Shown in pieces: positions 1-64,000 of a stretch of DNA of 64,000 nt (its first letter is position 1; every line of letters begins with the position of its first letter). Made by a program: the position numbers and the translations under genes. Under the pieces are notes generated by a model. That model was not told where the DNA came from. It ran no database searches and saw only the letters and a list, made by a program, of their open reading frames with translations. The DNA comes from Hyphomicrobiales bacterium (GTDB lineage: Bacteria; Pseudomonadota; Alphaproteobacteria; Rhizobiales; Rhizobiaceae): the NCBI GenBank assembly GCA_900473795.1, contig UCMT01000058.1, forward strand, positions 62,001-126,000, in the 5' to 3' direction.

Positions 1-1
1 C

Positions 2-694
2 CTGCACGGCGTCGATCCGAGCGAACTTGCCAGTGCCCGCTCGATGCGCGAACAGCGCCAGTTCTTCGACGAGCGGCTGGCGCCCCTGTTCGACCGCCCG
101 GTCATCCGCTGGATCACCAGCCGCAAGAGCTCGCTGTTCGGACTTGGCATTCCGCCGCAACAGTTCGACGAGCTTGCCAGCCTCAGCGAGGAAAAGTCGC
201 TGGCCGGCGTGCTGCGCCAGCGTCTCGAAAAGCTTTCCTGTTATTTCCCGCTGAAGGAAAACTATTTCGCCTGGCAAGCCTTCGCCCGCCGCTATCCGCT
301 GCCGCATGAAGGCGAACTGCCGGTCTACCTGCAGGCCAGCCGTCACGAGGCGATCCGCAACAATGCCGAACGCGTGCATGTCCATCACGCCAGCTTCACC
401 GAGCTTCTCGCGAAGAAGCCGGCCGGTTCCGTCGACCGCTACGTCCTGCTCGATGCGCAGGATTGGATGAGCGACCGCCAGCTCAATGACCTGTGGAGCG
501 AAATTACCCGGACATCGGCAGAAGGCGCCGTCGTGATCTTCCGCACCGCTGCGGAAGCCAGCATCCTGGAGGGCCGCGTATCGCAGGCCCTGCTCGGCCA
601 GTGGCATTACGATGCAGACAAGTCGCAGGCCCTGAACCTCAAGGATCGCTCTGCCATCTATGGCGGCTTCCATATCTACAGGAAAACGGCATGA
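2..694 (+). CDS. btaA: BtaA, diacylglycerol 3-amino-3-carboxypropyltransferase (3' part)
   Basis: C-terminal ~230 residues of the DUF3419 family; the gene begins before the window. BtaA transfers the 3-amino-3-carboxypropyl group of S-adenosylmethionine to diacylglycerol, the first step of the betaine lipid DGTS, at the inner membrane. The visible part is open from base 2 and contains family-like stretches such as KSSLFGLGIPP, CYFPLKENYFAWQAF and DAQDWM. It overlaps the next gene by four bases (ATGA), and that gene is a methyltransferase of the BtaB type, which is the usual bta operon order. The identification rests on the family pattern plus this partner gene. Confidence 0.88.
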   Translation: MHGVDPSELASARSMREQRQFFDERLAPLFDRPVIRWITSRKSSLFGLGIPPQQFDELASLSEEKSLAGVLRQRLEKLSCYFPLKENYFAWQAFARRYPLPHEGELPVYLQASRHEAIRNNAERVHVHHASFTELLAKKPAGSVDRYVLLDAQDWMSDRQLNDLWSEITRTSAEGAVVIFRTAAEASILEGRVSQALLGQWHYDADKSQALNLKDRSAIYGGFHIYRKTA

Positions 695-1353
695 CGGCGA
701 TCGATACCGGCGCCAGCCATGCCGAGCGCATGGATCGGATGTACCGCACGCAGCGGCATTTCTACGACCTGACCCGCAAATATTATCTCTTCGGCCGCGA
801 CACTCTGATCCGCGGGCTTGATGTTCCGGCCGGCGGCAGCGTGCTTGAAATCGGCTGCGGCACCGGCCGCAATCTCGCTCTGATCGGCCGGCGTTTTCCG
901 CAGGCGCGCCTGTTCGGGCTCGACATCTCGGCTGAGATGCTCATTTCGGCCGAGGCGAAGCTGGGCAGGCCCGGGCGGACCAAGACGGTTCTGCGTGTCG
1001 CCGACGCGACCGATTTCCAGCCGTCGGAATTCGGCGAAACCGGCTTCGACCGCATCGTCATTTCCTATGCACTGTCGATGATCCCGGACTGGGAGAAGGC
1101 GATCGACGCGGCGATTGCGGCGCTCAATCCCGGCGGCTCGCTCCATATCGCCGATTTCGGCCAGCAGGAACGCCTGCCACGCCTGTTCCAGCGGGGGCTG
1201 CAGGCATGGCTGAAACGCTTTCACGTGACGCCGCGCAAGACGATGGTGACCGTGCTCAAGGCCAACGCCGCGAAATTCGGCGATGCGGTCGAATTCCGGC
1301 CGATCGGTCGTGGCTATGCCTGGCTGTTCGTCTATACCCGCTCGTCGAAATAA
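691..1353 (+). CDS. btaB: BtaB, diacylglyceryl-homoserine N-methyltransferase
   Basis: A 220-residue class I SAM methyltransferase with glycine loop VLEIGCGTGRN about residue 50 and the post-motif acidic LDIS. BtaB trimethylates diacylglyceryl-homoserine to the betaine lipid DGTS. The start at 691 is chosen because its ATG overlaps the btaA stop (translational coupling); the longer open frame upstream lies inside btaA. In rhizobia this pair is known to be induced by phosphate limitation to replace phospholipids; no Pho box is visible here because the promoter lies outside the window. Confidence 0.88.
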   Translation: MTAIDTGASHAERMDRMYRTQRHFYDLTRKYYLFGRDTLIRGLDVPAGGSVLEIGCGTGRNLALIGRRFPQARLFGLDISAEMLISAEAKLGRPGRTKTVLRVADATDFQPSEFGETGFDRIVISYALSMIPDWEKAIDAAIAALNPGGSLHIADFGQQERLPRLFQRGLQAWLKRFHVTPRKTMVTVLKANAAKFGDAVEFRPIGRGYAWLFVYTRSSK

Positions 1354-1573
1354 GCCGCCGCAAGCTCCGCATCACGCTCCCGCGCTAAGGGTCGGATCAA
1401 CCGGAAAGCCGCCTACCCTTCGGGATGGCGATGCCATTTCAACATTGCAGCTTGAAACTAACTCAATTTTTACGATGATATGACGAATATGGGGCTCACG
1501 CCTCCGGGGGATTCACATCAGCGGGCACCATCGTGTGAGGCATCATCGTCGATCGTTTCAGAACGGGAACCTC

Positions 1574-2374
1574 ATGCGCCGGCTATTCCTGGCTCTTCTG
1601 CCTATTGTGACGCTTCTTTCCGGCTGCACGTCGACGGACTACGATCTGGTTTCCACCGCATCGATCCCGCCCAAGTTCCAGGACAAGGACCCGCAGGATT
1701 TCGGCGCACGCACGCCGTATAATCACAATATCCACGGCGTCGACGTCTCGAAGTGGCAGGGCGATATCGACTGGGTCAAGGTGAAGGGATCCGGTGTTTC
1801 GTTCGCCTTCATCAAGGCGACGGAAGGCAAGGACAGGGTAGACGCGCGGTTCAACGAATACTGGCAGCGCGCCCGCGCCGCCGGCCTGCCCTATGCGCCC
1901 TATCATTTCTACTATTTCTGCTCGACGGCCGATCAGCAGGCCGACTGGTTCATCGCCAATGTGCCGAAGAGCGCGGTCTATCTGCCGCCGGTTGTCGATG
2001 TCGAATGGAACGGCGAATCAAAGACCTGCCGCTACCGGCCTTCGCCCCTGACCGTGCAGACCGAAATGAAGCGGTTCATGGACCGGCTGGAGCAGCATTA
2101 TGGCAAGCGCCCGATCATTTACACCTCGGTCGACTTCCACCGTGACAATCTTGTCGGCCAGTTCAACGACTATCATTTCTGGGTTCGTTCGGTCGCCAAG
2201 CACCCGACGGAGATCTACCCGGAGCGCCGCTGGGCCTTCTGGCAATATACCAGCACGGGTGTCATCCCTGGTATTGACGGCGATGCCGACATCAACGTCT
2301 TTGCAGGATCGCCCAAAAACTGGAAAAACTGGGTGGCAGCCGTTTCGAAAGCGCGCGAACAGGCCGAGAATTGA
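1574..2374 (+). CDS. GH25 family lysozyme-like lipoprotein
   Basis: A 266-residue protein starting MRRLFLALLP with lipobox LLSGC, so predicted to be a lipoprotein. The rest is a glycoside hydrolase family 25 (Chalaropsis-type muramidase) domain: N-terminal HGVDVSKWQGDIDW carries one catalytic Asp, PPVVDVEWNG carries the catalytic Asp/Glu pair, and the WAFWQYTSTG motif is near the end. It would cleave the MurNAc-GlcNAc bond in peptidoglycan. The upstream in-frame start at 1535 would place a charged tail before the signal sequence, so 1574 is preferred. It sits just before a second murein hydrolase but with a 221-base gap, in which I see no clear element. Confidence 0.85.
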   Translation: MRRLFLALLPIVTLLSGCTSTDYDLVSTASIPPKFQDKDPQDFGARTPYNHNIHGVDVSKWQGDIDWVKVKGSGVSFAFIKATEGKDRVDARFNEYWQRARAAGLPYAPYHFYYFCSTADQQADWFIANVPKSAVYLPPVVDVEWNGESKTCRYRPSPLTVQTEMKRFMDRLEQHYGKRPIIYTSVDFHRDNLVGQFNDYHFWVRSVAKHPTEIYPERRWAFWQYTSTGVIPGIDGDADINVFAGSPKNWKNWVAAVSKAREQAEN

Positions 2375-2595
2375 GCGACCAATGCATGTCGCCCAACAGT
2401 GTGCAGCGGTTTCGGGATAACGACATGCATAAAAACAAAGACCTAAAATATCCGTTTTGACGTGATCCGCTTTGAGGCGGTTTTCTTCTTTCCGCCCCAT
2501 TGCCGTGCGACAGCGGCTTCCATAATTTCACGAACAACCGCGGCTCTTTTGCGGGCCGCATCCGGCCAGTCCCGGCCTGACAACAAGGACTTGCG

Positions 2596-3804
2596 ATGAC
2601 ACGCGGCACCCTGCGCTCCGTTCTTTCGATCGGCTTTCTCACCCTTTTGACCTCGTCTGCCCTTGCGCAGCAAACGACCACGCCCGCAGCGCCCTGCGGC
2701 GGCGACCTTGCTTCCTTCCTGCAAGGCGTCAAGGCGGAAGCGATTGCCAAGGGTATCCCGGCAGAAGCCGTCGACCGCGCGCTCGCTGGCGCTGCGATTT
2801 CAGAGAAGGTGTTGGGCCGTGACCGGGCGCAGGGCGTCTTCAAGCAGAGCTTCACCGAATTCTCGCAACGCACCGTCAGCAAGGCGCGTCTCGATACGGG
2901 CGCGAAGAAGATGAAGGAATATGCCGCGGTCTTCGAACGGGCGGAAAGCGAATTCGGCGTTCCAGCCCCGGTGATCACCGCCTTCTGGGCGATGGAGACG
3001 GATTTCGGCGCCGTTCAGGGGGATTTCAACACCCGCAACGCGCTGGTCACACTGGCGCATGACTGCCGCCGCCCGGAAATGTTCCGCCCGCAACTGATCG
3101 CCGCAATCGAGATGGTCCAGCACGGCGATCTTGACCCGGCAACCACCACGGGCGCCTGGGCCGGCGAAATCGGACAGGTGCAGATGCTGCCGGAAGATAT
3201 CATCGCCCAGGGCGTCGATGGCGACGGCGACGGCCATGTGAACCTCAAGCAAAGCTCGCCCGATGCCATCCTGACGGCCGCGAAGTTCATCAAGAGCCTC
3301 GGCTTTACGGCCGGCCGGCCTTGGATCCAGGAGGTTAGCCTGCCGGAAAACCTGCCGTGGGAGAAGACCGGCTTGCAGTCCGGCATGACCGCCGGCGACT
3401 GGTTCACGCTCGGCGTCAAGCCGCGCGACGGCAACACCGCGTTTTCGCAGCTTCCCGCCTCGGTCGTCATCCCGCAGGGACGCCATGGCGTTGCCTTCAT
3501 GACCTATCCGAATTTCAACATCTATCTCGAATGGAACCAGTCATTCATTTACACGACCTCGGCTGCCTATTTCGCCACCCGTCTTGCCGGCGCACCGCCC
3601 TATGAGAGCGGCAATCCTGAACAGGGATTGAGCGACGAGGGCATGAAGGCCCTGCAGGTGAAGCTGCAAACCAAGGGCCACGATGTCGGCAAGATCGATG
3701 GCATCCTCGGTTCCGGTACGCGCGCCGCGCTGCAGAAGGAACAGCTGCGCCTCGGCCTGCCGGCTGACGGCTGGGCGACGGAAGCGGTTCTCAACGCTCT
3801 TTAA
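2596..3804 (+). CDS. Lytic murein transglycosylase, MltB type with C-terminal peptidoglycan-binding domain
   Basis: 402 residues: signal peptide (residues 1-24, ending SALAQ), SLT_2/MltB catalytic domain (about 30-320) with the catalytic Glu in ITAFWAMETDFG and the later GEIGQVQMLPEDI motif, and a PG_binding_1 domain at about 340-400 (ALQVKLQTKGHDVGKIDGILG). It would cut glycan strands to 1,6-anhydromuropeptides in the periplasm. The gene ends in a 14-base overlap with the 3' end of the convergent antiporter gene. Rhizobial homologues of this architecture are common; I cannot assign a more precise name. Confidence 0.9.
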   Translation: MTRGTLRSVLSIGFLTLLTSSALAQQTTTPAAPCGGDLASFLQGVKAEAIAKGIPAEAVDRALAGAAISEKVLGRDRAQGVFKQSFTEFSQRTVSKARLDTGAKKMKEYAAVFERAESEFGVPAPVITAFWAMETDFGAVQGDFNTRNALVTLAHDCRRPEMFRPQLIAAIEMVQHGDLDPATTTGAWAGEIGQVQMLPEDIIAQGVDGDGDGHVNLKQSSPDAILTAAKFIKSLGFTAGRPWIQEVSLPENLPWEKTGLQSGMTAGDWFTLGVKPRDGNTAFSQLPASVVIPQGRHGVAFMTYPNFNIYLEWNQSFIYTTSAAYFATRLAGAPPYESGNPEQGLSDEGMKALQVKLQTKGHDVGKIDGILGSGTRAALQKEQLRLGLPADGWATEAVLNAL

Positions 3805-5173
3805 CATCTGTCTCGCGCTCGCCGTGCAAACGCGCCCGCCGCCGGTGGTGGCGGGCAAGCCGCAACGCGCGGTACCGCAGGCGAAGCGACCAACGGGCAT
3901 CCGCAAGCGCTGCCCCTCCTTTCGACACCTCGCTCAGTTCGCGCGCATAGGCGATCGCAAACGCCTTGCGGTAGGTCGAAAGATGCTCGGAAGCGATGTT
4001 CTCCAGCCGGTGCATCACGCTGACCCACAGCGGCGAAACCAGCAGCGTGATGGCGGTGACGGCGATCGCCACCTTGTAGGTATCGAACTGCAGCACCCCG
4101 GCACTCAAGCCAGCCGCCGCCAGCACGAAGGAGAATTCGCCGATCTGCGCCATCGACAGGCCAGCGATCAGCGCGATCTGCGGTGACGATCCGGTCTTTC
4201 TCAAGAGGAAGATATTGAGCACCGTCTTGGCGGAAATGACGATCAGCGCCGCACTCAGCACCGACCAGAAATTCTCGCCGATGAAGGTCAGGTCGATCAG
4301 CAACCCGATCGACAGGAAGAACACCACCAGCAGCACGCTCTGGATCGGCTCGATCACCGGGATGACGCGGCTGCGCAGGGTGGAATTGCCGATGACGATG
4401 CCGGACAAAAAGGCGCCGTAGGCCGGCGACATGCCGGCAAGACCGGAAATCGCCGCTGCGCCGAAACAGACGGCGAGCGCCCCGAGCGCCAGGATCTCGA
4501 CCTTGTCCTCGACCGCCTCGCTGAACGGAATCCTGAGTTTCCCATGCCGGCCGAACCACCACAGCAAGGCGGCAAGGATGGTGATGGCGATCAGCATCTT
4601 CACTGCGATCGTGGCGATCCGCACGTCCTCACCGCCCAGGCTCGAAACCAGAATCAGCATGGGCACCACCGCAATATCCTGGGCAATCAGCACGCCGACG
4701 GCGATCCGCCCGGTTTCGCTGCGCAGTTCGCCCATATCCTCCAGCATCTTCATGGCAACGACGGTGGACGACATGGCAATGACGAAACCGAGGATCAGCC
4801 CTTCCGCCAGGCTTGCCCCGGTAATCAAGGCAATCAGCCCGGCCGCCAGGATGGCGGCGATAACCTGGCCGCCGGCGACAAGCAGCGCCTGCCGCAGGCT
4901 GAGCACGAAGGCCTTGATCGAGAGCTCCATGCCGATGAAGAACAACAGGACGACGACGCCCATCTCGGCAAGCAGCGTGACGTTGCCGCTGGAGGAGATG
5001 AAGCCGAACCCGGTCGGCCCCAGCGCGACGCCCGCCAGGATGAAGCCGACCAGCGGCGGCTGGCGCAGACGCAGGAAGCCCAGCCCCAGCAGCGCTGCAA
5101 CCGCCACCACGATCGCGATGGGAATAAGCCCCTGCCCCTCATGCGCGGCAGCGGCGATGGATTGTGTCGTCAA
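3791..5173 (-). CDS. CPA2 family cation:proton antiporter (KefB/YbaL-like membrane domain)
   Basis: 460 residues with about 12 hydrophobic segments; the Na_H_Exchanger domain includes LVGFILAGVALGPTG near the start and MSSTVVAMKML plus LIAQDIAVVPML, characteristic of the CPA2 group. There is no TrkA-N (RCK) domain; after the last helix only a basic tail of about 60 residues follows, so this is a short form compared with KefB/KefC. It would exchange monovalent cations for protons at the inner membrane. Its last codons overlap the convergent transglycosylase gene. Ion specificity cannot be read from the sequence. Confidence 0.85.
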   Translation of the reverse strand: MTTQSIAAAAHEGQGLIPIAIVVAVAALLGLGFLRLRQPPLVGFILAGVALGPTGFGFISSSGNVTLLAEMGVVVLLFFIGMELSIKAFVLSLRQALLVAGGQVIAAILAAGLIALITGASLAEGLILGFVIAMSSTVVAMKMLEDMGELRSETGRIAVGVLIAQDIAVVPMLILVSSLGGEDVRIATIAVKMLIAITILAALLWWFGRHGKLRIPFSEAVEDKVEILALGALAVCFGAAAISGLAGMSPAYGAFLSGIVIGNSTLRSRVIPVIEPIQSVLLVVFFLSIGLLIDLTFIGENFWSVLSAALIVISAKTVLNIFLLRKTGSSPQIALIAGLSMAQIGEFSFVLAAAGLSAGVLQFDTYKVAIAVTAITLLVSPLWVSVMHRLENIASEHLSTYRKAFAIAYARELSEVSKGGAALADARWSLRLRYRALRLARHHRRRARLHGERETDVKER

Positions 5174-5290
5174 CGGCTCCAGCGGATCGTCCTCGCGTCG
5201 ATGGCCAAGCTCAAGAATCGGGTGGATAAATCCCGCTTCAAGCCTTAACCCTCGGTATGTTCCGAATGAGGCAGGGGAAGGTCAAGTCGC

Positions 5291-6226
5291 ATGCACGCAA
5301 AAACGGATGGTTTGCAGCACAGGATGACACCGGCCACCTGGGGCCTTCTGGCGCTGCTCGGGTTGATCTGGGGCGGTTCGTTCTTCTTCGCGCGCATCGC
5401 CATCCAGCATGTGCCGGCCTTGACACTCGTTCTATTGCGCGTGGCGCTCGCGGCCCTGGCGCTGCACATCTATGTGTTCGGCCGCTACGACATCTACCGC
5501 GAACTCAAAGCCCGCTGGCCGCAATTTCTGCTGCTCGGGCTGATCAACAACGCCATTCCGCACACGCTCATCTTCTTTGGCCAGACGCAGATCGGGGCCG
5601 GCCTCGCCGCTATCCTCAACGCGACGACGCCGGTCTGGACCGTCTTGATCGCCAATTCGCTGACGCATGACGAGAAGCTGAGCCTTGCAAAGATATCCGG
5701 CTGCCTGCTTGGCCTTGCCGGAACGGCCGTGCTGATTGGGCCGAATGCCTTGCCCGGCCTGATACAGTCTGGCAGCAACATCCCGCTCTGGGCGCTGCTT
5801 TTCCCGGTCATTGCCGCAATCAGCTATGGTTTCGCCGCGACCTACGGCAAGCGCTTCAGGGGATTGGCGGCGCCCGTAACCGCGGCCGGGCAGCTGACCG
5901 CATCGACGCTGATCATGTTGCCGCTCTCCCTGGTCATCGACACGCCCTGGCAACTGCCGGTGCCGCCGATGACCTCGGTTCTTGCCGTGCTGGCCCTGGC
6001 GCTGATCTCCACGGCCTACGGCTATATCCTGTTCTTCCGCATCATGAGCCGTGCGGGGGCGACGAACACCTCGTTGGTGACGCTGCTGGTGCCGCCCAGC
6101 GCGATCCTGCTCGGTTTCCTGTTCCTTGGGGAAACGCTTGAACCGACAGATGTCGCCGGCATGCTGCTGATTGCCGTCGGACTGGTGGTGCTCGATGGCC
6201 GCATCCTGCCTTCGCGTCGATCTTGA
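5291..6226 (+). CDS. DMT superfamily (EamA) permease
   Basis: 311 residues with ten predicted membrane segments and two EamA repeats; the first begins TWGLLALLGLIWGGSFFFARIA and the second contains LVTLLVPPSAILLGFLFLGE, both classic for drug/metabolite exporters. A purine-rich AGGGGAAGG lies about nine bases before the ATG at 5291; an internal ATG at 5324 is possible. The substrate is unknown: members export amino acids, metabolites or drugs. It is a single gene divergent from the antiporter. Confidence 0.85.
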   Translation: MHAKTDGLQHRMTPATWGLLALLGLIWGGSFFFARIAIQHVPALTLVLLRVALAALALHIYVFGRYDIYRELKARWPQFLLLGLINNAIPHTLIFFGQTQIGAGLAAILNATTPVWTVLIANSLTHDEKLSLAKISGCLLGLAGTAVLIGPNALPGLIQSGSNIPLWALLFPVIAAISYGFAATYGKRFRGLAAPVTAAGQLTASTLIMLPLSLVIDTPWQLPVPPMTSVLAVLALALISTAYGYILFFRIMSRAGATNTSLVTLLVPPSAILLGFLFLGETLEPTDVAGMLLIAVGLVVLDGRILPSRRS

Positions 6227-6323
6227 AAAGTGCCGGATTCGGCATTCCTCTGCGGAGCGGAAATGTCTCTATTTGGCCACTCACAGCGCATTTCAGTGCG
6301 TTACATTAACCAGATCGAAGACA

Positions 6324-6351
6324 TTGTGAAAAAAATGTGGCGGCATATAAA
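6324..6351 (+). promoter_or_regulatory. Candidate sigma-70 promoter
   Basis: TTGTGA at 6324-6329 and TATAAA at 6346-6351 are separated by 16 bases in an unusually AT-rich 500-base gap between the EamA gene and metF. It lies about 135 bases before the small ORF at 6488. Inferred from sequence only. Confidence 0.3.
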
Positions 6352-6487
6352 ATCGTTTTAAATAAGCATGTTAGCCCTGTGCATAACCATTTTTTAAGCA
6401 TAAGGTACCGCACCGCAGCATAACTTTTTCTTTCACCCGTGACATTTTCACCCTATGTTTCGTGCGTTAACGCAAGGAGGGCCGGTT

Positions 6488-6565
6488 ATGGGAATTACAC
6501 ATTCTTTGAATGTCCTCATGATAAGTGCAGCGTTCGTTTTCGTAGCAACCATGCTTTTCATCTGA
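6488..6565 (+). CDS. Possible 25-residue single-span membrane microprotein
   Basis: ATG at 6488 is preceded by a near-perfect Shine-Dalgarno AAGGAGG (6474-6480) at seven bases. The 25-codon frame (begins MGITHSLNVLM, ends VATMLFI, stop TGA) is almost wholly hydrophobic after residue 6, enough for one transmembrane helix. It sits in an AT-rich intergenic region with a candidate promoter upstream and a strong rho-independent terminator 120 bases downstream, so it would form its own transcription unit. I do not recognise the peptide; the case rests on the ribosome-binding site, the hydrophobic profile and the terminator. It is too short for most gene callers. Confidence 0.5.
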   Translation: MGITHSLNVLMISAAFVFVATMLFI

Positions 6566-6684
6566 AAACGTCAGGCGAACAGTCCAATCGGTAAAAAAGG
6601 ACTATAATACCGTAAACCAATTGCAGCATGATCGAGCAAGTTAGTCGCTCTACCGAGCACTGCAAAGAGAGGCTGCCAGACGAC

Positions 6685-6721
6685 AAAGCCCTTGAAACCA
6701 TCCGGTCTCAAGGGCTTTTTT
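6685..6721 (+). terminator. Rho-independent terminator, plus strand
   Basis: An 11-base perfect stem (6685-6695 with 6708-6718, core AGCCCTTGA/TCAAGGGCT) is followed by a run of six T. It ends a plus-strand transcript, which must be the small ORF at 6488 or an sRNA from this gap; a TATAAT at 6604-6609 could be the -10 of a shorter RNA. It also lies just past the 3' end of metF, but on that strand it lacks a T run. Confidence 0.75.
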
Positions 6722-6746
6722 CTGTTCGGATGCCGATGCGATCCGC

Positions 6747-7673
6747 CTACGCTGCAGCACCCGCAGCACGGGATGCGGCCGCAGCCGGCGCGGCCCGCTC
6801 AAACCCGACGAGATCGCAAACCGCAGTCACCAGCGGCGACCGGTTCATCGTATAGACATGGAAATCGCGGATACCACGACGGGCGAGATCGACGATCTGC
6901 TCGGCAGCAATATGGGTCGCCTCCTTGAAGCGTTCCTCCGGGCTCTCGTCGAGATGGGCCAAGCGGGCGACAACGACCTCCGGAATCCGCGCCCCGCACA
7001 GTCCGGCAAACTTGCTGACCTGCGTCAGATTGTTGATCGGCAGGATGCCCGGAACGACGGGGATGGTGATACCGGCGCCCCGCACGCGTTCGAGGTAGCG
7101 CTCGAAATCGTTGTTGTCGAAGAAGAACTGGGTCAGTGCGCGGGTTGCGCCGCTGTCGACCTTACGCTTCAGCATATCGATATCGGTGGCGACGTCCGGG
7201 CTTTCGGGATGCTTTTCCGGATAAGCGGACACGGAAATCTCGAAGTCGCCTCTGCCCCGGATCGCCGCGACAAGAGCGGCCGCGCTTTCATAACCGCCGG
7301 GAAAGGGCTCGTAGCGGGCGCCGATCCCGCCCTGCGGATCACCGCGCAGGGCGACGAAATGCCGAACGCCACCGTCGATGAACTCGCTGACGATCGCATC
7401 CACCTCGTCCTTGGCGGCGCCGACACAGGTCAGATGGGCGGCCGTGTTCGGAAAGCCGGCCTCGTGGATCATCCGCCGCACGGCCGTCAGGGAGCGCGCC
7501 TTGGTGGATCCGCCGGCGCCATAGGTCATCGTCACGAATGCCGGATTGAAGGCCGCGAGATTCTCCACCGTATGGAACAGCTGCGTTTCCATCTCGTCGT
7601 TCTTCGGCGGGAAATATTCGAAGGAGAGCCTCAGATTGCCGCGTTCGGCCGGGTAAAGGGTGTGTATCGGCAT
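6747..7673 (-). CDS. metF: 5,10-methylenetetrahydrofolate reductase
   Basis: 308 residues, TIM-barrel flavoprotein family. It reduces 5,10-methylene-THF to 5-methyl-THF, the methyl donor for methionine synthase. Motifs: FEYFPPK near the start, TYGAGGST, ALRGDP, and the PGILPINN stretch, all standard for MetF. The start at 7673 is chosen because GGGAGA lies eight bases before it and because the upstream gene stops two bases earlier (TGA, C, ATG), so the two are translationally coupled. The C-terminus has an Ala-rich tail (PAAAASRAAGAAA). Its partner is an ArsR-methyltransferase fusion that probably regulates it. Confidence 0.95.
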   Translation of the reverse strand: MPIHTLYPAERGNLRLSFEYFPPKNDEMETQLFHTVENLAAFNPAFVTMTYGAGGSTKARSLTAVRRMIHEAGFPNTAAHLTCVGAAKDEVDAIVSEFIDGGVRHFVALRGDPQGGIGARYEPFPGGYESAAALVAAIRGRGDFEISVSAYPEKHPESPDVATDIDMLKRKVDSGATRALTQFFFDNNDFERYLERVRGAGITIPVVPGILPINNLTQVSKFAGLCGARIPEVVVARLAHLDESPEERFKEATHIAAEQIVDLARRGIRDFHVYTMNRSPLVTAVCDLVGFERAAPAAAASRAAGAAA

Positions 7674-7674
7674 G

Positions 7675-8703
7675 TCATGTTCTCCCGGCATAGGCTAGGG
7701 CTTTGCCGCCCTCGGATGATTCTACGGCGGCGGTCTGCCGCTGGTCGCGGGCAAGCCATATGGTCACAGTCAACTGGCGGTCGCGGTCCTTTTCCGGGGC
7801 TAGATCGACGACCTCTTCGACACTGAGCCCGGCCTTCTCCAGCCATTCCGCCATGGTCTGGCGCGAAAAGCCGAGGCGCATATGGGCATGGTCGTCGCGC
7901 AGATATTCCAGTGCGTGCGGGGCGAGATCGATGATCGCCAGCCGGCCGCCGGGCGACAGCATGCGGGCGGCCTCGGCGATCGCCGCTTCCGGCTGCTGCA
8001 GGAAGTGCAGAACCTGATGAATGGTGACCAGGTCGAACTGGCGCCCGTCCAGCGGCAGGTTGAAGATATCACCATGCCGGATGGAGGCCTTGGTGATGCC
8101 GGCCCGATCCAGATTGGCGCGCGCAACGGCCAGCATGTCGCGGCTGGCATCGACGCCGACGCCGCGCCGGTAGAGCCCTTCGAACAGTTGCAGAATACGC
8201 CCCGTGCCGGTGCCGAGATCGAGCAGCCCATCAACCGGCTCACTGCCGACGACCTTTTTCAGCGCCGCCTCGACATCCGCCTCGCTGACATGCAGGCGGC
8301 GCAATTCGTCCCATTCGGCGGCATTGCGGCTGAAATAGGCCTGCGCCTTCTCCGAGCGCGCCTGCTTCAATGCCGCCAGCCGCTCTGCGTCCCGCGTCAA
8401 CACCGCATCAGAGACGTTGGAAGCGGCCAGGAGATCGCGCACCAAGGCGACCCCCGCCCCCTCGCCCTTCAGGCGGAAATAGGCCCAGGCACCCTCCTGG
8501 TAGCGATCGATCAGCGCCACTTCGGCGAGCAGTTTGAGGTGGCGGGAAATTCGGGGCTGCGATTGGCCGAGAATTTCGGTAAGATCGGTGACGGTCAGAT
8601 CGCCGGCAGCCAACAAGGCGAGAAGACGCATGCGCGTTGGCTCTCCCGCTGCCTTAAGGACGTCCACCAACGCGTCCAGTCCAAGCCCTTGCTCTTTCGC
8701 CAT
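7675..8703 (-). CDS. ArsR-family regulator fused to a SAM-dependent methyltransferase domain
   Basis: 342 residues. Residues about 5-95 form an ArsR winged helix (AAGEPTRMRLLALLAAGDLTV with QSQPRISRHLKLL as recognition helix); residues about 140-300 form a class I methyltransferase fold with LLDLGTGTGR. No ArsR metal-binding cysteine motif is present. Start 8703 is preferred: GAGGG lies five bases upstream, and the longer frame starts (8715, 8721) run into the palindrome. The methyltransferase domain could serve as a SAM or S-adenosylhomocysteine sensor; in some Proteobacteria ArsR-type regulators (SahR) control methionine/SAM-cycle genes, which fits cotranscription with metF. That assignment is inference; a true enzymatic role is possible. 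Confidence 0.85.
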   Translation of the reverse strand: MAKEQGLGLDALVDVLKAAGEPTRMRLLALLAAGDLTVTDLTEILGQSQPRISRHLKLLAEVALIDRYQEGAWAYFRLKGEGAGVALVRDLLAASNVSDAVLTRDAERLAALKQARSEKAQAYFSRNAAEWDELRRLHVSEADVEAALKKVVGSEPVDGLLDLGTGTGRILQLFEGLYRRGVGVDASRDMLAVARANLDRAGITKASIRHGDIFNLPLDGRQFDLVTIHQVLHFLQQPEAAIAEAARMLSPGGRLAIIDLAPHALEYLRDDHAHMRLGFSRQTMAEWLEKAGLSVEEVVDLAPEKDRDRQLTVTIWLARDQRQTAAVESSEGGKALAYAGRT

Positions 8704-8718
8704 TGCCACCCTCATCAA

Positions 8719-8740
8719 CACATAAAGATATGTTTATGTG
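8719..8740. promoter_or_regulatory. Operator palindrome upstream of arsR-metF
   Basis: A 22-base inverted repeat, CACATAAA-GATATG-TTTATGTG, symmetric except for one mismatched base pair next to the central ATAT. It ends 16 bases before the regulator start codon. The size, AT-rich core and position fit an autoregulatory ArsR/SahR-type site. Confidence 0.7.
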
Positions 8741-8796
8741 ATTTTCGCGAGTGCCGCAAGATGAAATGTGGCGCAACGCCGCAACGTCCACAAACG

Positions 8797-8823
8797 GAAA
8801 AGGCGGCCACAAGGAGCCGCCTT
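8797..8823 (-). terminator. Terminator after ettA
   Basis: Stem AAGGCGGC/GCCGCCTT (8800-8807 with 8816-8823) followed on the minus strand by a short T run, about 50 bases beyond the ettA stop codon. Confidence 0.6.
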
Positions 8824-8875
8824 CCGATTCACGGGGTGTACGAAGACGCCAAAGAGGCGGCTCGTGGGGTTGCCC

Positions 8876-10525
8876 TTAACGGGTCAGACGCTTGTAGCTG
8901 ACGCGGCTCGGATTGACCGATTCCGGGCCGAGGCGGCGAATCTTGTCCTTCTCGTAATCCTCGAAGTTGCCTTCGAACCATTCGACATGGCTATCGCCCT
9001 CGAAGGCGAGGATATGCGTGGCAAGACGGTCGAGGAACATGCGATCGTGGCTGATGATCACAGCGCAGCCGGCGAAGTTTTCCAGGGCGATTTCCAGCGC
9101 CGCCAGCGTTTCGGTGTCGAGGTCGTTGGTCGGTTCGTCGAGCAACAGCACGTTGCCGCCGGCCTTCAGCATCTTGGCGAGGTGGACGCGGTTGCGCTGA
9201 CCGCCGGAGAGGTTGCCGACCTTCTGCTGCTGGTCCGTGCCCTTGAAGTTGAAGGCGCCGCAATAGGCGCGCGAGTTCATTTCGAGCTTGCCGAGCTTGA
9301 TGACTTCGGCGCCGCCGGAAATTTCCTCCCAGACGGTCTTGTTGCCATCCAGCGCATCGCGGCTCTGGTCGACATAGCCGAGCTTCACGGAATCGCCGAC
9401 GCGGAAGCTGCCGCTATCCGGCTTCTCCTGACCCGTGATCATCCGGAACAGGGTCGTCTTGCCGGCGCCGTTCGGTCCGATGACACCGACAATGCCACCC
9501 GGCGGCAACTTGATCGACAGGTCGTCGATCAGCACGCGATCGCCGTAACCCTTGGTGATGTTCTCAGCTTCAATGACGACCTGACCAAGACGTTCGCCGA
9601 TCGGAATGATGATCTGCGCATCGCCGAGACGCATTTTATCGGCGGCATCGACCAGTTCGTCATAGGCCTTGATACGCGCCTTTGATTTGGCCTGACGGGC
9701 TTTCGGGCTGGAAGCGATCCATTCCTGCTCGCGGCTGATCGCCTTCTGGCGGGACGCGTCCTCGCGGTTTTCCTGGGCCATGCGCTTGGCCTTGGCGAGC
9801 AGGTAGGCCGAGTAGTTGCCTTCGTAGGGAATGCTGCGGCCGCGGTCGAGTTCGAGGATCCAGCCCGTGACGTTGTCGAGGAAGTAGCGGTCGTGGGTGA
9901 TCATCATCACGGCGCCGGGATACTGGCGCAGATGGTTTTCCAGCCAGCCGATGGTTTCGGCGTCCAGATGGTTGGTCGGTTCGTCGAGCAGAAGCAGGTC
10001 GGGCTTCGACAGCAGCAGCTTGCAGAGCGCCAGGCGGCGGCGCTCACCACCCGAAAGGCTCGTCACGTCGGCGTCGCCGGGCGGGCAGCGCAGCGCGTCC
10101 ATGGCCATTTCGACCTGGCTTTCCAGATCCCAGAGGTTCTGGCCGTCGATGATGTCCTGGAGCTTCGCGCCCTCTTCCGCCGTCTCGTCGGAATAATTCA
10201 TCATCAGCTCGTTGTAGCGCTCGAGGATGGCCGTCTTGTCGGCAACGCCTTCCATGACGTTTTCCATCGCCGTCTTGTTCGGGTCGAGCTGCGGCTCCTG
10301 TGCCAGGTAGCCGACGGTCGCGCCTTCGGCGACCCAGGCTTCGCCGGTAAATTCCTTGTCGAGGCCCGCCATGATGCGCAGCACGGTCGACTTACCGGCG
10401 CCGTTCGGGCCGAGGATACCGATCTTGGCATCCGGGTAAAACGACAGATTGACATTCTCCAGCACCTTCTTGGTGCCGTAGGACTTGTTCAGCCCGGACA
10501 TATGATAGATGAATTGACGTGCCAT
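8876..10525 (-). CDS. ettA: ABC-F translation factor EttA (energy-dependent translational throttle)
   Basis: 549 residues, soluble protein with two ABC domains and no membrane segments. First domain: Walker [10 protein letters not shown], signature LSGGERRR, Walker [13 protein letters not shown]; second: [28 protein letters not shown]. Between them lies the charged P-site tRNA interaction motif region (about residues 240-300, [12 protein letters not shown]). EttA binds the ribosomal E site and gates the first elongation step according to ATP/ADP. Length and motifs match the EttA subfamily closely. It is a single-gene unit with its own terminator. Confidence 0.95.
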
Positions 10526-10617
10526 AAAGAGACTGCTCCGACGGAATGGGATTTTGCCCGCTATGTAGGCGAATTATCCCGGCGGAGCAATGAAGAAACC
10601 GGCTTTGCCTCAGCCAT

Positions 10618-11373
10618 TCATTGAATGCCGGCGGCGTCCACGATCCCCCTGCCGCATTTGAAATCGGTATCGCCGGCAGCCAGGATCAGAGGCGACAGGC
10701 CAGCGCCGGCCGCGACATCGCCGGAAAGCCCGATCGTCAATCCGGTGATCACGCTGCGGTCAGCCGCCTTCTGGCAGCGCATCCGCACGCGGTCGCCGGC
10801 CCCCTTGCCGAAACTCGTGTCGAACGCCTGCTTGATCTCGTCTTGCGTCACCTCCTGCCCGAGGCGAGCGGTGAACAGGCTTCGCACCGCCGAGCCGTTG
10901 AGCTCGTCGAGAAGGCGTAGCTGAATGGCAAAATAGTCCTGCGCCGTGCCGCCCTGGCAGGTGCCGCTGCGCAGCCATTGATGCCGGTCGAGGCCCGATT
11001 GCGTTCCCGGCATGGCGATCAAAAGTTTCGCCTCGGTTTCCTCAGCCATCGCCAGTTGCGGCAGCTCCAGCCAGTCACCTTTCTTGTCGCGCGCCCGAAT
11101 ATCTGCCGCGACGCCACAATAACTCTTCTTCATCGGCCAGAGACCATGCAGGGAGAAATGCGTCGCGTCGTAGCGTTCGGCCGTCTGGCCGACGCATTCC
11201 TTGCGCTTCGGCCGCGTCTCGCAGAAACCCGGCTGCCAGCTGACGGCGAGAATATATTGCGTTTTTCTGCTCGGCGCCGCCTGATCATCGGCAAGCACCG
11301 GAAATGCGATCGTTGCCGCCAGCACGGCAAGTCCCGCACGGCTTAAAAAGCGTATAAACATATTCCCCTGCAT
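10618..11373 (-). CDS. Secreted RNase T2 family protein with altered second active-site motif
   Basis: 251 residues with a signal peptide (about 28 residues, ending FPVLA). CAS I motif HFSLHGLWP keeps its catalytic His. CAS II, normally HEWxKHGTC, reads HQWLRSGTC: the Glu and the second His that complete general acid/base catalysis are replaced by Gln and Ser. The cysteines are kept. Start 11373 is chosen for GGAGGG seven bases upstream; the longer frame begins with TTG. Family members degrade RNA in the periplasm (E. coli RNase I). Whether this one is active is uncertain. Confidence 0.8.
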   Translation of the reverse strand: MQGNMFIRFLSRAGLAVLAATIAFPVLADDQAAPSRKTQYILAVSWQPGFCETRPKRKECVGQTAERYDATHFSLHGLWPMKKSYCGVAADIRARDKKGDWLELPQLAMAEETEAKLLIAMPGTQSGLDRHQWLRSGTCQGGTAQDYFAIQLRLLDELNGSAVRSLFTARLGQEVTQDEIKQAFDTSFGKGAGDRVRMRCQKAADRSVITGLTIGLSGDVAAGAGLSPLILAAGDTDFKCGRGIVDAAGIQ

Positions 11374-11565
11374 GAAAAAGCCCTCCGAAAACAAGAACAA
11401 AACATGATCAATTAGAGACTAAAACGGGAAAAATGCAACCTGGAATCTATCTTCGGCCGATATTTCCTGACCTGATGCGAAACGAGCACCAAGCAGAGAT
11501 TGCCTTTCGCTGACAAATCAAGTTGATAGCAGGAACGTGCTGGAACTTCGCCTGGGAGGATACGG

Positions 11566-12501
11566 GTGTTTGCCAAGGTCGAAACGTTGCAAAGCCCGAG
11601 CGGAGCCGCGCTCGCCTGGCGCCACTGGCCGGCAGTTGCGCCGGAAAAAGGCGTGCTGATCATCAGCCACGGCCTTGCCGAACATTCCGCCCGCTATGCC
11701 CGTTTTGCCGAATTCATGGCCGGGCACGGCTTTCACGTCTATGCGCACGACCATCGCGGCCATGGCACCACCAAAGCCGGCGATGCGCCGCTCGGTCGCT
11801 ATGCACACCGGCAGGGCATCGACAAGGTCCTGTCCGATGTCAGGGCAATGCGCGACATGGCGGCCGCCAATCATTCAGGCCTTCCCCTTATCCTGTTCGG
11901 CCATTCCATGGGCGGACTGATCGCGCTCAATGCCGCAGAGGCCGATCCCGGTCTCTACGATGGGCTGGCGGTGTGGAACTCCAACTTCAATCCGGGTCTT
12001 GCCGGTCGCGCCGCGCAGGTCATTCTCGCGGCCGAAAAGATGCTGAAGGGTTCGGATGTCCCAAGCGGCCTTCTGCCGAAACTGACATTCGGGGCCTGGG
12101 CCAAGTCTATCGAGAACCGCAGGACCGAGTTCGATTGGCTGTCGCACGATGCCGCCGAAGTTGCAAAATATGTCGAGGACCCCCTCTGCGGCTTCGACGC
12201 CAGCGTCTCGCTGTGGATCGACCTCTTCGAACTTACGTTCCTCGGCGCAAGGCGGGAGCGGCTGCAACGCCTGCCCCAAAACCTGCCGGTCCATCTCGTC
12301 GGCGGTGGCGAGGATCCGGCCACCAACGGTGCCCGGGAAATCAAGTGGCTGGCCAGACGAATGCAATCCGTTGGGCTGCGAGGCGTGACGACGGTGGTCT
12401 ATCCAACGATGCGCCACGAAACGCTGAATGAAACGGAACGCGACAGCGCCATGCGGGATTTTGCCGGCTGGTGCCTGGCGGTGGTGGCACGACGGACATA
12501 A
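11566..12501 (+). CDS. Alpha/beta hydrolase, monoacylglycerol lipase / lysophospholipase type
   Basis: 311 residues, Hydrolase_4 (serine aminopeptidase S33) family. Nucleophile elbow GHSMGG at about residue 110, HGLAEHSARYARFAEFMAGHG motif near the start, and a late His in PTMRHETLNE. It would hydrolyse monoacylglycerols or lysophospholipids. The start is GTG at 11566 with GGGAGGA five bases before it. No signal peptide, so cytosolic or membrane-associated. It is a single gene; the 158 bases that follow hold no feature I can support. Confidence 0.85.
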   Translation: MFAKVETLQSPSGAALAWRHWPAVAPEKGVLIISHGLAEHSARYARFAEFMAGHGFHVYAHDHRGHGTTKAGDAPLGRYAHRQGIDKVLSDVRAMRDMAAANHSGLPLILFGHSMGGLIALNAAEADPGLYDGLAVWNSNFNPGLAGRAAQVILAAEKMLKGSDVPSGLLPKLTFGAWAKSIENRRTEFDWLSHDAAEVAKYVEDPLCGFDASVSLWIDLFELTFLGARRERLQRLPQNLPVHLVGGGEDPATNGAREIKWLARRMQSVGLRGVTTVVYPTMRHETLNETERDSAMRDFAGWCLAVVARRT

Positions 12502-12659
12502 AGAAGGTGCGGATGACCGACATTGCGGCAAAATTGGCAGTCAGCGCGATGATCATCGCGTCCGGCCTATAACCGCAGGATCGACAAGGGCGCCGGTCTA
12601 GCACCGACATCACCTTTAATCTGACAAAACAGTTTTCACGAGCTTTGGGAGGAGCGGAC

Positions 12660-14306
12660 ATGAAGACAGGCGGGGAACTGATCGTCGAGGCGCTGAAGGC
12701 GAATGGCGTCAAGCGGATTTCCTGTGTGCCGGGCGAAAGCTATCTGGCGGTGCTCGATGCGCTTTACGATACCGACATAGACGTGGTGGTCTGCCGCCAG
12801 GAGGGCGGTGCGGCGATGATGGCGGATGCCTGGGGCCGTCTTACCGGCGAACCGGGCATCTGCATGGTGACCCGCGGCCCCGGTGCCATGAATGCGTCCG
12901 CGGGCTTGCATATCTCCCGCCAGGATTCGATTCCGATGATCCTGTTCATCGGCCAGGTGCAGCGCGACGCCCGCGAGCGCGAGGCCTTTCAGGAAATCGA
13001 ATATCGTCGCGCCTTCACCGAAATCGCCAAATGGGTTGGCGAGATCGACGACCCCGCTCGCATACCCGAATTCGTCACCCGCGCCTTCGCCATCGCCACC
13101 TCCGGCCGCCCCGGCCCGGTGGTACTGACCTTGCCGGAGGACGTGCTGACGCAGAAGACCGAGGCGCCGGCCGCCAAACCCTATCAGCCTGTCGAAAGCC
13201 ATCCCGGCAGCGGCCAGATCAAGGCGCTCGAAGGCCTGCTGGCTAAGGCCGAGCGCCCGATCGCCATTCTCGGCGGTACGCGCTGGAGCGAACAGGCCAT
13301 CCGGCAATTCCAGGCATTTGCGGAACGGTTCAAGCTGCCGGTCGGCTGCTCCTTCCGCCGGCAGATGCTGTTTGATCACCTTCATCCGAACTATGCCGGC
13401 GATGTCGGCATCGGCATCAATCCGGCGCTCGCCAAGGAAATCCGCGAGGCGGACCTTGTGCTTCTGATCGGTGGCCGCTTCTCCGAAATGCCCTCGTCCG
13501 GATATACGTTGCTTGACGTGCCCTACCCGCGCCAGACGCTGGTGCATGTCCATCCCGACCCCGGCGAACTCGGCCGCGTCTACCGTCCGGACCTTGCGAT
13601 GGCGGCGGCGCCCGCCGACTTCACGGCTGCCTTGGACGACCTGAAGCCGGCCGCACCGCCGGCATGGCACGATCGCACCACGGCGATGCACCAGGCCTAT
13701 CTAACCTGGTCCACACCGCCGGAAACCGGCCCCGGCGATGTGCTGATGGGACCGATCATGCAATACATCGAGGCGAACACGGCCGAGGATACGATCTTCA
13801 CCAACGGTGCCGGCAACTATGCAACGTGGCTGCATCGCTTCCACCGCTTCCGCCGCTTCAACACGCAGGCTGCGCCGACATCGGGCTCGATGGGCTATGG
13901 CCTGCCGGCGGCCGTCGCGGCAAAACATCTCTTTCCCGCACGCGAAGTGATCTGCTTTGCCGGTGACGGCTGCTTCCTGATGCACGGACAGGAATTCGCA
14001 ACCGCCATACGCTACAATCTGCCGATCATCACGCTTGTCATCAACAACGGCATCTACGGCACGATCCGCATGCATCAGGAGCGGGAATATCCCGGCCGAG
14101 TGAGTGGAACCGATCTCACCAATCCGGATTTTGCCGCCTATGCCCGCACTTTTGGCGGACATGGCGAGCGCGTGGAAAAGACGCAGGAATTTGCCGGCGC
14201 TTTCGAACGGGCGCGGCGGAGCGGCAAGCCGTCGATCATCGAGATCAGGCTCGATCCGGAGGCGATCACGCCAACGCGGACGTTGAGCCAGATCAGAAAC
14301 GGCTAG
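12660..14306 (+). CDS. Thiamine diphosphate-dependent enzyme, acetolactate-synthase-like
   Basis: 548 residues with the three ThDP-enzyme domains: N-terminal pyrimidine-binding domain with the catalytic Glu in CRQEGGAAMMADAWGRLTG, a central domain (about 190-330), and the C-terminal pyrophosphate domain with GDGCFLMHGQE...NLPIITLVINN as the metal/ThDP motif. The ATG at 12660 follows GGGAGG at six bases; the earlier TTG frame start is less likely. No small regulatory subunit (ilvH) is adjacent, and it is not the usual ilvBH locus, so it may be a catabolic decarboxylase or carboligase rather than biosynthetic AHAS. Substrate not assignable. Confidence 0.85.
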   Translation: MKTGGELIVEALKANGVKRISCVPGESYLAVLDALYDTDIDVVVCRQEGGAAMMADAWGRLTGEPGICMVTRGPGAMNASAGLHISRQDSIPMILFIGQVQRDAREREAFQEIEYRRAFTEIAKWVGEIDDPARIPEFVTRAFAIATSGRPGPVVLTLPEDVLTQKTEAPAAKPYQPVESHPGSGQIKALEGLLAKAERPIAILGGTRWSEQAIRQFQAFAERFKLPVGCSFRRQMLFDHLHPNYAGDVGIGINPALAKEIREADLVLLIGGRFSEMPSSGYTLLDVPYPRQTLVHVHPDPGELGRVYRPDLAMAAAPADFTAALDDLKPAAPPAWHDRTTAMHQAYLTWSTPPETGPGDVLMGPIMQYIEANTAEDTIFTNGAGNYATWLHRFHRFRRFNTQAAPTSGSMGYGLPAAVAAKHLFPAREVICFAGDGCFLMHGQEFATAIRYNLPIITLVINNGIYGTIRMHQEREYPGRVSGTDLTNPDFAAYARTFGGHGERVEKTQEFAGAFERARRSGKPSIIEIRLDPEAITPTRTLSQIRNG

Positions 14307-14318
14307 GCTCTCAAAGGA

Positions 14319-14350
14319 AACGGCGCGCGATCGAAAGGACACGCGCCGTT
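14319..14350. terminator. Hairpin between convergent genes
   Basis: Stem AACGGCGCG (14319-14327) with CGCGCCGTT (14342-14350) between two convergent coding regions; no strong T run on either side, so it may act as a bidirectional terminator or 3' stabiliser. Confidence 0.5.
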
Positions 14351-14360
14351 CCAGACTATG

Positions 14361-14699
14361 TCAGCCGCGAATGTGCTGGGTCTGCTGATACACATTGGTC
14401 GAGCGGGCGCCGGAGCGGCAATAGCCGAGCATCGGCCTCTCGAACGTATCCAGCGCATCGACCATCTCGCGCACGGCATCTGCCGTCACGCCCATCGGGC
14501 CGACCGGAATATGGGTGATGTCGAGGCCGAGTTCCTTGGCGCGGGCGGCGATGGTTTCGAACTGCGGCTGGTCCGGCTGCTCGAAGTCCGGGCGGTGGCA
14601 GACGATCGACTTGAATCCCATCGCCTTGATCGCATCGAGGTCTTCGACGGAAATCTGTCCGGTGACCGAATATTCATCGTTGATCTGGCGAATGTCCAT
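14361..14699 (-). CDS. TIGR01244 / DUF442 phosphatase-fold protein
   Basis: 112 residues, beta-lactamase-hydrolase-like family. It resembles a small dual-specificity phosphatase: the loop CRSGARS near residue 95 matches the CX5R active-site signature with a neighbouring Ser. In some bacteria this domain is fused to a persulfide-dioxygenase-like hydrolase (Blh), implicated in sulfide/biofilm physiology; here it stands alone. No partner gene is adjacent, so a precise role is not claimed. Confidence 0.8.
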   Translation of the reverse strand: MDIRQINDEYSVTGQISVEDLDAIKAMGFKSIVCHRPDFEQPDQPQFETIAARAKELGLDITHIPVGPMGVTADAVREMVDALDTFERPMLGYCRSGARSTNVYQQTQHIRG

Positions 14700-14775
14700 G
14701 GGAAAACCTTCCTGAAAATGGTGTCCGCACTGATGTAAGACCGCCAGCCTGAGGCGTCAATCGCAAAGCCGGTTT

Positions 14776-15630
14776 TCAGCGGATCTGGAAAGCCAATGCG
14801 TAGTCCACCGCCTCTCCCGCAGCGAGCATCGGCATTTCACCCGCGGCCGCAAGATCGGTTCGCCTGGCAATCCGGTGCGACACCGGCTCGATGCTGATGA
14901 CGTTGGCCGACCCGCGCTGACACCGCCACATCTGCAGGAACGGCAAGGTTGCTGTTGAAAACCTCACGATCAGCGAGCGGCCGGACAAGGCCTCGAAAGG
15001 ACCGAGGCTCACCTGCGCCCAGCCGTCATCCGCCGTCTCGGCGGCCGGCAGACAGAAATGCGCGCTTTCGCCCTCGCCGAACCGCCACGGTTGCCGCTCG
15101 TCGCCAAACATCGTCCCGCCGATATGCGTTTCCTCCCCGAGCAACGAGCCGCTTATGTTCATGTGATACATCAGCATCGGGGCGAACGGTTTGGGCCCGG
15201 TGTTGGTCACCCGGTCCGACAGCAAGACCTCTGCCTCGTCCCGGCTGATCGACCAGCGCCGCGTCACCAGCGCCGTTCCGCCATTGGCAAGCAGAACCTC
15301 GGTTTCGGCAAAACATTCCGGCGATTCGCCCGGGGCCGACATGTCCGTCCGCCGCACCGGCGTGCCGCAAAGCGAACCGTGCAACGGAAACCGTCGCCCG
15401 TCATCGAAACCTTCGACCGGTTCCGGATGGCGGATATGGTCTGGACCGCAGGTAAAGAAGAAGCCCTGCAGCGCCTGATCGATGCGCCGGTCGCCGTCCG
15501 AGGGTATCGCGGTACCCGGCGAAATATCGACGCCGTCGACGACAAAGGCGCCGATATCCAGCGCCGATTGGCGGTCGAGCAGGATCTGGAATTCACTTTC
15601 CTGGTCCCTCCCGGACATCGTGATCGGCAT
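14776..15630 (-). CDS. Aldose 1-epimerase-like protein (DUF4432)
   Basis: 284 residues, galactose-mutarotase fold as judged by FFFTCGPDHIRHP, the HGSLCGTPVR segment and late EPVSHR. DUF4432 proteins are annotated as aldose epimerase relatives and probably bind a sugar. Start 15630 is preferred over 15651 because GGGGGAG lies about eight bases upstream. It is a single gene; function beyond carbohydrate binding or epimerisation is unknown. Confidence 0.75.
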   Translation of the reverse strand: MPITMSGRDQESEFQILLDRQSALDIGAFVVDGVDISPGTAIPSDGDRRIDQALQGFFFTCGPDHIRHPEPVEGFDDGRRFPLHGSLCGTPVRRTDMSAPGESPECFAETEVLLANGGTALVTRRWSISRDEAEVLLSDRVTNTGPKPFAPMLMYHMNISGSLLGEETHIGGTMFGDERQPWRFGEGESAHFCLPAAETADDGWAQVSLGPFEALSGRSLIVRFSTATLPFLQMWRCQRGSANVISIEPVSHRIARRTDLAAAGEMPMLAAGEAVDYALAFQIR

Positions 15631-15846
15631 CGAACATCTCCCCCGGCGCATGAGTCGGCGGGAACCGCCGACAATCAGTCCCGGGAATCTACCGCAAAGA
15701 AAGCGGCAAATCTTCTGCTTGAAACGGGCAACCCACCGAATTAAATGGATTTTAGGGAACTGTTCATGATGAATTCAGTTTATTCATATTACCGTCCCAT
15801 TTGATTTGTAGGCCCCGACCACAACCGCCAGACTATAGGTTTCATC

Positions 15847-17208
15847 GTGACGCTTGTTTCCCGAACCGGAATTGCCCTCCTCGCTGCCGCAAGCATGCTC
15901 GCCCTTGCCTCTGCGGCAAAGGCGCAGGACGGCTTCGGCCGCTTGCCGGCCAATGCGGTTCTCGTCACGCCGGAAGGCGAAATTCTCGATTATCTGCCTG
16001 AAGGCGACGTGCAGATGATGCGCGACCGCCGTGGCCGCACAGTGCTGGTCGATTCCTGGGGCAATATCGTGGCGACCGTGATGGGCAACGGCCGGCAACG
16101 CAACGAGGCGCGCCTCCGCGAAATGAACCGTGACTACTCCGATCAGGGTTTCGGAGTTTCCGAGCCGGAAGATCCCGAGCAGGGCTTTTCAGAGCCGGGC
16201 GACGTCACCGCGTCCATACCCGACTACCGCGATGCGACGCCGCCGAGTGTCGAGCGTCAGGAACTGCCCAACGAGTATTCGGCGCCTCTGGACGAAAACG
16301 ACATGGAAGCCCTGCCGCGGGAGGAACGCCAGACCCTGCCCCCGGCTGCACAGATCATGAAGAAATCCAGCGCCGAAATCACGGCCCTGCAGGTGTTTCT
16401 CGACCGCGAAGGATTTTCTCCCGGCGTGATCGACGGCAAGAACGGCTCGAACGTCACCAAGGCGATCGAGGCCTGGCAGCAGGCGACGGGCGAGACGCTG
16501 GATCCGAACAACACCGATGACATCATGGAACGGCTGCGCTTCTCCGGCGGGCTGCCGATCACGACCTACACGATCACCGCCTCAGATGCCGCCGGGCCTT
16601 ATGTCGCCGCCATTCCGGAAGACTATGCGCACAAGGCTGCTCTTCCGCATCTGTCCTTCACCTCCACGGTGGAAATGCTCGGCGAAAAGTTCCACATGGA
16701 CGAAGCCTATCTCCGGGAGTTGAACCCCGGCGTCGATTTCACGATTCCCGGCACGATCATCAAGGTGATCAACCCCGGGGAAATGAAGAAGGGCAAGGTT
16801 ACCCGCATCGTGGCCGACAAATACCGCAAGCAGGTCTTTGCCTATGACGAGGCCGGCACGCTGATTGCCGCTTATCCGGCAACGATCGGCTCGTCCGACA
16901 CGCCATCACCCTCGGGAACCGTGCAGGTCGATCGCATCGCATTCGATCCCGGCTATACCTACAATCCGAAAATCAACTTCAAGCAGGGGGAGAATGACAA
17001 GATACTGACCCTGCAGCCCGGTCCGAACGGACCGGTCGGAACGGTCTGGATCGCCCTGTCGAAGCCGACCTATGGCATTCACGGAACGCCGGAACCCTCG
17101 AAGATCGGCAAGACCCAAAGCCATGGCTGCGTACGCCTAACCAATTGGGATGCCACAGAGCTCGCCAAGATGGTTAGTGTCGGGACCACCGTCGAATTCC
17201 TCGACTAA
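15847..17208 (+). CDS. Secreted L,D-transpeptidase with peptidoglycan-binding domain
   Basis: 453 residues starting at GTG, signal peptide about 26 residues (LALASAAKAQ). A proline/acid-rich linker (about 100-170) leads to a PG_binding_1 domain (ITALQVFLDREGFSPGVIDG, about 178-225), then a YkuD catalytic domain (about 315-453) with HGTPEP and the catalytic SHGCVRLTNWD. It would make 3-3 cross-links or attach proteins to peptidoglycan in the periplasm. A LysM-like stretch may lie between (VEMLGEKFHMDEAYLRELNPG). Length is larger than minimal ErfK proteins. Confidence 0.9.
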   Translation: MTLVSRTGIALLAAASMLALASAAKAQDGFGRLPANAVLVTPEGEILDYLPEGDVQMMRDRRGRTVLVDSWGNIVATVMGNGRQRNEARLREMNRDYSDQGFGVSEPEDPEQGFSEPGDVTASIPDYRDATPPSVERQELPNEYSAPLDENDMEALPREERQTLPPAAQIMKKSSAEITALQVFLDREGFSPGVIDGKNGSNVTKAIEAWQQATGETLDPNNTDDIMERLRFSGGLPITTYTITASDAAGPYVAAIPEDYAHKAALPHLSFTSTVEMLGEKFHMDEAYLRELNPGVDFTIPGTIIKVINPGEMKKGKVTRIVADKYRKQVFAYDEAGTLIAAYPATIGSSDTPSPSGTVQVDRIAFDPGYTYNPKINFKQGENDKILTLQPGPNGPVGTVWIALSKPTYGIHGTPEPSKIGKTQSHGCVRLTNWDATELAKMVSVGTTVEFLD

Positions 17209-17563
17209 AAAATTTGCACATCCTCCTCCATTTGGGGGAGTAAAGACGCTCAAAACCTGTTAAAAATAAGGGGTATTGGGAGCGCTGGGGATCAGCCGAT
17301 AGCGCGCCTGGCGGTTTTCAGCACGAAAACATTCACCGAGGGCTCACGCCACCCGGCCAGAGTGATATTGGGCACACTTTCGGGAGATGGAACAGGGGGT
17401 CGCGGTGCGTAGCTTGGAGCGCCGCGGCCCCAAACCGTTTGAGCGGTTTCCTGCATCCCTGGGCTTCATGACCTCATCATGTTTTATCATTAAAAAACAT
17501 TGCAGCAATGTTCTATCTGTCGGAAGAAAGTAAGTTCAATTTCGACAGACGAGGAACGCCGTG
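17209..17563. other. 355-base intergenic region
   Basis: No coding frame is convincing. A short hairpin CTCCTCC/GGGGGAG lies just after the transpeptidase stop (about 17224-17241), and a second, AAACCG-N6-CGGTTT, at about 17433-17450. The last 90 bases are AT-rich and probably contain the promoter of the oxidoreductase gene. No known RNA family recognised. Confidence 0.4.
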
Positions 17564-18853
17564 ATGGCCGCCGAACGCTCCCTTCCCAACCTTTGGCATG
17601 CCACGGCGCCTGCGGCTCCCGAGACCCGGCCGCTGGCAAGCGATATCACCGTCGATGTCGCGGTGATCGGCGGCGGCTTCACCGGTCTTTCGGCAGCCCT
17701 TCATCTCGCCGAAAAGGGCGTGAAAGTCGCCGTCGCCGAGGCGAAGATGATCGGCTTCGGCGGTTCGGGCCGCAATGTCGGTCTCGTCAATGCCGGCATG
17801 TGGACGAAACCCGACGATCTCATTGCAACGCTTGGCGCCGAAGCCGGCACGCGTCTGCTCACCGAACTCGGCGATGGGCCGTCCGTGGTCTACGATCTGG
17901 TCGCCAAGCACGAGATCCAATGCGAGGCGGTCCGCAACGGCACGCTGCACATGGCTGTCGGCGCCGAAGGCCTGGCGGAACTCAGGGATCGGGAGACGCA
18001 GTGGAAGAAATTCGGCGCGCCTGTCGAGGTGCTGTCCGCCGAACGTGCCAAGACGCTGACGGGTGCGGAAGGATTCGCTGGCGCCCTGCTCGACCGGCGC
18101 GCCGGCACGATCCAGCCGCTCGCCTATGCCCGCGGCCTTTCCCGCGCCGCACTCGCAGCCGGGGCCGAAATCTATACCGAGACGCCGTTGCTCGCCGCGG
18201 AGCGCAAGGGTGACGGCTGGAAGTTGACGATGCCGGGCGGCTCGATCACCGCGAAAAGCGTGATCCTCGCCACCAATGCCTATGGCAAGCTCATCGAACG
18301 CACACCCTGGACCGCCCATACGGAAGAACTGACCATCCTGCCCTTTTTCCAGTTCGCCACCGAACCGCTCAGCGACAATATTGCCCGCAGCATCCTGCCG
18401 GAGCGGCAGGGCTGCTGGGATACCGGTCTTGTGATGACGTCGTTCCGGATGGACCAGCAGAATCGGCTGATCTTCGGCAGCATCGGCCGGTTGGACGCGC
18501 TGGCGAAAGGAACGCACCGCGCCTTCGTCAAACGCTCGCTGCGCAAGCTTTTCCCGATGATCGGCGATCTCCGGCTGGAATACTGGTGGGACGGCCGCAT
18601 CGGCATGACCACCAACAACCTGCCGCAGATGCATGTGATGGCGCCGAACGTGTTTTCGATCAGCGGCTATAACGGCCGTGGCATCGCGCCGGGCACGGTC
18701 TTCGGCCGGGCGCTTGCCAATCACGTCACCGGCGAGCCGAATGCCCTGCCGCTGGCCGAAACACCGGTGACACCCGATCCATGGCGCAACCTCAAGTCGG
18801 CATTCTATCACGCCGGCGCCCAGGCCAAGCACTTCATCGACCGTCGTTTCTGA
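17564..18853 (+). CDS. FAD-dependent oxidoreductase, DAO / gamma-glutamylputrescine oxidase-like
   Basis: 429 residues. FAD-binding Rossmann motif VAVIGGGFTGLSAALHLAEKG at about residue 30, and the closing FAD contact SGYNGRGIAPGT near 365. The N-terminal NLWHATAPAAPETRPL is typical of the OrdL/PuuB group, which oxidises secondary amines or gamma-glutamylated amines to aldehydes with H2O2 release. ATG at 17564 is preferred over GTG 17561 because GAGG lies nine bases before it. It could serve the gamma-glutamylation cluster 3 kb downstream, but it is transcribed separately, so that link is inference. Confidence 0.85.
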   Translation: MAAERSLPNLWHATAPAAPETRPLASDITVDVAVIGGGFTGLSAALHLAEKGVKVAVAEAKMIGFGGSGRNVGLVNAGMWTKPDDLIATLGAEAGTRLLTELGDGPSVVYDLVAKHEIQCEAVRNGTLHMAVGAEGLAELRDRETQWKKFGAPVEVLSAERAKTLTGAEGFAGALLDRRAGTIQPLAYARGLSRAALAAGAEIYTETPLLAAERKGDGWKLTMPGGSITAKSVILATNAYGKLIERTPWTAHTEELTILPFFQFATEPLSDNIARSILPERQGCWDTGLVMTSFRMDQQNRLIFGSIGRLDALAKGTHRAFVKRSLRKLFPMIGDLRLEYWWDGRIGMTTNNLPQMHVMAPNVFSISGYNGRGIAPGTVFGRALANHVTGEPNALPLAETPVTPDPWRNLKSAFYHAGAQAKHFIDRRF

Positions 18854-18957
18854 ATCGGAATATTCGGCAAATCGAACGCCGGCTATTCGTCTTTTCCCAC
18901 CGAATGGAACCTTTCACCGGCTGTCCTGTTGAGGAAAAGGGATGAAAGGAGCCAGAT

Positions 18958-19161
18958 ATGGAACAGAAGACACCCAAACCCGGCCCTGCAGGAACAACCG
19001 AACAGTCGCCCCGGTGGGAGGGGCCGGAAGAGACCCGGCCGCGCGGTTATCTGCCCGCTAAAGACAATCCCGCGACAGCACGCGATGCGCACGGCGCGAA
19101 CCTGAACGATCCCGACCGTAGCAAGGCAACGGACGTCGCCAAGACAAAGGGAGATCGCTGA
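18958..19161 (+). CDS. Small hydrophilic protein of unknown function
   Basis: 67 residues, rich in Pro, Lys, Asp and Thr with no hydrophobic core (begins MEQKTPKPGPAGTTEQ), probably disordered. A good AAAGGAG precedes the ATG by eight bases. Its stop overlaps the next start by one base, so the two small genes form an operon. I do not recognise a family. Confidence 0.65.
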   Translation: MEQKTPKPGPAGTTEQSPRWEGPEETRPRGYLPAKDNPATARDAHGANLNDPDRSKATDVAKTKGDR

Positions 19162-19409
19162 TGGTTGCCCGGGACAATCCGCCGCGCGCTGGCGGGAAAA
19201 GCGTTATTCACAAGGATGCCGAAGGTCAGTTCGCCAGGCCGAAGAGGCGTAGCGACAACAATGGCGTTATCAGCGCCAAGCCTCGCGTCATCACCGGATC
19301 CGACGATGCGACCGCCCATAAAACCCCACCCGGCCAAAAAAAGCCGGGCAAGGAATGGGACCTGAACTATGATGCACGCAAGATGAAGGACGGCGATTTT
19401 CGCGGCTAA
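19161..19409 (+). CDS. Small basic hydrophilic protein of unknown function
   Basis: 82 residues, very rich in Lys, Arg, Asp and Gly (KPGKEWDLNYDARKMKDGDF near the end), no membrane segment. Translationally coupled to the preceding small gene by TGATG. AAAGGGAG lies upstream within that gene. Composition suggests an unstructured, perhaps stress-related protein; no function is claimed. Confidence 0.65.
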   Translation: MVARDNPPRAGGKSVIHKDAEGQFARPKRRSDNNGVISAKPRVITGSDDATAHKTPPGQKKPGKEWDLNYDARKMKDGDFRG

Positions 19410-19440
19410 TATCCGGCATCGCAGCTTTCCGCAAAAAGGC

Positions 19441-19469
19441 AAACCGCGCAGATCGTTCCGCGCGGCTTT
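19441..19469. terminator. Bidirectional terminator-like hairpin
   Basis: AAACCGCGC (19441-19449) pairs with GCGCGGCTTT (19460-19469), followed on the minus strand by a T-rich stretch. It separates the convergent small-protein operon and ParA-like gene. Confidence 0.5.
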
Positions 19470-19486
19470 GAACTGCAGTCGTGCGA

Positions 19487-20179
19487 TCACGCCGCCCGGC
19501 GGACCGATTTGACTAGTCGAAGCGGAACCAGCCTGCGCACTTCGTCGCCGAATGCGCGGGCATTTTCGCAGGCCTTGTCGAGGTTGCTGACCCGGCCCGG
19601 GTCCATCGTTTGCAGAGTACCACCGCAGTCGAAGATATCGCGGAAAGCGGCGCGTTCGATGATCGGCGTATCGAGGACCGGAACGGACCGTTCTGCCAGC
19701 AACTGCTTCACGACCTGGAGCGCCCGTGTCGTCACCAGCGAGTTGACGCGCGTCAGGACGACGGAATGGTTGATCCGGATGCCAGCCCTTTCTTGCAGAT
19801 GACAGAGCAGCTCGAGCACCTGGGCACCGCCCTTGGCATCCATGGCACAGCCCTGGATCGGGATCATCACATGATCGGAAAGGCCGATCGCGGTGGCCAT
19901 CAGGGTGTTGCGGGCGCCGGCGAGATCGACGACGAAATAGTCGGTCGTGGCCCGGTTTTCGCGAATATGCGTCTGCAGCGACGCTATCGTCACATTCGAA
20001 ATGACGTCGATATTTGCGACTTTTCCCGAAATCTCATGCCAGTGGGAGATCCAGTGCTGCGGATCGGCATCGAGAATGGTGACGCGCGCGCCATTGCGTG
20101 CAAGTTCCGTAGCGAGGATAAGCGCGGCGGTCGTCTTGCCCGCGCCGCCCTTGGTGTTTGCAAATGTAATGACTGGCAT
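19487..20179 (-). CDS. ParA-like ATPase (VirC1/MinD-type), first of a tandem pair
   Basis: 230 residues starting MPVITFANTKGGAGKTT, a deviant Walker A motif with the signature lysine (KGGAGKT). Walker A' DADPQHWISHW and Walker B-like FVVDLAGA follow. Size and the WISHW feature recall the short ParA branch that contains Agrobacterium VirC1 rather than chromosomal Soj/ParA. No ParB or parS-like repeats lie near. The ATG at 20179 is chosen since residues before it do not belong to the fold. A paralogue lies just upstream on the same strand. Confidence 0.85.
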   Translation of the reverse strand: MPVITFANTKGGAGKTTAALILATELARNGARVTILDADPQHWISHWHEISGKVANIDVISNVTIASLQTHIRENRATTDYFVVDLAGARNTLMATAIGLSDHVMIPIQGCAMDAKGGAQVLELLCHLQERAGIRINHSVVLTRVNSLVTTRALQVVKQLLAERSVPVLDTPIIERAAFRDIFDCGGTLQTMDPGRVSNLDKACENARAFGDEVRRLVPLRLVKSVRRAA

Positions 20180-20388
20180 TGCTGTCCCTGTCTGAAAAGC
20201 GTCCGAGCCCCGGCATGGCTCTCCGAAAAGCGCAAAATCCATCGCGCTCCGGTTAATCAAACCTTTCAGATCGTGGTTAAGGAAATCTAAACACGCGCCT
20301 CATTAGAATTAACGAGGCAGGCCAAAGCGGTGGTGAAGCCGCGCCGTGAGGGCTCACCTCGTGACAAAATCGTCGCGATTTTGAGCGA

Positions 20389-21198
20389 TCAGGGATCGGC
20401 GTGTACCGCGCCGCCTTCGAAGGACAGAGCGGCCCGCGCGACTGGCGAATGTCCGGCAACGCCTTCTGATTGCGGGATGCGGTCCGGTGCCTTGTAGCAG
20501 ATACGCGCAAGGGAACCGCTCAATTGCAGATGCGGCTGCCCATTCACCAGGTGCAGGACTTCCAACGCCAGTCCTTGCATGTTTCGCTGTGCCTTGGCGA
20601 GATTGCTGACCTTGGTTTCGTCGATCGTATACAGCGTGCCGCCAAGTTCAAACATGTCGCGATAAGCGCTGCGTTCGATGATGGGTGTATCGACCAACAG
20701 CACGTTGCGCTCGGCAAGCAGCGCCTTGACGCTTCGGATGGCGCGCGTGGTCACGAAAGAACTGACCCGGGTCAGGACGACGGCATGCTTGATGTGGCTG
20801 TGCGCATTGTTTGCCACCTGCCCGATGATGTCGAGCACGTGCGCAGCGCCCTGCGCATCCATGGCGCACCCTTGCACCGGAATAAGCACGAGATCGGAAA
20901 GGCCGGCAGCCAAGGCAATCAGCGCGTCGCGCGCTCCCGACAGATCAATGATGATATGGCTTGACTGGCTGCCTTGAGCCCGCAGATTGGCGCCCAGATT
21001 GGCGAATGTCACACCGGTCACGACCGCTATGCCGTCGACCGCGCCGGGCAAGCCGTGCCACTTCGTTGCAAACGCCAGAGGGTCGCAATCGAAAATGACG
21101 ACCTTCCCGCCCGCTTGGGCAAACTCCATGGCCAGAAGCAATGCCACCGTCGTCTTGCCGGCTCCCCCCTTGGCATTCGCGATTGAAATTACTGCCAT
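20389..21198 (-). CDS. ParA-like ATPase, second of a tandem pair
   Basis: 269 residues, paralogue of the next gene downstream: MAVISIANAKGGAGKTT (deviant Walker A), FDCDPLAFATKWH, IIIDLSGARDAL, VQGCAMDAQGAAHVLD and the shared DTPIIER motif. It carries about 40 extra C-terminal residues (KAPDRIPQSEGVAGHS) absent from its neighbour. GGAAG lies eight bases before the ATG at 21198. About 210 bases separate the two genes, in an AT-rich stretch that may hold a second promoter. Partition, polar localisation or conjugative roles are all possible. Confidence 0.85.
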   Translation of the reverse strand: MAVISIANAKGGAGKTTVALLLAMEFAQAGGKVVIFDCDPLAFATKWHGLPGAVDGIAVVTGVTFANLGANLRAQGSQSSHIIIDLSGARDALIALAAGLSDLVLIPVQGCAMDAQGAAHVLDIIGQVANNAHSHIKHAVVLTRVSSFVTTRAIRSVKALLAERNVLLVDTPIIERSAYRDMFELGGTLYTIDETKVSNLAKAQRNMQGLALEVLHLVNGQPHLQLSGSLARICYKAPDRIPQSEGVAGHSPVARAALSFEGGAVHADP

Positions 21199-21313
21199 CT
21201 CACTTCCGCCGGCACGCTTCGCTGCCATCACCATGCCCTTGGTGTAAGGGCGCTCAGTGCCTTCAGCCTTGCAAATCAGCGTTAACGAACGGCAAACAAA
21301 TCATTAGCCGGGA

Positions 21314-21350
21314 AACAAAAACGGAGCGACCCCGCCGGGATCGCTCCGTT
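21314..21350 (-). terminator. Terminator of the adh-aldh-gs cluster
   Basis: Ten-base stem AACGGAGCGA/TCGCTCCGTT (21320-21329 with 21341-21350), followed on the minus strand by TTTTTGTTT. It lies about 55 bases beyond the stop of the alcohol dehydrogenase gene. Confidence 0.8.
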
Positions 21351-21404
21351 TAAATGGTGACTACGGATCGGTGAGGCCCTTTGAAAAAGGCGACACGCCT
21401 GCGG

Positions 21405-22550
21405 TCAGATGCACTCTTTGAAGAGTTGCTTTGCGGCATCGAGCGTCAGTTCGACCGGATTGCCGCCCGCCGTCGGATCGACGATGGCCATCGCAGCCAT
21501 CTCGTCGATGCGATCCGTGCCGACGCCGAGCGCAGACAGCTTGTCCGGCACGCCCAGTTCTTCGCGCAGCTTCAGGACGTAGTCGTAGAAGCCGTCGAAG
21601 CCGCCGGAAATGCCGAGATAGGCGGCGGCCATGCCGATCTTGTCCTCGATGGCAGGGCGGTTGAAGCGCAGCACCGGCGGCATGACGACGGCATTGGTCA
21701 TGCCGTGATGCGTGTTGTAGATCGCACCGACCGGATGCGACAGCGAGTGGATGGCACCGAGCCCCTTCTGGAAGGCAACAGCGCCCATCGCCGCCGCACT
21801 CATCATATGGGCGCGAGCCTCGATGTCAGCTCCGTCCTTGTAGGCACGCGGCAGATACTCCTTGACCAGACGCAGGCCTTCAAGCGCGATACCGGCCGAC
21901 ATCGGGTGATAGAACGGCGAGGAATAGGCTTCCACGCAATGGGCAAAGGCGTCCATGCCAGTGCCGGCGGTGATCACCTTCGGCATGCCGACCGTCAGTT
22001 CCGGGTCGCAGATCGTCACAGCCGGCAGGAACTTCGGATGGAAGATCACCTTCTTCGTGTGCGTCTCCGAATTGGTGATGACCGAGGCGCGGCCGACCTC
22101 AGAACCGGTGCCTGCCGTCGTCGGCACGGCGATGATCGGGGCGATGCCCTCGACGCTGGCGCGCGTCCACCAGTCGCCGATATCCTCGAAATCCCAGACC
22201 GGACGGCTCTGACCAGCCATGAAGGCGACGCACTTGCCGAGATCAAGCCCCGAGCCGCCGCCGAAGGCGATGACGCCGTCATGGCCGCCGTCCTTGAAGG
22301 CCTTGACGCCGGCCGTGAGGTTGACGTCGGTCGGGTTGGAATCGACGTCGCTGAACAGCGCCCGGCCGAGACCGGCGGCGTCGAGGATATCGAGCGCGTT
22401 CTGGGTGATCGGCATCGGCGCAAGGCCCCGGTCGGTGATCAGCAGCGGCTTCTTGATCCCAAGCGCCTTGCAGTGATCGGCAAGTTCCTTGATCCGCCCC
22501 GCCCCGAACTTGATGGCGGTCGGATAGCTCCAGTTGGCTGTGATGGTCAT
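21405..22550 (-). CDS. Iron-containing alcohol dehydrogenase
   Basis: 381 residues, Fe-ADH family: NAD-binding GGGSGLDLGK at about 97-106, PTTAGTGSEVG at about 145, and metal-site region MDAFAHCVEAYSSPFYHP with later HSLSHPVGAIYNTHHG. It oxidises a primary alcohol to an aldehyde (or the reverse) with NAD. It is three bases downstream of an aldehyde dehydrogenase gene, so the two probably act in series. In the context of a glutamine-synthetase-like ligase the likely substrate is a gamma-glutamylated amino alcohol; that is inference. Confidence 0.9.
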   Translation of the reverse strand: MTITANWSYPTAIKFGAGRIKELADHCKALGIKKPLLITDRGLAPMPITQNALDILDAAGLGRALFSDVDSNPTDVNLTAGVKAFKDGGHDGVIAFGGGSGLDLGKCVAFMAGQSRPVWDFEDIGDWWTRASVEGIAPIIAVPTTAGTGSEVGRASVITNSETHTKKVIFHPKFLPAVTICDPELTVGMPKVITAGTGMDAFAHCVEAYSSPFYHPMSAGIALEGLRLVKEYLPRAYKDGADIEARAHMMSAAAMGAVAFQKGLGAIHSLSHPVGAIYNTHHGMTNAVVMPPVLRFNRPAIEDKIGMAAAYLGISGGFDGFYDYVLKLREELGVPDKLSALGVGTDRIDEMAAMAIVDPTAGGNPVELTLDAAKQLFKECI

Positions 22551-22553
22551 CGC

Positions 22554-23933
22554 TTAGGCTTTCTTCAGATGGTAGGATTTCGGACGGGTCAGGTTCTGGA
22601 AACCGATGACCGACAGCGAGCCGCCGCGGCCTGTTTCTTTTACGCCGGTCCAGCAAAGCGCCGGATCGAGATAATCGGCACGGTTCATGAAGACGGTGCC
22701 GGTTTCGAGGTCATTGCCGATCCGGGCAGCGCGCTCCGCGTCCTTCGTCCACAGCGACACGGTAAGCCCGTACTTGCAGTCATTCATCAAAGCCAGCGCT
22801 TCTTCGTCGTTCTTCACCTTCATGATGCCGACGACCGGGCCGAAGCTTTCTTCCGTCATCACCTTCATCGAGTGATCGACATCGACAAGCACCTGCGGCG
22901 CAAGATAGGCACCACCGTCATCCTGCGGAAACAGCTTCGGATCGACCAGCGCCCTGGCGCCCTTGGCAACGGCCTCGGCCGTCTGGGCGCGGACTTCTGC
23001 GGCAAACCGCTTATGCGCCATCGGGCCGAGCGAGGTTTCCTGCTCGAGCGGATTGCCGAGCTTGTAGGAAGAGGCGAAGGCGACGGCCTTTTCGACGAAA
23101 TCGTCGTAGAGGTTCTCGTTCACATAGATGCGCTCGATGCCGCAGCAGCATTGCCCGGAATTGAACATCGCGCCATCCATCAGCGTATCGACGGCAGCGT
23201 CGAGATCTGCGTCTTCCATGACATAGCCCGGATCCTTGCCGCCGAGTTCGAGGCCAAGACCCGTGAACGTACCGGCAGCAGCCCGCTCGATCGACCTGCC
23301 GCCTTCGACGGAGCCGGTGAAATTGACGAAATCGAAGCTCTTGGCCGCGATCAGCGCCGAGGTCGTGGAATGGTCGAGGAAGATGTTCTGGAACACGTCT
23401 TCCGGAACGCCTGACTCGACGAAGGCGCGCACCATGCGCTCGCCGACGAGGATCGTCTGGCTCGCATGCTTGAGGATGACCGCATTGCCCGCCATCAGCG
23501 CCGGCGCGACCGTGTTGATCGCCGTCATATAGGGATAGTTCCACGGTGCAATGACGAAGACGACACCGTGCGCGACACGCTCGATGCGGCGCTCAAAGCT
23601 GGCACTGTCCTCGACGATGATCGGCGCCAGCGCGTCGGCCGCGATGGAGGCGACATAGTTTGACCGCTCATTGAAGCCGCGGAACTCGCCGCCCCAGCGC
23701 ACCGGCCGCCCCATCTGCCAGGCGAGTTCCGGCACGACCTCGTCAACCATCTCGTTGAGCCGTGCGACACCGGCAAGCACCAGCCTGACCCGATCTTCGA
23801 TCGGCCGTTTCGCCCAGCTCTTCTGAGCAGCGCGCGCGCGGGCTACCGCAGCCGAAGCGGTGGCCGCATCCACAGCGGGGCGCTCCGCGTAAACCTCCCC
23901 GTTCACCGGGGAAATGCATTGGATCATGGTCAT
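22554..23933 (-). CDS. NAD-dependent aldehyde dehydrogenase
   Basis: 459 residues, ALDH superfamily: PWNYPYMTAINTVAPALMAGN, FTGSVEGG (cofactor loop), ELGGKDPGYV with the general base Glu, and the catalytic Cys in NSGQCCCGIERIY. ESFGPVVGIM closes the family pattern. The start at 23933 follows AGGAAA at seven bases. It oxidises an aldehyde to the acid, probably the product of the adjoining alcohol dehydrogenase. Gene order and short spacing suggest an operon with the downstream dehydrogenase. Confidence 0.92.
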   Translation of the reverse strand: MTMIQCISPVNGEVYAERPAVDAATASAAVARARAAQKSWAKRPIEDRVRLVLAGVARLNEMVDEVVPELAWQMGRPVRWGGEFRGFNERSNYVASIAADALAPIIVEDSASFERRIERVAHGVVFVIAPWNYPYMTAINTVAPALMAGNAVILKHASQTILVGERMVRAFVESGVPEDVFQNIFLDHSTTSALIAAKSFDFVNFTGSVEGGRSIERAAAGTFTGLGLELGGKDPGYVMEDADLDAAVDTLMDGAMFNSGQCCCGIERIYVNENLYDDFVEKAVAFASSYKLGNPLEQETSLGPMAHKRFAAEVRAQTAEAVAKGARALVDPKLFPQDDGGAYLAPQVLVDVDHSMKVMTEESFGPVVGIMKVKNDEEALALMNDCKYGLTVSLWTKDAERAARIGNDLETGTVFMNRADYLDPALCWTGVKETGRGGSLSVIGFQNLTRPKSYHLKKA

Positions 23934-24024
23934 GATCGTTTTCCTGTTCTGACGTCAAAAAGTGCGATCCGGCACCGGTCGTTCGGACAGATGCCGGATC
24001 GAAGTCCATTATTGAATGATGGCG

Positions 24025-25395
24025 TTACGCCCGCTCAAACCCGCGTGCAACTTCCCAATCCGTCACACGGCGATCATATTCCTCCTGCTCCCATTCGGCA
24101 GCGCGGGTGTAGTGCTCGATCACCTCCTCGCCGAAGGCGTCAAGCAGCATCTTCGAGGAGTTCATCGCACGCGTTGCGTCGCGCAGCGTCCCGGGGATTT
24201 CGCGGATGTTCTTGCCGCCATAGGCGTCACCCACGAACGGCGCTTCCAGCTCAAACTTGCCCTCGATGCCGGCAATGCCGGCGGCGATCAGCGCAGCCAT
24301 GGCAAGATACGGATTGAGATCGGAACCGCCGACGCGGCATTCGATGCGGATCGCCTTGGTACCCTCGCCGCAAAGGCGGTAGCCTGCCGTGCGGTTATCC
24401 TTGCTCCAGACGGCCTTGGTCGGCGCAAAGGTGCCGGCCATGAAGCGCTTGTAGGAGTTGATGTAGGGCGCGAGGAAATAGGTGATCTCGCTTGCATGCG
24501 TCAGGAGGCCGGCAACGTAGTGGCGCATCGTTTCCGACATGCCGTATTTCGCTTCCTTGTCGAAGAACTGCGACGTCTTTCCGTCAAGGCTCCAGAGCGA
24601 CTGATGGATATGCGACGACGAGCCGGCGGCGTGGTAGTTCCATTTCGCCAGGAAGGTGATCGCCTTGCCGCGCGACCAGGCGATTTCCTTGCAACCGTTC
24701 TTGATGATGACGTGCCGGTCGGCCATGGTCAGCGCGTCGGCATAGCGGACGTTGATTTCCTCCTGGCCCGCGGACGCCTCGCCCTTGGAGTTTTCAACCG
24801 GAATCCCGGCGCCCTGCAGGCCATTGCGGATCGCCCGCATGACATCCTCTTCCTTGGTCGTCTGGAAGATGTGGTAGTCCTCGTTGTAACCGCTGACCAG
24901 CTTCAGGTCGCGGTAGCCGCTTTCGCGCGCGTCGTCATAGCTCTGGTCGAACAGGAAGAATTCGAGCTCGGTCGCCATGTAGGCCTTGAGGCCCATGGCT
25001 TCGAGCCGGGCGATCTGCCGCTTGAGGATGGCGCGCGGCGAATGCGGCACTTCCTTGTGGGTGTGGTGGTCGAGCATGTCGCAGAGAACCAGCGCCGTGC
25101 CCTCGAGCCAGGGAATGCGGCGAAGCGTCGAAAGGTCGGGCTTCATCGTATAGTCGCCGTAGCCCGCTTCCCAGCTGGTCGACTTGTAGCCGGACACCGT
25201 GTCCATCTCCATGTCCGTCGCCAGCAGGTAGTTGCAGCTATGGGTCTCCTCCCAGGCGCTGTCGACGAAGAACTGCGCGTGGAAACGCTTGCCCATCAGG
25301 CGTCCCTGCATGTCCACCTGGCAGGCCAGGACCGTATCGATGCGGCCTTCGGCGACATCCTTCTTCAATTCTTCAAACGAGTAGCTCGCGCTCAT
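24025..25395 (-). CDS. Glutamine-synthetase-family ligase (gamma-glutamylamide synthetase type)
   Basis: 456 residues. GS catalytic domain motifs: ATELEFFLFDQ (metal Glu residues), GEASAGQEEINVRY, and NYHAAGSSSHIHQSLWS, the ATP/glutamate site. Ends EYDRRVTDWEVARGFERA. The short N-terminal domain and divergent sequence place it with PuuA/IpuC-like ligases that join glutamate to an amine, rather than with assimilatory GlnA; there is no adenylylation-site Tyr motif that I recognise. Start 25395 is chosen because the longer frame adds a basic leader unlike the family. Neighbours (permease, ALDH, Fe-ADH, amidohydrolase) support amine catabolism. Confidence 0.88.
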   Translation of the reverse strand: MSASYSFEELKKDVAEGRIDTVLACQVDMQGRLMGKRFHAQFFVDSAWEETHSCNYLLATDMEMDTVSGYKSTSWEAGYGDYTMKPDLSTLRRIPWLEGTALVLCDMLDHHTHKEVPHSPRAILKRQIARLEAMGLKAYMATELEFFLFDQSYDDARESGYRDLKLVSGYNEDYHIFQTTKEEDVMRAIRNGLQGAGIPVENSKGEASAGQEEINVRYADALTMADRHVIIKNGCKEIAWSRGKAITFLAKWNYHAAGSSSHIHQSLWSLDGKTSQFFDKEAKYGMSETMRHYVAGLLTHASEITYFLAPYINSYKRFMAGTFAPTKAVWSKDNRTAGYRLCGEGTKAIRIECRVGGSDLNPYLAMAALIAAGIAGIEGKFELEAPFVGDAYGGKNIREIPGTLRDATRAMNSSKMLLDAFGEEVIEHYTRAAEWEQEEYDRRVTDWEVARGFERA

Positions 25396-25456
25396 TGCTA
25401 AAAATCCCGTGCTTGATCGTAACGAAGCCTTGCGCAGCCCCGTTTTCTGGACGTCT

Positions 25457-25484
25457 GGCGGAAGCCGCAAAGGCGGCTTCCGCC
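25457..25484. other. Intercistronic hairpin
   Basis: Perfect 11-base stem GGCGGAAGCCG/CGGCTTCCGCC with a six-base loop between the permease and ligase genes. No T run on the minus strand, so it more likely stabilises or punctuates the mRNA than terminates it. Confidence 0.55.
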
Positions 25485-25497
25485 CTGTGTTAGTAGC

Positions 25498-27045
25498 TCA
25501 CTTCTCGCCAACAGCCCTTTCAGCTGCCGCGATTTCAGCTGCACGGCGTGCGACCTCATCGCCAATCGGCGGCCCCTTGAAGCGTCGGGTTTCGAAGCCG
25601 AACCAGACAATGCCGGTGACGATCAGGAAGCCGACGGTAATATAGAGCGCCCAGTCGTTCGGCGGCTGGATGCCGAGAACGAAGATCAGGATCATCGCCA
25701 GAATTGACAGGATGGCGAACAGCTTGAACACGCCTTCGCCAAGGTCCCAAGGTCCCATCTTGTTCCACTTCGACGTACCCCAGGCAAACAGGCCGAGCGT
25801 GATCGGGATCGCAAAGGAGAAGAACAGGAAGATGACGGTGCAGGACACGACGATCGTGTAGACCGGCGTTTCGCCGATCGTCACCAGCGACGAGCCCCAG
25901 ACGAACAGCACCGACAGGATCGAGCCGGTCCAGATCGCCGCCACCGGCGTGCGATGGGTCGGGCTGACCTTGGCAAGCGCCTTCGAAGCCGGCAGGCCGC
26001 CATCACGCGAGAAGGCGAAGATCATGCGCGAGACCGAGGTAACCGTCGCCAGACCGCACAGCCACTGGCTGACGAAGATAGCGAGATAGAGGACATCCTT
26101 GACGACCGGATTGACCTGAGCGTCCATCGCCCAGAAGAACACGTTCCAGCCCTGCTTGGCGGCTTCGTCCATGTTCGGGATCATCAGCACGAAGCTGCAC
26201 AACATGATGTAGCCGAACAGGGCTGACCACAGCACCGAGGAGACCATGCCTTTGGGAACGGAAACCGCCGCCTTCACCGTCTCTTCCGACGTGTGCGCCG
26301 AAGCATCATAGCCGGTGATCGTGTAGATCGGCAGAAGCAGACCGAGCAGGAACACCCAGGTGCCCGAGGTTGCAGGCCAGACATTGCCGCCTGCTTCGCC
26401 CGAGTAATTCGCGAAGGTAAACAGGCGATCGATCTCGTAGGTGTCGGACGCAACCAGGCATGCAAGCGCGAGCAAGATGGCCGTCGCGAAGATCAGGTAG
26501 CCGGAAAAGTCCGTGAGCTTGGCTGTCAGGCCGATACCCATATGGTTCACGAGCGCCTGCAGTCCGGTAATGATGATGAGGAAGACGAGACGAACGGTAA
26601 TCGTGTCTTCCAGGCCGAAATAGGGGGTGCCGAACGAACCCATGAAGAAGTAGTAGGTGCCGACGTTGATGGCGCCGAGAACCGTGACGAGACCCAAAAG
26701 GTTGAACCAGGCGGTCACCCAGCCGGTGAACCGGTTGCCGAGGATCGAACCCCAGTGGTAGAGACCGCCCGCCGTCGGATAGGCGGAGCTGATCTGCGCC
26801 ATGGCGACGGCGAAGACGAGAGAGACGAAGCAGCCGACCGGCCAGCCGATGCCGATCGCAGCGCCGCCGGCACCGGATGTTGCCTGCGCCAGCGAGTTGA
26901 TGCCGCCCGAAAGAATGCAGATGATCGAAAAGGATACGGCGAAGTTCGAGAACGAGCTCATGCGCCGCTCGAGTTCCTGCGCATAGCCCATCGAATGGAG
27001 GACCTGCATATCCTCATGCTTGTCTGTATCAGTATAGTCTGACAT
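25498..27045 (-). CDS. APC superfamily amino acid / amine permease
   Basis: 515 residues with about 12 membrane segments; N-terminal MGYAQELERRMSSFSNFAVSFSIICILSGG is typical of the amino acid/choline (ACT) branch that includes GABA and choline permeases. TAGGLYHWGS and YDASAHTSEET are further family features. Start 27045 is preferred; the longer frame adds an unlikely 47-residue basic leader. It probably imports the amine or amino alcohol handled by the ligase and dehydrogenases that follow on the same strand. Confidence 0.88.
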   Translation of the reverse strand: MSDYTDTDKHEDMQVLHSMGYAQELERRMSSFSNFAVSFSIICILSGGINSLAQATSGAGGAAIGIGWPVGCFVSLVFAVAMAQISSAYPTAGGLYHWGSILGNRFTGWVTAWFNLLGLVTVLGAINVGTYYFFMGSFGTPYFGLEDTITVRLVFLIIITGLQALVNHMGIGLTAKLTDFSGYLIFATAILLALACLVASDTYEIDRLFTFANYSGEAGGNVWPATSGTWVFLLGLLLPIYTITGYDASAHTSEETVKAAVSVPKGMVSSVLWSALFGYIMLCSFVLMIPNMDEAAKQGWNVFFWAMDAQVNPVVKDVLYLAIFVSQWLCGLATVTSVSRMIFAFSRDGGLPASKALAKVSPTHRTPVAAIWTGSILSVLFVWGSSLVTIGETPVYTIVVSCTVIFLFFSFAIPITLGLFAWGTSKWNKMGPWDLGEGVFKLFAILSILAMILIFVLGIQPPNDWALYITVGFLIVTGIVWFGFETRRFKGPPIGDEVARRAAEIAAAERAVGEK

Positions 27046-27157
27046 TTTTTTCCCCTGTATCGACCAGCCTCCGGCGGTATTGCCGGCCGGCTGAAGTGCC
27101 AGTGTCCATGGAAGCCCATGGACCAGTCTCCGCGGACATGCCGCTCCCCAGGTCTTT

Positions 27158-27922
27158 TTATTGCGACAGTGACGCCAGGCTTTCACCCAGCAGGCCCGTC
27201 AGATAATCGGCCATGACCTTTTGGCCGACTTCATCCCGAACGAGATCGTTGCGGATCTCGATCATTACGTTGAGCAGGCCGTTCTTCAAGCCATGCTCGA
27301 TGAGTGTATGCGTCACACCGTCGGCCGGCCCATAGGGCTCGTTGCGGCGAGTATCGTAGCGTTTCGTTTTTCCGGCCGCCGCCAGCATACAGTCGGCCAG
27401 CCTTTTGTCTGTGTCGTGCAGGATACCGACTTCAACGTCGCGCTGCCTGCCGTGATAGACCGGCGTGAATGTGTGCATCGTCACCAGCACTGGCGGTAGC
27501 CCGCTCACCTTGCGCGCAGCGATGAAATCCGCCAGCTCTTCGCGGAACGGCAGATAGAGCGCCTCCGTCCGCGCCCGGCGCTCAGCTGCGGAAATTGCAG
27601 CATTGCCGGGTATCTCGAAGACCTCGCTGACGGGCGGCATGGCAGCTTCCGCTTCTGGCGGGCGATTGCAATCATAGACCAGACGTGAAAACCGCTGATA
27701 GATCAGCGTCGCATCAAGGCTTTTCACCAGGAGCTGGGACACGGCCAGCGCACCAGGATCCCAGGCGATATGGCTGGACAGGGCCGCAGGCGGAAGACCA
27801 AGCGTGCCCATTTTCTCAGGAAGACGGGGGGACGCGTGCTCGCACACCAGCAGAAACGGGCTCGACGCCTGCGAATTTTCCACCGCGACAGGCGATCCCT
27901 CCGCCTCTGTCAAAAGCTTCAT
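27158..27922 (-). CDS. N-formylglutamate amidohydrolase family protein
   Basis: 254 residues, FGase family: LLVCEHASPRLP near residue 28 with the metal His, AWDPGALAVSQ, YDCNRPPEA, and MHTFTPVYHGRQRDVEVG. Family members cut N-formyl-L-glutamate to glutamate and formate at the end of one histidine route, but in clusters with a gamma-glutamylamide ligase a hydrolase of this kind could release glutamate from a gamma-glutamyl amino acid. Both uses are possible here, since a histidine-like (ergothioneine) operon lies 7 kb away. ATG 27922 is preferred over TTG 27925. Confidence 0.85.
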   Translation of the reverse strand: MKLLTEAEGSPVAVENSQASSPFLLVCEHASPRLPEKMGTLGLPPAALSSHIAWDPGALAVSQLLVKSLDATLIYQRFSRLVYDCNRPPEAEAAMPPVSEVFEIPGNAAISAAERRARTEALYLPFREELADFIAARKVSGLPPVLVTMHTFTPVYHGRQRDVEVGILHDTDKRLADCMLAAAGKTKRYDTRRNEPYGPADGVTHTLIEHGLKNGLLNVMIEIRNDLVRDEVGQKVMADYLTGLLGESLASLSQ

Positions 27923-28073
27923 CAAATGCGATTTCCTTTTCAGTTGCCTTCAGGCCTGAAAGCAGGCCCGGTGAAAAGGGCCGCAGCATTCGTTAATGAA
28001 AAGAATTCTTCACGACTTCACCCGTGTCAACCGAAATCTGAAACGATCTCTTCAAAAAACCCATTGACTCCAA

Positions 28074-28102
28074 TTGTGACAGCGATGTTTACTCTGTCAC
28101 AA
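28074..28102. promoter_or_regulatory. Perfect inverted-repeat operator, probably for the RpiR regulator
   Basis: TTGTGACAG and CTGTCACAA, nine bases each, separated by 11 bases, in the divergent gap between the amidohydrolase and rpiR-type genes. It overlaps a possible promoter (TTGACT 28064-28069, TTTACT 28088-28093). One half (CTGTCACA) recurs at 29178-29185 upstream of the ABC importer. Confidence 0.7.
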
Positions 28103-28133
28103 AGCTGGCAAAGACCGGCTCAGGGGATCGATA

Positions 28134-29012
28134 TTGACAAGTTCTGAAGGCACTGTGACGGTGTCGGATGTGATCAACGCCCATTTCTCCGTGCTGACGC
28201 GCGCGGAAAAGCAGTTGGCGGCGACGCTTCTCGACAATTACCCGGTCTCCGGGCTCGGCAGCATTACGACCGTTGCCGAGAATGCAGGCGTGTCGACGCC
28301 CACGGTTGCGCGCATGGTGCAGAAGCTCGGCTTTCGCGGATTTCCCGATTTCCAGCAGCGACTCCACCAGGAACTCGAAGCGACGATCTCCAACCCGATC
28401 AGCAAGCACGACCGCTGGGCCGCCAACGCGCCGGGCGCGCATATCCTCAACCGTTTCGCCGACGCAACGATGAACAACCTGCGCGCCAGCCTCGCCCAGC
28501 TCGAGACCGCCGAGTTCGACGGTGCAGCCTCGATGATTGCCGACCGCAAGCGCAATATCTATCTGGTTGGCGGCCGCATCACCGGCGCGCTGGCCGATTA
28601 CTTCTTTACACATCTGCAGGTCATCCGCTCCGGCGTGACCCGGATCGCCGCCAATTCCAGTTCCTGGCCGCACTACGTGCTCGACATGAAGAAGGGCGAC
28701 GTCCTGATCCTGTTCGATATCCGCCGCTACGAGCAGGAAATGGAAACGCTCGCGCGCATTGCCCGCGACCGCGGTGTCGAAATCATTCTGTTCACCGACC
28801 AGTGGGGCTCTCCCGTCGCCAAGTCGGCACGGCGTGTTTTCCGCATCCAGATCGAGGCACCGTCCGCCTGGGACAGTTCGGTCATCATCCTGTTTGCCGT
28901 CGAGGCGCTGATCGAGGCCGTGCAGAGTTCCATCTGGGACGAGACGCGCGACCGCATGAAAACACTCGAAGGCCTGTTCGATTCAACACGGCTTTTCCGC
29001 AGGCCGCTATAG
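28134..29012 (+). CDS. MurR/RpiR family transcriptional regulator
   Basis: 292 residues. N-terminal HTH_6 domain (about 10-85) with TVAENAGVSTPTVARMVQKLGF as the helix-turn-helix, then a SIS domain (about 130-265; NIYLVGGRITGALADYFFTHL) that usually binds a phosphorylated sugar or related ligand. The start is TTG at 28134 with AGGGGA seven bases upstream; a GTG at 28155 is possible. It is divergent from the amine-catabolism cluster and upstream of an ABC importer, so it could control either or both. Confidence 0.88.
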   Translation: MTSSEGTVTVSDVINAHFSVLTRAEKQLAATLLDNYPVSGLGSITTVAENAGVSTPTVARMVQKLGFRGFPDFQQRLHQELEATISNPISKHDRWAANAPGAHILNRFADATMNNLRASLAQLETAEFDGAASMIADRKRNIYLVGGRITGALADYFFTHLQVIRSGVTRIAANSSSWPHYVLDMKKGDVLILFDIRRYEQEMETLARIARDRGVEIILFTDQWGSPVAKSARRVFRIQIEAPSAWDSSVIILFAVEALIEAVQSSIWDETRDRMKTLEGLFDSTRLFRRPL

Positions 29013-29255
29013 GAGGAGCAAGAGACATAGAACGCAGCGCCGGACCCTGACGAAGGATGTCGCGAACCGCAATTCAATAAGTGGTATAATTACCGCCTGT
29101 ATCCGGGCGGGTTCAAATTTTGAAAATAAAATGAAGGTGTTCCGGCTGCGAATGTCTTGTCTCAAAAGGGACAGCACCTGTCACATAAGCTTCATCGGAC
29201 CCCAGTATCAGCTTCCATCGAAGCTGCCTGATATAACCACAAGAGGAGAAGACCA

Positions 29256-30359
29256 GTGATTTCACATATGCGCCGCCTACTTTCGCTTTCGACCGCCATG
29301 GTCGTGGCATCGACCGCCATCGCGGCTGCCGAGCCGAGCGCCGAACTGATTGCCGCTGCCAAGGCTGAAGGGACGCTCACCACGATCGCCCTGCCCCACG
29401 ACTGGTGCGGCTACGGCGGCGTCATCGAGGGCTTCAAGGCCAAGTACGGCCTGACCGTCAACGAACTCAACCCGGACGCCGGTTCGGGCGATGAAATCGA
29501 AGCCATCAAGGCCAACAAGGACAACAAGGGCGACCAGGCTCCGGACGTGATCGACGTTGGCCTTTCCTTCGGCCCGTCCGCCAAGACCGACAAGCTGATC
29601 CAGCCTTACAAGGTCGAAACCTGGGACACGATCCCGGACACCGCCAAGGATGCTGATGGCTACTGGTACGGCGACTACTATGGCGTCATGTCTTTCGAAG
29701 TGAACAAGGACCTCGTCAAGGAAAGCCCGAAGGACTGGGCCGACCTCCTGAAGCCGGAATTCGCCAACATGGTGGCCCTTGCCGGTGACCCGCGCACCGC
29801 AAACCAGGCCATCTCCGGCGTTTTCGCAGCTGGTCTTTCCGCTGCCGGCGGCGACGTCGCCAAGGCCGGCGAAGCGGGCCTTGCCTTCTTCAAGGAACTG
29901 AACTCGAAGGGCAACTTCGTCCCGGTCATCGGCAAGTCCGCTCCGCTCGCACAGGGCACGACGCCGATCATCCTGCGCTGGGACTACAACGCGCTTGCCG
30001 ACCGTGACACGCTTGCCGGCAACCCGCCGGTCGACGTCGTCGTCCCGGCCTCCGGCGTTGTTGCAGGCGTCTACGTTCAGGCGATCTCGGCCTATGCGCC
30101 GCACCCGAACGCCGCCAAGCTCTGGATGGAATACCTCTATTCCGACGAAGGTCAGCTCGGCTGGCTGAAGGGCTATTGCCATCCGATCCGCTTCAACGAT
30201 CTCGCCAAGAACGGCAAGATCCCGCAGGACCTGCTCGACAAGCTGCCGCCGGCCGCTGCCTATGAAAAGGCCGTGTTCCCGACGCTGGAAGAACAGAGCG
30301 CCTACAAGGAAGCCATCACCAAGGGCTGGGACACCGTCGTCGGCGCGAACGTTCAGTAA
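29256..30359 (+). CDS. ABC transporter periplasmic substrate-binding protein
   Basis: 367 residues, signal peptide about 24 residues (VASTAIAAAE). Type 2 periplasmic binding protein related to the spermidine/putrescine and iron families (ALPHDWCGYGGVIEGFKAKYG, APDVIDVGLSFGP, YYGVMSFEVNKDL). GTG at 29256 follows GAGGAG at six bases, better than ATG 29268. It opens an SBP-permease-permease-ATPase operon. Ligand unknown; the downstream subunits are PotABC-like, so a polyamine, amine or small organic ion is likely. Confidence 0.9.
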   Translation: MISHMRRLLSLSTAMVVASTAIAAAEPSAELIAAAKAEGTLTTIALPHDWCGYGGVIEGFKAKYGLTVNELNPDAGSGDEIEAIKANKDNKGDQAPDVIDVGLSFGPSAKTDKLIQPYKVETWDTIPDTAKDADGYWYGDYYGVMSFEVNKDLVKESPKDWADLLKPEFANMVALAGDPRTANQAISGVFAAGLSAAGGDVAKAGEAGLAFFKELNSKGNFVPVIGKSAPLAQGTTPIILRWDYNALADRDTLAGNPPVDVVVPASGVVAGVYVQAISAYAPHPNAAKLWMEYLYSDEGQLGWLKGYCHPIRFNDLAKNGKIPQDLLDKLPPAAAYEKAVFPTLEEQSAYKEAITKGWDTVVGANVQ

Positions 30360-30374
30360 GACTGTCGCATCAAG

Positions 30375-30407
30375 GCCTTCCCGCATCATTGCGGGAAGGC
30401 TGTTTTT
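30375..30407 (+). terminator. Intra-operon terminator/attenuator
   Basis: Perfect 11-base stem GCCTTCCCGCA/TGCGGGAAGGC (30375-30385 with 30390-30400) then TGTTTTT, directly after the binding-protein gene and before the permeases. Such partial terminators usually raise binding protein levels over membrane subunits. Confidence 0.8.
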
Positions 30408-30431
30408 CACTTTTCACCAAATGGTTTCCGG

Positions 30432-31304
30432 ATGAGCGCCAAACAGGCCATTGATTTGAAGAAGACGGCCATCGATTGGCTCGGCATATTGCCTTTCCTG
30501 CTTTTCGCAGTGATGTTCCTGATCGCCCCGACGCTCTACCTGGTCACCGGTGCGTTTCTCAATCCGGCCGGCGAGTTCACCTTCGACAACATTTCCGGGC
30601 TCTTCACCGACAAGATTCTGGCCTCCTACTGGATTTCGATAAAGGTCAGCCTGGCATCGTCGCTGGGCGGCGCGTTCATCGGCTTCTTTCTCGCCTGGGC
30701 CGTGGTGCTCGGCGGCCTGCCCTCCTGGATCCGCTCCTCGCTTCTCACCTTTTCCGGCGTCGCCTCCAATTTCGCCGGCGTGCCTCTCGCCTTCGCCTTC
30801 CTTGCCACGCTCGGCCGCACGGGCCTCGTGACGTTGCTCCTGCGCGACTGGTTCGGCATCAATCTCTATGCCACCGGCTTCAACCTGTTGAGCTTCATCG
30901 GCCTGACCATCACCTATATGTACTTCCAGATCCCGTTGATGGTGCTGATCATCACGCCGGCACTCGACGGCTTGAAGAAGGAATGGCGGGAAGCGGCCGA
31001 AATCCTCGGCGCGACCAACACGCAATACTGGACGAAGGTAGCGCTGCCGATCCTGTTCCCAAGCATTCTCGGCACGACGCTGCTGCTGTTCGCCAATGCC
31101 TTCGGCGCCATCGCCACGGCCTACTCGCTGACCGGTTCTACCTTCAACATCGTGCCGATCCAGCTCTATGCACAGATCCGTGGCGACGTCTTGCACAATC
31201 CGAACCTCGGCTATGCGCTGGCGCTTGGCATGATCGTCATCACCGGCATTTCCAACCTCATCTATATCTGGCTCCGCATGCGCGCCGAACGGTGGCAGAA
31301 ATGA
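30432..31304 (+). CDS. ABC transporter permease (PotB-like)
   Basis: 290 residues with six predicted membrane helices; binding-protein-dependent transport domain with the cytoplasmic EAA loop EWREAAEILGATNTQYWTKV at about 178-197. First of two permease subunits; its stop overlaps the next start (ATGA). Topology and EAA motif resemble the spermidine/putrescine PotB group. Ligand unknown. Confidence 0.9.
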   Translation: MSAKQAIDLKKTAIDWLGILPFLLFAVMFLIAPTLYLVTGAFLNPAGEFTFDNISGLFTDKILASYWISIKVSLASSLGGAFIGFFLAWAVVLGGLPSWIRSSLLTFSGVASNFAGVPLAFAFLATLGRTGLVTLLLRDWFGINLYATGFNLLSFIGLTITYMYFQIPLMVLIITPALDGLKKEWREAAEILGATNTQYWTKVALPILFPSILGTTLLLFANAFGAIATAYSLTGSTFNIVPIQLYAQIRGDVLHNPNLGYALALGMIVITGISNLIYIWLRMRAERWQK

Positions 31305-32089
31305 AGACACAAAAGATCGGCGCCTGGATCGCTATCCTTTTCGGCGCCTCCTATTTCATCATCCCCTTGATCGCTACGTTCGAATTTTCGCTGCGCATGC
31401 GCCGCGGTGAATATACCTTCGACGCCTACCGCTCGGTGTTCTCGGACGTTCAGTTCCGCGAATCCTTCAGCTATTCGATCGTGATGGCCATCCTCACCAT
31501 CGTCTTCGGCATCCTGCTCGTCGTGCCGACGGCCTACTGGGTTCGCCTGCGCCTGCCGCAGATGCGGCCTGTGGTCGAGTTCATCACTCTGATGCCGCTG
31601 GTCATTCCGGCCATCGTCATCGTCTTCGGTTATCTTCGTCTCTACAATTCGTCGTCGTTCATTCCCTTCACCGGTTCCGCGCGCGGCACCGACCTGCTCC
31701 TGATGTTCTCCTTCATGACGCTGTCGTTGCCCTATATGTACCGCTCGGTCGACACAGCCATGCGCACCATCGACGTCGCCACGCTGACGGAAGCGGCACA
31801 GAGCCTTGGAGCATCCTGGCCGACCATCATGTTCAAATGCATTTTTCCGAACGTGATGAGCGGCGTTCTGTCCGGCGCATTCATCACCTTCGCCATCGTC
31901 ATCGGCGAATTCACCATGCCGTCGCTGCTCAACCGCCCGGCTTTCGGCCCCTATCTGCAGCTGATCGGCGCCAACCGCGCCTATGAGCCGCCGGCACTTG
32001 CCATCATCGCTTTTGCCATCACCTGGGCTTCGATGGCGCTTTTGCAGCTCGTCTCCCGTTTCAGCAAATCGGCTCCTTCCAAGCCCTGA
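31301..32089 (+). CDS. ABC transporter permease (PotC-like)
   Basis: 262 residues beginning MKTQKIGAWIAILFG, six membrane segments, EAA loop LTEAAQSLGASWPTIMFKCIFP about residues 165-186. ATG at 31301 overlaps the preceding stop by four bases; a much longer open frame upstream in this phase is antisense to nothing and is only a shadow of the first permease. Pairs with the first permease to form the membrane channel. Confidence 0.9.
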   Translation: MKTQKIGAWIAILFGASYFIIPLIATFEFSLRMRRGEYTFDAYRSVFSDVQFRESFSYSIVMAILTIVFGILLVVPTAYWVRLRLPQMRPVVEFITLMPLVIPAIVIVFGYLRLYNSSSFIPFTGSARGTDLLLMFSFMTLSLPYMYRSVDTAMRTIDVATLTEAAQSLGASWPTIMFKCIFPNVMSGVLSGAFITFAIVIGEFTMPSLLNRPAFGPYLQLIGANRAYEPPALAIIAFAITWASMALLQLVSRFSKSAPSKP

Positions 32090-32103
32090 GGTATTGATCG
32101 TCC

Positions 32104-33165
32104 ATGTCCTTTCTTGAACTCACCGGCATTCAGAAGAGCTTTGGTCCCGTACGGGTCGTCCATGATTTCGACATGACGATCGAGAAAGGCGAGTTCGTCT
32201 CCTTTCTCGGTCCTTCCGGCTGCGGCAAAACAACGGTTCTTCGGATGATCGCAGGTTTCGAAACGCCCAGCGGCGGGACGATCAAGATCAACGGCAAGAA
32301 CCAGGAAAGCCTCAAGCCCAACCAGCGCAATATCGGCATGGTCTTCCAGGCCTATGCGCTCTTCCCCAACATGACAGTGCACGACAACGTCGCGTTCGGC
32401 CTGAAGATCGCCGGCATGGACAAGGCGGCCGTCGACGCGCGCGTCAAGGAAATGCTGGGGCTCATCCATCTCGGCCACCTCGCCGATCGCTTCCCCTATC
32501 AGATGTCCGGCGGCCAGCAGCAGCGTGTGGCCCTTGCCCGGGCACTGGCGCCGAAGCCGCAGGTGCTTTTGCTCGACGAGCCGCTGTCGGCGCTTGACGC
32601 CAAGATCCGCGTCTCCCTGCGCGAAGAAATCCGGATGATCCAGCAGCAGCTCGGCATCACCACGGTCTTCGTGACCCACGACCAGGAAGAGGCGCTGTCG
32701 ATCTCCGACCGCATCGTCGTCATGAACAGCGGCCGTGCCGACCAGATCGGTTCGCCGTTCGACATCTACAACAAGCCGGCCACCCGCTTCGTCGCCTCCT
32801 TCGTCGGTACGCTGAACCTGATCGAAGCCACGGTCGTCGACCCTGCCTCCAACCGCATCTCCATCGGCGACCAGGGCATCACGCTGCGTGAGCCCCTCGG
32901 CCCGGTCAAGGCCGGCGACACGGTCTCGCTGGCGCTGCGGCCCGAAGCGGGCTCGATCGCCGAAGGCGCCAAGGGCGATACGGCGCTGACCGGCCAGGTC
33001 GTTTCCACCAACTTCCTCGGCTCGGTCATCCGCACGCGCATGAAGGTCGGCGATCCGGTGATCTCCTTCGACATGTTCAACGCACCGGGCCTCAGCCCGC
33101 CCGCCGTCGGCGACGTCGTCACCCTGCGATTCACCGCGAGCGATCTGCTGATCATTCGCGAGTAG
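32104..33165 (+). CDS. ABC transporter ATP-binding subunit (PotA-like)
   Basis: 353 residues. Walker A GPSGCGKTT, Q-loop VFQAYALFP, signature MSGGQQQRVALARAL, Walker B LLLDEPLSALD, H-loop VFVTHDQEE; then a C-terminal TOBE domain (about 240-350) with SLALRPEAG. Typical CUT1/PotA-type ATPase. It ends the operon, followed by a terminator. PotA-like identity rests on the TOBE domain and on the companion permeases. Confidence 0.92.
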   Translation: MSFLELTGIQKSFGPVRVVHDFDMTIEKGEFVSFLGPSGCGKTTVLRMIAGFETPSGGTIKINGKNQESLKPNQRNIGMVFQAYALFPNMTVHDNVAFGLKIAGMDKAAVDARVKEMLGLIHLGHLADRFPYQMSGGQQQRVALARALAPKPQVLLLDEPLSALDAKIRVSLREEIRMIQQQLGITTVFVTHDQEEALSISDRIVVMNSGRADQIGSPFDIYNKPATRFVASFVGTLNLIEATVVDPASNRISIGDQGITLREPLGPVKAGDTVSLALRPEAGSIAEGAKGDTALTGQVVSTNFLGSVIRTRMKVGDPVISFDMFNAPGLSPPAVGDVVTLRFTASDLLIIRE

Positions 33166-33190
33166 CACCTGATCCGCAAAAATATGTTTC

Positions 33191-33227
33191 AGGCGACAGG
33201 TTGATTGGAAAAATCTGTCGCCTTTTT
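33191..33227 (+). terminator. Terminator of the ABC importer operon
   Basis: Nine-base stem AGGCGACAG/CTGTCGCCT (33191-33199 with 33215-33223) followed by TTTTT, 26 bases after the ATPase gene. Confidence 0.8.
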
Positions 33228-33292
33228 CGTCGCGCGCGTCGCACCCTGCATTTGACGCCCGCCAGCCAGTCTTTATAGTCAGCCGCGCACGT

Positions 33293-33436
33293 TCTCAGGG
33301 CGGGGTGAAACTCCCCACCGGCGGTAACGGGGAGAAATTCCCGGAGCCCGCGAGCGCTTCATACGCCTGTGTGAAGGTCAGCAGATCCGGTTGAATTCCG
33401 GAGCCGACGGTTAAAGTCCGGATGAAAGAGAGCAAG
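33293..33436 (+). promoter_or_regulatory. FMN riboswitch (RFN element)
   Basis: The conserved RFN blocks are all visible in order: CTCAGGGCGGGGTGAAA, CCCCACCGGCGGTAA, AGCCCGCGAGCG, GGTCAGCAGATCCGG, ATTCCGGAGCCGACGG and TTAAAGTCCGGATGAAAGAG. The element ends about 95 bases before the lumazine synthase start, so FMN would lower riboflavin gene expression. The intervening bases include GGGGCC...AAGGGG that could pair with or sequester the ribosome-binding site. Confidence 0.97.
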
Positions 33437-33499
33437 CAGATCAGGGGCCACCTTCCAAGGGGTCACCGTGTCTGCGTGTTCGCCCAAGGGGATCATTGA

Positions 33500-34006
<507 letters not shown>

Positions 34007-34095
34007 TCGAGGGCGGCGCGGCGTCCACGACGGATACCGCGCCGCAACCCATCGCGATGATCCGCAGCGCCGTGGCCGTCCCGAAAGCCGGCCCT

Positions 34096-34897
34096 TCAGG
34101 CGAAGGGAACGACGCCCCGACAGGCCCAGGCCACGGCTGCAAACGACCTTGGCCCATCGGGCTGGCCCGCCTCATAGGCGTCCCGCACAGCGGCATCAAT
34201 TTCTGTGCGCTGCGCCGGGGCCAGGGCAGCCACATACTTGCCCAGAGGCCCCTCGCCCGCGGCTATTGGCTCCCAATAGGCGTCGCTGGTAATCCATGCG
34301 GATCACCAGCGACGCCTGTTCCACCTCCAGCAGCCCATTTTCGATGAAGCTTTGCTTCATTTCGCCCGGCCGCATCATCGGCTGGAAACAATACCGGCTC
34401 CGCAATTGGCGCGCGTTTTCGTCCAGCATGGCCGCGGTGTCCACCATCATGCGCATACCCGGCATGCCGCCAAGATGGTCCCACACGGTAGCCGCGACCA
34501 CGCCGCCCGGACGGACGACTCGCCGCATTTCGGAGACTGCCTTTCCCGCCTCGGGTACGAAGTGGAGAACCAGAAGCGAAAGCGCTCGATCGAAATAACC
34601 GTCCTGAAACGGAAGGGCGCACGCATCGGCTTCCTGGATGGTGATCCGCGGATCGGGGTTGCGTCGTGTCGCTTCCGCGACAAAGACAGGCGAATAGTCG
34701 ATCGCGGCAATCTCGCTCACATTGGCGGCTTTCGGCAGCGCAAATGTCAGGCTGCCGGTCCCACATCCGACGTCGAGGACACGCTCGCCATCCGCCAGGC
34801 CTGCGAAATCGATCAGAAGAGGCGCGAGTTGCTGGCTCCAGCGCCCCATGAGCTGCTCATAGCCCGCCGCACTGTGGACATTGAAGCTTGATGTCAT
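34096..34897 (-). pseudogene. SAM-dependent methyltransferase, frameshifted
   Basis: Residues 1-~205 read as a class I methyltransferase (VLDVGCGTGSLTFALP motif I, LSLLVLHFVPE). At about 34281-34284 the frame changes: in the first frame the protein runs into nonsense-like RRLLGANSRGRGASG and stops at 34196, whereas the next frame continues with AYWEPIAAGEGPLGKYVA and DGPRSFAAVAWACRG to a stop at 34096-34098, the sequence expected of the family's C-terminus. The junction CGAC suggests loss of five bases between two CGA copies. Either a genuine recent inactivation or a sequencing error. GGAGGAA precedes the ATG at 34897. Confidence 0.75.
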
Positions 34898-34999
34898 GGC
34901 CGCTTCCTCCAGACGGAGATGCTACCGCGTACCATATGGATTGCCAAGGCGTCGGCAATCCGCTGGCCGAAGGTCCGGCCGGCCAGACCCGTCCTCGCA

Positions 35000-36661
35000 C
35001 TACGCCAAACCGATGTATCCGATGCCCTTCTTCTCGATCTCGTCCAGCGACTCCTCGTAGCCCGCATCCGCATAGCGGATGACGCCGAGCGACGTATCAT
35101 TCGTCAGCGCGTGGTTCAGCCGTTCCGCTCCGCTCTCCGTGCCATCGGCCACGACCGTCACGCCGCAGCTGGTCATATAGCCGGCGTAGCCACCGCCGCC
35201 CGAATGGACGACGACGAGGTCGGCCATGGAGGAGCAAAGCAGCATCGCATCGAGCAGCGGCCAGTCAGCGATAGCATCCGAGCCGTCCTTCATCCGCTCC
35301 GTCATGATGTTGGGGTGCGCCATCGCGCCAGCATCGAGATGGTCGCGGGAAAAGGCGATCGGGCCTTTGAGCTCGCCGGATGCGACCAGCGCGTTGACGG
35401 CGAGCGCCAGTTCGGTGCGTTCACCATGACCGAGCCAGGCGATGCGCGCGGGCAAGCCTTCGAAGGGCACGTTTTCCCGTGCCAGCCGGATCCAGTTGGT
35501 AACGATCTTGTTGTCCGGGAACATCGTGAGAAGCAGGTCATCGATGCGGGCGATGTCGCTCTCCTCGCCCGACAGCGCCATCCAGCGGAAGGGGCCGATG
35601 GCGCGGGCAAAGAGCGGGCGCAGATAGGCCTCGGTGAAGATGCGGATATCGAAGGCATTAGCAACGCCCCCTTCTCGCGCCTGCGTCCGGATCAGGTTGC
35701 CGTTGTCGAAGACTTCCGAGCCCCGCGCCTGAAACGCCAGCATGGCCTTGACATGATCGACGATCGAGGCGCGGCTGGCAGCCATCAGCTGCCCCTGCCC
35801 CTCGACCCGCAGGCGCTTCACCTCGTCGAGGCTCATGCCCTTCGGCACGTAGCCGTAGACGAGGTCATGGGCGGATGTCTGGTCCGTCACGATATCGGGC
35901 ACGATGCCGCGTCTGGCGATTTCCGGATAGAGGGCTGCTGCATTGCCGACGAGGCCGATCGAGGTTGCGCGCTTTTCCTTCACCGCCTCACCGATCATCG
36001 CGAGCGCCGTATCGAGGTCGGGCGCGACATGTTCGAGATAGCCGACCGCCTTGCGCTTTTCGGCGCGGACGGGATCGATGTCGATGCAGAGGATCGCAGC
36101 GCCGGCCATCCGGCCGGCCAGCGGCTGCGCGCCACCCATGCCGCCGAGACCGGCGGTCAGGATGAAGCGTCCCGCGAGATCGCCGCCGAACCGGTTTTCA
36201 GCGATGCGCATGAAGATTTCATAGGTGCCCTGGATGACGCCCTGGCTGCCGATATACTGCCACGCGCCGGCCGTCAGCCCGCCCCAGCAGATCAGCCCCT
36301 GCCGCTCCAGTTCATAGAACACCTCGGCCTTCGCCCACTGGCCGACAATGTTGCAATTGGCCATGATGACGAGCGGCGCCTTTGCATGGGTCTTCAAGAG
36401 CCCCACCGGCTTGCCGGACTGGATAACCAGCGTCTGGTCCTCGTCCATCTCGATCAGCGTCTTGACGATCGCCTTGTGGGAGGCCCAGTTGCGCGCGGCC
36501 TTGCCGAGCGCCGCATAGACGATCAGATTGTCTGGATCCTCACCGACCGACAGGACGTTTTCCAGAAGCCGCAGCAAGGCTTCCTGCCGCCAACCCTTGG
36601 CACGCAATTCCGTGCCGCCAGGGATGGGGAAGTTCGGGTGACGCGGGTTGGCTTTGGGCAT
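35000..36661 (-). CDS. Urocanase homologue, probable thiourocanate hydratase
   Basis: 553 residues with urocanase family architecture, NAD-binding GLGGMGGAQPLAGRMAG at about 171-187 and VTDQTSAHD. Two canonical active-site patches differ: the ARICWVG motif holding the catalytic Cys (Cys410 in Pseudomonas putida) reads ARIAWLG (Ala408), and the HHGGGVGMG region reads HSGGGGYAG (486-494). Canonical urocanases keep both. It is the last gene of an operon with a MIO-less lyase and a DUF917 protein, and no imidazolonepropionase is present, so thiourocanate (from ergothioneine) is a better candidate substrate than urocanate. Alternative: a diverged histidine-degradation HutU. Confidence 0.75.
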   Translation of the reverse strand: MPKANPRHPNFPIPGGTELRAKGWRQEALLRLLENVLSVGEDPDNLIVYAALGKAARNWASHKAIVKTLIEMDEDQTLVIQSGKPVGLLKTHAKAPLVIMANCNIVGQWAKAEVFYELERQGLICWGGLTAGAWQYIGSQGVIQGTYEIFMRIAENRFGGDLAGRFILTAGLGGMGGAQPLAGRMAGAAILCIDIDPVRAEKRKAVGYLEHVAPDLDTALAMIGEAVKEKRATSIGLVGNAAALYPEIARRGIVPDIVTDQTSAHDLVYGYVPKGMSLDEVKRLRVEGQGQLMAASRASIVDHVKAMLAFQARGSEVFDNGNLIRTQAREGGVANAFDIRIFTEAYLRPLFARAIGPFRWMALSGEESDIARIDDLLLTMFPDNKIVTNWIRLARENVPFEGLPARIAWLGHGERTELALAVNALVASGELKGPIAFSRDHLDAGAMAHPNIMTERMKDGSDAIADWPLLDAMLLCSSMADLVVVHSGGGGYAGYMTSCGVTVVADGTESGAERLNHALTNDTSLGVIRYADAGYEESLDEIEKKGIGYIGLA

Positions 36662-36732
36662 TGTCGTCTTTCCTTCTCAATCTGCGATCATGTCGCTGCT
36701 CCACGCCACTCCGTGGACAGCGCGATCGGCAG

Positions 36733-37062
36733 TCACTTCGGCGGCAGCGAAAGAACATAGGCGAGCGCCGCATCGAGCAGGCGCTTGCGCAGGGCGTCGT
36801 CGCCATAGGCTTGCGCGCCTGCACGCACCCAACCGTTCATCTGGCGGTCGCCCATCACCATGAGTTCGATGCCGGCAAGCGACAGCGCCCAGCCATCATT
36901 GCCCTTGCCGAGGCGGACCAGCATGCCGTCGCTCCGCGCGCCGCAAAGAAGATTGCCGTCAAGGAGAAAGGCAAGGCCACCGAACATCGGCTTCTCCGAA
37001 AGTCCCGGCCTTTCACCAAGCTCTTGCCTGATCAGTTCCTCGAGACCGGTGTCGCGCGACAT
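36733..37062 (-). CDS. TfoX N-terminal domain protein
   Basis: 109 residues covering one TfoX_N domain (LSEKPMFGGLAFLLDGNLLCGA, MLVRLGKG). Such stand-alone proteins are common in alphaproteobacteria and of unknown role; the Sxy/TfoX name comes from competence regulators. Here the gene lies 12 bases after the DUF917 gene and 71 before the urocanase homologue, within the operon on the same strand, so it is likely cotranscribed. Start codon ATG at 37062. Confidence 0.85.
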   Translation of the reverse strand: MSRDTGLEELIRQELGERPGLSEKPMFGGLAFLLDGNLLCGARSDGMLVRLGKGNDGWALSLAGIELMVMGDRQMNGWVRAGAQAYGDDALRKRLLDAALAYVLSLPPK

Positions 37063-37074
37063 GGCTCGTTCTCC

Positions 37075-38172
37075 TCATATCCGGCCGGACAAGGCGTAGC
37101 GGGCGATGTCGATGCCCATCGCCTTCTCGACCGGCGGATAGACGGATGGATCGAGCACGCTGGAGGCGAGCGGGATGACCGTCTTCGGCACATGCAGAAC
37201 GAATATCTTCATACCGACCTGCAACTGGCCGACGCTCAAAGGCTCGCCATCCGGCGACAGTGTCGTGATCACGTCCGGGAAGGTGGCGAGCCGCGCGGCT
37301 CCGGCATTCTCGACCGCCATATATTCGTTCATGATGTGGAGTATCGTAGAGTCATCGCCCTTCCCCAGAGTCACCGTGCCGATGTCGAACGCTTCCCTGG
37401 TGTAGACGACCGACTTGTCGGTGATCGTCCCCTCCGCGAGGATCGCGCCGTTCGTCGTCTTGACGATCGCGTCGATGATGGCACTGCCGCCCTTCCCTTC
37501 CGCAGCGATGATCGCTTCACCTAGAGTCAGGGCCAGCGAGATGCCGCCGAGCGCCGCATTGGCCTTGACGTAGGAGGCGCGCACAGGATTTCGGGCCGAC
37601 GCGATGAAGCCGCCGGACATGTCTGAGGCGGTGCGCAGGATCGGCGATACTTTTGCCGTGGCACCGCGGACGACGAGCTCGATATAGCGGTTTTCCTCGC
37701 GATTGCCGCCGACGGCCGTCTGGATCATCGGCTCGGGCGAGCCGGCAAGACCGATCGATCCCATGTCGCCGGTCGGATGGGCGCGGATATCGCCGACGGC
37801 ATCGACGACCTTCGTTCCGAGGATCGCCGACGGCAGCCAGCCGTTCAGCGTCGACGACTTGCCGTTCTGGCCGACGATCAGGCCGGCGATCTCTTCGCCC
37901 AGCGCCTCCTGCAGCAGTTGCACCGCCTTGACGTAGTCGACGCCGCGCATTTCCCAGGGTGTGGTCGAGGCCGGCGCGCCGATCGCAGCCGCCGTCGCTA
38001 CCCAGTCATTCGCATCGAGCTCATCGATGGACACCAGCTCCGGCTTGCCGATCGACACCGCCGCATAGCCGAGCATGCGTCCGTGATCTGCCCATCCACC
38101 GCCGCCGGCGGCATAGACCGAGCCGCCCTTCACCGCCGCCTCGACGTCTTTCTCTGTGAGTATCCGGCCCAT
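37075..38172 (-). CDS. DUF917 protein, candidate thiohydantoin desulfurase
   Basis: 365 residues, full-length DUF917 family (GRILTEKDVEAAVKGGSVYAAGGGGW at the start; HPTGDMGSIGLAGSPEP about 132-148). This family is now associated with thiohydantoin desulfuration: an enzyme acting on 3-(5-oxo-2-thioxoimidazolidin-4-yl)propionate was reported from an ergothioneine-degrading Burkholderia (from memory). It would give hydantoin-5-propionate and H2S. Its start overlaps the stop of the upstream M20 gene (TGATG), so they are coupled. Flanking lyase, hydratase and hydantoin-type hydrolases support this reading; no assay is implied. Confidence 0.8.
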   Translation of the reverse strand: MGRILTEKDVEAAVKGGSVYAAGGGGWADHGRMLGYAAVSIGKPELVSIDELDANDWVATAAAIGAPASTTPWEMRGVDYVKAVQLLQEALGEEIAGLIVGQNGKSSTLNGWLPSAILGTKVVDAVGDIRAHPTGDMGSIGLAGSPEPMIQTAVGGNREENRYIELVVRGATAKVSPILRTASDMSGGFIASARNPVRASYVKANAALGGISLALTLGEAIIAAEGKGGSAIIDAIVKTTNGAILAEGTITDKSVVYTREAFDIGTVTLGKGDDSTILHIMNEYMAVENAGAARLATFPDVITTLSPDGEPLSVGQLQVGMKIFVLHVPKTVIPLASSVLDPSVYPPVEKAMGIDIARYALSGRI

Positions 38173-39440
38173 CAGCCCGCTCCCTGTAAATCCGCATCGA
38201 GTTTCCTGACGGCCTCGAACAGGACCGCCGCACCGAGCGTGATGTCGTCATTGTCCGCCCATTCGTCCGGCGTGTGCGATCGGCCGTCGCGGCAGGCGAC
38301 GAAGATCATCGCGGCCTTCGAAATCCGCGCCATCCAGGCGGTGTCATGCCCGGCGCCGGAGGCCATACGGCGATGTCTTGCGCCGACACGATCGCAGGCC
38401 GCTTCCAGATTACGCAGCACCAGCGGATCGGCGGGCGTCGGAAAATTGTCGGAGATCAGCTTTGGCGAGGCGATCGACACGCCGGTATCGCGCTGGATAT
38501 CGACGGCAAGCTGATCGATCTCGGCAATGAAGCGCTCCATGTCGGGCCGCAGTTCCGCCCGCGCATCGATCAGCAGCCGGGCTCGGGACGGCACGACATT
38601 GGCCGCGTTCGGTTCGATCGAAAATTCGCCGACCGTCGCGGTGAAATGCCCCTCGCCCTTGGAAAATTCCGTCCCGAGGCGTGCGACGTCGCCGACCATT
38701 CTGGCCGCGGCAGTTAGTGCGTCGCGCCTGCGGCTCATCGGTGTGGTGCCGGCGTGGTCGGCCTGGCCTTCAAACAAGATTTCGATCCGGGTAATACCGG
38801 CAATCGCCGTGACGATACCCACATCGCAACGTTCGGCTTCGAGCACCGGCCCCTGTTCGATATGCAGCTCCAGAAATGCCTTGATGTCCGATCGTTTCTG
38901 CCGGGCCAACCGAGACGGGTCGCCGCCCGTGTCGATCATGCCCTGGCGCAGCGTCAATTCGCCGTGGGTCCGGCTGAGCCATCCGTCGGGGATCAGCCCC
39001 GCCATGCCGCGGCTGCCGATGCAGGAAACACCGAACACCGAGACTTCTTCGGCAAGGAAATCGACGACCTCAAGATCGTGGTCGAGCCGGATGCCGGCAT
39101 CTTGCAATGCCTGGGCCACTTCCAGCGCCGCCGCCACGCCGGCGATGCCGTCGAACCGCCCGCCTTCCGGCACCGTGTCCGAATGCGAGCCGAGCATGAT
39201 CGTACCGAGGCCCGACTTGCGGCCCTTGCGGCGGCCGATCAGGTTTCCCGAAGCATCGATCCGGGTTTCGAGACCGGCGACCTTGAAGCGCTGCTCCAGA
39301 AAGGCGCGCCCCTCCAGAAACAGCGGCGTGAAGGCGCGCCGCGTATAGGGCCGGTCCGGTTCGGTGATCCGCGCCAGCCCCTTGATGATGTCGGCGACGC
39401 GGCGGGCATCGACCGGCAGATTGGTTTCGATCACGGCCAT
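38172..39440 (-). CDS. M20 amidohydrolase, candidate N-carbamoyl-L-glutamate hydrolase
   Basis: 422 residues, hydantoinase/carbamoylase (AllC/HyuC-like) branch of peptidase M20. Metal ligands visible: LGSHSDTVPEGGRFDG, the acid pair in AEEVSVFG, ELHIEQGP and late GHDTAWMA. Dimerisation-domain substrate residues in NVVPSRARLLIDAR. It would remove the carbamoyl group from an N-carbamoyl-L-amino acid. Start 39440 is fixed by coupling: the upstream stop TGA overlaps the ATG, while the longer frame lies inside the upstream gene. In this operon N-carbamoyl-glutamate is the likely substrate; allantoate-like ureides remain possible. Confidence 0.85.
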   Translation of the reverse strand: MAVIETNLPVDARRVADIIKGLARITEPDRPYTRRAFTPLFLEGRAFLEQRFKVAGLETRIDASGNLIGRRKGRKSGLGTIMLGSHSDTVPEGGRFDGIAGVAAALEVAQALQDAGIRLDHDLEVVDFLAEEVSVFGVSCIGSRGMAGLIPDGWLSRTHGELTLRQGMIDTGGDPSRLARQKRSDIKAFLELHIEQGPVLEAERCDVGIVTAIAGITRIEILFEGQADHAGTTPMSRRRDALTAAARMVGDVARLGTEFSKGEGHFTATVGEFSIEPNAANVVPSRARLLIDARAELRPDMERFIAEIDQLAVDIQRDTGVSIASPKLISDNFPTPADPLVLRNLEAACDRVGARHRRMASGAGHDTAWMARISKAAMIFVACRDGRSHTPDEWADNDDITLGAAVLFEAVRKLDADLQGAG

Positions 39441-40819
39441 CACACGGCCTTGCGCAGCGGCAAACTCGGCAGCGGCCGGACGAATTCGCCGGCGCCTGGC
39501 GCGGCCAGCACGGTCTTGCCGTCGAAAACGAGCCCGCCGCGATTGTAGGTGGCAGCCACGCGCCATGGCAGCCGAATGCCGTTATAGGGCGACCACCCGA
39601 CGACATTGTTGCCACTTGTCGCCGCGTCATAGGTGTAAGGCTCGGGCGTCAGTACGGCGATATCGGCGTCCTTGCCGAGGTCGAGCGCGCCCTTGCGGTG
39701 ATCGAGACGGAAATGCCGCGCCGGATTGCGCGCCATCAATGCGGCGGCACGGGTCAGCGGAATGCCACGCTCCAGCGCGCCCTTGACCAAGAGCGGGACC
39801 ATCACTTCCAGCCCTGGCACGCCGGAGGCATTGGCCAGCATGTCCGGATTAGTCTTGCGGTTTTCGGACCAGCTGACGTGATCGGTCGAGACCAGTGTGA
39901 CATTGCCATCGGCCACGTGTCGCCAGAGCTTCTCGACCTCGGCGCGGAAGCGGATCGGCGGATTGATCTTCGCCTTGCCACCGAGCCGTTTTACATCGTT
40001 CTCTTCATCGAGAACGAGATAATGGATGCAGCATTCGATCGTGGCGCGGTATCCTTGCGCCCGGTAGGCGGCGGCGATCTCGTAGCCGCGGCCGACCGAG
40101 CAATGCACCACATGGGCCGGGCAGCCGGTCGCGGCCCCCGTCTCATAGATCTGGTTGGTGGCCAGAAGCTCCGTCAGCGGCGGTCGCGACAGGCCCTGCG
40201 CCCGGTAGTCGGTGATCCCGGCCGCCTTGACCTTGTCGATCGCCGCCCGCACCGCTTCGTCATCTTCGTTGTGGACGCCCGCCGCCAGCCCGGTCGGCGC
40301 GATGGCGCGAAAACAGTCTTCCAGAAGGCCGGCCGGGATACGCGGAAAACGCTTTGGATCGGTGCCGAAAGTCGAAAACTTGAAGGCGGCGACACCGGCC
40401 TCGACCATTTCGCCGATCCGCGCCGGGCCTTCCTCGGGATCGATGGTGCCATAGAGCGCGAAATCGACGCGGGCCTGCGCGCCGGCATGAACGATCTTGC
40501 GCTTCACGGCCTCCGCCGAGCAGACGAGATTACCCTCGTCATAAGGCATGTCGACGATCGTCGTGACGCCACCGGCGGCAGCGGAGCGCGTCGACCAGAT
40601 GAAATCCTCCTGATCCTTCTGGCTCAGCGAATGCACCTGCGCATCGATGGCGCCGGGCAGGATGAGCGCTTGCCCGAGATCATGACGTTCGCGCGCGGCA
40701 GGCATTGCGCCCTGCCCCAGAAAGGCGATCTTGCCGTCACGCACCGCCACATGTCCGCCTTCGACGATGCGGTCGGCAAGAACCACCGTGCCTTTGAGAA
40801 CCAGGTCGAAATCGGACAT
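39440..40819 (-). CDS. Cyclic amidohydrolase (dihydroorotase/hydantoinase type), candidate hydantoin-5-propionate hydrolase
   Basis: 459 residues, amidohydrolase superfamily. ILPGAIDAQVHSLSQ carries the usual HxH site as QVH; other ligands are seen at AAFKFSTFG (bridging Lys), GVHNEDDE, VVHCSVGRG and STDHVSW (Asp). Closest types are allantoinase, hydantoinase and dihydroorotase. In the proposed path it opens hydantoin-5-propionate to N-carbamoyl-glutamate, the substrate of the next enzyme. It lies 12 bases from the upstream lyase gene and overlaps the M20 gene. The substitution of the first metal His also occurs in some dihydroorotase-like proteins, so it need not mean inactivity. Confidence 0.82.
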   Translation of the reverse strand: MSDFDLVLKGTVVLADRIVEGGHVAVRDGKIAFLGQGAMPAARERHDLGQALILPGAIDAQVHSLSQKDQEDFIWSTRSAAAGGVTTIVDMPYDEGNLVCSAEAVKRKIVHAGAQARVDFALYGTIDPEEGPARIGEMVEAGVAAFKFSTFGTDPKRFPRIPAGLLEDCFRAIAPTGLAAGVHNEDDEAVRAAIDKVKAAGITDYRAQGLSRPPLTELLATNQIYETGAATGCPAHVVHCSVGRGYEIAAAYRAQGYRATIECCIHYLVLDEENDVKRLGGKAKINPPIRFRAEVEKLWRHVADGNVTLVSTDHVSWSENRKTNPDMLANASGVPGLEVMVPLLVKGALERGIPLTRAAALMARNPARHFRLDHRKGALDLGKDADIAVLTPEPYTYDAATSGNNVVGWSPYNGIRLPWRVAATYNRGGLVFDGKTVLAAPGAGEFVRPLPSLPLRKAV

Positions 40820-40831
40820 CTCAATCCCCTT

Positions 40832-42370
40832 TCATTTGCCGAGCGCGAAGAAATCATCGAACTCTGGCATCGGCGCCATTTCGACAAGGCTACGCAGCAA
40901 GCCCTCCGACGCGAACTCCCGGTGCAGCGCCTCGATCTCCTTCGAGAGGGGGCGATCCTTCAGGTAGATCGCGCTCAGCGCGCGGACGCGATCATAGGCG
41001 ACCTGGGTCACGCCTTGCGGCTTGTCACCGAGCAGATCGATCGCCTGTGCGGACAGCAGCGCCTCGATCGCCGCCATCTGGCGGAGATCGCGCACCTGCG
41101 TTTCCATGCGCTCGACAATCAGCGGCAGGAAGGTCGCCTCCTCTTCGAGACCACCGGCGACGACGATCGACTGTGCCGACAGCGGCACGGCCATCGACTG
41201 GACGCGCATGTAGAGTTCGACCACGAGCTTCATCAGCGGACCGAGACCGCTCGCCACCTCGCCGGGAACGACCAGATTGATCGGCAGGTTTCGCCGCACG
41301 CCATTGGAGAGCAGGATACAGCGGTTGAGCATATTGCGCGCCACATGGGAAAAGGCGATCTGCGCCGTCTCGATATAGAGCGTGGTCGTCAGCGGCAGCG
41401 AGGCGCCAGAGGCGTGCACCTGGCCGCCAAGCACCACCGGGTTGTCGTCGGACAGATAGGTGGCATCGACCAGCCGTTCGGCCGCAACGAGAAGCGTATC
41501 CACGGCAGCGCCAAACACCTGCGCAGTCATGCGCAGGCTCAAGGGATCATGGATCGCCGTCGGTAACGGCCAATCGACGACATTCGACTGGCCGTAGAGC
41601 CAGGAGCCGACCAGCGCTTCGCCGCGCGTTGCAAGCGTCGCGGCGACCCGCCACGGATCGGCGGATGCGCCCAACGACAGGGAGGACATCAAGCCGGTCG
41701 CCATCGCGACCCGGACGGCGGAAGCTGCCTCGCGCAAAACGTCGGCCGCCGCGGCAAAGGCCGTCGCGTTGACACTCAGCGAAGCCAGCGCATCACGTGG
41801 CTGCATGACGAACGGTTCGAGCCCGGCGCGGCTGAGCGCTTCAGCGGCGGGGAGCAACTCACCACGGAAAAATGCCTCGCCTGTGCCGGTCAAGACGGAA
41901 GCCACCTGCCCCATCAGGCCGATATCGGCGCAACCGATCGAACCATGGCGATGGACGGCGGGGACGACGCCGCGTTCCAGCAGGTCAAGGAACGCCTTGA
42001 CCAGGTCGACGCTGCAGCCGGTGTGGCCGCCAAGTGCCGTATTGATGCGAATGGCGATGGCCTTGCGAACAATGGCCTGGGAAAACAGTTCGCCGGTGCC
42101 GAAATGGTGGGCCTTGACGAGCGCGGCGTTGAATTCGACGAGGTCATCGACGGTCCACAAACGGTCCTTCATCGAGCCGACGCCGGTGTTTGCGCCATAA
42201 ACCGGCAAACCCATGGCGATACGATCGGCAATCACCGCATGCGCCGCTTCCACCCGCGCGAAAGACTGCTCGGCCACCACCGGCACATAAAGCCCCGACC
42301 CGATCTTCTCCAGTGCGGCGAAGTCGAGCGGATTGCCGGTCAGGACAATGGTTTTCACCGATGCGTGCAT
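40832..42370 (-). CDS. HAL-fold lyase without MIO triad, candidate ergothionase
   Basis: 512 residues, histidine/phenylalanine ammonia-lyase family. Keeps the Tyr loop (VYGANTGVG, Tyr58) and late NLPIN, but the MIO-forming Ala-Ser-Gly, normally GSVGASGDLAP, is replaced: GSIGCADIG (143-151), Cys147-Ala148-Asp149. The electrophilic MIO cofactor cannot form from this. Ergothionase (ergothioneine trimethylammonia-lyase) uses the same fold with acid/base catalysis and no MIO, releasing trimethylamine and thiourocanate. First gene of the operon, divergent from a LysR regulator. Start 42370 gives the family's N-terminus; the longer frame runs through the promoter. Alternative: an uncharacterised lyase for another betaine. 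Confidence 0.82.
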   Translation of the reverse strand: MHASVKTIVLTGNPLDFAALEKIGSGLYVPVVAEQSFARVEAAHAVIADRIAMGLPVYGANTGVGSMKDRLWTVDDLVEFNAALVKAHHFGTGELFSQAIVRKAIAIRINTALGGHTGCSVDLVKAFLDLLERGVVPAVHRHGSIGCADIGLMGQVASVLTGTGEAFFRGELLPAAEALSRAGLEPFVMQPRDALASLSVNATAFAAAADVLREAASAVRVAMATGLMSSLSLGASADPWRVAATLATRGEALVGSWLYGQSNVVDWPLPTAIHDPLSLRMTAQVFGAAVDTLLVAAERLVDATYLSDDNPVVLGGQVHASGASLPLTTTLYIETAQIAFSHVARNMLNRCILLSNGVRRNLPINLVVPGEVASGLGPLMKLVVELYMRVQSMAVPLSAQSIVVAGGLEEEATFLPLIVERMETQVRDLRQMAAIEALLSAQAIDLLGDKPQGVTQVAYDRVRALSAIYLKDRPLSKEIEALHREFASEGLLRSLVEMAPMPEFDDFFALGK

Positions 42371-42509
42371 GCTTTGACCCACGTTTGATGCCGCACATGC
42401 TATGCCCAATCTTCTCCAATGTGATATATCCCAAAAACGGAACACGAGATGTGAAGAACCGAACATCCATTTTCATCCCGCATGTTCCTTCAACTGAGAC
42501 ACACCGGCC
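42371..42509. promoter_or_regulatory. Divergent promoter region of the putative ergothioneine operon and its LysR regulator
   Basis: 139 bases. Two direct copies of ATGTGA lie at 42419 and 42449, exactly 30 bases apart, and two copies of CNGAACA at 42438 and 42459, 21 bases apart, i.e. near whole helical turns. These are candidate contacts for the divergent regulator. No clear -35/-10 pair stands out. Confidence 0.4.
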
Positions 42510-43718
42510 ATGGATATCGCCACGCTTTCCCTCGTTCATACGATCCTCGAGGAGCGGGGGATTCGCCGAGCCGCGAAGGCAGGTCGGCGGCCAGTCACCA
42601 GCGTCAGCGCCGCGTTGAAGCGCTTCGAAGCCGCCATCGCGGTACCGCTCGTCAGGCGCGAAGGCGGCAATTTCGTGCCGACGCTGGAGGCGCAAAGCCG
42701 GATGCCGGACCTAGCGACGGCGAACCGGGCAATCCAGTTGCTGCTCTTACCGGGGCCGGCCGGACAGTTGAACGCCGTGCCCTCGATCAGTCTGGCGGCG
42801 CTCGACCGTTTCGTGACAGTTGCGCGCAGCGGCAGCATTCGCGGCGCCGCAAAAATAGCGGGCACCGGCCAGCCGCAATTGACCCGGCAGATGGCCGATC
42901 TCGAACGGGACCTCGGTTATGATCTGCTCATTCGTTCCCCGTCGGGTATCGCCTGCACACCAGAGGGCCTAGCCGCGATTCCAATCGCCGAAAGCCTGCT
43001 CGATATCTGGCAGCGACTTTCGCGCGCATCCGGCGATCGCTTCCGCCGGACGGCCGCGACATGGCGTCTCGGCTCGGTCATGCCGCTCGGGCCGGAGAGC
43101 GAGATCGCCCGCATGCTGGCAGTGCTGACGGCGGAATGGCGCCGCACCCATCCCCGTGAGCCGCTGTTCATTTCCAGCACCACCGCCGACGAGTTGATCG
43201 CCGGCTTGAAGAGCCGCCTGTTCGACGTCGTGCTGCTCGATCTCGAAACCTTCCCTGCGGAGTTCGAAGGCAGGCTGATCTCGCGCGCGCCGCTGGCGCT
43301 TACGGGACACGCTTCTCTCTTCGACCGGCACGGCGCGGATCTGCATGCACTGCTTCAGTCCAATCCGATCGCCGTTCCCAGCCTGAAAAGCGGGCTGCGT
43401 CAGCAGGCCGAACAATTCATTGACGAGACGCTCGGCGAACACGGACGCAGTCGGCTGGCGATAACCGAGGTCGATTCCATCCCCGTCATCCTTAACCTAG
43501 TGATGAACCACGGATATCTCTCGGTCCTCCCGGAAAGCTCGGCGGCGCGCGTGCGAAACGCCCCTGCCATGCGCCGACTGGGGGCCGGTTATATGCAGAA
43601 CCTTTGCCTCGTCTGGCAGAAGAACGCGCTGTCGCGGCAGGCTGGAGAAGCAATGCTGGCGATGATGCTGGTGACCTCGATTGAATCGGAATCTCCAGAC
43701 CACGCCGCAATCCCTTGA
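42510..43718 (+). CDS. LysR-type regulator with two N-terminal HTH domains
   Basis: 402 residues, about 100 longer than normal LysR proteins. Residues 1-57 form a LysR-like winged helix (slightly degenerate: ILEERGIRRAAKAGRRPVTS). Residues about 94-150 form a second, canonical one (RFVTVARSGSIRGAAKIAGT, QMADLERDLGYDLLIRS). The rest is a LysR substrate-binding domain (about 165-390). It is divergent from the lyase operon and therefore its likely regulator; the inducer would be ergothioneine or thiourocanate if the pathway is right. The tandem domain architecture is unusual. Confidence 0.85.
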   Translation: MDIATLSLVHTILEERGIRRAAKAGRRPVTSVSAALKRFEAAIAVPLVRREGGNFVPTLEAQSRMPDLATANRAIQLLLLPGPAGQLNAVPSISLAALDRFVTVARSGSIRGAAKIAGTGQPQLTRQMADLERDLGYDLLIRSPSGIACTPEGLAAIPIAESLLDIWQRLSRASGDRFRRTAATWRLGSVMPLGPESEIARMLAVLTAEWRRTHPREPLFISSTTADELIAGLKSRLFDVVLLDLETFPAEFEGRLISRAPLALTGHASLFDRHGADLHALLQSNPIAVPSLKSGLRQQAEQFIDETLGEHGRSRLAITEVDSIPVILNLVMNHGYLSVLPESSAARVRNAPAMRRLGAGYMQNLCLVWQKNALSRQAGEAMLAMMLVTSIESESPDHAAIP

Positions 43719-43768
43719 ATCGACTCAGGAATCGATCGCCACCTGAATCGGCGCATGAAGGGATTGAA

Positions 43769-44740
43769 TCACTTCTTGAGCTTCAGGCGCCTGCGCGTTT
43801 CGCTCGGACTTTCACGATAGTGGGCACGGTAGCTGCGGGAAAAGGCCGAGGATGAATTGAAGCCCGTGGCGGCGGCGATATCGGCGAAATCGGCACGCGT
43901 CTCGATGACCTTGCGCCGCGCCGCGTTCAGCCTCAGCGCCAGATAGTGCGCATGCGGCGCGACGCCCATCGTTTCCTGGAACAGGTCCTGCAGATGACGG
44001 GCGCTGACGCCAGCCCGCTTGGCGAGACGGGTGAGCGTCAGCGGCGCGTCGACCGTCTCCTCCATCAGCTTGACGGCCGCTCCGACGCGTGCGTCCAATA
44101 TCCGCATGTTGCCGATCGCCGGCACCTGCAGGAGGTCGCCGCGCGTGCGCTCCTGCTCGTAGATGAACAGCCGCGACACCTCCAGTGCCAGCGAATAGCT
44201 GTGCTGGCGACGGATCAATTCCAGCATCAGGTCGAGCGTCGGCAGCGAGCCGCCGGTGGTGATGCGTTTGCCGTCGATGACGAAGCGCTCGTGCACCATC
44301 GTGATCTGCGGATAGGCGGCAGTGAAATCCTCGAAATCCTCCCAGTGGGTGGTGGCCGAATAATTGTCGAGCAGGCTCGTCTCGGCCAGCATCCACGAGC
44401 CTGACTCGATGCCGGCCATCACTTCGCGATATCGTGCCGTCTGGGAAAGCTGCATGCGCAGATGCGACGTCGTATAGGCCTGCCAGTTGTAGCTCGACAG
44501 GACAAAAAGCGGCGCGGTCTCCTTCTGCGGCCGGAAAGGTCCAGCGACCGGGATAGGGATGCCGCTCTTGGTCTCGATCGCGGTGCCGTCCGGACTGAAG
44601 ATGCACCAGTCGTAGAGCGCCTTTCCGGCAATGCGGTTTGCGGCGCGCAAGGGTTCGATCACCGATGCGACGAGGATCAGATTGGTCTCCGGCAGCACGA
44701 GCAGGTCGATATGCTGAGTTTCGTCCCGTGGAGCAAGCAT
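43769..44740 (-). CDS. cdhR: GlxA-type AraC regulator, candidate carnitine catabolism activator CdhR
   Basis: 323 residues: N-terminal DJ-1/PfpI-like (GATase1-like) domain (about 10-190, QHIDLLVLPETNLILVASVIEPLRAANRIAG) and C-terminal AraC HTH pair (about 215-315, LARRAG-type segment RLAKRAGVSARHLQDLFQETMG). This is the GbdR/CdhR architecture that senses quaternary amines. It is divergent from a dehydrocarnitine cleavage enzyme gene and so fits CdhR, the L-carnitine activator. Start 44740 gives the standard N-terminus; the longer frame would run through the promoter. Its 3' end meets the convergent LysR gene with a 50-base gap. Confidence 0.85.
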   Translation of the reverse strand: MLAPRDETQHIDLLVLPETNLILVASVIEPLRAANRIAGKALYDWCIFSPDGTAIETKSGIPIPVAGPFRPQKETAPLFVLSSYNWQAYTTSHLRMQLSQTARYREVMAGIESGSWMLAETSLLDNYSATTHWEDFEDFTAAYPQITMVHERFVIDGKRITTGGSLPTLDLMLELIRRQHSYSLALEVSRLFIYEQERTRGDLLQVPAIGNMRILDARVGAAVKLMEETVDAPLTLTRLAKRAGVSARHLQDLFQETMGVAPHAHYLALRLNAARRKVIETRADFADIAAATGFNSSSAFSRSYRAHYRESPSETRRRLKLKK

Positions 44741-44772
44741 TCGTCCATCTCCGGCTTTTGGTTCTGGAAATG

Positions 44773-44778
44773 TATAAT
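44773..44778 (+). promoter_or_regulatory. -10 box candidate for the carnitine operon
   Basis: TATAAT 75 bases before the cleavage-enzyme start codon, without a good -35, as expected of an activator-dependent promoter under CdhR-like control. Confidence 0.35.
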
Positions 44779-44852
44779 ACACACCCGAAAAGGAAAAGCA
44801 GCGCCCTCGTTCTTGGCTCGTAATGCACGTCAAGAACAAGGGGAGGCTTTTT

Positions 44853-45755
44853 ATGCCACTGAGCATGAACCGCGACGTTTTCATCACCTGTGCTGTCACC
44901 GGGTCCGGCGACACCGTTTCCAAATCATCACATGTGCCGATCACGCCAAAGCAGATCGCCGATGCGGCAATCGAGGCAGCCAAGGCGGGTGCAGCCGTTG
45001 CCCATTGCCATGTGCGCGACCCGGAAACCGGGGCCGCCGCCCGCCGTCTCGACCTCTACAAGGAAGTGACCGACCGCATCCGCTCGGCCGATGTCGATGT
45101 CGTGCTGAACCTGACCGCCGGCATGGGCGGCGACCTGATCTTCGGCAATGTCGAAAGCCCGCTGCCGCTCAATCCGCAGGGAACCGACATGGCCGGCGCC
45201 ACCGAGCGCGTCGCCCACGTCGCCGAATGCCGCCCCGAGATCTGCACGCTCGACTGCGGCACGATGAACTTCTCGCTCGGCGATTACGTCATGACCAACA
45301 CGCCGTCGATGCTGCGCGAAATGGCCCGCCAGATGACGGCGCTTGGCGTGCGTCCGGAAATCGAAGCCTTCGACACCGGCCACCTCTGGTTCGCCAAGCA
45401 GCTCGTCGAGGAAGGCCTGATCGAGGATCCGGTGCTCATCCAGCTCTGCATGGGCATTCCGTGGGGCGCCCCCGACGACCTCAACACCTTCATGGCGATG
45501 GTCAACAACGTGCCGAAGAACTGGACCTTCTCAGCCTTCTCGATCGGCCGCAACGCGCTCGCCTATCCGGCAGCAGCAGTGCTTGCCGGCGGCAACGTCC
45601 GCGTCGGCCTCGAAGACAATCTCTATATCGGCAAGGGCCAGCTCGCCACCAATGGCCAGCTCGTCGAAAAAGCCGTGAGCGTCATCGAAGGCATGGGCGC
45701 GCGGGTGATCGGCCCGGCGGAAGTGCGTGAAAAGCTGAAGCTGACGAAGCGGTAG
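44853..45755 (+). CDS. cdhC: Beta-keto acid cleavage enzyme, 3-dehydrocarnitine:acetyl-CoA type
   Basis: 300 residues, BKACE (DUF849) family. Zn ligands in AHCHVRDPETG, NLTAGMGG, and the TLDCGTMNF and EAFDTGHLWF motifs are seen. It would exchange 3-dehydrocarnitine and acetyl-CoA to acetoacetate and betainyl-CoA. ATG 44853 follows AGGGGAGG at six bases; an upstream ATG at 44823 is less likely. Substrate assigned from the carnitine dehydrogenase gene downstream and the CdhR-like neighbour. Related BKACE enzymes use other beta-keto acids. Confidence 0.85.
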   Translation: MPLSMNRDVFITCAVTGSGDTVSKSSHVPITPKQIADAAIEAAKAGAAVAHCHVRDPETGAAARRLDLYKEVTDRIRSADVDVVLNLTAGMGGDLIFGNVESPLPLNPQGTDMAGATERVAHVAECRPEICTLDCGTMNFSLGDYVMTNTPSMLREMARQMTALGVRPEIEAFDTGHLWFAKQLVEEGLIEDPVLIQLCMGIPWGAPDDLNTFMAMVNNVPKNWTFSAFSIGRNALAYPAAAVLAGGNVRVGLEDNLYIGKGQLATNGQLVEKAVSVIEGMGARVIGPAEVREKLKLTKR

Positions 45756-45834
45756 GAAATTCCGTTCCGGCTTCCGGTGGGTTTACCCCTCACCAAGTTC
45801 GTCCAACCGATCGGCTGCGCCTCTCGGGGACGAA

Positions 45835-45939
45835 CTATCCTCTCCCGCAAGGGGAGAGGTAGCGTGCCGCAAGCGCTCGCTCTGCCGCGAAGTGGGGTGT
45901 TGCCGCGGTTCTTACCTCTCCCCTTGTGGGAGAGGATAG
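45835..45939. repeat. Palindromic intergenic repeat 1
   Basis: Two 27-base inverted arms (45835-45861 and 45913-45939), one mismatch, core CTATCCTCTCCC...GGGAGAGG. The flanks also pair (CTCACCAAG about 45789 with CTTGGTGAG about 45978), suggesting a larger folded unit. Type common in rhizobial intergenic DNA. Confidence 0.85.
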
Positions 45940-46043
45940 CAAGCCCGCACGAAGCAACGCTGAGTGCCTGGGCGCGCTTGGTGAGGAGTGAAACACGCTG
46001 CCCGACGCAAGAACGAGCTATTAAAATTGAAGGTGGAACAAGC

Positions 46044-47534
46044 ATGACCAAAATCACCAAGGCGGCCTGCATCGGCGGCGGCGTTATCGGCGGGGCCTGG
46101 GCGGCGCGCTTCATCCTGGCCGGTGTCGACGTCAACATGTTCGATCCGCATCCGGAGGCAAAGCGCATCATCGGCGAAGTCATGGCCAACGCCGAAAAGG
46201 CCTATGCCATGCTGACCATGGCACCGCTGCCGAAGAAGGGCACGCTGACCTTTTGCGAGAGCATTGAAAAGGCCGTTCAAGGCGCTGAATGGATTCAGGA
46301 AAGCGTCCCCGAACGGCTGGAGCTGAAGCGCGGTGTCCTCACCCAGATCGACGCGGCCGCCTCCTCGGACGCGCTGATCGGCTCCTCCACCTCCGGTCTG
46401 ATGCCGTCCGACCTGCAGGCCGAGATGAAATACCCTGAGCGCATGTTCGTCGCGCATCCCTACAATCCCGTCTACCTCTTGCCGCTGGTCGAGCTCGTCG
46501 GCGGCAAGAAGACCTCGAAGGAAACGATCGCCCACGCCGGCGTCGCCGTCGAACAGATCGGCATGAAGGGCGTTGTCATCGCCAAGGAGATCGAAGCCTT
46601 CGTCGGCGACCGCCTGCTTGAAGCCCTTTGGCGCGAAGCCCTCTGGCTGATCCAGGACGATATCTGCGATACCGAAACGCTCGACAACGTCATGCGCTAT
46701 TCCTTCGGCATGCGCTGGGCCCAGATGGGCCTGTTCGAGACCTACCGCATCGCCGGCGGCGAAGCCGGTATGCGCCACTTCCTCGCCCAGTTCGGCCCCT
46801 GCCTGAAATGGCCCTGGACGAAATTCACCGATGTCGTCGATCTCGACGACGCCCTGGTCGAGAAGATCGGCGCCCAGTCGGATGCGCAGGCGGCCGGCCG
46901 TTCGATCCGCGAACTGGAGCGTATCCGAGACGAAAACCTCGTCGGCATCATGCATGCGCTGAAAAGCGGCGATGGCGGCAAGGGCTGGGGTGCTGGCAAG
47001 CTGCTCGCAGAATTCGAGCAGCGCCTTTGGGCCAACGCAGAAAAGCCGCAGCCCGATCTGGGTCAAGCCGAACCTATCCGCATCCTCGACACCAAGGTCA
47101 ACGCCGCCTGGGTCGACTATAACGGCCACATGACCGAACACCGCTATCTGCAGGTCTTCGGCGACACATCCGACGGCCTGCTCCGCCTGATCGGCGTCGA
47201 TCTCGACTATGTCAAGGGCGGCCACAGCTACTACACGGTCGAAACGCATATCCGCAATCTCGGCGAAGCCAAGCTCGGCGACGCGCTGTACTCGACCTGC
47301 CAGATCCTGTCGCACGACGAAAAACGCCTGCACATCTTCTCGACGATCTACAACGCGGCAAACAATGAGCCCGTCGCGACCGCCGAGCAGATGCTGCTGC
47401 ATGTGGATTCGAAGGCGAGCAAGGCCGTTCCAGCACTGCCCGAAGTCATTGGCAAAGTGAAGGCTATTGCGGAGGCACATGCGACCTTGCCGAAGCCCGA
47501 AGGCGTGGGAAGGTCGGTCGGGCAGAAGCCCTAG
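46044..47534 (+). CDS. lcdH: L-carnitine dehydrogenase fused to a thioesterase
   Basis: 496 residues. Residues 1-~320 resemble 3-hydroxyacyl-CoA dehydrogenases: NAD loop CIGGGVIGGAWAARFILAG (about 9-27) and the FVAHPYNPVYLLPLVELV segment. Residues ~345-480 form a hotdog thioesterase domain (AWVDYNGHMTEHRYL). L-carnitine dehydrogenases from rhizobia are known to carry this fusion. The first domain oxidises L-carnitine to 3-dehydrocarnitine, the second would hydrolyse betainyl-CoA from the cleavage enzyme to glycine betaine. AGGTGG lies eight bases before ATG 46044; the longer frame runs through repeat 1. Confidence 0.92.
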   Translation: MTKITKAACIGGGVIGGAWAARFILAGVDVNMFDPHPEAKRIIGEVMANAEKAYAMLTMAPLPKKGTLTFCESIEKAVQGAEWIQESVPERLELKRGVLTQIDAAASSDALIGSSTSGLMPSDLQAEMKYPERMFVAHPYNPVYLLPLVELVGGKKTSKETIAHAGVAVEQIGMKGVVIAKEIEAFVGDRLLEALWREALWLIQDDICDTETLDNVMRYSFGMRWAQMGLFETYRIAGGEAGMRHFLAQFGPCLKWPWTKFTDVVDLDDALVEKIGAQSDAQAAGRSIRELERIRDENLVGIMHALKSGDGGKGWGAGKLLAEFEQRLWANAEKPQPDLGQAEPIRILDTKVNAAWVDYNGHMTEHRYLQVFGDTSDGLLRLIGVDLDYVKGGHSYYTVETHIRNLGEAKLGDALYSTCQILSHDEKRLHIFSTIYNAANNEPVATAEQMLLHVDSKASKAVPALPEVIGKVKAIAEAHATLPKPEGVGRSVGQKP

Positions 47535-47542
47535 GGACTTTC

Positions 47543-47636
47543 CCTCCCCCTTGTGGGGAGGGTGGCCCGCAGGGCCGGGAGGGGTTCTTGTCGAGCGTTC
47601 CCTTCCCCAACCCCTCCCGACAAGGGGGAGGCAGAG
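47543..47636. repeat. Palindromic intergenic repeat 2
   Basis: Arms CCTCCCCCTTGT...GGGAGGGGTT (47543-47584) and AACCCCTCCCGACAAGGGGG (about 47609-47628) are inverted copies, with an inner GGCCCGCAGGGCC hairpin. Sits between the dehydrogenase and acyl-CoA dehydrogenase genes. Confidence 0.75.
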
Positions 47637-47685
47637 CCTCGAAGCGCGGTGCGTTAGAGGCAGACAAGAACAGGAGGGACTTGAG

Positions 47686-48846
47686 ATGGATTTCGCACTG
47701 ACCGAAGAACAGCAGATGATCGTCGACACCGTTCGCGGCTTCGTTGAAACCGAAATCTATCCGTACGAAAACGAGGTGGAGCGCACCGGTTTCGTGCCGC
47801 GCGAACTCGGTCAGGAGATCGCGGCCAAGTGCAAGGCGCTCGGCTTCTTCGCCTGCAACATGCCCGAGGAGGTCGGCGGCGCCGGTCTCGATCACCAGAC
47901 CTTCACGCTGGTCGAGCGCGAACTCGGCCGCGGCTCGATGGCGCTGACCGTCTTCTTCGGCCGGCCCTCCGGCATCCTGATGGCATGCAACGCGGAGCAG
48001 CGGCAGAAATACCTGATCCCCGCCGTCACCGGTGAAAAATTCGATGCGCTCGCCATGACCGAACCGGATGCCGGCTCCGACGTCCGCGGCATGAAGTGTT
48101 TTGCGCGTCAGGACGGCGACGACTGGATCGTCAACGGCACCAAGCACTTCATCAGCCATGCCGACATCGCCGATTTCGTCATCGTCTTCATCGCCACGGG
48201 CGAAGAAGACACGCCGCGCGGGCCGAAGAAGAAGATCACCTGCTTCCTCGTCGATCGCGGCACACCGGGCTTCGACATTCGCGACGGCTACAATTCCGTG
48301 TCGCATCGTGGCTACAAGAACTGTATCCTGACCTTCGATGATTGCCGCCTGCCCTCGTCGCAGATACTCGGCGAGGTCCACAAGGGCTTCGACATCGCCA
48401 ATGACTGGCTCTACGCCACGCGTCTGACGGTGGCTGCGACCTCGGTCGGCCGAGCCCGCCGCGCCTTCGACTATGCGCTGTCCTATGCCGCCGAACGCAA
48501 GCAGTTCGGCAAGCCGATCGGCGCCAACCAGGGCGTCTCCTTCAAGCTCGCCGACATGATCACCGACATCGATGCCGCCGACCTGCTGACGCTGTCGGCC
48601 GCCTGGCGTCTCGACCAGGGCCTGCCGTCGAACCGCGAAATTGCCTCGGCAAAAGTCTTTGCAACGGAAATGCTTGCCCGGGTCACCGACGAGGCGATCC
48701 AGATCTATGGCGGCATGGGGCTGATGGACGACCTTCCGCTTGCCCGCTTCTGGCGCGACGCCCGCGTCGAGCGCATCTGGGACGGCACCTCGGAAATCCA
48801 GCGGCACATCATCAGCCGCGATCTGCTCCGGCCGCTGGGAGCGTGA
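47686..48846 (+). CDS. Acyl-CoA dehydrogenase, candidate gamma-butyrobetainyl-CoA dehydrogenase
   Basis: 386 residues, FAD-dependent ACAD family: AMTEPDAGSDVRG, FISHADIADFV, QFGKPIGANQGVSFKLADM, and IYGGMGLMDDLPLARFWRDARVERIWDGTSEIQ with the catalytic region near the end. It would form an alpha,beta-double bond in a short acyl-CoA. In this operon, with a CaiD-like hydratase, the likely reaction is gamma-butyrobetainyl-CoA to crotonobetainyl-CoA. AGGAGG lies eight bases before ATG 47686. Exact acyl group inferred from context only. Confidence 0.85.
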   Translation: MDFALTEEQQMIVDTVRGFVETEIYPYENEVERTGFVPRELGQEIAAKCKALGFFACNMPEEVGGAGLDHQTFTLVERELGRGSMALTVFFGRPSGILMACNAEQRQKYLIPAVTGEKFDALAMTEPDAGSDVRGMKCFARQDGDDWIVNGTKHFISHADIADFVIVFIATGEEDTPRGPKKKITCFLVDRGTPGFDIRDGYNSVSHRGYKNCILTFDDCRLPSSQILGEVHKGFDIANDWLYATRLTVAATSVGRARRAFDYALSYAAERKQFGKPIGANQGVSFKLADMITDIDAADLLTLSAAWRLDQGLPSNREIASAKVFATEMLARVTDEAIQIYGGMGLMDDLPLARFWRDARVERIWDGTSEIQRHIISRDLLRPLGA

Positions 48847-48874
48847 GCATGGCGCTGTCAGCATCCGCCCTTAC

Positions 48875-49076
48875 CCCCCTCTGCCCTGCCGGGCATCTCC
48901 CCCTCAAGGGGGGAGATCAACGAGTGGCAAGCTTCCCGCCCACCTCGCCGGTCAGATCCATGGAGCAACCTGACAAAGCCATGTGGCAACGATCACTTAC
49001 GATGGGTAGGATCACAGCAATCTGCCGCGATCGATCTCCCCCCTTGAGGGGGAGATGCCCGGCAGGGCAGAGGGGG
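48875..49076. repeat. Palindromic intergenic repeat 3, long perfect inverted repeat
   Basis: Arms of 44 bases (48875-48918 and 49033-49076) are perfect inverted copies, each containing its own hairpins (CTGCCCTGCCGGGC; CTCCCCCTC...GGGGGGAG). Spacer of 114 bases has no coding frame I trust. Lies between the acyl-CoA dehydrogenase and acyl-CoA ligase genes, so it may influence operon expression. Confidence 0.9.
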
Positions 49077-49099
49077 CTATTCGCCGGAGGTGGCGCGTC

Positions 49100-51163
49100 A
49101 TGACGACATCTTCCCGTTCCCTCACCCGCCTGATCCGGCCCGGATCCATCGCCGTCTTCGGCGGCAAGGAAGCGCGCCGGGTGATCGAGCAATGCGACAA
49201 GATGGGGTTCAAGGGCGAGATCTGGCCGGTTCACCCTCGGGAGGACGAGATATTCGGCCGCCGGTGCTATCGCTCCGTGGCAGAACTTCCATCCGCGCCG
49301 GATGCCTCCTTCGTCGGCGTCAACCGCCAGCTCACCATCGACATCATCCGCGACCTTTCGGCCCGCGGCGCCGGCGGCGCAATCTGCTATGCGTCCGGAT
49401 TTCGCGAGGCGGTCAGCGAGCTTGCCGATGGCAACGACTTGCAGGACGCGCTGGTCGCAGCCGCCGGCGATATGCCGATCGTCGGGCCGAACTGCTACGG
49501 TTTCATCAATGCACTCGACGGCGCCCTGCTCTGGCCTGACCAGCACGGCATGCAGCGCGTCGACCGGGGCGTTGCCGTCTTAACCCAGTCTTCGAACATC
49601 GCCTGCAACATCTCCATGCAGATGCGCGGCCTGCCGCTTGCCTATATCATGACGGCTGGAAACCAGGCGCAAACAGGCCTTTCCGAACTCGCCATCGCCG
49701 CCTTGGAAGACCCCCGCGTCACCGCCGTCGGCCTGCACATCGAGGGTTTCGACAGCATCGAGGCGCTGCAGCGGCTGGCCGCGCGGGCGCGGGAACTGAA
49801 GAAGCCGGTCGTCACGCTGAAGGTCGGCAAATCGGAACAGGCGCAGCTTGCGACCGTCTCGCATACGGCATCGCTGGCCGGCAACGATGCCGTCTCCGGC
49901 GCCCTGCTGGAGCGTCTCGGTATCGGCCGCGTCGACACTCTGCCGGAACTGCTGGAAACGCTGAAGCTTCTCCATCTCCACCCGCCGCTGAAAAACCTCG
50001 ACATTTCCTCGATGAGCTGTTCGGGCGGCGAAGCATCTTTGATGGCCGATGCCGGCGTGAGGCGCAAGACCGTGTTTCGCGCCCTGAAGGACGAACAGCG
50101 CCAGCCGCTGCGCGAAAGCCTTGGCGCCATGGTCACGATCGCCAACCCGCTCGACTACCACACCTTCGTCTGGGGCAATCTGGAGAAGCAGACGACCGCC
50201 TTTACCGCGATGATGAAGGGCGACTATGCCCTCAATCTCGTCGTTCTCGACTTTCCCCGTCAAGACCGCTGCGACGCAGCAGACTGGAACACCACCTGCG
50301 AAGCCGTCATCGCCTCAGCCAGAGCGACTGGTGCCGTGGCCGGCATCGTCGCCAGTCTCGGCGAAAACATGCCGGAGGAAACGGCGCTGTCGCTGATGGC
50401 GGCCGGCGTCGTCGCCTTCTGCGGCATCGATGAAGCGCTGGCCGCGGCCGAGATTTCCGCAGGTATTGGCGAGACCTGGGCAAGACCAGCGCCGCGGCCG
50501 CTTCTGTCTGCGGAACCGATGCCAGGCGAGATCGTCACCCTTGGCGAGAGTGAAGCCAAGGCCGAACTGGCGAAGTTCGGCCTCGTCGTGCCGATCGGCA
50601 CGGTTGCGAACACCGCGGCCGAGGCCGCCGATGCAGCAGAAGCGCTGGGCTTTCCCGTCGTACTCAAGGGACTTGGCGTTGCCCACAAGACGGAAGCGGG
50701 GGCGGTCAAGCTCAATCTGAGTGATCGCCAATCCGTGCTTGACGCGGCAGGCGCCATGAAGAACGTCGCCACCGGCTATCTCGTCGAAAAAATGATCGCA
50801 AAGCCCGTCGCGGAGATCATCGTCGGCGCGCTGCGCGATCCCGTCGCGGGCCTCGTGCTCACTGTTGGAGCGGGTGGAATTCTCGTGGAATTGCTCGAAG
50901 ATTCCGCGATTTTGACCCTGCCGACGACGCCGGAGGCGATCGGCGAAGCTATTTCCGGCCTGAAGATCCAAAAGCTGCTCGATGGCTATCGCGGCAGCCC
51001 GAAAGGCGACATCGAGGCGCTGACCGCAGCTGTCGCTGCCGTGGCATCCTATGTCGTTGCAAACGCTTCAAAGCTCGAAGAACTGGATATCAATCCTATC
51101 ATGGTGCTGCCGCAGGGGTCTGGAACCGTTGCCGCCGACGCCCTGATCCGTCGAAGGAACTGA
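49100..51163 (+). CDS. ADP-forming acyl-CoA synthetase, candidate betaine:CoA ligase
   Basis: 687 residues, NDP-forming acyl-CoA ligase family (acetyl-CoA synthetase, alpha-beta fusion). N-terminal CoA-binding (RPGSIAVFGGKEARRV), succinyl-CoA-like ligase domains with the catalytic His region in LATVSHTASLAGN (about 265), and a C-terminal ATP-grasp domain (about 480-687: FPVVLKGLGVAHKTEAGAVKLNL). It would activate a carboxylic acid to its CoA thioester. Start 49100 follows CGGAGG at ten bases. With the adjoining dehydrogenase and hydratase the acid is probably gamma-butyrobetaine or crotonobetaine. Confidence 0.85.
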   Translation: MTTSSRSLTRLIRPGSIAVFGGKEARRVIEQCDKMGFKGEIWPVHPREDEIFGRRCYRSVAELPSAPDASFVGVNRQLTIDIIRDLSARGAGGAICYASGFREAVSELADGNDLQDALVAAAGDMPIVGPNCYGFINALDGALLWPDQHGMQRVDRGVAVLTQSSNIACNISMQMRGLPLAYIMTAGNQAQTGLSELAIAALEDPRVTAVGLHIEGFDSIEALQRLAARARELKKPVVTLKVGKSEQAQLATVSHTASLAGNDAVSGALLERLGIGRVDTLPELLETLKLLHLHPPLKNLDISSMSCSGGEASLMADAGVRRKTVFRALKDEQRQPLRESLGAMVTIANPLDYHTFVWGNLEKQTTAFTAMMKGDYALNLVVLDFPRQDRCDAADWNTTCEAVIASARATGAVAGIVASLGENMPEETALSLMAAGVVAFCGIDEALAAAEISAGIGETWARPAPRPLLSAEPMPGEIVTLGESEAKAELAKFGLVVPIGTVANTAAEAADAAEALGFPVVLKGLGVAHKTEAGAVKLNLSDRQSVLDAAGAMKNVATGYLVEKMIAKPVAEIIVGALRDPVAGLVLTVGAGGILVELLEDSAILTLPTTPEAIGEAISGLKIQKLLDGYRGSPKGDIEALTAAVAAVASYVVANASKLEELDINPIMVLPQGSGTVAADALIRRRN

Positions 51164-51168
51164 CGCCT

Positions 51169-51951
51169 ATGACCGGACCAATCAGAACCCGCCGCGAAGG
51201 CGGCATTCTCGAAGTCACCATCGATCGGCCGAAGGCCAATGCGATCGATCTGGTGACCAGCCGGATCATGGGCGAAATTTTTCGCGATTTTCGCGACGAC
51301 CCGGAACTGCGCGTCGCGATTATCACCGGTGAAGGAGAAAAATTCTTCTGTCCGGGGTGGGACCTGAAGGCCGCTGCCGCCGGCGACGCGGTCGATGGCG
51401 ACTATGGAATCGGCGGCTTCGGCGGCATGCAGGAACTGCGCGATCTCAACAAGCCGATCATCGCCGCCATCAACGGCATCTGCTGCGGCGGCGGTCTGGA
51501 GATCGCACTTTCCACCGATCTCATCCTCGCCACCGAACACGCGGCCTTCGCGCTGCCGGAAATCCGCTCCGGCACGGTGGCCGATGCCGCCTCGATCAAG
51601 CTGCCGAAGCGCATCCCCTATCACATCGCCATGGACATGCTTTTGACCGGCCGCTGGCTCGATGCCGCCGAGGCGCATCGCTGGGGCTTCGTCAACGAAA
51701 TCCTGCCCGCCGGCACGCTGATGGACCGAGCCTGGGAACTCGCCCGCCTGCTCGAAAGCGGCCCGCCGCTGGTCTACGCCGCAATAAAGGAAGTCGTCCG
51801 CGCCGCCGAAGGCGAGGACTTCCAGACGACGATGAACAAGATCACCAAACGCCAGTTCAAGACGGTCGACATTCTCTATTCGAGCGAGGACCAACTGGAG
51901 GGCGCGCGGGCATTTTCGGAGAAGCGCGATCCGATCTGGAGGGGGAAATAG
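51169..51951 (+). CDS. caiD: Crotonobetainyl-CoA hydratase (CaiD-like)
   Basis: 260 residues, crotonase family. It resembles E. coli CaiD along its length: ILEVTIDRPKANAID, RVAIITGEGEKFF, GWDLKAAAAGDA, and the C-terminal FSEKRDPIWRGK match the enteric pattern with few changes. It would add water to crotonobetainyl-CoA giving L-carnitinyl-CoA. The oxyanion-hole region GGGLEIALSTDL is conserved. Five bases separate it from the ligase, so it is the last gene of that operon. The C-terminal signature makes CaiD more likely than a generic enoyl-CoA hydratase. Confidence 0.88.
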   Translation: MTGPIRTRREGGILEVTIDRPKANAIDLVTSRIMGEIFRDFRDDPELRVAIITGEGEKFFCPGWDLKAAAAGDAVDGDYGIGGFGGMQELRDLNKPIIAAINGICCGGGLEIALSTDLILATEHAAFALPEIRSGTVADAASIKLPKRIPYHIAMDMLLTGRWLDAAEAHRWGFVNEILPAGTLMDRAWELARLLESGPPLVYAAIKEVVRAAEGEDFQTTMNKITKRQFKTVDILYSSEDQLEGARAFSEKRDPIWRGK

Positions 51952-52261
51952 TCGTCACGAATTCCCCGCGACCGGCGGGCGCCAGCAATACTGCCCTACA
52001 GCAATGTGCCATAAGGCATACTTATGAAAACTGCAGATTTTTTGTATGAATACAGGTCGTCATTTGGACGATAGCATCAATTTCAACAGGGTCTTCCGGC
52101 AGCGGAACGCCCACTTCAGGAAAGGTACCGAGGCGGCAGACAAATCCGCAAAAACGACTGGCCTCCCTGTCTTTCGGCAGGCATTCTAGCAGCGACCCGA
52201 TCAACCAGTGATCGAACAATAATCAGAACGGCAAAAGCCATCAAACAAAGGGAACAGGGGA
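51952..52261. other. 310-base intergenic region
   Basis: Between caiD and the ABC importer. The middle (about 52015-52060) is AT-rich and could hold the importer promoter; AGGGAACAGGGG lies just before the binding-protein start. A 65-codon minus-strand frame (52022-52219) is open but has no convincing start signal or family likeness. No known RNA recognised. Confidence 0.4.
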
Positions 52262-53851
52262 ATGAGCGAATACAAGAATTACCTCGCCAATCAGGTCAAG
52301 ATGGGCAAGATGAACCGGCGCGAATTCATGGGCCGGGCAATGGCGGCCGGCATCGCCCTGTCGAGCGCCAGCACATTGTTTGCCGCAAGTGCGGCCGCCC
52401 AGGAACCGAAGCGCGGCGGACATCTGAAGCTCGGTCTCGAAGGCGGCTCGGCCACCGACGCACTCGATCCGGCCAAGGCCCTCTCTCAAGTGCTCTTCTG
52501 CGTCGGCCGCAACTGGGGCGACCTGTTGGTCGAATCCGATCCGCTGACAGGTGCTGCCGTTCCGGCTCTTGCCGAATCCTGGGAGCCTTCACCGGATGCA
52601 GCCGTCTGGACCTTCAAGATCCGCAAGGGCGTGCAGTTCCACGATGGCAAGGAACTGACGATCGAAGACGCCGTGAAGACCCTGCAGCGCCATACCGACG
52701 AGAAGTCGGAATCGGGCGCGCTTGGCGTGATGAAGTCGATCAAGACGATCGAGAACAAGGGCGGTGATCTCGTCCTGACGCTGACGGAAGGCAATGCCGA
52801 CCTGCCGCTGCTTCTGTCCGACTATCACCTGATCATCCAGCCGGGCGGCGGCTACGACAATCCCAACGCCGCCATCGGCACGGGCCCCTACAAGCTGACC
52901 AGCTTCGAAGCTGGCGTTCGCGCGACCTTCGAAAAGAACCCGAACGACTGGAACCCGAACCGCGGTTATGTCGACAGCGTTGAAATCATCAACATGAACG
53001 ACGCCACGGCCCGCATCGCCGCCCTCTCCTCCGGTCAGGTCCACTACATCAACCGTGTCGATCCGAAGACCGTAGCGCTGCTGAAGCGTGCGCCGACCGT
53101 CGAGATCCTCTCGACCGCCGGCCGCGGCCACTACGTCTTCATCATGCATTGCAACACAGCGCCATTCGACAACAACGACCTGCGCATGGCGTTGAAATAC
53201 GCGATGGACCGTGAAAACATGGTCCAGACCATCCTCGGCGGCTACGGCAAGGTCGGCAACGACTTCCCGATCAACTCGACCTATGCCCTCTTCCCGGAAG
53301 GCATCGAACAGCGCGCCTACGATCCGGACAAGGCGGCCTTTCACTACAAGAAGTCCGGCCATAGCGGTCCGGTTCTGCTGCGCACCTCGGATGTCGCCTT
53401 CCCGGGCGCCGTCGACGCGGCCGTGCTCTACCAGGAAAGCGCCAAGAAGGCCGGCATCGAGATCGAAGTGAAACGCGAGCCCGGCGACGGCTACTGGTCG
53501 AACGTCTGGAACGTCCAGCCCTTCTCGACTTCCTACTGGGGCGGCCGCCCGACCCAGGACCAGATGTATTCGACCGCCTATCTGTCGACCGCCGACTGGA
53601 ACGACACCAAGTTCCTGCGTCCGGATTTCGACAAGATCCTGCTCGAAGCCCGCTCGGAACTGGACGAAGCCAAGCGCAAGGAAATGTACCGCACCATGGC
53701 GATGATGGTGCGCGATGAAGGCGGCCTGATCCTGCCGATGTTCAATGATTTCGTGAACGCCTGCACCAAGCAGGTGAAGGGCTACGTCCACGACATCGGC
53801 AACGACATGTCGAACGGCTACGTCGCAACCCGCGTCTGGCTCGACGCCTGA
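52262..53851 (+). CDS. Peptide/nickel-type ABC transporter substrate-binding protein
   Basis: 529 residues, SBP_bac_5 (DppA/OppA) family. The N-terminus has a twin-arginine-like signal (KMNRREFMGRAMAAGIALSSAS, residues 17-38) followed by AAAQEPKRGG. Family motifs: ALAESWEPSPDAAVWTFKIRKGVQFHDG, GTGPYKLTSF. A ribosome-binding AACAGGGG precedes ATG 52262. It opens an SBP-permease-permease-ATPase operon. Ligand unknown; proximity to carnitine genes suggests a quaternary amine or peptide, but no residue proves this. Confidence 0.88.
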   Translation: MSEYKNYLANQVKMGKMNRREFMGRAMAAGIALSSASTLFAASAAAQEPKRGGHLKLGLEGGSATDALDPAKALSQVLFCVGRNWGDLLVESDPLTGAAVPALAESWEPSPDAAVWTFKIRKGVQFHDGKELTIEDAVKTLQRHTDEKSESGALGVMKSIKTIENKGGDLVLTLTEGNADLPLLLSDYHLIIQPGGGYDNPNAAIGTGPYKLTSFEAGVRATFEKNPNDWNPNRGYVDSVEIINMNDATARIAALSSGQVHYINRVDPKTVALLKRAPTVEILSTAGRGHYVFIMHCNTAPFDNNDLRMALKYAMDRENMVQTILGGYGKVGNDFPINSTYALFPEGIEQRAYDPDKAAFHYKKSGHSGPVLLRTSDVAFPGAVDAAVLYQESAKKAGIEIEVKREPGDGYWSNVWNVQPFSTSYWGGRPTQDQMYSTAYLSTADWNDTKFLRPDFDKILLEARSELDEAKRKEMYRTMAMMVRDEGGLILPMFNDFVNACTKQVKGYVHDIGNDMSNGYVATRVWLDA

Positions 53852-54960
53852 TGACGGGCGGCGGACCGAATACGGGTCCGGCGCTGACGACGGGCATGGC
53901 AGCGGGGGGCGAAAGTCCCTCGCTGCCCACACCCGTCTCCGGAACGATGGTCACTTCCCCGACGGGTGTGGTGACCGGCACGTTCTGGCGCCGTTTTACC
54001 CTGCGCCGCCCCCTGGCGGCCCTCATCATCCAGCGCCTGGGTTTGAGCGTTGGTCTTCTCTTTGCCGTGTCGCTGATGATCTTCGGCGGCGTGGAAGCCC
54101 TGCCCGGCGACTTCGCCACCACCTATCTCGGCCAGTCGGCAACGCCGCAGGCGGTTGAAAACATCCGCAAGGATCTCGGCCTCGACAAGCCGTTGACCGA
54201 GCGCTACCTCAACTGGCTCGGCGGCGCCGTCAAGGGTGATTTCGGCACCTCCTGGGCCAGCAAGAACTCCGTCAGTGAACAGATCGGCAAGCGGCTCGGA
54301 AACTCGCTGTTTCTCGCCTTCTTCGCCGCACTGGTGTCCGTGCCGCTCGCCGTCGCACTCGGCATGCTCGCCGTGCAGTATCGAAACCGTCTGCCGGACA
54401 AGATCATCAACGTCATCTCGCTCGCGGCGATCTCGCTCCCCGAGTTCTTCGTCGGTTACCTGCTCATCCTGTTCTTCGCAGTTCAGTTCGGCGTCGCGAC
54501 CTTCCCGGCCACCGTCTATGACAGCATGGGCTTTGGCGAACGCCTGTCCGCCATCGCGCTGCCTGTTGCCACGCTCGTGCTCGTGGTCCTTGCCCATATG
54601 ATGCGCATGACACGGGCAGCTATCCTGAACGTCATGTCCTCGGCCTATGTCGAGACCGCGGAACTGAAGGGGCTCAGCGCCTTTCGCATCATCGCGAAGC
54701 ACGCAGCCCCCAATGCCGTTGCGCCGGTCATCAACGTCATCGCGCTCAACCTCGCCTATCTCGTCGTCGGCGTCGTCGTGGTGGAAGTCGTGTTCGTCTA
54801 TCCCGGCATGGGCCAGTACATGGTCGATGCCGTCACGGTGCGCGACATGCCGGTGGTGCAGGCCTGTGGCCTGATCTTCGCCGCCTTCTACATCTTCCTC
54901 AACATGGCTGCGGATATTCTCGCCATCCTCGCCAATCCGAGATTGAGGCATCCACGATGA
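53851..54960 (+). CDS. ABC transporter permease (DppB-like)
   Basis: 369 residues, longer than usual because of an approximately 65-residue Gly/Ser/Pro-rich N-terminal stretch (MTGGGPNTGPALTTG...) before the first helix. Then six predicted helices with the DppB-type EAA loop VETAELKGLSAFRIIAKHAAPN (about 265-286). The start overlaps the preceding stop by one base. The extra N-terminus is unusual for the family. Confidence 0.85.
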   Translation: MTGGGPNTGPALTTGMAAGGESPSLPTPVSGTMVTSPTGVVTGTFWRRFTLRRPLAALIIQRLGLSVGLLFAVSLMIFGGVEALPGDFATTYLGQSATPQAVENIRKDLGLDKPLTERYLNWLGGAVKGDFGTSWASKNSVSEQIGKRLGNSLFLAFFAALVSVPLAVALGMLAVQYRNRLPDKIINVISLAAISLPEFFVGYLLILFFAVQFGVATFPATVYDSMGFGERLSAIALPVATLVLVVLAHMMRMTRAAILNVMSSAYVETAELKGLSAFRIIAKHAAPNAVAPVINVIALNLAYLVVGVVVVEVVFVYPGMGQYMVDAVTVRDMPVVQACGLIFAAFYIFLNMAADILAILANPRLRHPR

Positions 54961-55784
54961 GATTGAGCTCCATTCCCATAAGCGCCTGGGTCGGCATCGC
55001 CGGTATCGTCCTTGCCCTCTTCTGCGCCATCTTCGCGCCGTGGATCGCCCCGTTCGGCGAGCGCGACGTGGTCGGCGATATCTGGCTGCCGATGGGCGGC
55101 GACTTCCTGCTCGGCACGGACAACCTTGGCCGCGACCTGCTTTCCCGCCTCATCTTCGGGGCGAGAACAACAATCTTTGTCGCTTTAGCAGCAACATTCA
55201 TTTCCTTCTCGCTCGGCATGCTGCTGTCGTTTACGGCGGCGGTCACCGGCGGCTTCATCGACCAGTTGTTTTCGCGTTTCAACGATCTGATGATGGCGAT
55301 CCCGACGCTGATCTTTGCGCTCGTCGTGCTTGCCGTATTGCCACAACAACTCTGGATCCTGATCCTCGTCATGGCGGTCCTCGACAGTACCCGCGTCTTC
55401 CGCATCGGCCGCGCCGTAGCGCTCGATGTCGCGGTGATGGAATTCGTCGAGGCGGCTCGGCTGCGCGGCGAAGGCACAAGCTGGATCATCTTCCGGGAAA
55501 TCCTGCCGAACACCCTGTCGCCGCTTCTGGCCGAATTCGGCCTGCGCTTCGCCTTCTCGATCCTGTTCCTCTCTACCCTCTCCTTCCTCGGCCTCGGCAT
55601 CCAGCCGCCGGCCGCTGATTGGGGTGGCATGGTCAAGGACAACAAGGACGGCATCATCTTCGGCATCTCGGCAGCACTCGTGCCCGGCGGCGCGATTGCC
55701 GGCCTTGCCATCTGCGTCAACCTCGTCGTCGACTGGCTGATGAAGCGAACCTCGAGCCTCAAGGGAGGGCGCGGCGATGCCTGA
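54957..55784 (+). CDS. ABC transporter permease (DppC-like)
   Basis: 275 residues, six helices; FLLGTDNLGRDLLSRLIFGARTTI is the classical DppC/OppC motif and EFVEAARLRGEGTSWIIFREILPN (about 165-188) the EAA loop. It overlaps the previous gene by four bases and the next by eight. Membrane partner of the DppB-like subunit. Confidence 0.9.
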   Translation: MRLSSIPISAWVGIAGIVLALFCAIFAPWIAPFGERDVVGDIWLPMGGDFLLGTDNLGRDLLSRLIFGARTTIFVALAATFISFSLGMLLSFTAAVTGGFIDQLFSRFNDLMMAIPTLIFALVVLAVLPQQLWILILVMAVLDSTRVFRIGRAVALDVAVMEFVEAARLRGEGTSWIIFREILPNTLSPLLAEFGLRFAFSILFLSTLSFLGLGIQPPAADWGGMVKDNKDGIIFGISAALVPGGAIAGLAICVNLVVDWLMKRTSSLKGGRGDA

Positions 55785-57408
55785 TCTGCTTTCGGTAAAA
55801 AATCTGAAGATCGAGGCCACCAGCTATCCGCCGGGTGAGCCGCCGAAAACGGTAACGCTGGTCGAAAACGTCTCCTTCGACGTCCAGAAGGGCAAGGTCC
55901 TCGGCCTGATCGGCGAGAGCGGCGCCGGCAAATCGACCATCGGGCTTTCGGCGCTCGCCTATGGCCGCGGCGGCGCATCCATTACCGGCGGGCAGGTGCT
56001 GCTCAACGGCAAGGATATCCTGGCGCTTGGCCGTGACGGCGTTCGCACCATCCGTGGCTGCAAGGTCTGCTATGTCGCCCAGTCTGCCGCTGCCGCCTTC
56101 AACCCGGCCCACAAGCTCGGCGAACAGGTGATCGAGGCCTCTCTGCGCCACAAGATCATGAGCCGCACGGAGGCGGAAAAGCGCGCGCTTTATCTCTTCA
56201 AGGTGCTTGGCCTGCCGAACCCGGAAACCTTCGGCGACCGCTACCCGCATCAGGTCTCGGGCGGCCAGTTGCAGCGAGCCATGACCGCCATGGCGCTCTG
56301 CCCCAATCCGGAGTTGATCGTCTTCGACGAACCGACGACGGCACTCGACGTCACCACCCAGATCGACGTTCTGGCGGCGATCAAGCATGCGATCGAGGAA
56401 ACGCATACGGCCGCCCTCTACATCACCCACGATCTCGCCGTCGTCGCCCAGATTTCCGACGACATCATGGTGCTGCGCCACGGCAAGACCGTCGAATACG
56501 GAACGACCAAGCAGATCATCGAAGCCCCGAACCAGGACTATACGCGCGCGCTGGTCAGCGTCCGCCAGACCAAGCGCGAGGAAGCCCGCGACCAGAGCAA
56601 TACGTTGCTCAAGATCGAGCATGTCAGTGCCGGCTATGCCAACGGCTTCAAGGTGCTGCATGACGTTTCCATGCATCTGCCCAAGGGCCAGACGCTGGCG
56701 ATCGTCGGCGAAAGCGGTTCCGGCAAATCGACGCTGGCCCGCGTCATCACCGGTCTTCTGCCGCCTCAGGACGGTAAGATCACCTTCGACGGCAAGGAGC
56801 TTCCAAAGGCCCTCAGCGGGCGTACCAAGGACGAACTTCGCCGCGTGCAGATGATCTACCAGATGGCCGATACGGCGATGAACCCGCGCCAGACGGTGCG
56901 CGACATCATCGGCCGGCCGATCTCCTTCTACTATGGCCTTCACGGCGCCAAGAAGACGGAGCGGGTCAGGCAACTGCTCGACCAGATCGAGATGGGCGAC
57001 CGGTTCCTCGACCGTTATCCGGCGGAACTTTCCGGCGGCCAGAAGCAGCGTGTCGCGATCGCCCGGGCGCTGGCGGCAAAACCGGAACTGATCCTCTGCG
57101 ACGAACCGACCTCGGCGCTCGACCCGCTGGTGGCCGAAGGCATCCTGAATCTTCTTCTGAAGCTTCAGGAGGAAACCGCTGTTTCCTATGTCTTTATCAC
57201 CCACGACATTGCCATCGTGCGCGCCATCGCCGACAGCGTCGCCGTCATGCACCGCGGCAAGCTGGTCCGCTTCGGCCCGAAGTCCAAGGTCCTGTCGCCG
57301 CCCTTCGACGACTATACCGACCTGCTTCTGAAATCGGTTCCGGAAATGGAGCTCGGGTGGCTTGAGAAGGTGCTGACGACACGAAGGATGGAAAGCGCGG
57401 GGAATTGA
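55777..57408 (+). CDS. Fused dipeptide-type ABC ATPase (DppD-DppF)
   Basis: 543 residues with two ABC domains in one chain. First: GESGAGKST, VSGGQLQRAMTAMAL, LIVFDEPTTALD; second (from about 295): GESGSGKST, LSGGQKQRVAIARAL, LILCDEPTSALD. Fused ATPases of this kind energise one Dpp/Opp-type importer. It starts with an eight-base overlap with the permease gene. It ends the operon, before a convergent gene. Confidence 0.92.
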   Translation: MPDLLSVKNLKIEATSYPPGEPPKTVTLVENVSFDVQKGKVLGLIGESGAGKSTIGLSALAYGRGGASITGGQVLLNGKDILALGRDGVRTIRGCKVCYVAQSAAAAFNPAHKLGEQVIEASLRHKIMSRTEAEKRALYLFKVLGLPNPETFGDRYPHQVSGGQLQRAMTAMALCPNPELIVFDEPTTALDVTTQIDVLAAIKHAIEETHTAALYITHDLAVVAQISDDIMVLRHGKTVEYGTTKQIIEAPNQDYTRALVSVRQTKREEARDQSNTLLKIEHVSAGYANGFKVLHDVSMHLPKGQTLAIVGESGSGKSTLARVITGLLPPQDGKITFDGKELPKALSGRTKDELRRVQMIYQMADTAMNPRQTVRDIIGRPISFYYGLHGAKKTERVRQLLDQIEMGDRFLDRYPAELSGGQKQRVAIARALAAKPELILCDEPTSALDPLVAEGILNLLLKLQEETAVSYVFITHDIAIVRAIADSVAVMHRGKLVRFGPKSKVLSPPFDDYTDLLLKSVPEMELGWLEKVLTTRRMESAGN

Positions 57409-57425
57409 GCATCTGCGATCCAAAG

Positions 57426-57454
57426 GCAGCCCGAAGCCGATCAGCTCGGGCTGC
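57426..57454. terminator. Hairpin between convergent genes
   Basis: Nine-base stem GCAGCCCGA/TCGGGCTGC (57426-57434 with 57446-57454) between the importer ATPase and the convergent PAAR-like gene. Weak T runs on both sides, so probably bidirectional. Confidence 0.55.
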
Positions 57455-57458
57455 AATC

Positions 57459-57794
57459 TTACTTGGCGGTGCAGTTCACATCGCCGGTGCGCTGCGCAGC
57501 CTCGCCTTCCAGCATGACCGAAGGATCGCCCTTCGCCGAGCAATCCCCCTTCACGCCGGTGCCGGAACGGAAATGCACGACGGGCTGCCCTTCGATGAAG
57601 ATGCTCGGCACGGTCTCGTAGAGTTCGGGCGGGCAGTTGGCGACATCGGACAACCGGAGTGCCGGCTTGCCGCCGATCATGACGCTGGTGGAGCCCGACA
57701 GTGCGCAGGCCGGAATCGGTGGCGCGTCGTCACCGACGGCAGGAGCCGCAAAGGCAAGGATCAAAACGGCCGCCGAAACATTTCTCTTCAACAT
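57459..57794 (-). CDS. Small secreted PAAR-like protein
   Basis: 111 residues with a signal peptide (residues 1-22, LILAFAAPAVG). The mature part has two PAAR-like repeats: GSTSVMIGGKPALRLSDVAN and GDPSVMLEGEAAQRTGDVN, and four cysteines. PAAR domains normally cap type VI secretion spikes and are not exported by Sec; a Sec signal on a stand-alone PAAR-like protein is unusual. Start 57794 follows GGGAGG at five bases; the longer frame adds a basic leader. No secretion genes are adjacent. Confidence 0.7.
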   Translation of the reverse strand: MLKRNVSAAVLILAFAAPAVGDDAPPIPACALSGSTSVMIGGKPALRLSDVANCPPELYETVPSIFIEGQPVVHFRSGTGVKGDCSAKGDPSVMLEGEAAQRTGDVNCTAK

Positions 57795-57856
57795 TCTCGT
57801 CCTCCCGCGACGCCGCCGAAAATGCGGCCGCGACAGCATGCAGAAAAGACCAGCAC

Positions 57857-59857
57857 ATGACCACAGGCAATTTCACCGTCATCGAGAACCAATGGATCGT
57901 CCTCCAGGACGGGACGCGGATGGCCGCGCGCATCTGGATGCCGGAGGGCGCCGACAGCGATCCGGTTCCGGCGGTCTTCGAGTACCTGCCCTATCGCAAG
58001 CGTGACGGCACCAGCCCGCGCGACGAATCCACCTACCCGGTTTTCGCCGCTGCCGGCATCGCCGGCGTTCGCGTCGATATCCGCGGTTCCGGCGAATCCG
58101 ACGGCGTCATCGACGGCGAATACACGCCGCGCGAGCTGGCCGACGGCTGCGAACTGATCGCCTGGATCGCCGCCCAGCCCTGGTCGAACGGCAAGGTCGG
58201 CATGATGGGCATTTCCTGGGGCGGCTTCAACTGCCTGCAGGTGGCGGCGCTGAAGCCGCCGGCGCTGAAGGCGGTTATCTCGATCGCCTCGACCGTCGAT
58301 CGCTACAATGACGACATCCACTACAAGAACGGCACGCATCTCTCCGCACAGCTTTCCTGGGCGGCGACCATGCTCGCCTACCAGTCGCGCTCGCCCGATC
58401 CGGCGCTGGTCGGCGAGATGTGGCGGCAGATGTGGCTGGAGCGCCTGGCGCTGGAGCCCTTCTTCATCGAGGAATGGCTGGAGCACCAGCGCCGTGACGC
58501 CTTCTGGAAGCACGGCTCGATCTGCGAGGACTTCGACGGCTTCCCGGTACCGGCCATGGTCATCGCCGGCTGGGCCGATGGTTACCGCAACACGCCGATG
58601 AAGGCAGCCGAGGGCATGGGCGATCGAGTGAAAGCCCTCATCGGCCCCTGGGTCCACAAATATCCGCATTTCGCCTGGCCGAAACCGCGCGCCGATTTCC
58701 ATGGCGAGGCCATCGTCTGGTGGAACCGCTGGCTGCGCGATGAAGAGACCGGCGTCGAAAACCTGCCGCAGATGCGCGCCTTCATCCTTGACGGCCCGCG
58801 GCCGGCGCTGCGGCGCAATGTCGAGCCCGGTTTCTGGATTGCTCAAGACAAATGGCGCCCGCCGGAAATGCAGTGCTTCTATGTCGACCAGTTCGGCAGC
58901 CTGCAGGACGGTATGCCGATCGCCGGCGCCCACGATCACAACGCCTATCTGAGATCGCCGCTCGATACCGGCACCGCCGCCGGCGAATGGTTCACGCTGA
59001 AGCCGGACGCCGAAATGGCGGGCGACCAGCGGATCGACGATGCCGGCTCGCTGACCTTCGAGACCGCGCCACTGACCCATGCGGTCGACTATCTCGGCCA
59101 GCCGGTGCTGACCGCCGAGCTCGCCTGCGACGGCAATTGGGCAAACCTCATCGCTCGCCTCGTCGATGTCCATCCGGATGGCACGGCGACCCGCGTCACC
59201 TTCGGTGTGCTCAATCTGGCGCACCGCGACAATTACGCCGAGCCGAAGCCGATGGAGAAAGGCAAGAAAACGCAGATCCGACTGGTACTCGATGCCTGCG
59301 GCTATCGCTTCGGCGCCGGCCACCGCATCCGCCTGTCGCTCTCGACATCCTACTGGCCGATGGTCCTGCCTGCGCCGACCGATCCGGGCCTGGCCTTCGA
59401 TCTCGCCTCCCTCGGCCTTGCCCTGCCGAAACTCGGTGACCATCAGGTCATCACCATGCCGGAGCCGGCAAATCCCGATCCACTGCCGAAATATACCGAG
59501 CTTGCGCCTGGCAAGACCAACCGCCGCGTCGAGCGCGACATGACGACCGGCGAGACGCGCTACCATATCTACGAGGATACCGGCCTGTTCGAACATCCGG
59601 GTACCGGTTTCGCCACGCAGGACATTCGCGACGAGACGTGGACCATCGCCACGGACGACCCTCTGTCGATGACAGGGGTATCGACCTGGACCTGCATTGC
59701 CAAACGCGAAAACTGGTCGGTCAAGACCGTCTCGATCTCGCGGATCGGCTGCACGGCAACCGAATGGCTGACATCCGCCTCGGTGACGGCCTTCGAAGGC
59801 GAAACACAGATCTTCCAAAAGATCTTCGAGAAGCGCCTTCCCCGCGACTTTATGTAA
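57857..59857 (+). CDS. CocE/NonD family hydrolase
   Basis: 666 residues: X-Pro dipeptidyl-peptidase-like catalytic domain with nucleophile elbow GISWGGF (about residue 117), oxyanion region DIRGSGESDG, and a late C-terminal jelly-roll domain (about 340-560) as in cocaine esterase and cephalosporin acylases. It hydrolyses an ester or amide of unknown kind. The ATG at 57857 is preceded by a weak GA-rich stretch. It lies downstream of the ABC importer with a convergent gene between, so coregulation is uncertain. Confidence 0.85.
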   Translation: MTTGNFTVIENQWIVLQDGTRMAARIWMPEGADSDPVPAVFEYLPYRKRDGTSPRDESTYPVFAAAGIAGVRVDIRGSGESDGVIDGEYTPRELADGCELIAWIAAQPWSNGKVGMMGISWGGFNCLQVAALKPPALKAVISIASTVDRYNDDIHYKNGTHLSAQLSWAATMLAYQSRSPDPALVGEMWRQMWLERLALEPFFIEEWLEHQRRDAFWKHGSICEDFDGFPVPAMVIAGWADGYRNTPMKAAEGMGDRVKALIGPWVHKYPHFAWPKPRADFHGEAIVWWNRWLRDEETGVENLPQMRAFILDGPRPALRRNVEPGFWIAQDKWRPPEMQCFYVDQFGSLQDGMPIAGAHDHNAYLRSPLDTGTAAGEWFTLKPDAEMAGDQRIDDAGSLTFETAPLTHAVDYLGQPVLTAELACDGNWANLIARLVDVHPDGTATRVTFGVLNLAHRDNYAEPKPMEKGKKTQIRLVLDACGYRFGAGHRIRLSLSTSYWPMVLPAPTDPGLAFDLASLGLALPKLGDHQVITMPEPANPDPLPKYTELAPGKTNRRVERDMTTGETRYHIYEDTGLFEHPGTGFATQDIRDETWTIATDDPLSMTGVSTWTCIAKRENWSVKTVSISRIGCTATEWLTSASVTAFEGETQIFQKIFEKRLPRDFM

Positions 59858-59861
59858 CCCG

Positions 59862-60272
59862 TTAGACGGGCCTCGCTTCGGCCAAGGCGGCGAGCGCCCG
59901 CTCCCCGTCTGCGGCCGGCACGAAAATGTGGTCGTGGTGATAGGCCGCAACCACGTTGGCGCTGATGCCATGCCGCGTCAGCGCCGCCGCAACCGCTGCG
60001 GTCAGGCCAACCGCCTCGAGCGCCGAATGCACCGTCAGCGTGATGCAGCGCAGCACCGGCCCATAAGGCAGGCCGGCCCTGTCGGCCACGGTGCGCTCGA
60101 GGATCAGCGTCAGGCCCTCGTCCTCGCGGAAGAAGCCGAGCGGCGACAGCGAAAGCCAGTCACCCGCCGCCTCGCCCGCCACCGTGCAATAGACATATTC
60201 CGCGGGACGCAGGTCCGGGCGCATGTCGCGCAAGAGCACGTCGAGATCGGTAATAGCCGTCATATCCTGCAT
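59862..60272 (-). CDS. ACT-domain protein
   Basis: 136 residues holding one or two ACT-like units (TLILERTVADRAGLPYGPVLRCITL and the LTRHGISANVVAAYHHDHIFVPAADGE region). ACT domains bind small ligands, often amino acids; stand-alone copies of this group are common in bacteria without known function. AAGGA lies four bases before ATG 60272; another ATG is at 60263. The convergent hydrolase gene ends five bases away. Confidence 0.75.
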   Translation of the reverse strand: MQDMTAITDLDVLLRDMRPDLRPAEYVYCTVAGEAAGDWLSLSPLGFFREDEGLTLILERTVADRAGLPYGPVLRCITLTVHSALEAVGLTAAVAAALTRHGISANVVAAYHHDHIFVPAADGERALAALAEARPV

Positions 60273-60457
60273 CCATTCCTTCTGACATCACACGAGCGTG
60301 TAGCGCTGCGGCGGGCTTCTCACTTTGGCGTTACGCACGCATTTGCGATTTGACCGGTGAAGGAGCGTCAGGCCACTGTTTGCGCATCAAGCAAGGCGCA
60401 TGTCGCAAGGCTCAGGCGCTAACCAGACTGCGTCCGCGATAAAACAGGAGGAATGCC

Positions 60458-61198
60458 ATGCCGTCCATCAAAACACAAACCGCCTTGCGAAAGACCGGAC
60501 GCTCCCTCGTGCTCGGCCTTGGCGCAACCGCGATCGCTGCCGCGCTCTTCGCGATGTCCTCGACTTTCAGCAACGCCGCCGAAGAAGCCGTCGTCATTCC
60601 TCCTCCCGCCATCGATGAAACGGCGGGCGCAACCACCGAAAAAGCCGTCTTCGCCGGCGGCTGCTTCTGGGGCGTGCAGGGTGTCTTCCAGCATGTGAAG
60701 GGCGTGAAGAACGCCGTCTCCGGCTATTCCGGCGGCACGAAGGAGACGGCCGTCTACGAAACGGTCAGCAACGGCAATACGGGTCACGCAGAGTCAGTCG
60801 AGATCACTTACAATCCGAAAGAGGTCACCTACGGTCAGCTGCTGCAGATATTTTTCTCGGTGGCGCACAATCCGACACAATTGAACTATCAGGGCCCAGA
60901 CCATGGTACGCAGTACCGCTCGGAAATCTTTGCCACCAATGGTGAGCAGAAGAAGATCGCGCAAAGCTATATCGCCCAGCTCGGCAAGGCGGGGGTGTTC
61001 GGCGAACCGGTCGTCACCAAGGTCTCGGATATGAGTGCCTTCTATCCGGCCGAGGAATACCATCAGGACTTCCTGACGCTCAATCCGACCTACCCCTACA
61101 TCGTTTACAACGACATGCCGAAGATCGAGAACCTCAAGGCGCTCTTCCCGGCGAAATTCAGTGCCGACCCGGTTCTGGTCCTCAAGGCCAAGGGGTGA
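60458..61198 (+). CDS. msrA: Peptide-methionine (S)-S-oxide reductase
   Basis: 246 residues. The MsrA domain begins at residue about 63 with the catalytic Cys in GGCFWGVQGVF, then YSGGTKETAVYETVSNG, NPTQLNYQGPDHGTQYRS and the closing FYPAEEYHQDFLTLNP. It repairs oxidised methionine. The N-terminus (about 45 residues, with hydrophobic VLGLGATAIAAALFAMSS) is a signal peptide or anchor, so this copy acts in the periplasm. AGGAGG lies seven bases before the ATG. Confidence 0.93.
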   Translation: MPSIKTQTALRKTGRSLVLGLGATAIAAALFAMSSTFSNAAEEAVVIPPPAIDETAGATTEKAVFAGGCFWGVQGVFQHVKGVKNAVSGYSGGTKETAVYETVSNGNTGHAESVEITYNPKEVTYGQLLQIFFSVAHNPTQLNYQGPDHGTQYRSEIFATNGEQKKIAQSYIAQLGKAGVFGEPVVTKVSDMSAFYPAEEYHQDFLTLNPTYPYIVYNDMPKIENLKALFPAKFSADPVLVLKAKG

Positions 61199-62122
61199 TC
61201 AGAGCGCTCCTGCGAGGACACTGACACCCCAACAGAGATGCAGAAAGCCTTCCCGCGCGCCCTCGCTCATGTGACGGGCGCGCAGCCACGCATGGATCAT
61301 CTGCGGCTCGTCGCGATAGGTGACGTTGACGCCGGCGGCGATCAGGCGCTGGGCGTAGACTGCAGCGTCGTCGCGCAAGGGATCAAAATGCGCCGAAGTA
61401 ATATAGGCCGGCGGCAATCCGGAGAGGTCGGCGGCTTTCAGCGGATGGGCAAAGGCGTTCTCCGGCGGGGCCTTCAGCACGTCCCGGTAGTAGAGGACAT
61501 CGGCCGTCGACAGACCCGGCGCCTCGGCCATTTCGGCATAGGAGCCCGACGTCAGGTCACCACCGAGCCCCGGATAGATCAGCACCTGCCCGACGATACC
61601 GGTGATTGCCTTCGCCTTCGCCTTCAACGCAATCCCCGCCGCCAGATTGCCGCCGGCGCTGTCGCCCGCGACGACCAGCGGTCGGCCATCGGCGAGAAGC
61701 CAGGTCAGCACCTCGAAACAGTCGTCGAAGGCGGCCGGCCAGACATGCTCCAGCGCCAACCGGTAGTCGACGGACACCAGTTCGGCCCGCGCCGCATGCG
61801 CGATCTCGGCGCAGATCGCGTCGTGGCTTTCGAGCGATCCGACGACAAAGCCGCCGCCATGGATGTAGAAAATCCGCGTCTGCGTTGCGACTTCAATAGG
61901 CCGATACCGTCGCACGGGAATCCGGCCGCCGACCGCCTCATCCTGCCGCGTCAATCCATCCGGCGACGGCGCGTCGAACTCGGCGCAGAGCGCGTCGTAC
62001 CATTTGCGCTGCTGCTCGATGGGCGCATCCACCGCATCGGCGGGGTAGAATTCCTCGCAGCGCTTGTGGAAGGCGAGAATGCCGGGTTCGGTGGGGATTG
62101 CACGTGTCACTATAACCACCAT
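61199..62122 (-). CDS. Alpha/beta hydrolase of the HSL/esterase family
   Basis: 307 residues, hormone-sensitive-lipase group: IHGGGFVVGS oxyanion motif, nucleophile elbow GDSAGGN, and late PQMIHAWL with the catalytic His. It would hydrolyse short acyl esters in the cytosol. The start is uncertain: ATG 62122 and GTG 62110 are both possible, and 62110 has GGTGG closer to it. It is convergent with msrA, whose stop adjoins its own. Confidence 0.85.
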   Translation of the reverse strand: MVVIVTRAIPTEPGILAFHKRCEEFYPADAVDAPIEQQRKWYDALCAEFDAPSPDGLTRQDEAVGGRIPVRRYRPIEVATQTRIFYIHGGGFVVGSLESHDAICAEIAHAARAELVSVDYRLALEHVWPAAFDDCFEVLTWLLADGRPLVVAGDSAGGNLAAGIALKAKAKAITGIVGQVLIYPGLGGDLTSGSYAEMAEAPGLSTADVLYYRDVLKAPPENAFAHPLKAADLSGLPPAYITSAHFDPLRDDAAVYAQRLIAAGVNVTYRDEPQMIHAWLRARHMSEGAREGFLHLCWGVSVLAGAL

Positions 62123-62185
62123 AAATGGCAAACTGTCGATCAACAGATAAGCGCCGGCTTCACATTTGTATGCAAGAGGTTATCT

Positions 62186-62524
62186 GTGAAAAAAATGTGG
62201 AAGCAGTGGCGCAAAGTTGCACTTTCTCTTGCCGCCGTTCTTGTCATTCTTCCTCTCCTGATCAGTGCGATAGCGGTCACCGGCGGCATTTCTTATCTAG
62301 CGCGCCCGTTTGGTTTTCAGGGGCTCTCATTGCCAACAGGCGCGATGTATCCAACTCTTTGGGTTGGGGACTACATGATTTCCGACAATTCCGCATATGG
62401 CGACAGAAGCCCCTTCTCTGCCGGAAGTGACGGGCGGGCTCGACTGCAAACAAAGCCTCTGCAGGGGGATGTTGTCGTGCTTCTTCACCCCGATGACAAT
62501 TTCACCTCCCGCTGGGTTAACTAA
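62186..62524 (+). pseudogene. Truncated signal peptidase I-like ORF with the catalytic Ser replaced
   Basis: About 112 residues from GTG 62186 with AAGAGG six bases upstream. After a membrane segment (LSLAAVLVILPLLISAIAV) the sequence LPTGAMYPTLWVGDYMI matches the S26 peptidase motif GSMxPTL, but the nucleophilic Ser is Ala. The frame reaches the KPLQGDVVVLLHP segment and then stops (DDNFTSRWVN), losing the Lys general-base region and the rest of the fold. Likely a non-functional remnant, or a small membrane protein that keeps only the beginning of the fold. Confidence 0.6.
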
Positions 62525-62527
62525 ACC

Positions 62528-63439
62528 ATGGCTTTCACCCTCCGTCAGCTCCAGTATTTCATCGCCGTCGCCGAACAGGGATCCATTACCCGAGCCGCGC
62601 AGAACCTGTCGATCTCGCAATCCTCGATCACCGAAGCCATCAAGGAGTTGGAGACGGACCTGGGCGTCGAACTGTTCGAACGGCATCCGCGCGGGTTGCA
62701 CATCACCCATAACGGCCACCAGTTCCTGCGTCATGCGACCAAGATCCTCGCGGGTGTATCGGACGCGCGGCGCTCGTTTTCGCAGGAGCGGGAATCCCGT
62801 ACCGGCGGCAAGCTCAATCTTGGCGTCACCTCGCTCGTCGCCGGTTACGTTCTCTCCGATCTCCTTGCCCGCTATCGCCGCGCCTGCCCGGAAGTCGAGG
62901 TCAGTGCCATCGAGGACAACGGCTCCTATCTCGAGCACCTGCTTGTTGGAGGCGAACTCGATGTCGCGGTCATGGTCATTTCCAACCTGCGCGACCGCAT
63001 GGCGCTGCAGGCGGAAATCATCGAGACTTCGCCCTATCGCCTCTGGCTGCCGCTCGGTCATCCGCTGGTCTCGGCGGATATCATCTCTGTTGCCGACATC
63101 GCCAAGGAGCCGTTGATCATGCTGACGGTCGACGAAATCGAGGAGAATACCGGCAAGCTTTTGACCGCGCTCGGCGCCCGCCCGCATGTCGCCTTTCGCA
63201 CCCGGTCGGTCGAGGCGGTGCGCAGCCTGGTCGCGACCGGCGCCGGCATCGCGCTCCTGCCCGATCTCGTCTACCGGCCCTGGTCGCTGGAAGGCGACAG
63301 GATCGAAAGCCGGGACGTCTCCGGCGCTCTCCCCGTGGTGCAGGTCGGCATGGTCTGGCGCAAGGGATCCGGGTTGCCGCAATCGGCAAAGGACTTCATC
63401 GGGGTTGCAGAGGCCCTGCGCAGCGGCAGGTCCCGGTAA
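62528..63439 (+). CDS. LysR-family transcriptional regulator
   Basis: 303 residues. N-terminal winged helix (about 1-60: QLQYFIAVAEQGSITRAAQNLSIS) and a LysR substrate-binding domain (about 90-295). Begins four bases after the signal-peptidase-like frame; ACCATGG context. Its likely target is the PotD-like transporter gene that follows on the same strand after 130 bases; no divergent partner is present, unlike most LysR genes. Confidence 0.9.
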   Translation: MAFTLRQLQYFIAVAEQGSITRAAQNLSISQSSITEAIKELETDLGVELFERHPRGLHITHNGHQFLRHATKILAGVSDARRSFSQERESRTGGKLNLGVTSLVAGYVLSDLLARYRRACPEVEVSAIEDNGSYLEHLLVGGELDVAVMVISNLRDRMALQAEIIETSPYRLWLPLGHPLVSADIISVADIAKEPLIMLTVDEIEENTGKLLTALGARPHVAFRTRSVEAVRSLVATGAGIALLPDLVYRPWSLEGDRIESRDVSGALPVVQVGMVWRKGSGLPQSAKDFIGVAEALRSGRSR

Positions 63440-63569
63440 AGTCGATCGATATCGGAAAAACCGATAGCAACATTCTGATTAATGAATTTGCGAAAGCGGC
63501 AAAATAGAGGCACCTTTTCTTCTGGGAACAGAACCGTGAAAAACACGGACCAAACCGGGAGATTGAAGA

Positions 63570-64000
63570 TGAAGCAGATTCTGAAATCCTGCACCGCGCT
63601 CACCCTTTCGTTCGCCTTCGCCACCCATGCTTTTGCTCAGGAGGCGATGAAGGAACTCGGCAAGGGAGAAGGCGAACTGTCGATCGTCGCCTGGGCCGGC
63701 TATATCGAGCGCGGCGAGACCGACAAGGCCTATGACTGGGTCACCAGCTTCGAAAAGGACACCGGCTGCAAGGTCAGCGTCAAGACCGCGGCGACCTCGG
63801 ACGAAATGGTCGCGCTGATGAACGAAGGCGGCTTCGACCTCGTCACCGCCTCGGGCGACGCGTCGCTCCGCCTCGTCGCCGGCAAGCGTGTCCAGCCGAT
63901 CAACACCGCCCTCATCCCGAGCTGGTCGACCATCGACGAGCGCCTGCAGAACGCCCCTTGGCATACTGTGAACGGCACCCACTATGGCACGCCCTATGTC
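63570..64000 (+). CDS. PotD-like ABC transporter substrate-binding protein (5' part)
   Basis: The first 143 residues are visible and the gene runs off the window end. The signal peptide is about 22 residues (LSFAFATHAFAQ), then GELSIVAWAGYIERGETDKAYDWVTSFE, typical of spermidine/putrescine binding proteins (SBP_bac_8 / PotD). GGGAG lies ten bases before ATG 63570. Probably the first gene of a second polyamine-type importer whose other subunits lie beyond the window. Confidence 0.88.

What the first reader, a model, noticed from the sequence alone, without database searches (positions are those of the whole stretch)
35000..43718. Putative complete ergothioneine (2-thiolhistidine betaine) degradation operon with divergent regulator
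Seen: one minus-strand operon with 1-71 base spacings encodes a HAL-fold lyase, cyclic amidohydrolase, M20 carbamoylase, DUF917, TfoX-N and a urocanase homologue, divergent from a LysR gene. Known: ergothionase releases trimethylamine and thiourocanate; thiourocanate hydratase gives a 2-thioxo-imidazolidinone propionate; DUF917-type enzymes desulfurate thiohydantoins; the hydantoin product is opened and its carbamoyl group removed. Inference: the genes supply every step from ergothioneine to L-glutamate, CO2, NH3, H2S and trimethylamine. The absence of an imidazolonepropionase and of the canonical MIO and urocanase-Cys residues argues against ordinary histidine use. Gene-set completeness plus the unexplained TfoX-N gene and double-HTH regulator are what make it worth attention.
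Basis: partly seen in the sequence, partly recalled or inferred. Interest (0 to 1): 0.95.

Follow-up and report, generated by a model that had tools for sequence, protein, structure and literature searches.

The report
Ergothioneine-degrading operon with double-headed regulator
Six adjacent genes in a rhizobium-like bacterium are predicted to break the antioxidant ergothioneine down to the amino acid glutamate, a pathway already described in other bacteria, and beside them lies an unusual regulator gene for a protein with two DNA-binding domains, which likely reads a DNA site found once in this genome.

Summary
In detail: one minus-strand operon (35000-42370) encodes a HAL-fold lyase without the MIO motif, a hydantoinase, a carbamoylase, a DUF917 protein, a TfoX_N protein and a urocanase homologue, divergent from a LysR gene. 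Four products pass curated NCBIfam cut-offs: thiourocanate hydratase, thiohydantoin desulfurase, ErtD and ErtE. The lyase's best solved relative is ergothionase 6s7j. The pathway is therefore known, and this operon is a new member. The genome has a separate hut region and trimethylamine-consuming genes. Newer are the edges. The LysR protein has two winged-helix DNA-binding domains; the extra one is present in 60 of 62 aligned relatives. A bipartite site at 42422-42443 is the only match with 0-1 mismatches in 6.39 Mb and recurs upstream of lyase or ErtD in 62 of 80 loci, even at some relocated lyase genes. An OsmF-type ABC transporter inserted in 12 of 80 operons is a candidate importer. The TfoX_N gene is an optional passenger, 36 of 78 loci. 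Substrate, regulator ligand, operator binding and import are inferred, not assayed.

The parts
40832..42370 (-). MIO-less HAL-fold lyase, predicted ergothionase (ergothioneine trimethylamine-lyase)
   Evidence: Best PDB match 6s7j ergothionase, E 5.5e-55, 28.7% identity; Lys381 and Asn201 in 73 of 73 aligned relatives and in 6s7j, not in the genome's two other PF00221 proteins. HutH model far below cut-off, 209.5 against 539.
39440..40819 (-). ErtD, hydantoin-5-propionate amidohydrolase
   Evidence: NF058538 794.6 bits, cut-off 600
38172..39440 (-). ErtE, N-carbamyl-L-glutamate amidohydrolase
   Evidence: NF058540 606.2 bits, cut-off 520; a general Zn-dependent hydrolase model scores higher, 683.6/486. 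Start taken as the ATG overlapping the ErtD stop.
37075..38172 (-). DUF917-type thiohydantoin desulfurase
   Evidence: NF058529 595.7 bits, cut-off 440; S-methyl version 279.6, below 450
36733..37062 (-). TfoX_N-domain protein, optional accessory of unknown role
   Evidence: PF04993 35.4 bits, cut-off 30.1; between desulfurase and hydratase in 36 of 78 loci; model mean pLDDT 93.9
35000..36661 (-). Thiourocanate hydratase (urocanase homologue)
   Evidence: NF058530 1044.4 bits, cut-off 930; also over the HutU cut-off but 360 bits lower, 684.1/375; S-methyl version 742.6, below 880
42510..43718 (+). LysR-family regulator with two winged-helix DNA-binding domains
   Evidence: HTH_1 in two stretches; HTH1 against HTH2 hhalign 98.4%; AlphaFold model with two wHTH units
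42422..42443 (-). Conserved bipartite site, predicted operator, GTWC-N4-TWTGGGATAT-NN-CA
   Evidence: 0 mismatches; only 0-1 mismatch match in the genome; conserved in relatives
42396..42405 (-). Second conserved block GCATAGCATG, possibly part of the promoter
   Evidence: Exact in 32 of 62 intergenic regions, 0 in shuffles

Best explanation
This is one operon predicted to degrade ergothioneine to L-glutamate, likely switched by the divergent LysR regulator with two DNA-binding domains, which would read a single conserved site. Inferred route: the MIO-less lyase removes trimethylamine to give thiourocanate; the urocanase homologue hydrates it to a 2-thiohydantoin propionate; the DUF917 enzyme replaces sulfur by oxygen and releases sulfide; ErtD opens the hydantoin; ErtE removes the carbamoyl group, leaving glutamate, CO2 and ammonia. 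Trimethylamine would be consumed by Tmm, Tdm and Dmm-type enzymes encoded about 93 kb away on the same contig. Import is likely by an OsmF-type ABC transporter, unlinked in this genome but inside the operon in several Devosia and Salinarimonas loci. The TfoX_N protein is an optional accessory. Shown by calls: gene content, family scores, conservation, the two HTH domains, the site and its rarity. Inferred: substrate, regulator ligand, binding to the site, import, flow of trimethylamine.
For: Four NCBIfam equivalogs over cut-off; lyase best matched by ergothionase, with Lys381 and Asn201 in 73 of 73 relatives and in 6s7j; no MIO triad. ErtE 80, desulfurase 80, hydratase 78, ErtD 78 and lyase 71 of 80 loci; in 7 of 7 tested genomes whose locus lacks the lyase one is found outside it at 52-55% identity. 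Separate hut region. Trimethylamine monooxygenase 852.7/675 and TMAO demethylase 1260/1100. Tandem wHTH regulator. Site upstream of lyase or ErtD in 57 of 61 loci with the regulator, the other 4 with 3 mismatches; unique at 0-1 mismatches in the genome. OsmF-type transporter inside 12 of 80 loci.
Against: No biochemical test. The lyase is only 28.7% identical to 6s7j and 24.8% to the genome's HutH; the Burkholderia HME13 enzyme was not available for comparison. The hydratase and ErtE also pass more general models. The site pattern was derived from the same loci, so its frequency there is partly circular. The genome's own OsmF-type transporter has no site nearby, and the Devosia binding protein passes the model for the glycine betaine protein OsmF, 494.3/400, so its ligand may simply be betaine. 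5 of 80 loci have the site without the regulator at the locus.
Confidence: 0.85

Rival explanations
1. The operon serves an oxidised form, ergothioneine sulfonate, rather than or as well as ergothioneine.
For: A bacterial ergothioneine sulfonate pathway is cited with Agrobacterium radiobacter, a rhizobial relative (reference seen in PMC13405746; the paper itself is not held).
Against: The operon has a DUF917 protein over the thiohydantoin desulfurase cut-off, a step that a sulfonate should not need (inference).
Confidence: 0.08
2. It is a variant histidine, hercynine or S-methyl-ergothioneine pathway.
For: HAL and urocanase folds; the hydratase also passes the HutU cut-off.
Against: No MIO triad; separate hut region; S-methyl models below cut-off for hydratase and desulfurase; a desulfurase would have no role on histidine or hercynine (inference).
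Confidence: 0.05
3. The extra N-terminal HTH of the LysR protein is not used for DNA binding, and the site is read by the second HTH alone, as in ordinary LysR proteins.
For: Only the second HTH matches solved LysR proteins; with a profile of the second HTH only 40 of 62 proteins give two hits.
Against: The N-terminal domain is present in 60 of 62, has invariant positions such as R27, S31, R38, E40 and R49 among 32 aligned proteins and is modelled as a complete wHTH; the site has separate CAT/GTTC and TGGGATAT elements.
Confidence: 0.35

Closest known systems
Ergothioneine catabolism of Burkholderia sp. HME13 type (NCBIfam: thiourocanate hydratase, thiohydantoin desulfurase, ErtD, ErtE; ergothionase of T. 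denticola, PDB 6s7j)
   Same: Same set of predicted steps, four of five enzymes over curated cut-offs, MIO-less lyase
   Different: Carries an optional TfoX_N gene, a tandem-wHTH LysR regulator and its site; lyase only 28.7% identical to 6s7j. Burkholderia sequences not compared; the Burkholderia papers were seen only as references or recalled.
Histidine utilisation (hut) system
   Same: Lyase and hydratase folds; this genome has one separately at contig C58
   Different: No MIO triad, desulfurase present, hydantoin and carbamoyl steps in place of imidazolonepropionase
LysR-type transcriptional regulators
   Same: From about residue 94 on: wHTH, linker helix, effector domain
   Different: A further complete wHTH with linker helix in residues 1-80
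EgtU ergothioneine ABC importer of Firmicutes (PMC9732360, passages)
   Same: OsmF-type binding proteins of the Devosia operon match EgtUC structures, E about 5e-28
   Different: Separate binding protein and two permeases; much closer to betaine-type proteins 4nd9 and OsmF 4wep; ligand untested

Membership tests
Ergothioneine degradation operon | Ergothionase: HAL fold without MIO, with the site residues of 6s7j | tested here: met
   Which residues are catalytic is recalled, not seen.
Ergothioneine degradation operon | Thiourocanate hydratase | tested here: met
   1044.4/930
Ergothioneine degradation operon | Thiohydantoin desulfurase | tested here: met
   595.7/440
Ergothioneine degradation operon | Hydantoin-5-propionate and N-carbamyl-glutamate hydrolases | tested here: met
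   794.6/600 and 606.2/520
Ergothioneine degradation operon | Turnover of ergothioneine and growth on it | not testable with these tools
   Needs assays and gene deletions
Histidine ammonia-lyase (HutH) | Ala-Ser-Gly MIO motif and HutH model over cut-off | tested here: not met
   Motif one residue short; 209.5 against 539.15
LysR regulators | HTH_1 plus LysR substrate domain over Pfam cut-off | tested here: met
   83.1/26.6 and 49.4/28
TfoX/Sxy competence regulators | TfoX N- and C-terminal domains | tested here: not met
   Only TfoX_N found in a 109-residue protein, 35.4/30.1
Ergothioneine-specific importer | Binding protein that prefers ergothioneine to betaine | not tested
   Linkage only; sequence model says OsmF

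The most novel reading that the evidence does not exclude
The tandem-wHTH LysR protein is a dedicated sensor of ergothioneine or thiourocanate with a new regulator architecture, each wHTH reading one element of a bipartite operator, and it governs an import-and-burn regulon in Gram-negative bacteria: an OsmF-type ABC importer, the ergothioneine operon, and the lyase even where that gene has moved elsewhere in the genome.
Probability: 0.4. Interest if true: 0.62.

Novelty: new member of a known kind. Interest (0 to 1): 0.42.

Why it matters
Ergothioneine is a diet-derived antioxidant made by fungi and some bacteria, and its breakdown releases trimethylamine. [quoted passage not shown] Here a desulfurase of 71% identity or more occurs in 26 of 199 genomes drawn from this family, and an operon of this kind in 80 named loci. 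If the regulator and site hold up, they give a sequence handle for finding the regulon, and make the inducer and the Gram-negative importer directly testable. The genome also looks able to use the trimethylamine it would release.

Tried and rejected
Ordinary histidine use: rejected (separate hut region, no MIO triad). S-methyl-ergothioneine: rejected (models below cut-off). Ergothioneine synthesis in the same genome: EgtD model gave no match; other synthesis genes were not searched.

TfoX_N as a fixed part of the pathway: rejected. It is absent from 42 of 78 loci, and three homologues of 64-68% identity outside the family are not next to a desulfurase. Within 199 genomes of the family it is tied to the operon: 8 of 8 hits at 64% identity or more lie directly beside the desulfurase, the other 7 hits (41-47%) do not (Fisher p 3e-8, which ignores relatedness). 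Its predicted fold matches only proteins without a stated role, best 2od0 at E 0.012, TM 0.57, so no function is assigned.

Own OsmF-type transporter under the regulator: not supported (no site with 3 or fewer mismatches in L087; no second 0-1 mismatch site in the genome). In four genomes whose distant LysR relative is divergent from an OsmF-type gene the full pattern is absent at 3 mismatches; a looser GTTC-N9-GATAT of the same spacing lies there in 4 of 4, but occurs 52 times in the 80 loci, operator sites included: suggestive only. Promoter and terminator scans: 2 found against 1.4 expected, and 2 against 4.4.

Literature: searches listed no paper on a tandem-HTH LysR regulator or a TfoX_N gene of this operon; several lists were cut (20 of 21, 20 of 30, 20 of 21, 20 of 42, 10 of 27), and most subscription papers are not held. 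Two papers were seen in passages (PMC13405746; PMC9732360), the rest as listings.

Rows left out of counts: 2 of 80 loci without both desulfurase and hydratase. The lyase alignment took 69 of 71 loci (coverage filter), the window and 3 of 7 lyases found outside their locus. Locus L012 was counted as having neither regulator nor site, because its LysR and lyase frames are broken into pieces; it does hold a 1-mismatch site.
Full report
WHAT IS THERE. Six minus-strand genes run from 42370 to 35000: lyase, ErtD, ErtE, desulfurase, TfoX_N, hydratase. Two junctions are one-base TGATG overlaps; the other gaps are 12, 12 and 71 nt. A LysR gene (42510-43718) is divergent. The nearest named locus is Rhizobium herbae HU44 (L006, desulfurase 97% identical, same gene order).

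WHAT THE ENZYMES ARE. In NCBIfam the hydratase scores 1044.4 (cut-off 930) as thiourocanate hydratase, and also passes HutU but 360 bits lower (684.1/375). The DUF917 protein scores 595.7 (440) as thiohydantoin desulfurase, the amidohydrolase 794.6 (600) as ErtD, the M20 protein 606.2 (520) as ErtE, although a general Zn-hydrolase model scores the last one 683.6 (486). S-methyl-ergothioneine counterparts of hydratase and desulfurase stay below cut-off. The lyase scores 209.5 with the HutH model (cut-off 539) and its best solved relative is ergothionase of T. denticola, 6s7j. In 73 aligned lyases (window, 69 loci, 3 lyases found outside their locus) Lys381 and Asn201 are present in all, and in 6s7j, but not in the genome's two other PF00221 proteins; Tyr58 and Glu409 are shared by all. 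The MIO motif is one residue short. That such residues are catalytic in ergothionase is recalled. Overall identity is low: 28.7% to 6s7j, 24.8% to the genome's HutH.

THE GENOME. A separate region on contig C58 holds a HutU-like protein (693.5 bits, below the thiourocanate cut-off), a HutH with the ASG motif and a further MIO-less HAL homologue. EgtD gives no match. About 93 kb from the operon on the same contig lie a trimethylamine monooxygenase (852.7/675), a TMAO demethylase (1260/1100) and DmmA-like, Fer2 reductase-like, haem-demethylase-like and GcvT-like genes, so the released trimethylamine could be used further (inference).

CONSERVATION. A scan of named genome contigs with the desulfurase found 297 relatives; the best 80 loci (80-97% identity) were kept, so the counts below concern close relatives. 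At 40% identity or more: ErtE 80, desulfurase 80, hydratase 78, ErtD 78, lyase 71, LysR 62, TfoX 36, neighbouring carnitine genes 43-47 of 80. Nine loci lack the lyase; seven were searched genome-wide and 7 of 7 have one at 52-55% identity outside the locus, the other two (L058, L080) were not searched. One of the seven (L062/L096) looks like a contig break, and another (L098) lies on the same contig as its locus. In a family-wide draw 26 of 199 genomes, this one included, have a desulfurase of 71% identity or more; in a class-wide draw 5 of 385 pass the model cut-off.

THE REGULATOR. The stretches 1-70 and 93-160 align to each other (hhalign 98.4%, E 6e-15); the N-terminal one is filled in 60 of 62 aligned proteins, though with a profile of the second HTH only 40 of 62 give two hits. 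The AlphaFold model shows two wHTH units, each with a wing and long following helix, before the effector domain (mean pLDDT 85.6, pTM 0.52, so the domain arrangement is uncertain). Solved LysR proteins align from residue 90 on (19 of 19 listed).

THE SITE. Aligning the LysR-lyase intergenic region of the window and 11 close relatives showed two conserved blocks. The first generalises to GTWC-N4-TWTGGGATAT-NN-CA, with CAT upstream. In the window it lies at 42422-42443. In the 6.39 Mb genome it is the only match with 0-1 mismatches; one has 2; at up to 3 mismatches there are 41 matches against 31 for the pattern read backwards. In the 80 loci 67 sites have up to 2 mismatches, against 1 for the backward control. 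By the filter, 57 of 61 loci with the LysR gene have a site upstream of lyase or ErtD, and the other 4 have one with 3 mismatches; of 19 loci without it, 14 have none and 5 have one. One of the 14, L012, is an artefact of the filter: its LysR and lyase frames are broken and it does have a 1-mismatch site. The pattern was derived from these loci, so its frequency there is partly circular; its rarity in the genome is not.

LYASES OUTSIDE THE LOCUS. Of the seven, four have a site just upstream, with 2, 1, 3 and 0 mismatches (L093, L094, L095, L096), three have none (L097-L099). The 0-mismatch case is the probable contig break, where the LysR gene also stands next to the lyase. In the other three genomes the LysR gene and another site lie next to ErtD (L079, L075, L076). 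This ties a moved lyase to the operon in 3 of 6 cases.

SITE WITHOUT LOCAL REGULATOR. Of 5 genomes with a site but no LysR gene at the locus, 4 have a more distant LysR relative elsewhere (31-33% identity, aligned from residue 3-6 on), and in 4 of 4 it is divergent from an OsmF-type binding-protein gene. Of 13 further genomes searched, 12 have no match and 1 (G583) has the 47% relative beside its lyase.

IMPORT. In 12 of 80 loci (Devosia, Salinarimonas and two unnamed Hyphomicrobiales) OsmF-type ABC transporter genes sit between lyase and ErtD; in one of them the binding-protein gene is on the other contig. This genome has a 74-75% identical binding protein at C52, unlinked and without a site. 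The Devosia protein passes the OsmF model, 494.3/400, and its closest solved relatives are betaine-type proteins; EgtUC structures follow at lower scores. So import of ergothioneine rests on linkage alone. EgtU is a proven importer in Firmicutes (PMC9732360, passages).

TFOX_N. Tied to the operon within the family but missing from 42 of 78 loci, and in other contexts outside the family. High-confidence model, no informative structural match.

VERDICT. The pathway is known, so the operon is a new member of a known kind. The regulator architecture, its site and the importer link are the parts worth a specialist's time.

Noticed in passing
window 43769-47534: Carnitine genes next to the operon: a GbdR-like AraC regulator (below its cut-off), a BKACE-family enzyme and carnitine 3-dehydrogenase (899.9/592); neighbours of the operon in 43-47 of 80 loci.
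   Followed up: partly
L116 5504-13323 (G000:C24:193503-201322, outside the window): Trimethylamine-use cluster: trimethylamine monooxygenase and TMAO demethylase over cut-off, with DmmA-, HODM-, Fer2- and GcvT-domain genes.
   Followed up: partly
L088 3663-5159 (G000:C58, outside the window): A second HAL-family protein in the hut region that lacks the Ala-Ser-Gly motif and also the ergothionase Lys (Tyr there), next to what look like amino-acid ABC transporter genes (read from the sequence, not scanned).
   Followed up: no
L112-L115: In four R. leguminosarum-group genomes a distant tandem-HTH LysR relative is divergent from an OsmF-type binding-protein gene, with a GTTC-N9-GATATCCC element between.
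   Followed up: partly
L098: Lyase homologue with one in-frame TGA according to the search; left as it is.
   Followed up: no
L012 4399-7341: LysR and lyase reading frames broken into pieces in this public contig.
   Followed up: no
window 21405-27186: Minus-strand run of iron-type alcohol dehydrogenase, aldehyde dehydrogenase, glutamine-synthetase-like and amino-acid-permease genes, equivalog models all below cut-off; perhaps an amine or amino-alcohol pathway.
   Followed up: no
window 28134-34006: RpiR-type regulator, 2-aminoethylphosphonate-like ABC transporter parts below cut-off, and a lumazine synthase of the PRK12419 type over cut-off, 253.4/160; also found near the operon in 10-14 of 80 loci (ABC ATPase hits are more numerous and unspecific).
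   Followed up: no
window 47467-51951: Acyl-CoA dehydrogenase-, CoA ligase- and crotonobetainyl-CoA hydratase-like genes beyond the carnitine genes, all below equivalog cut-offs.
   Followed up: no
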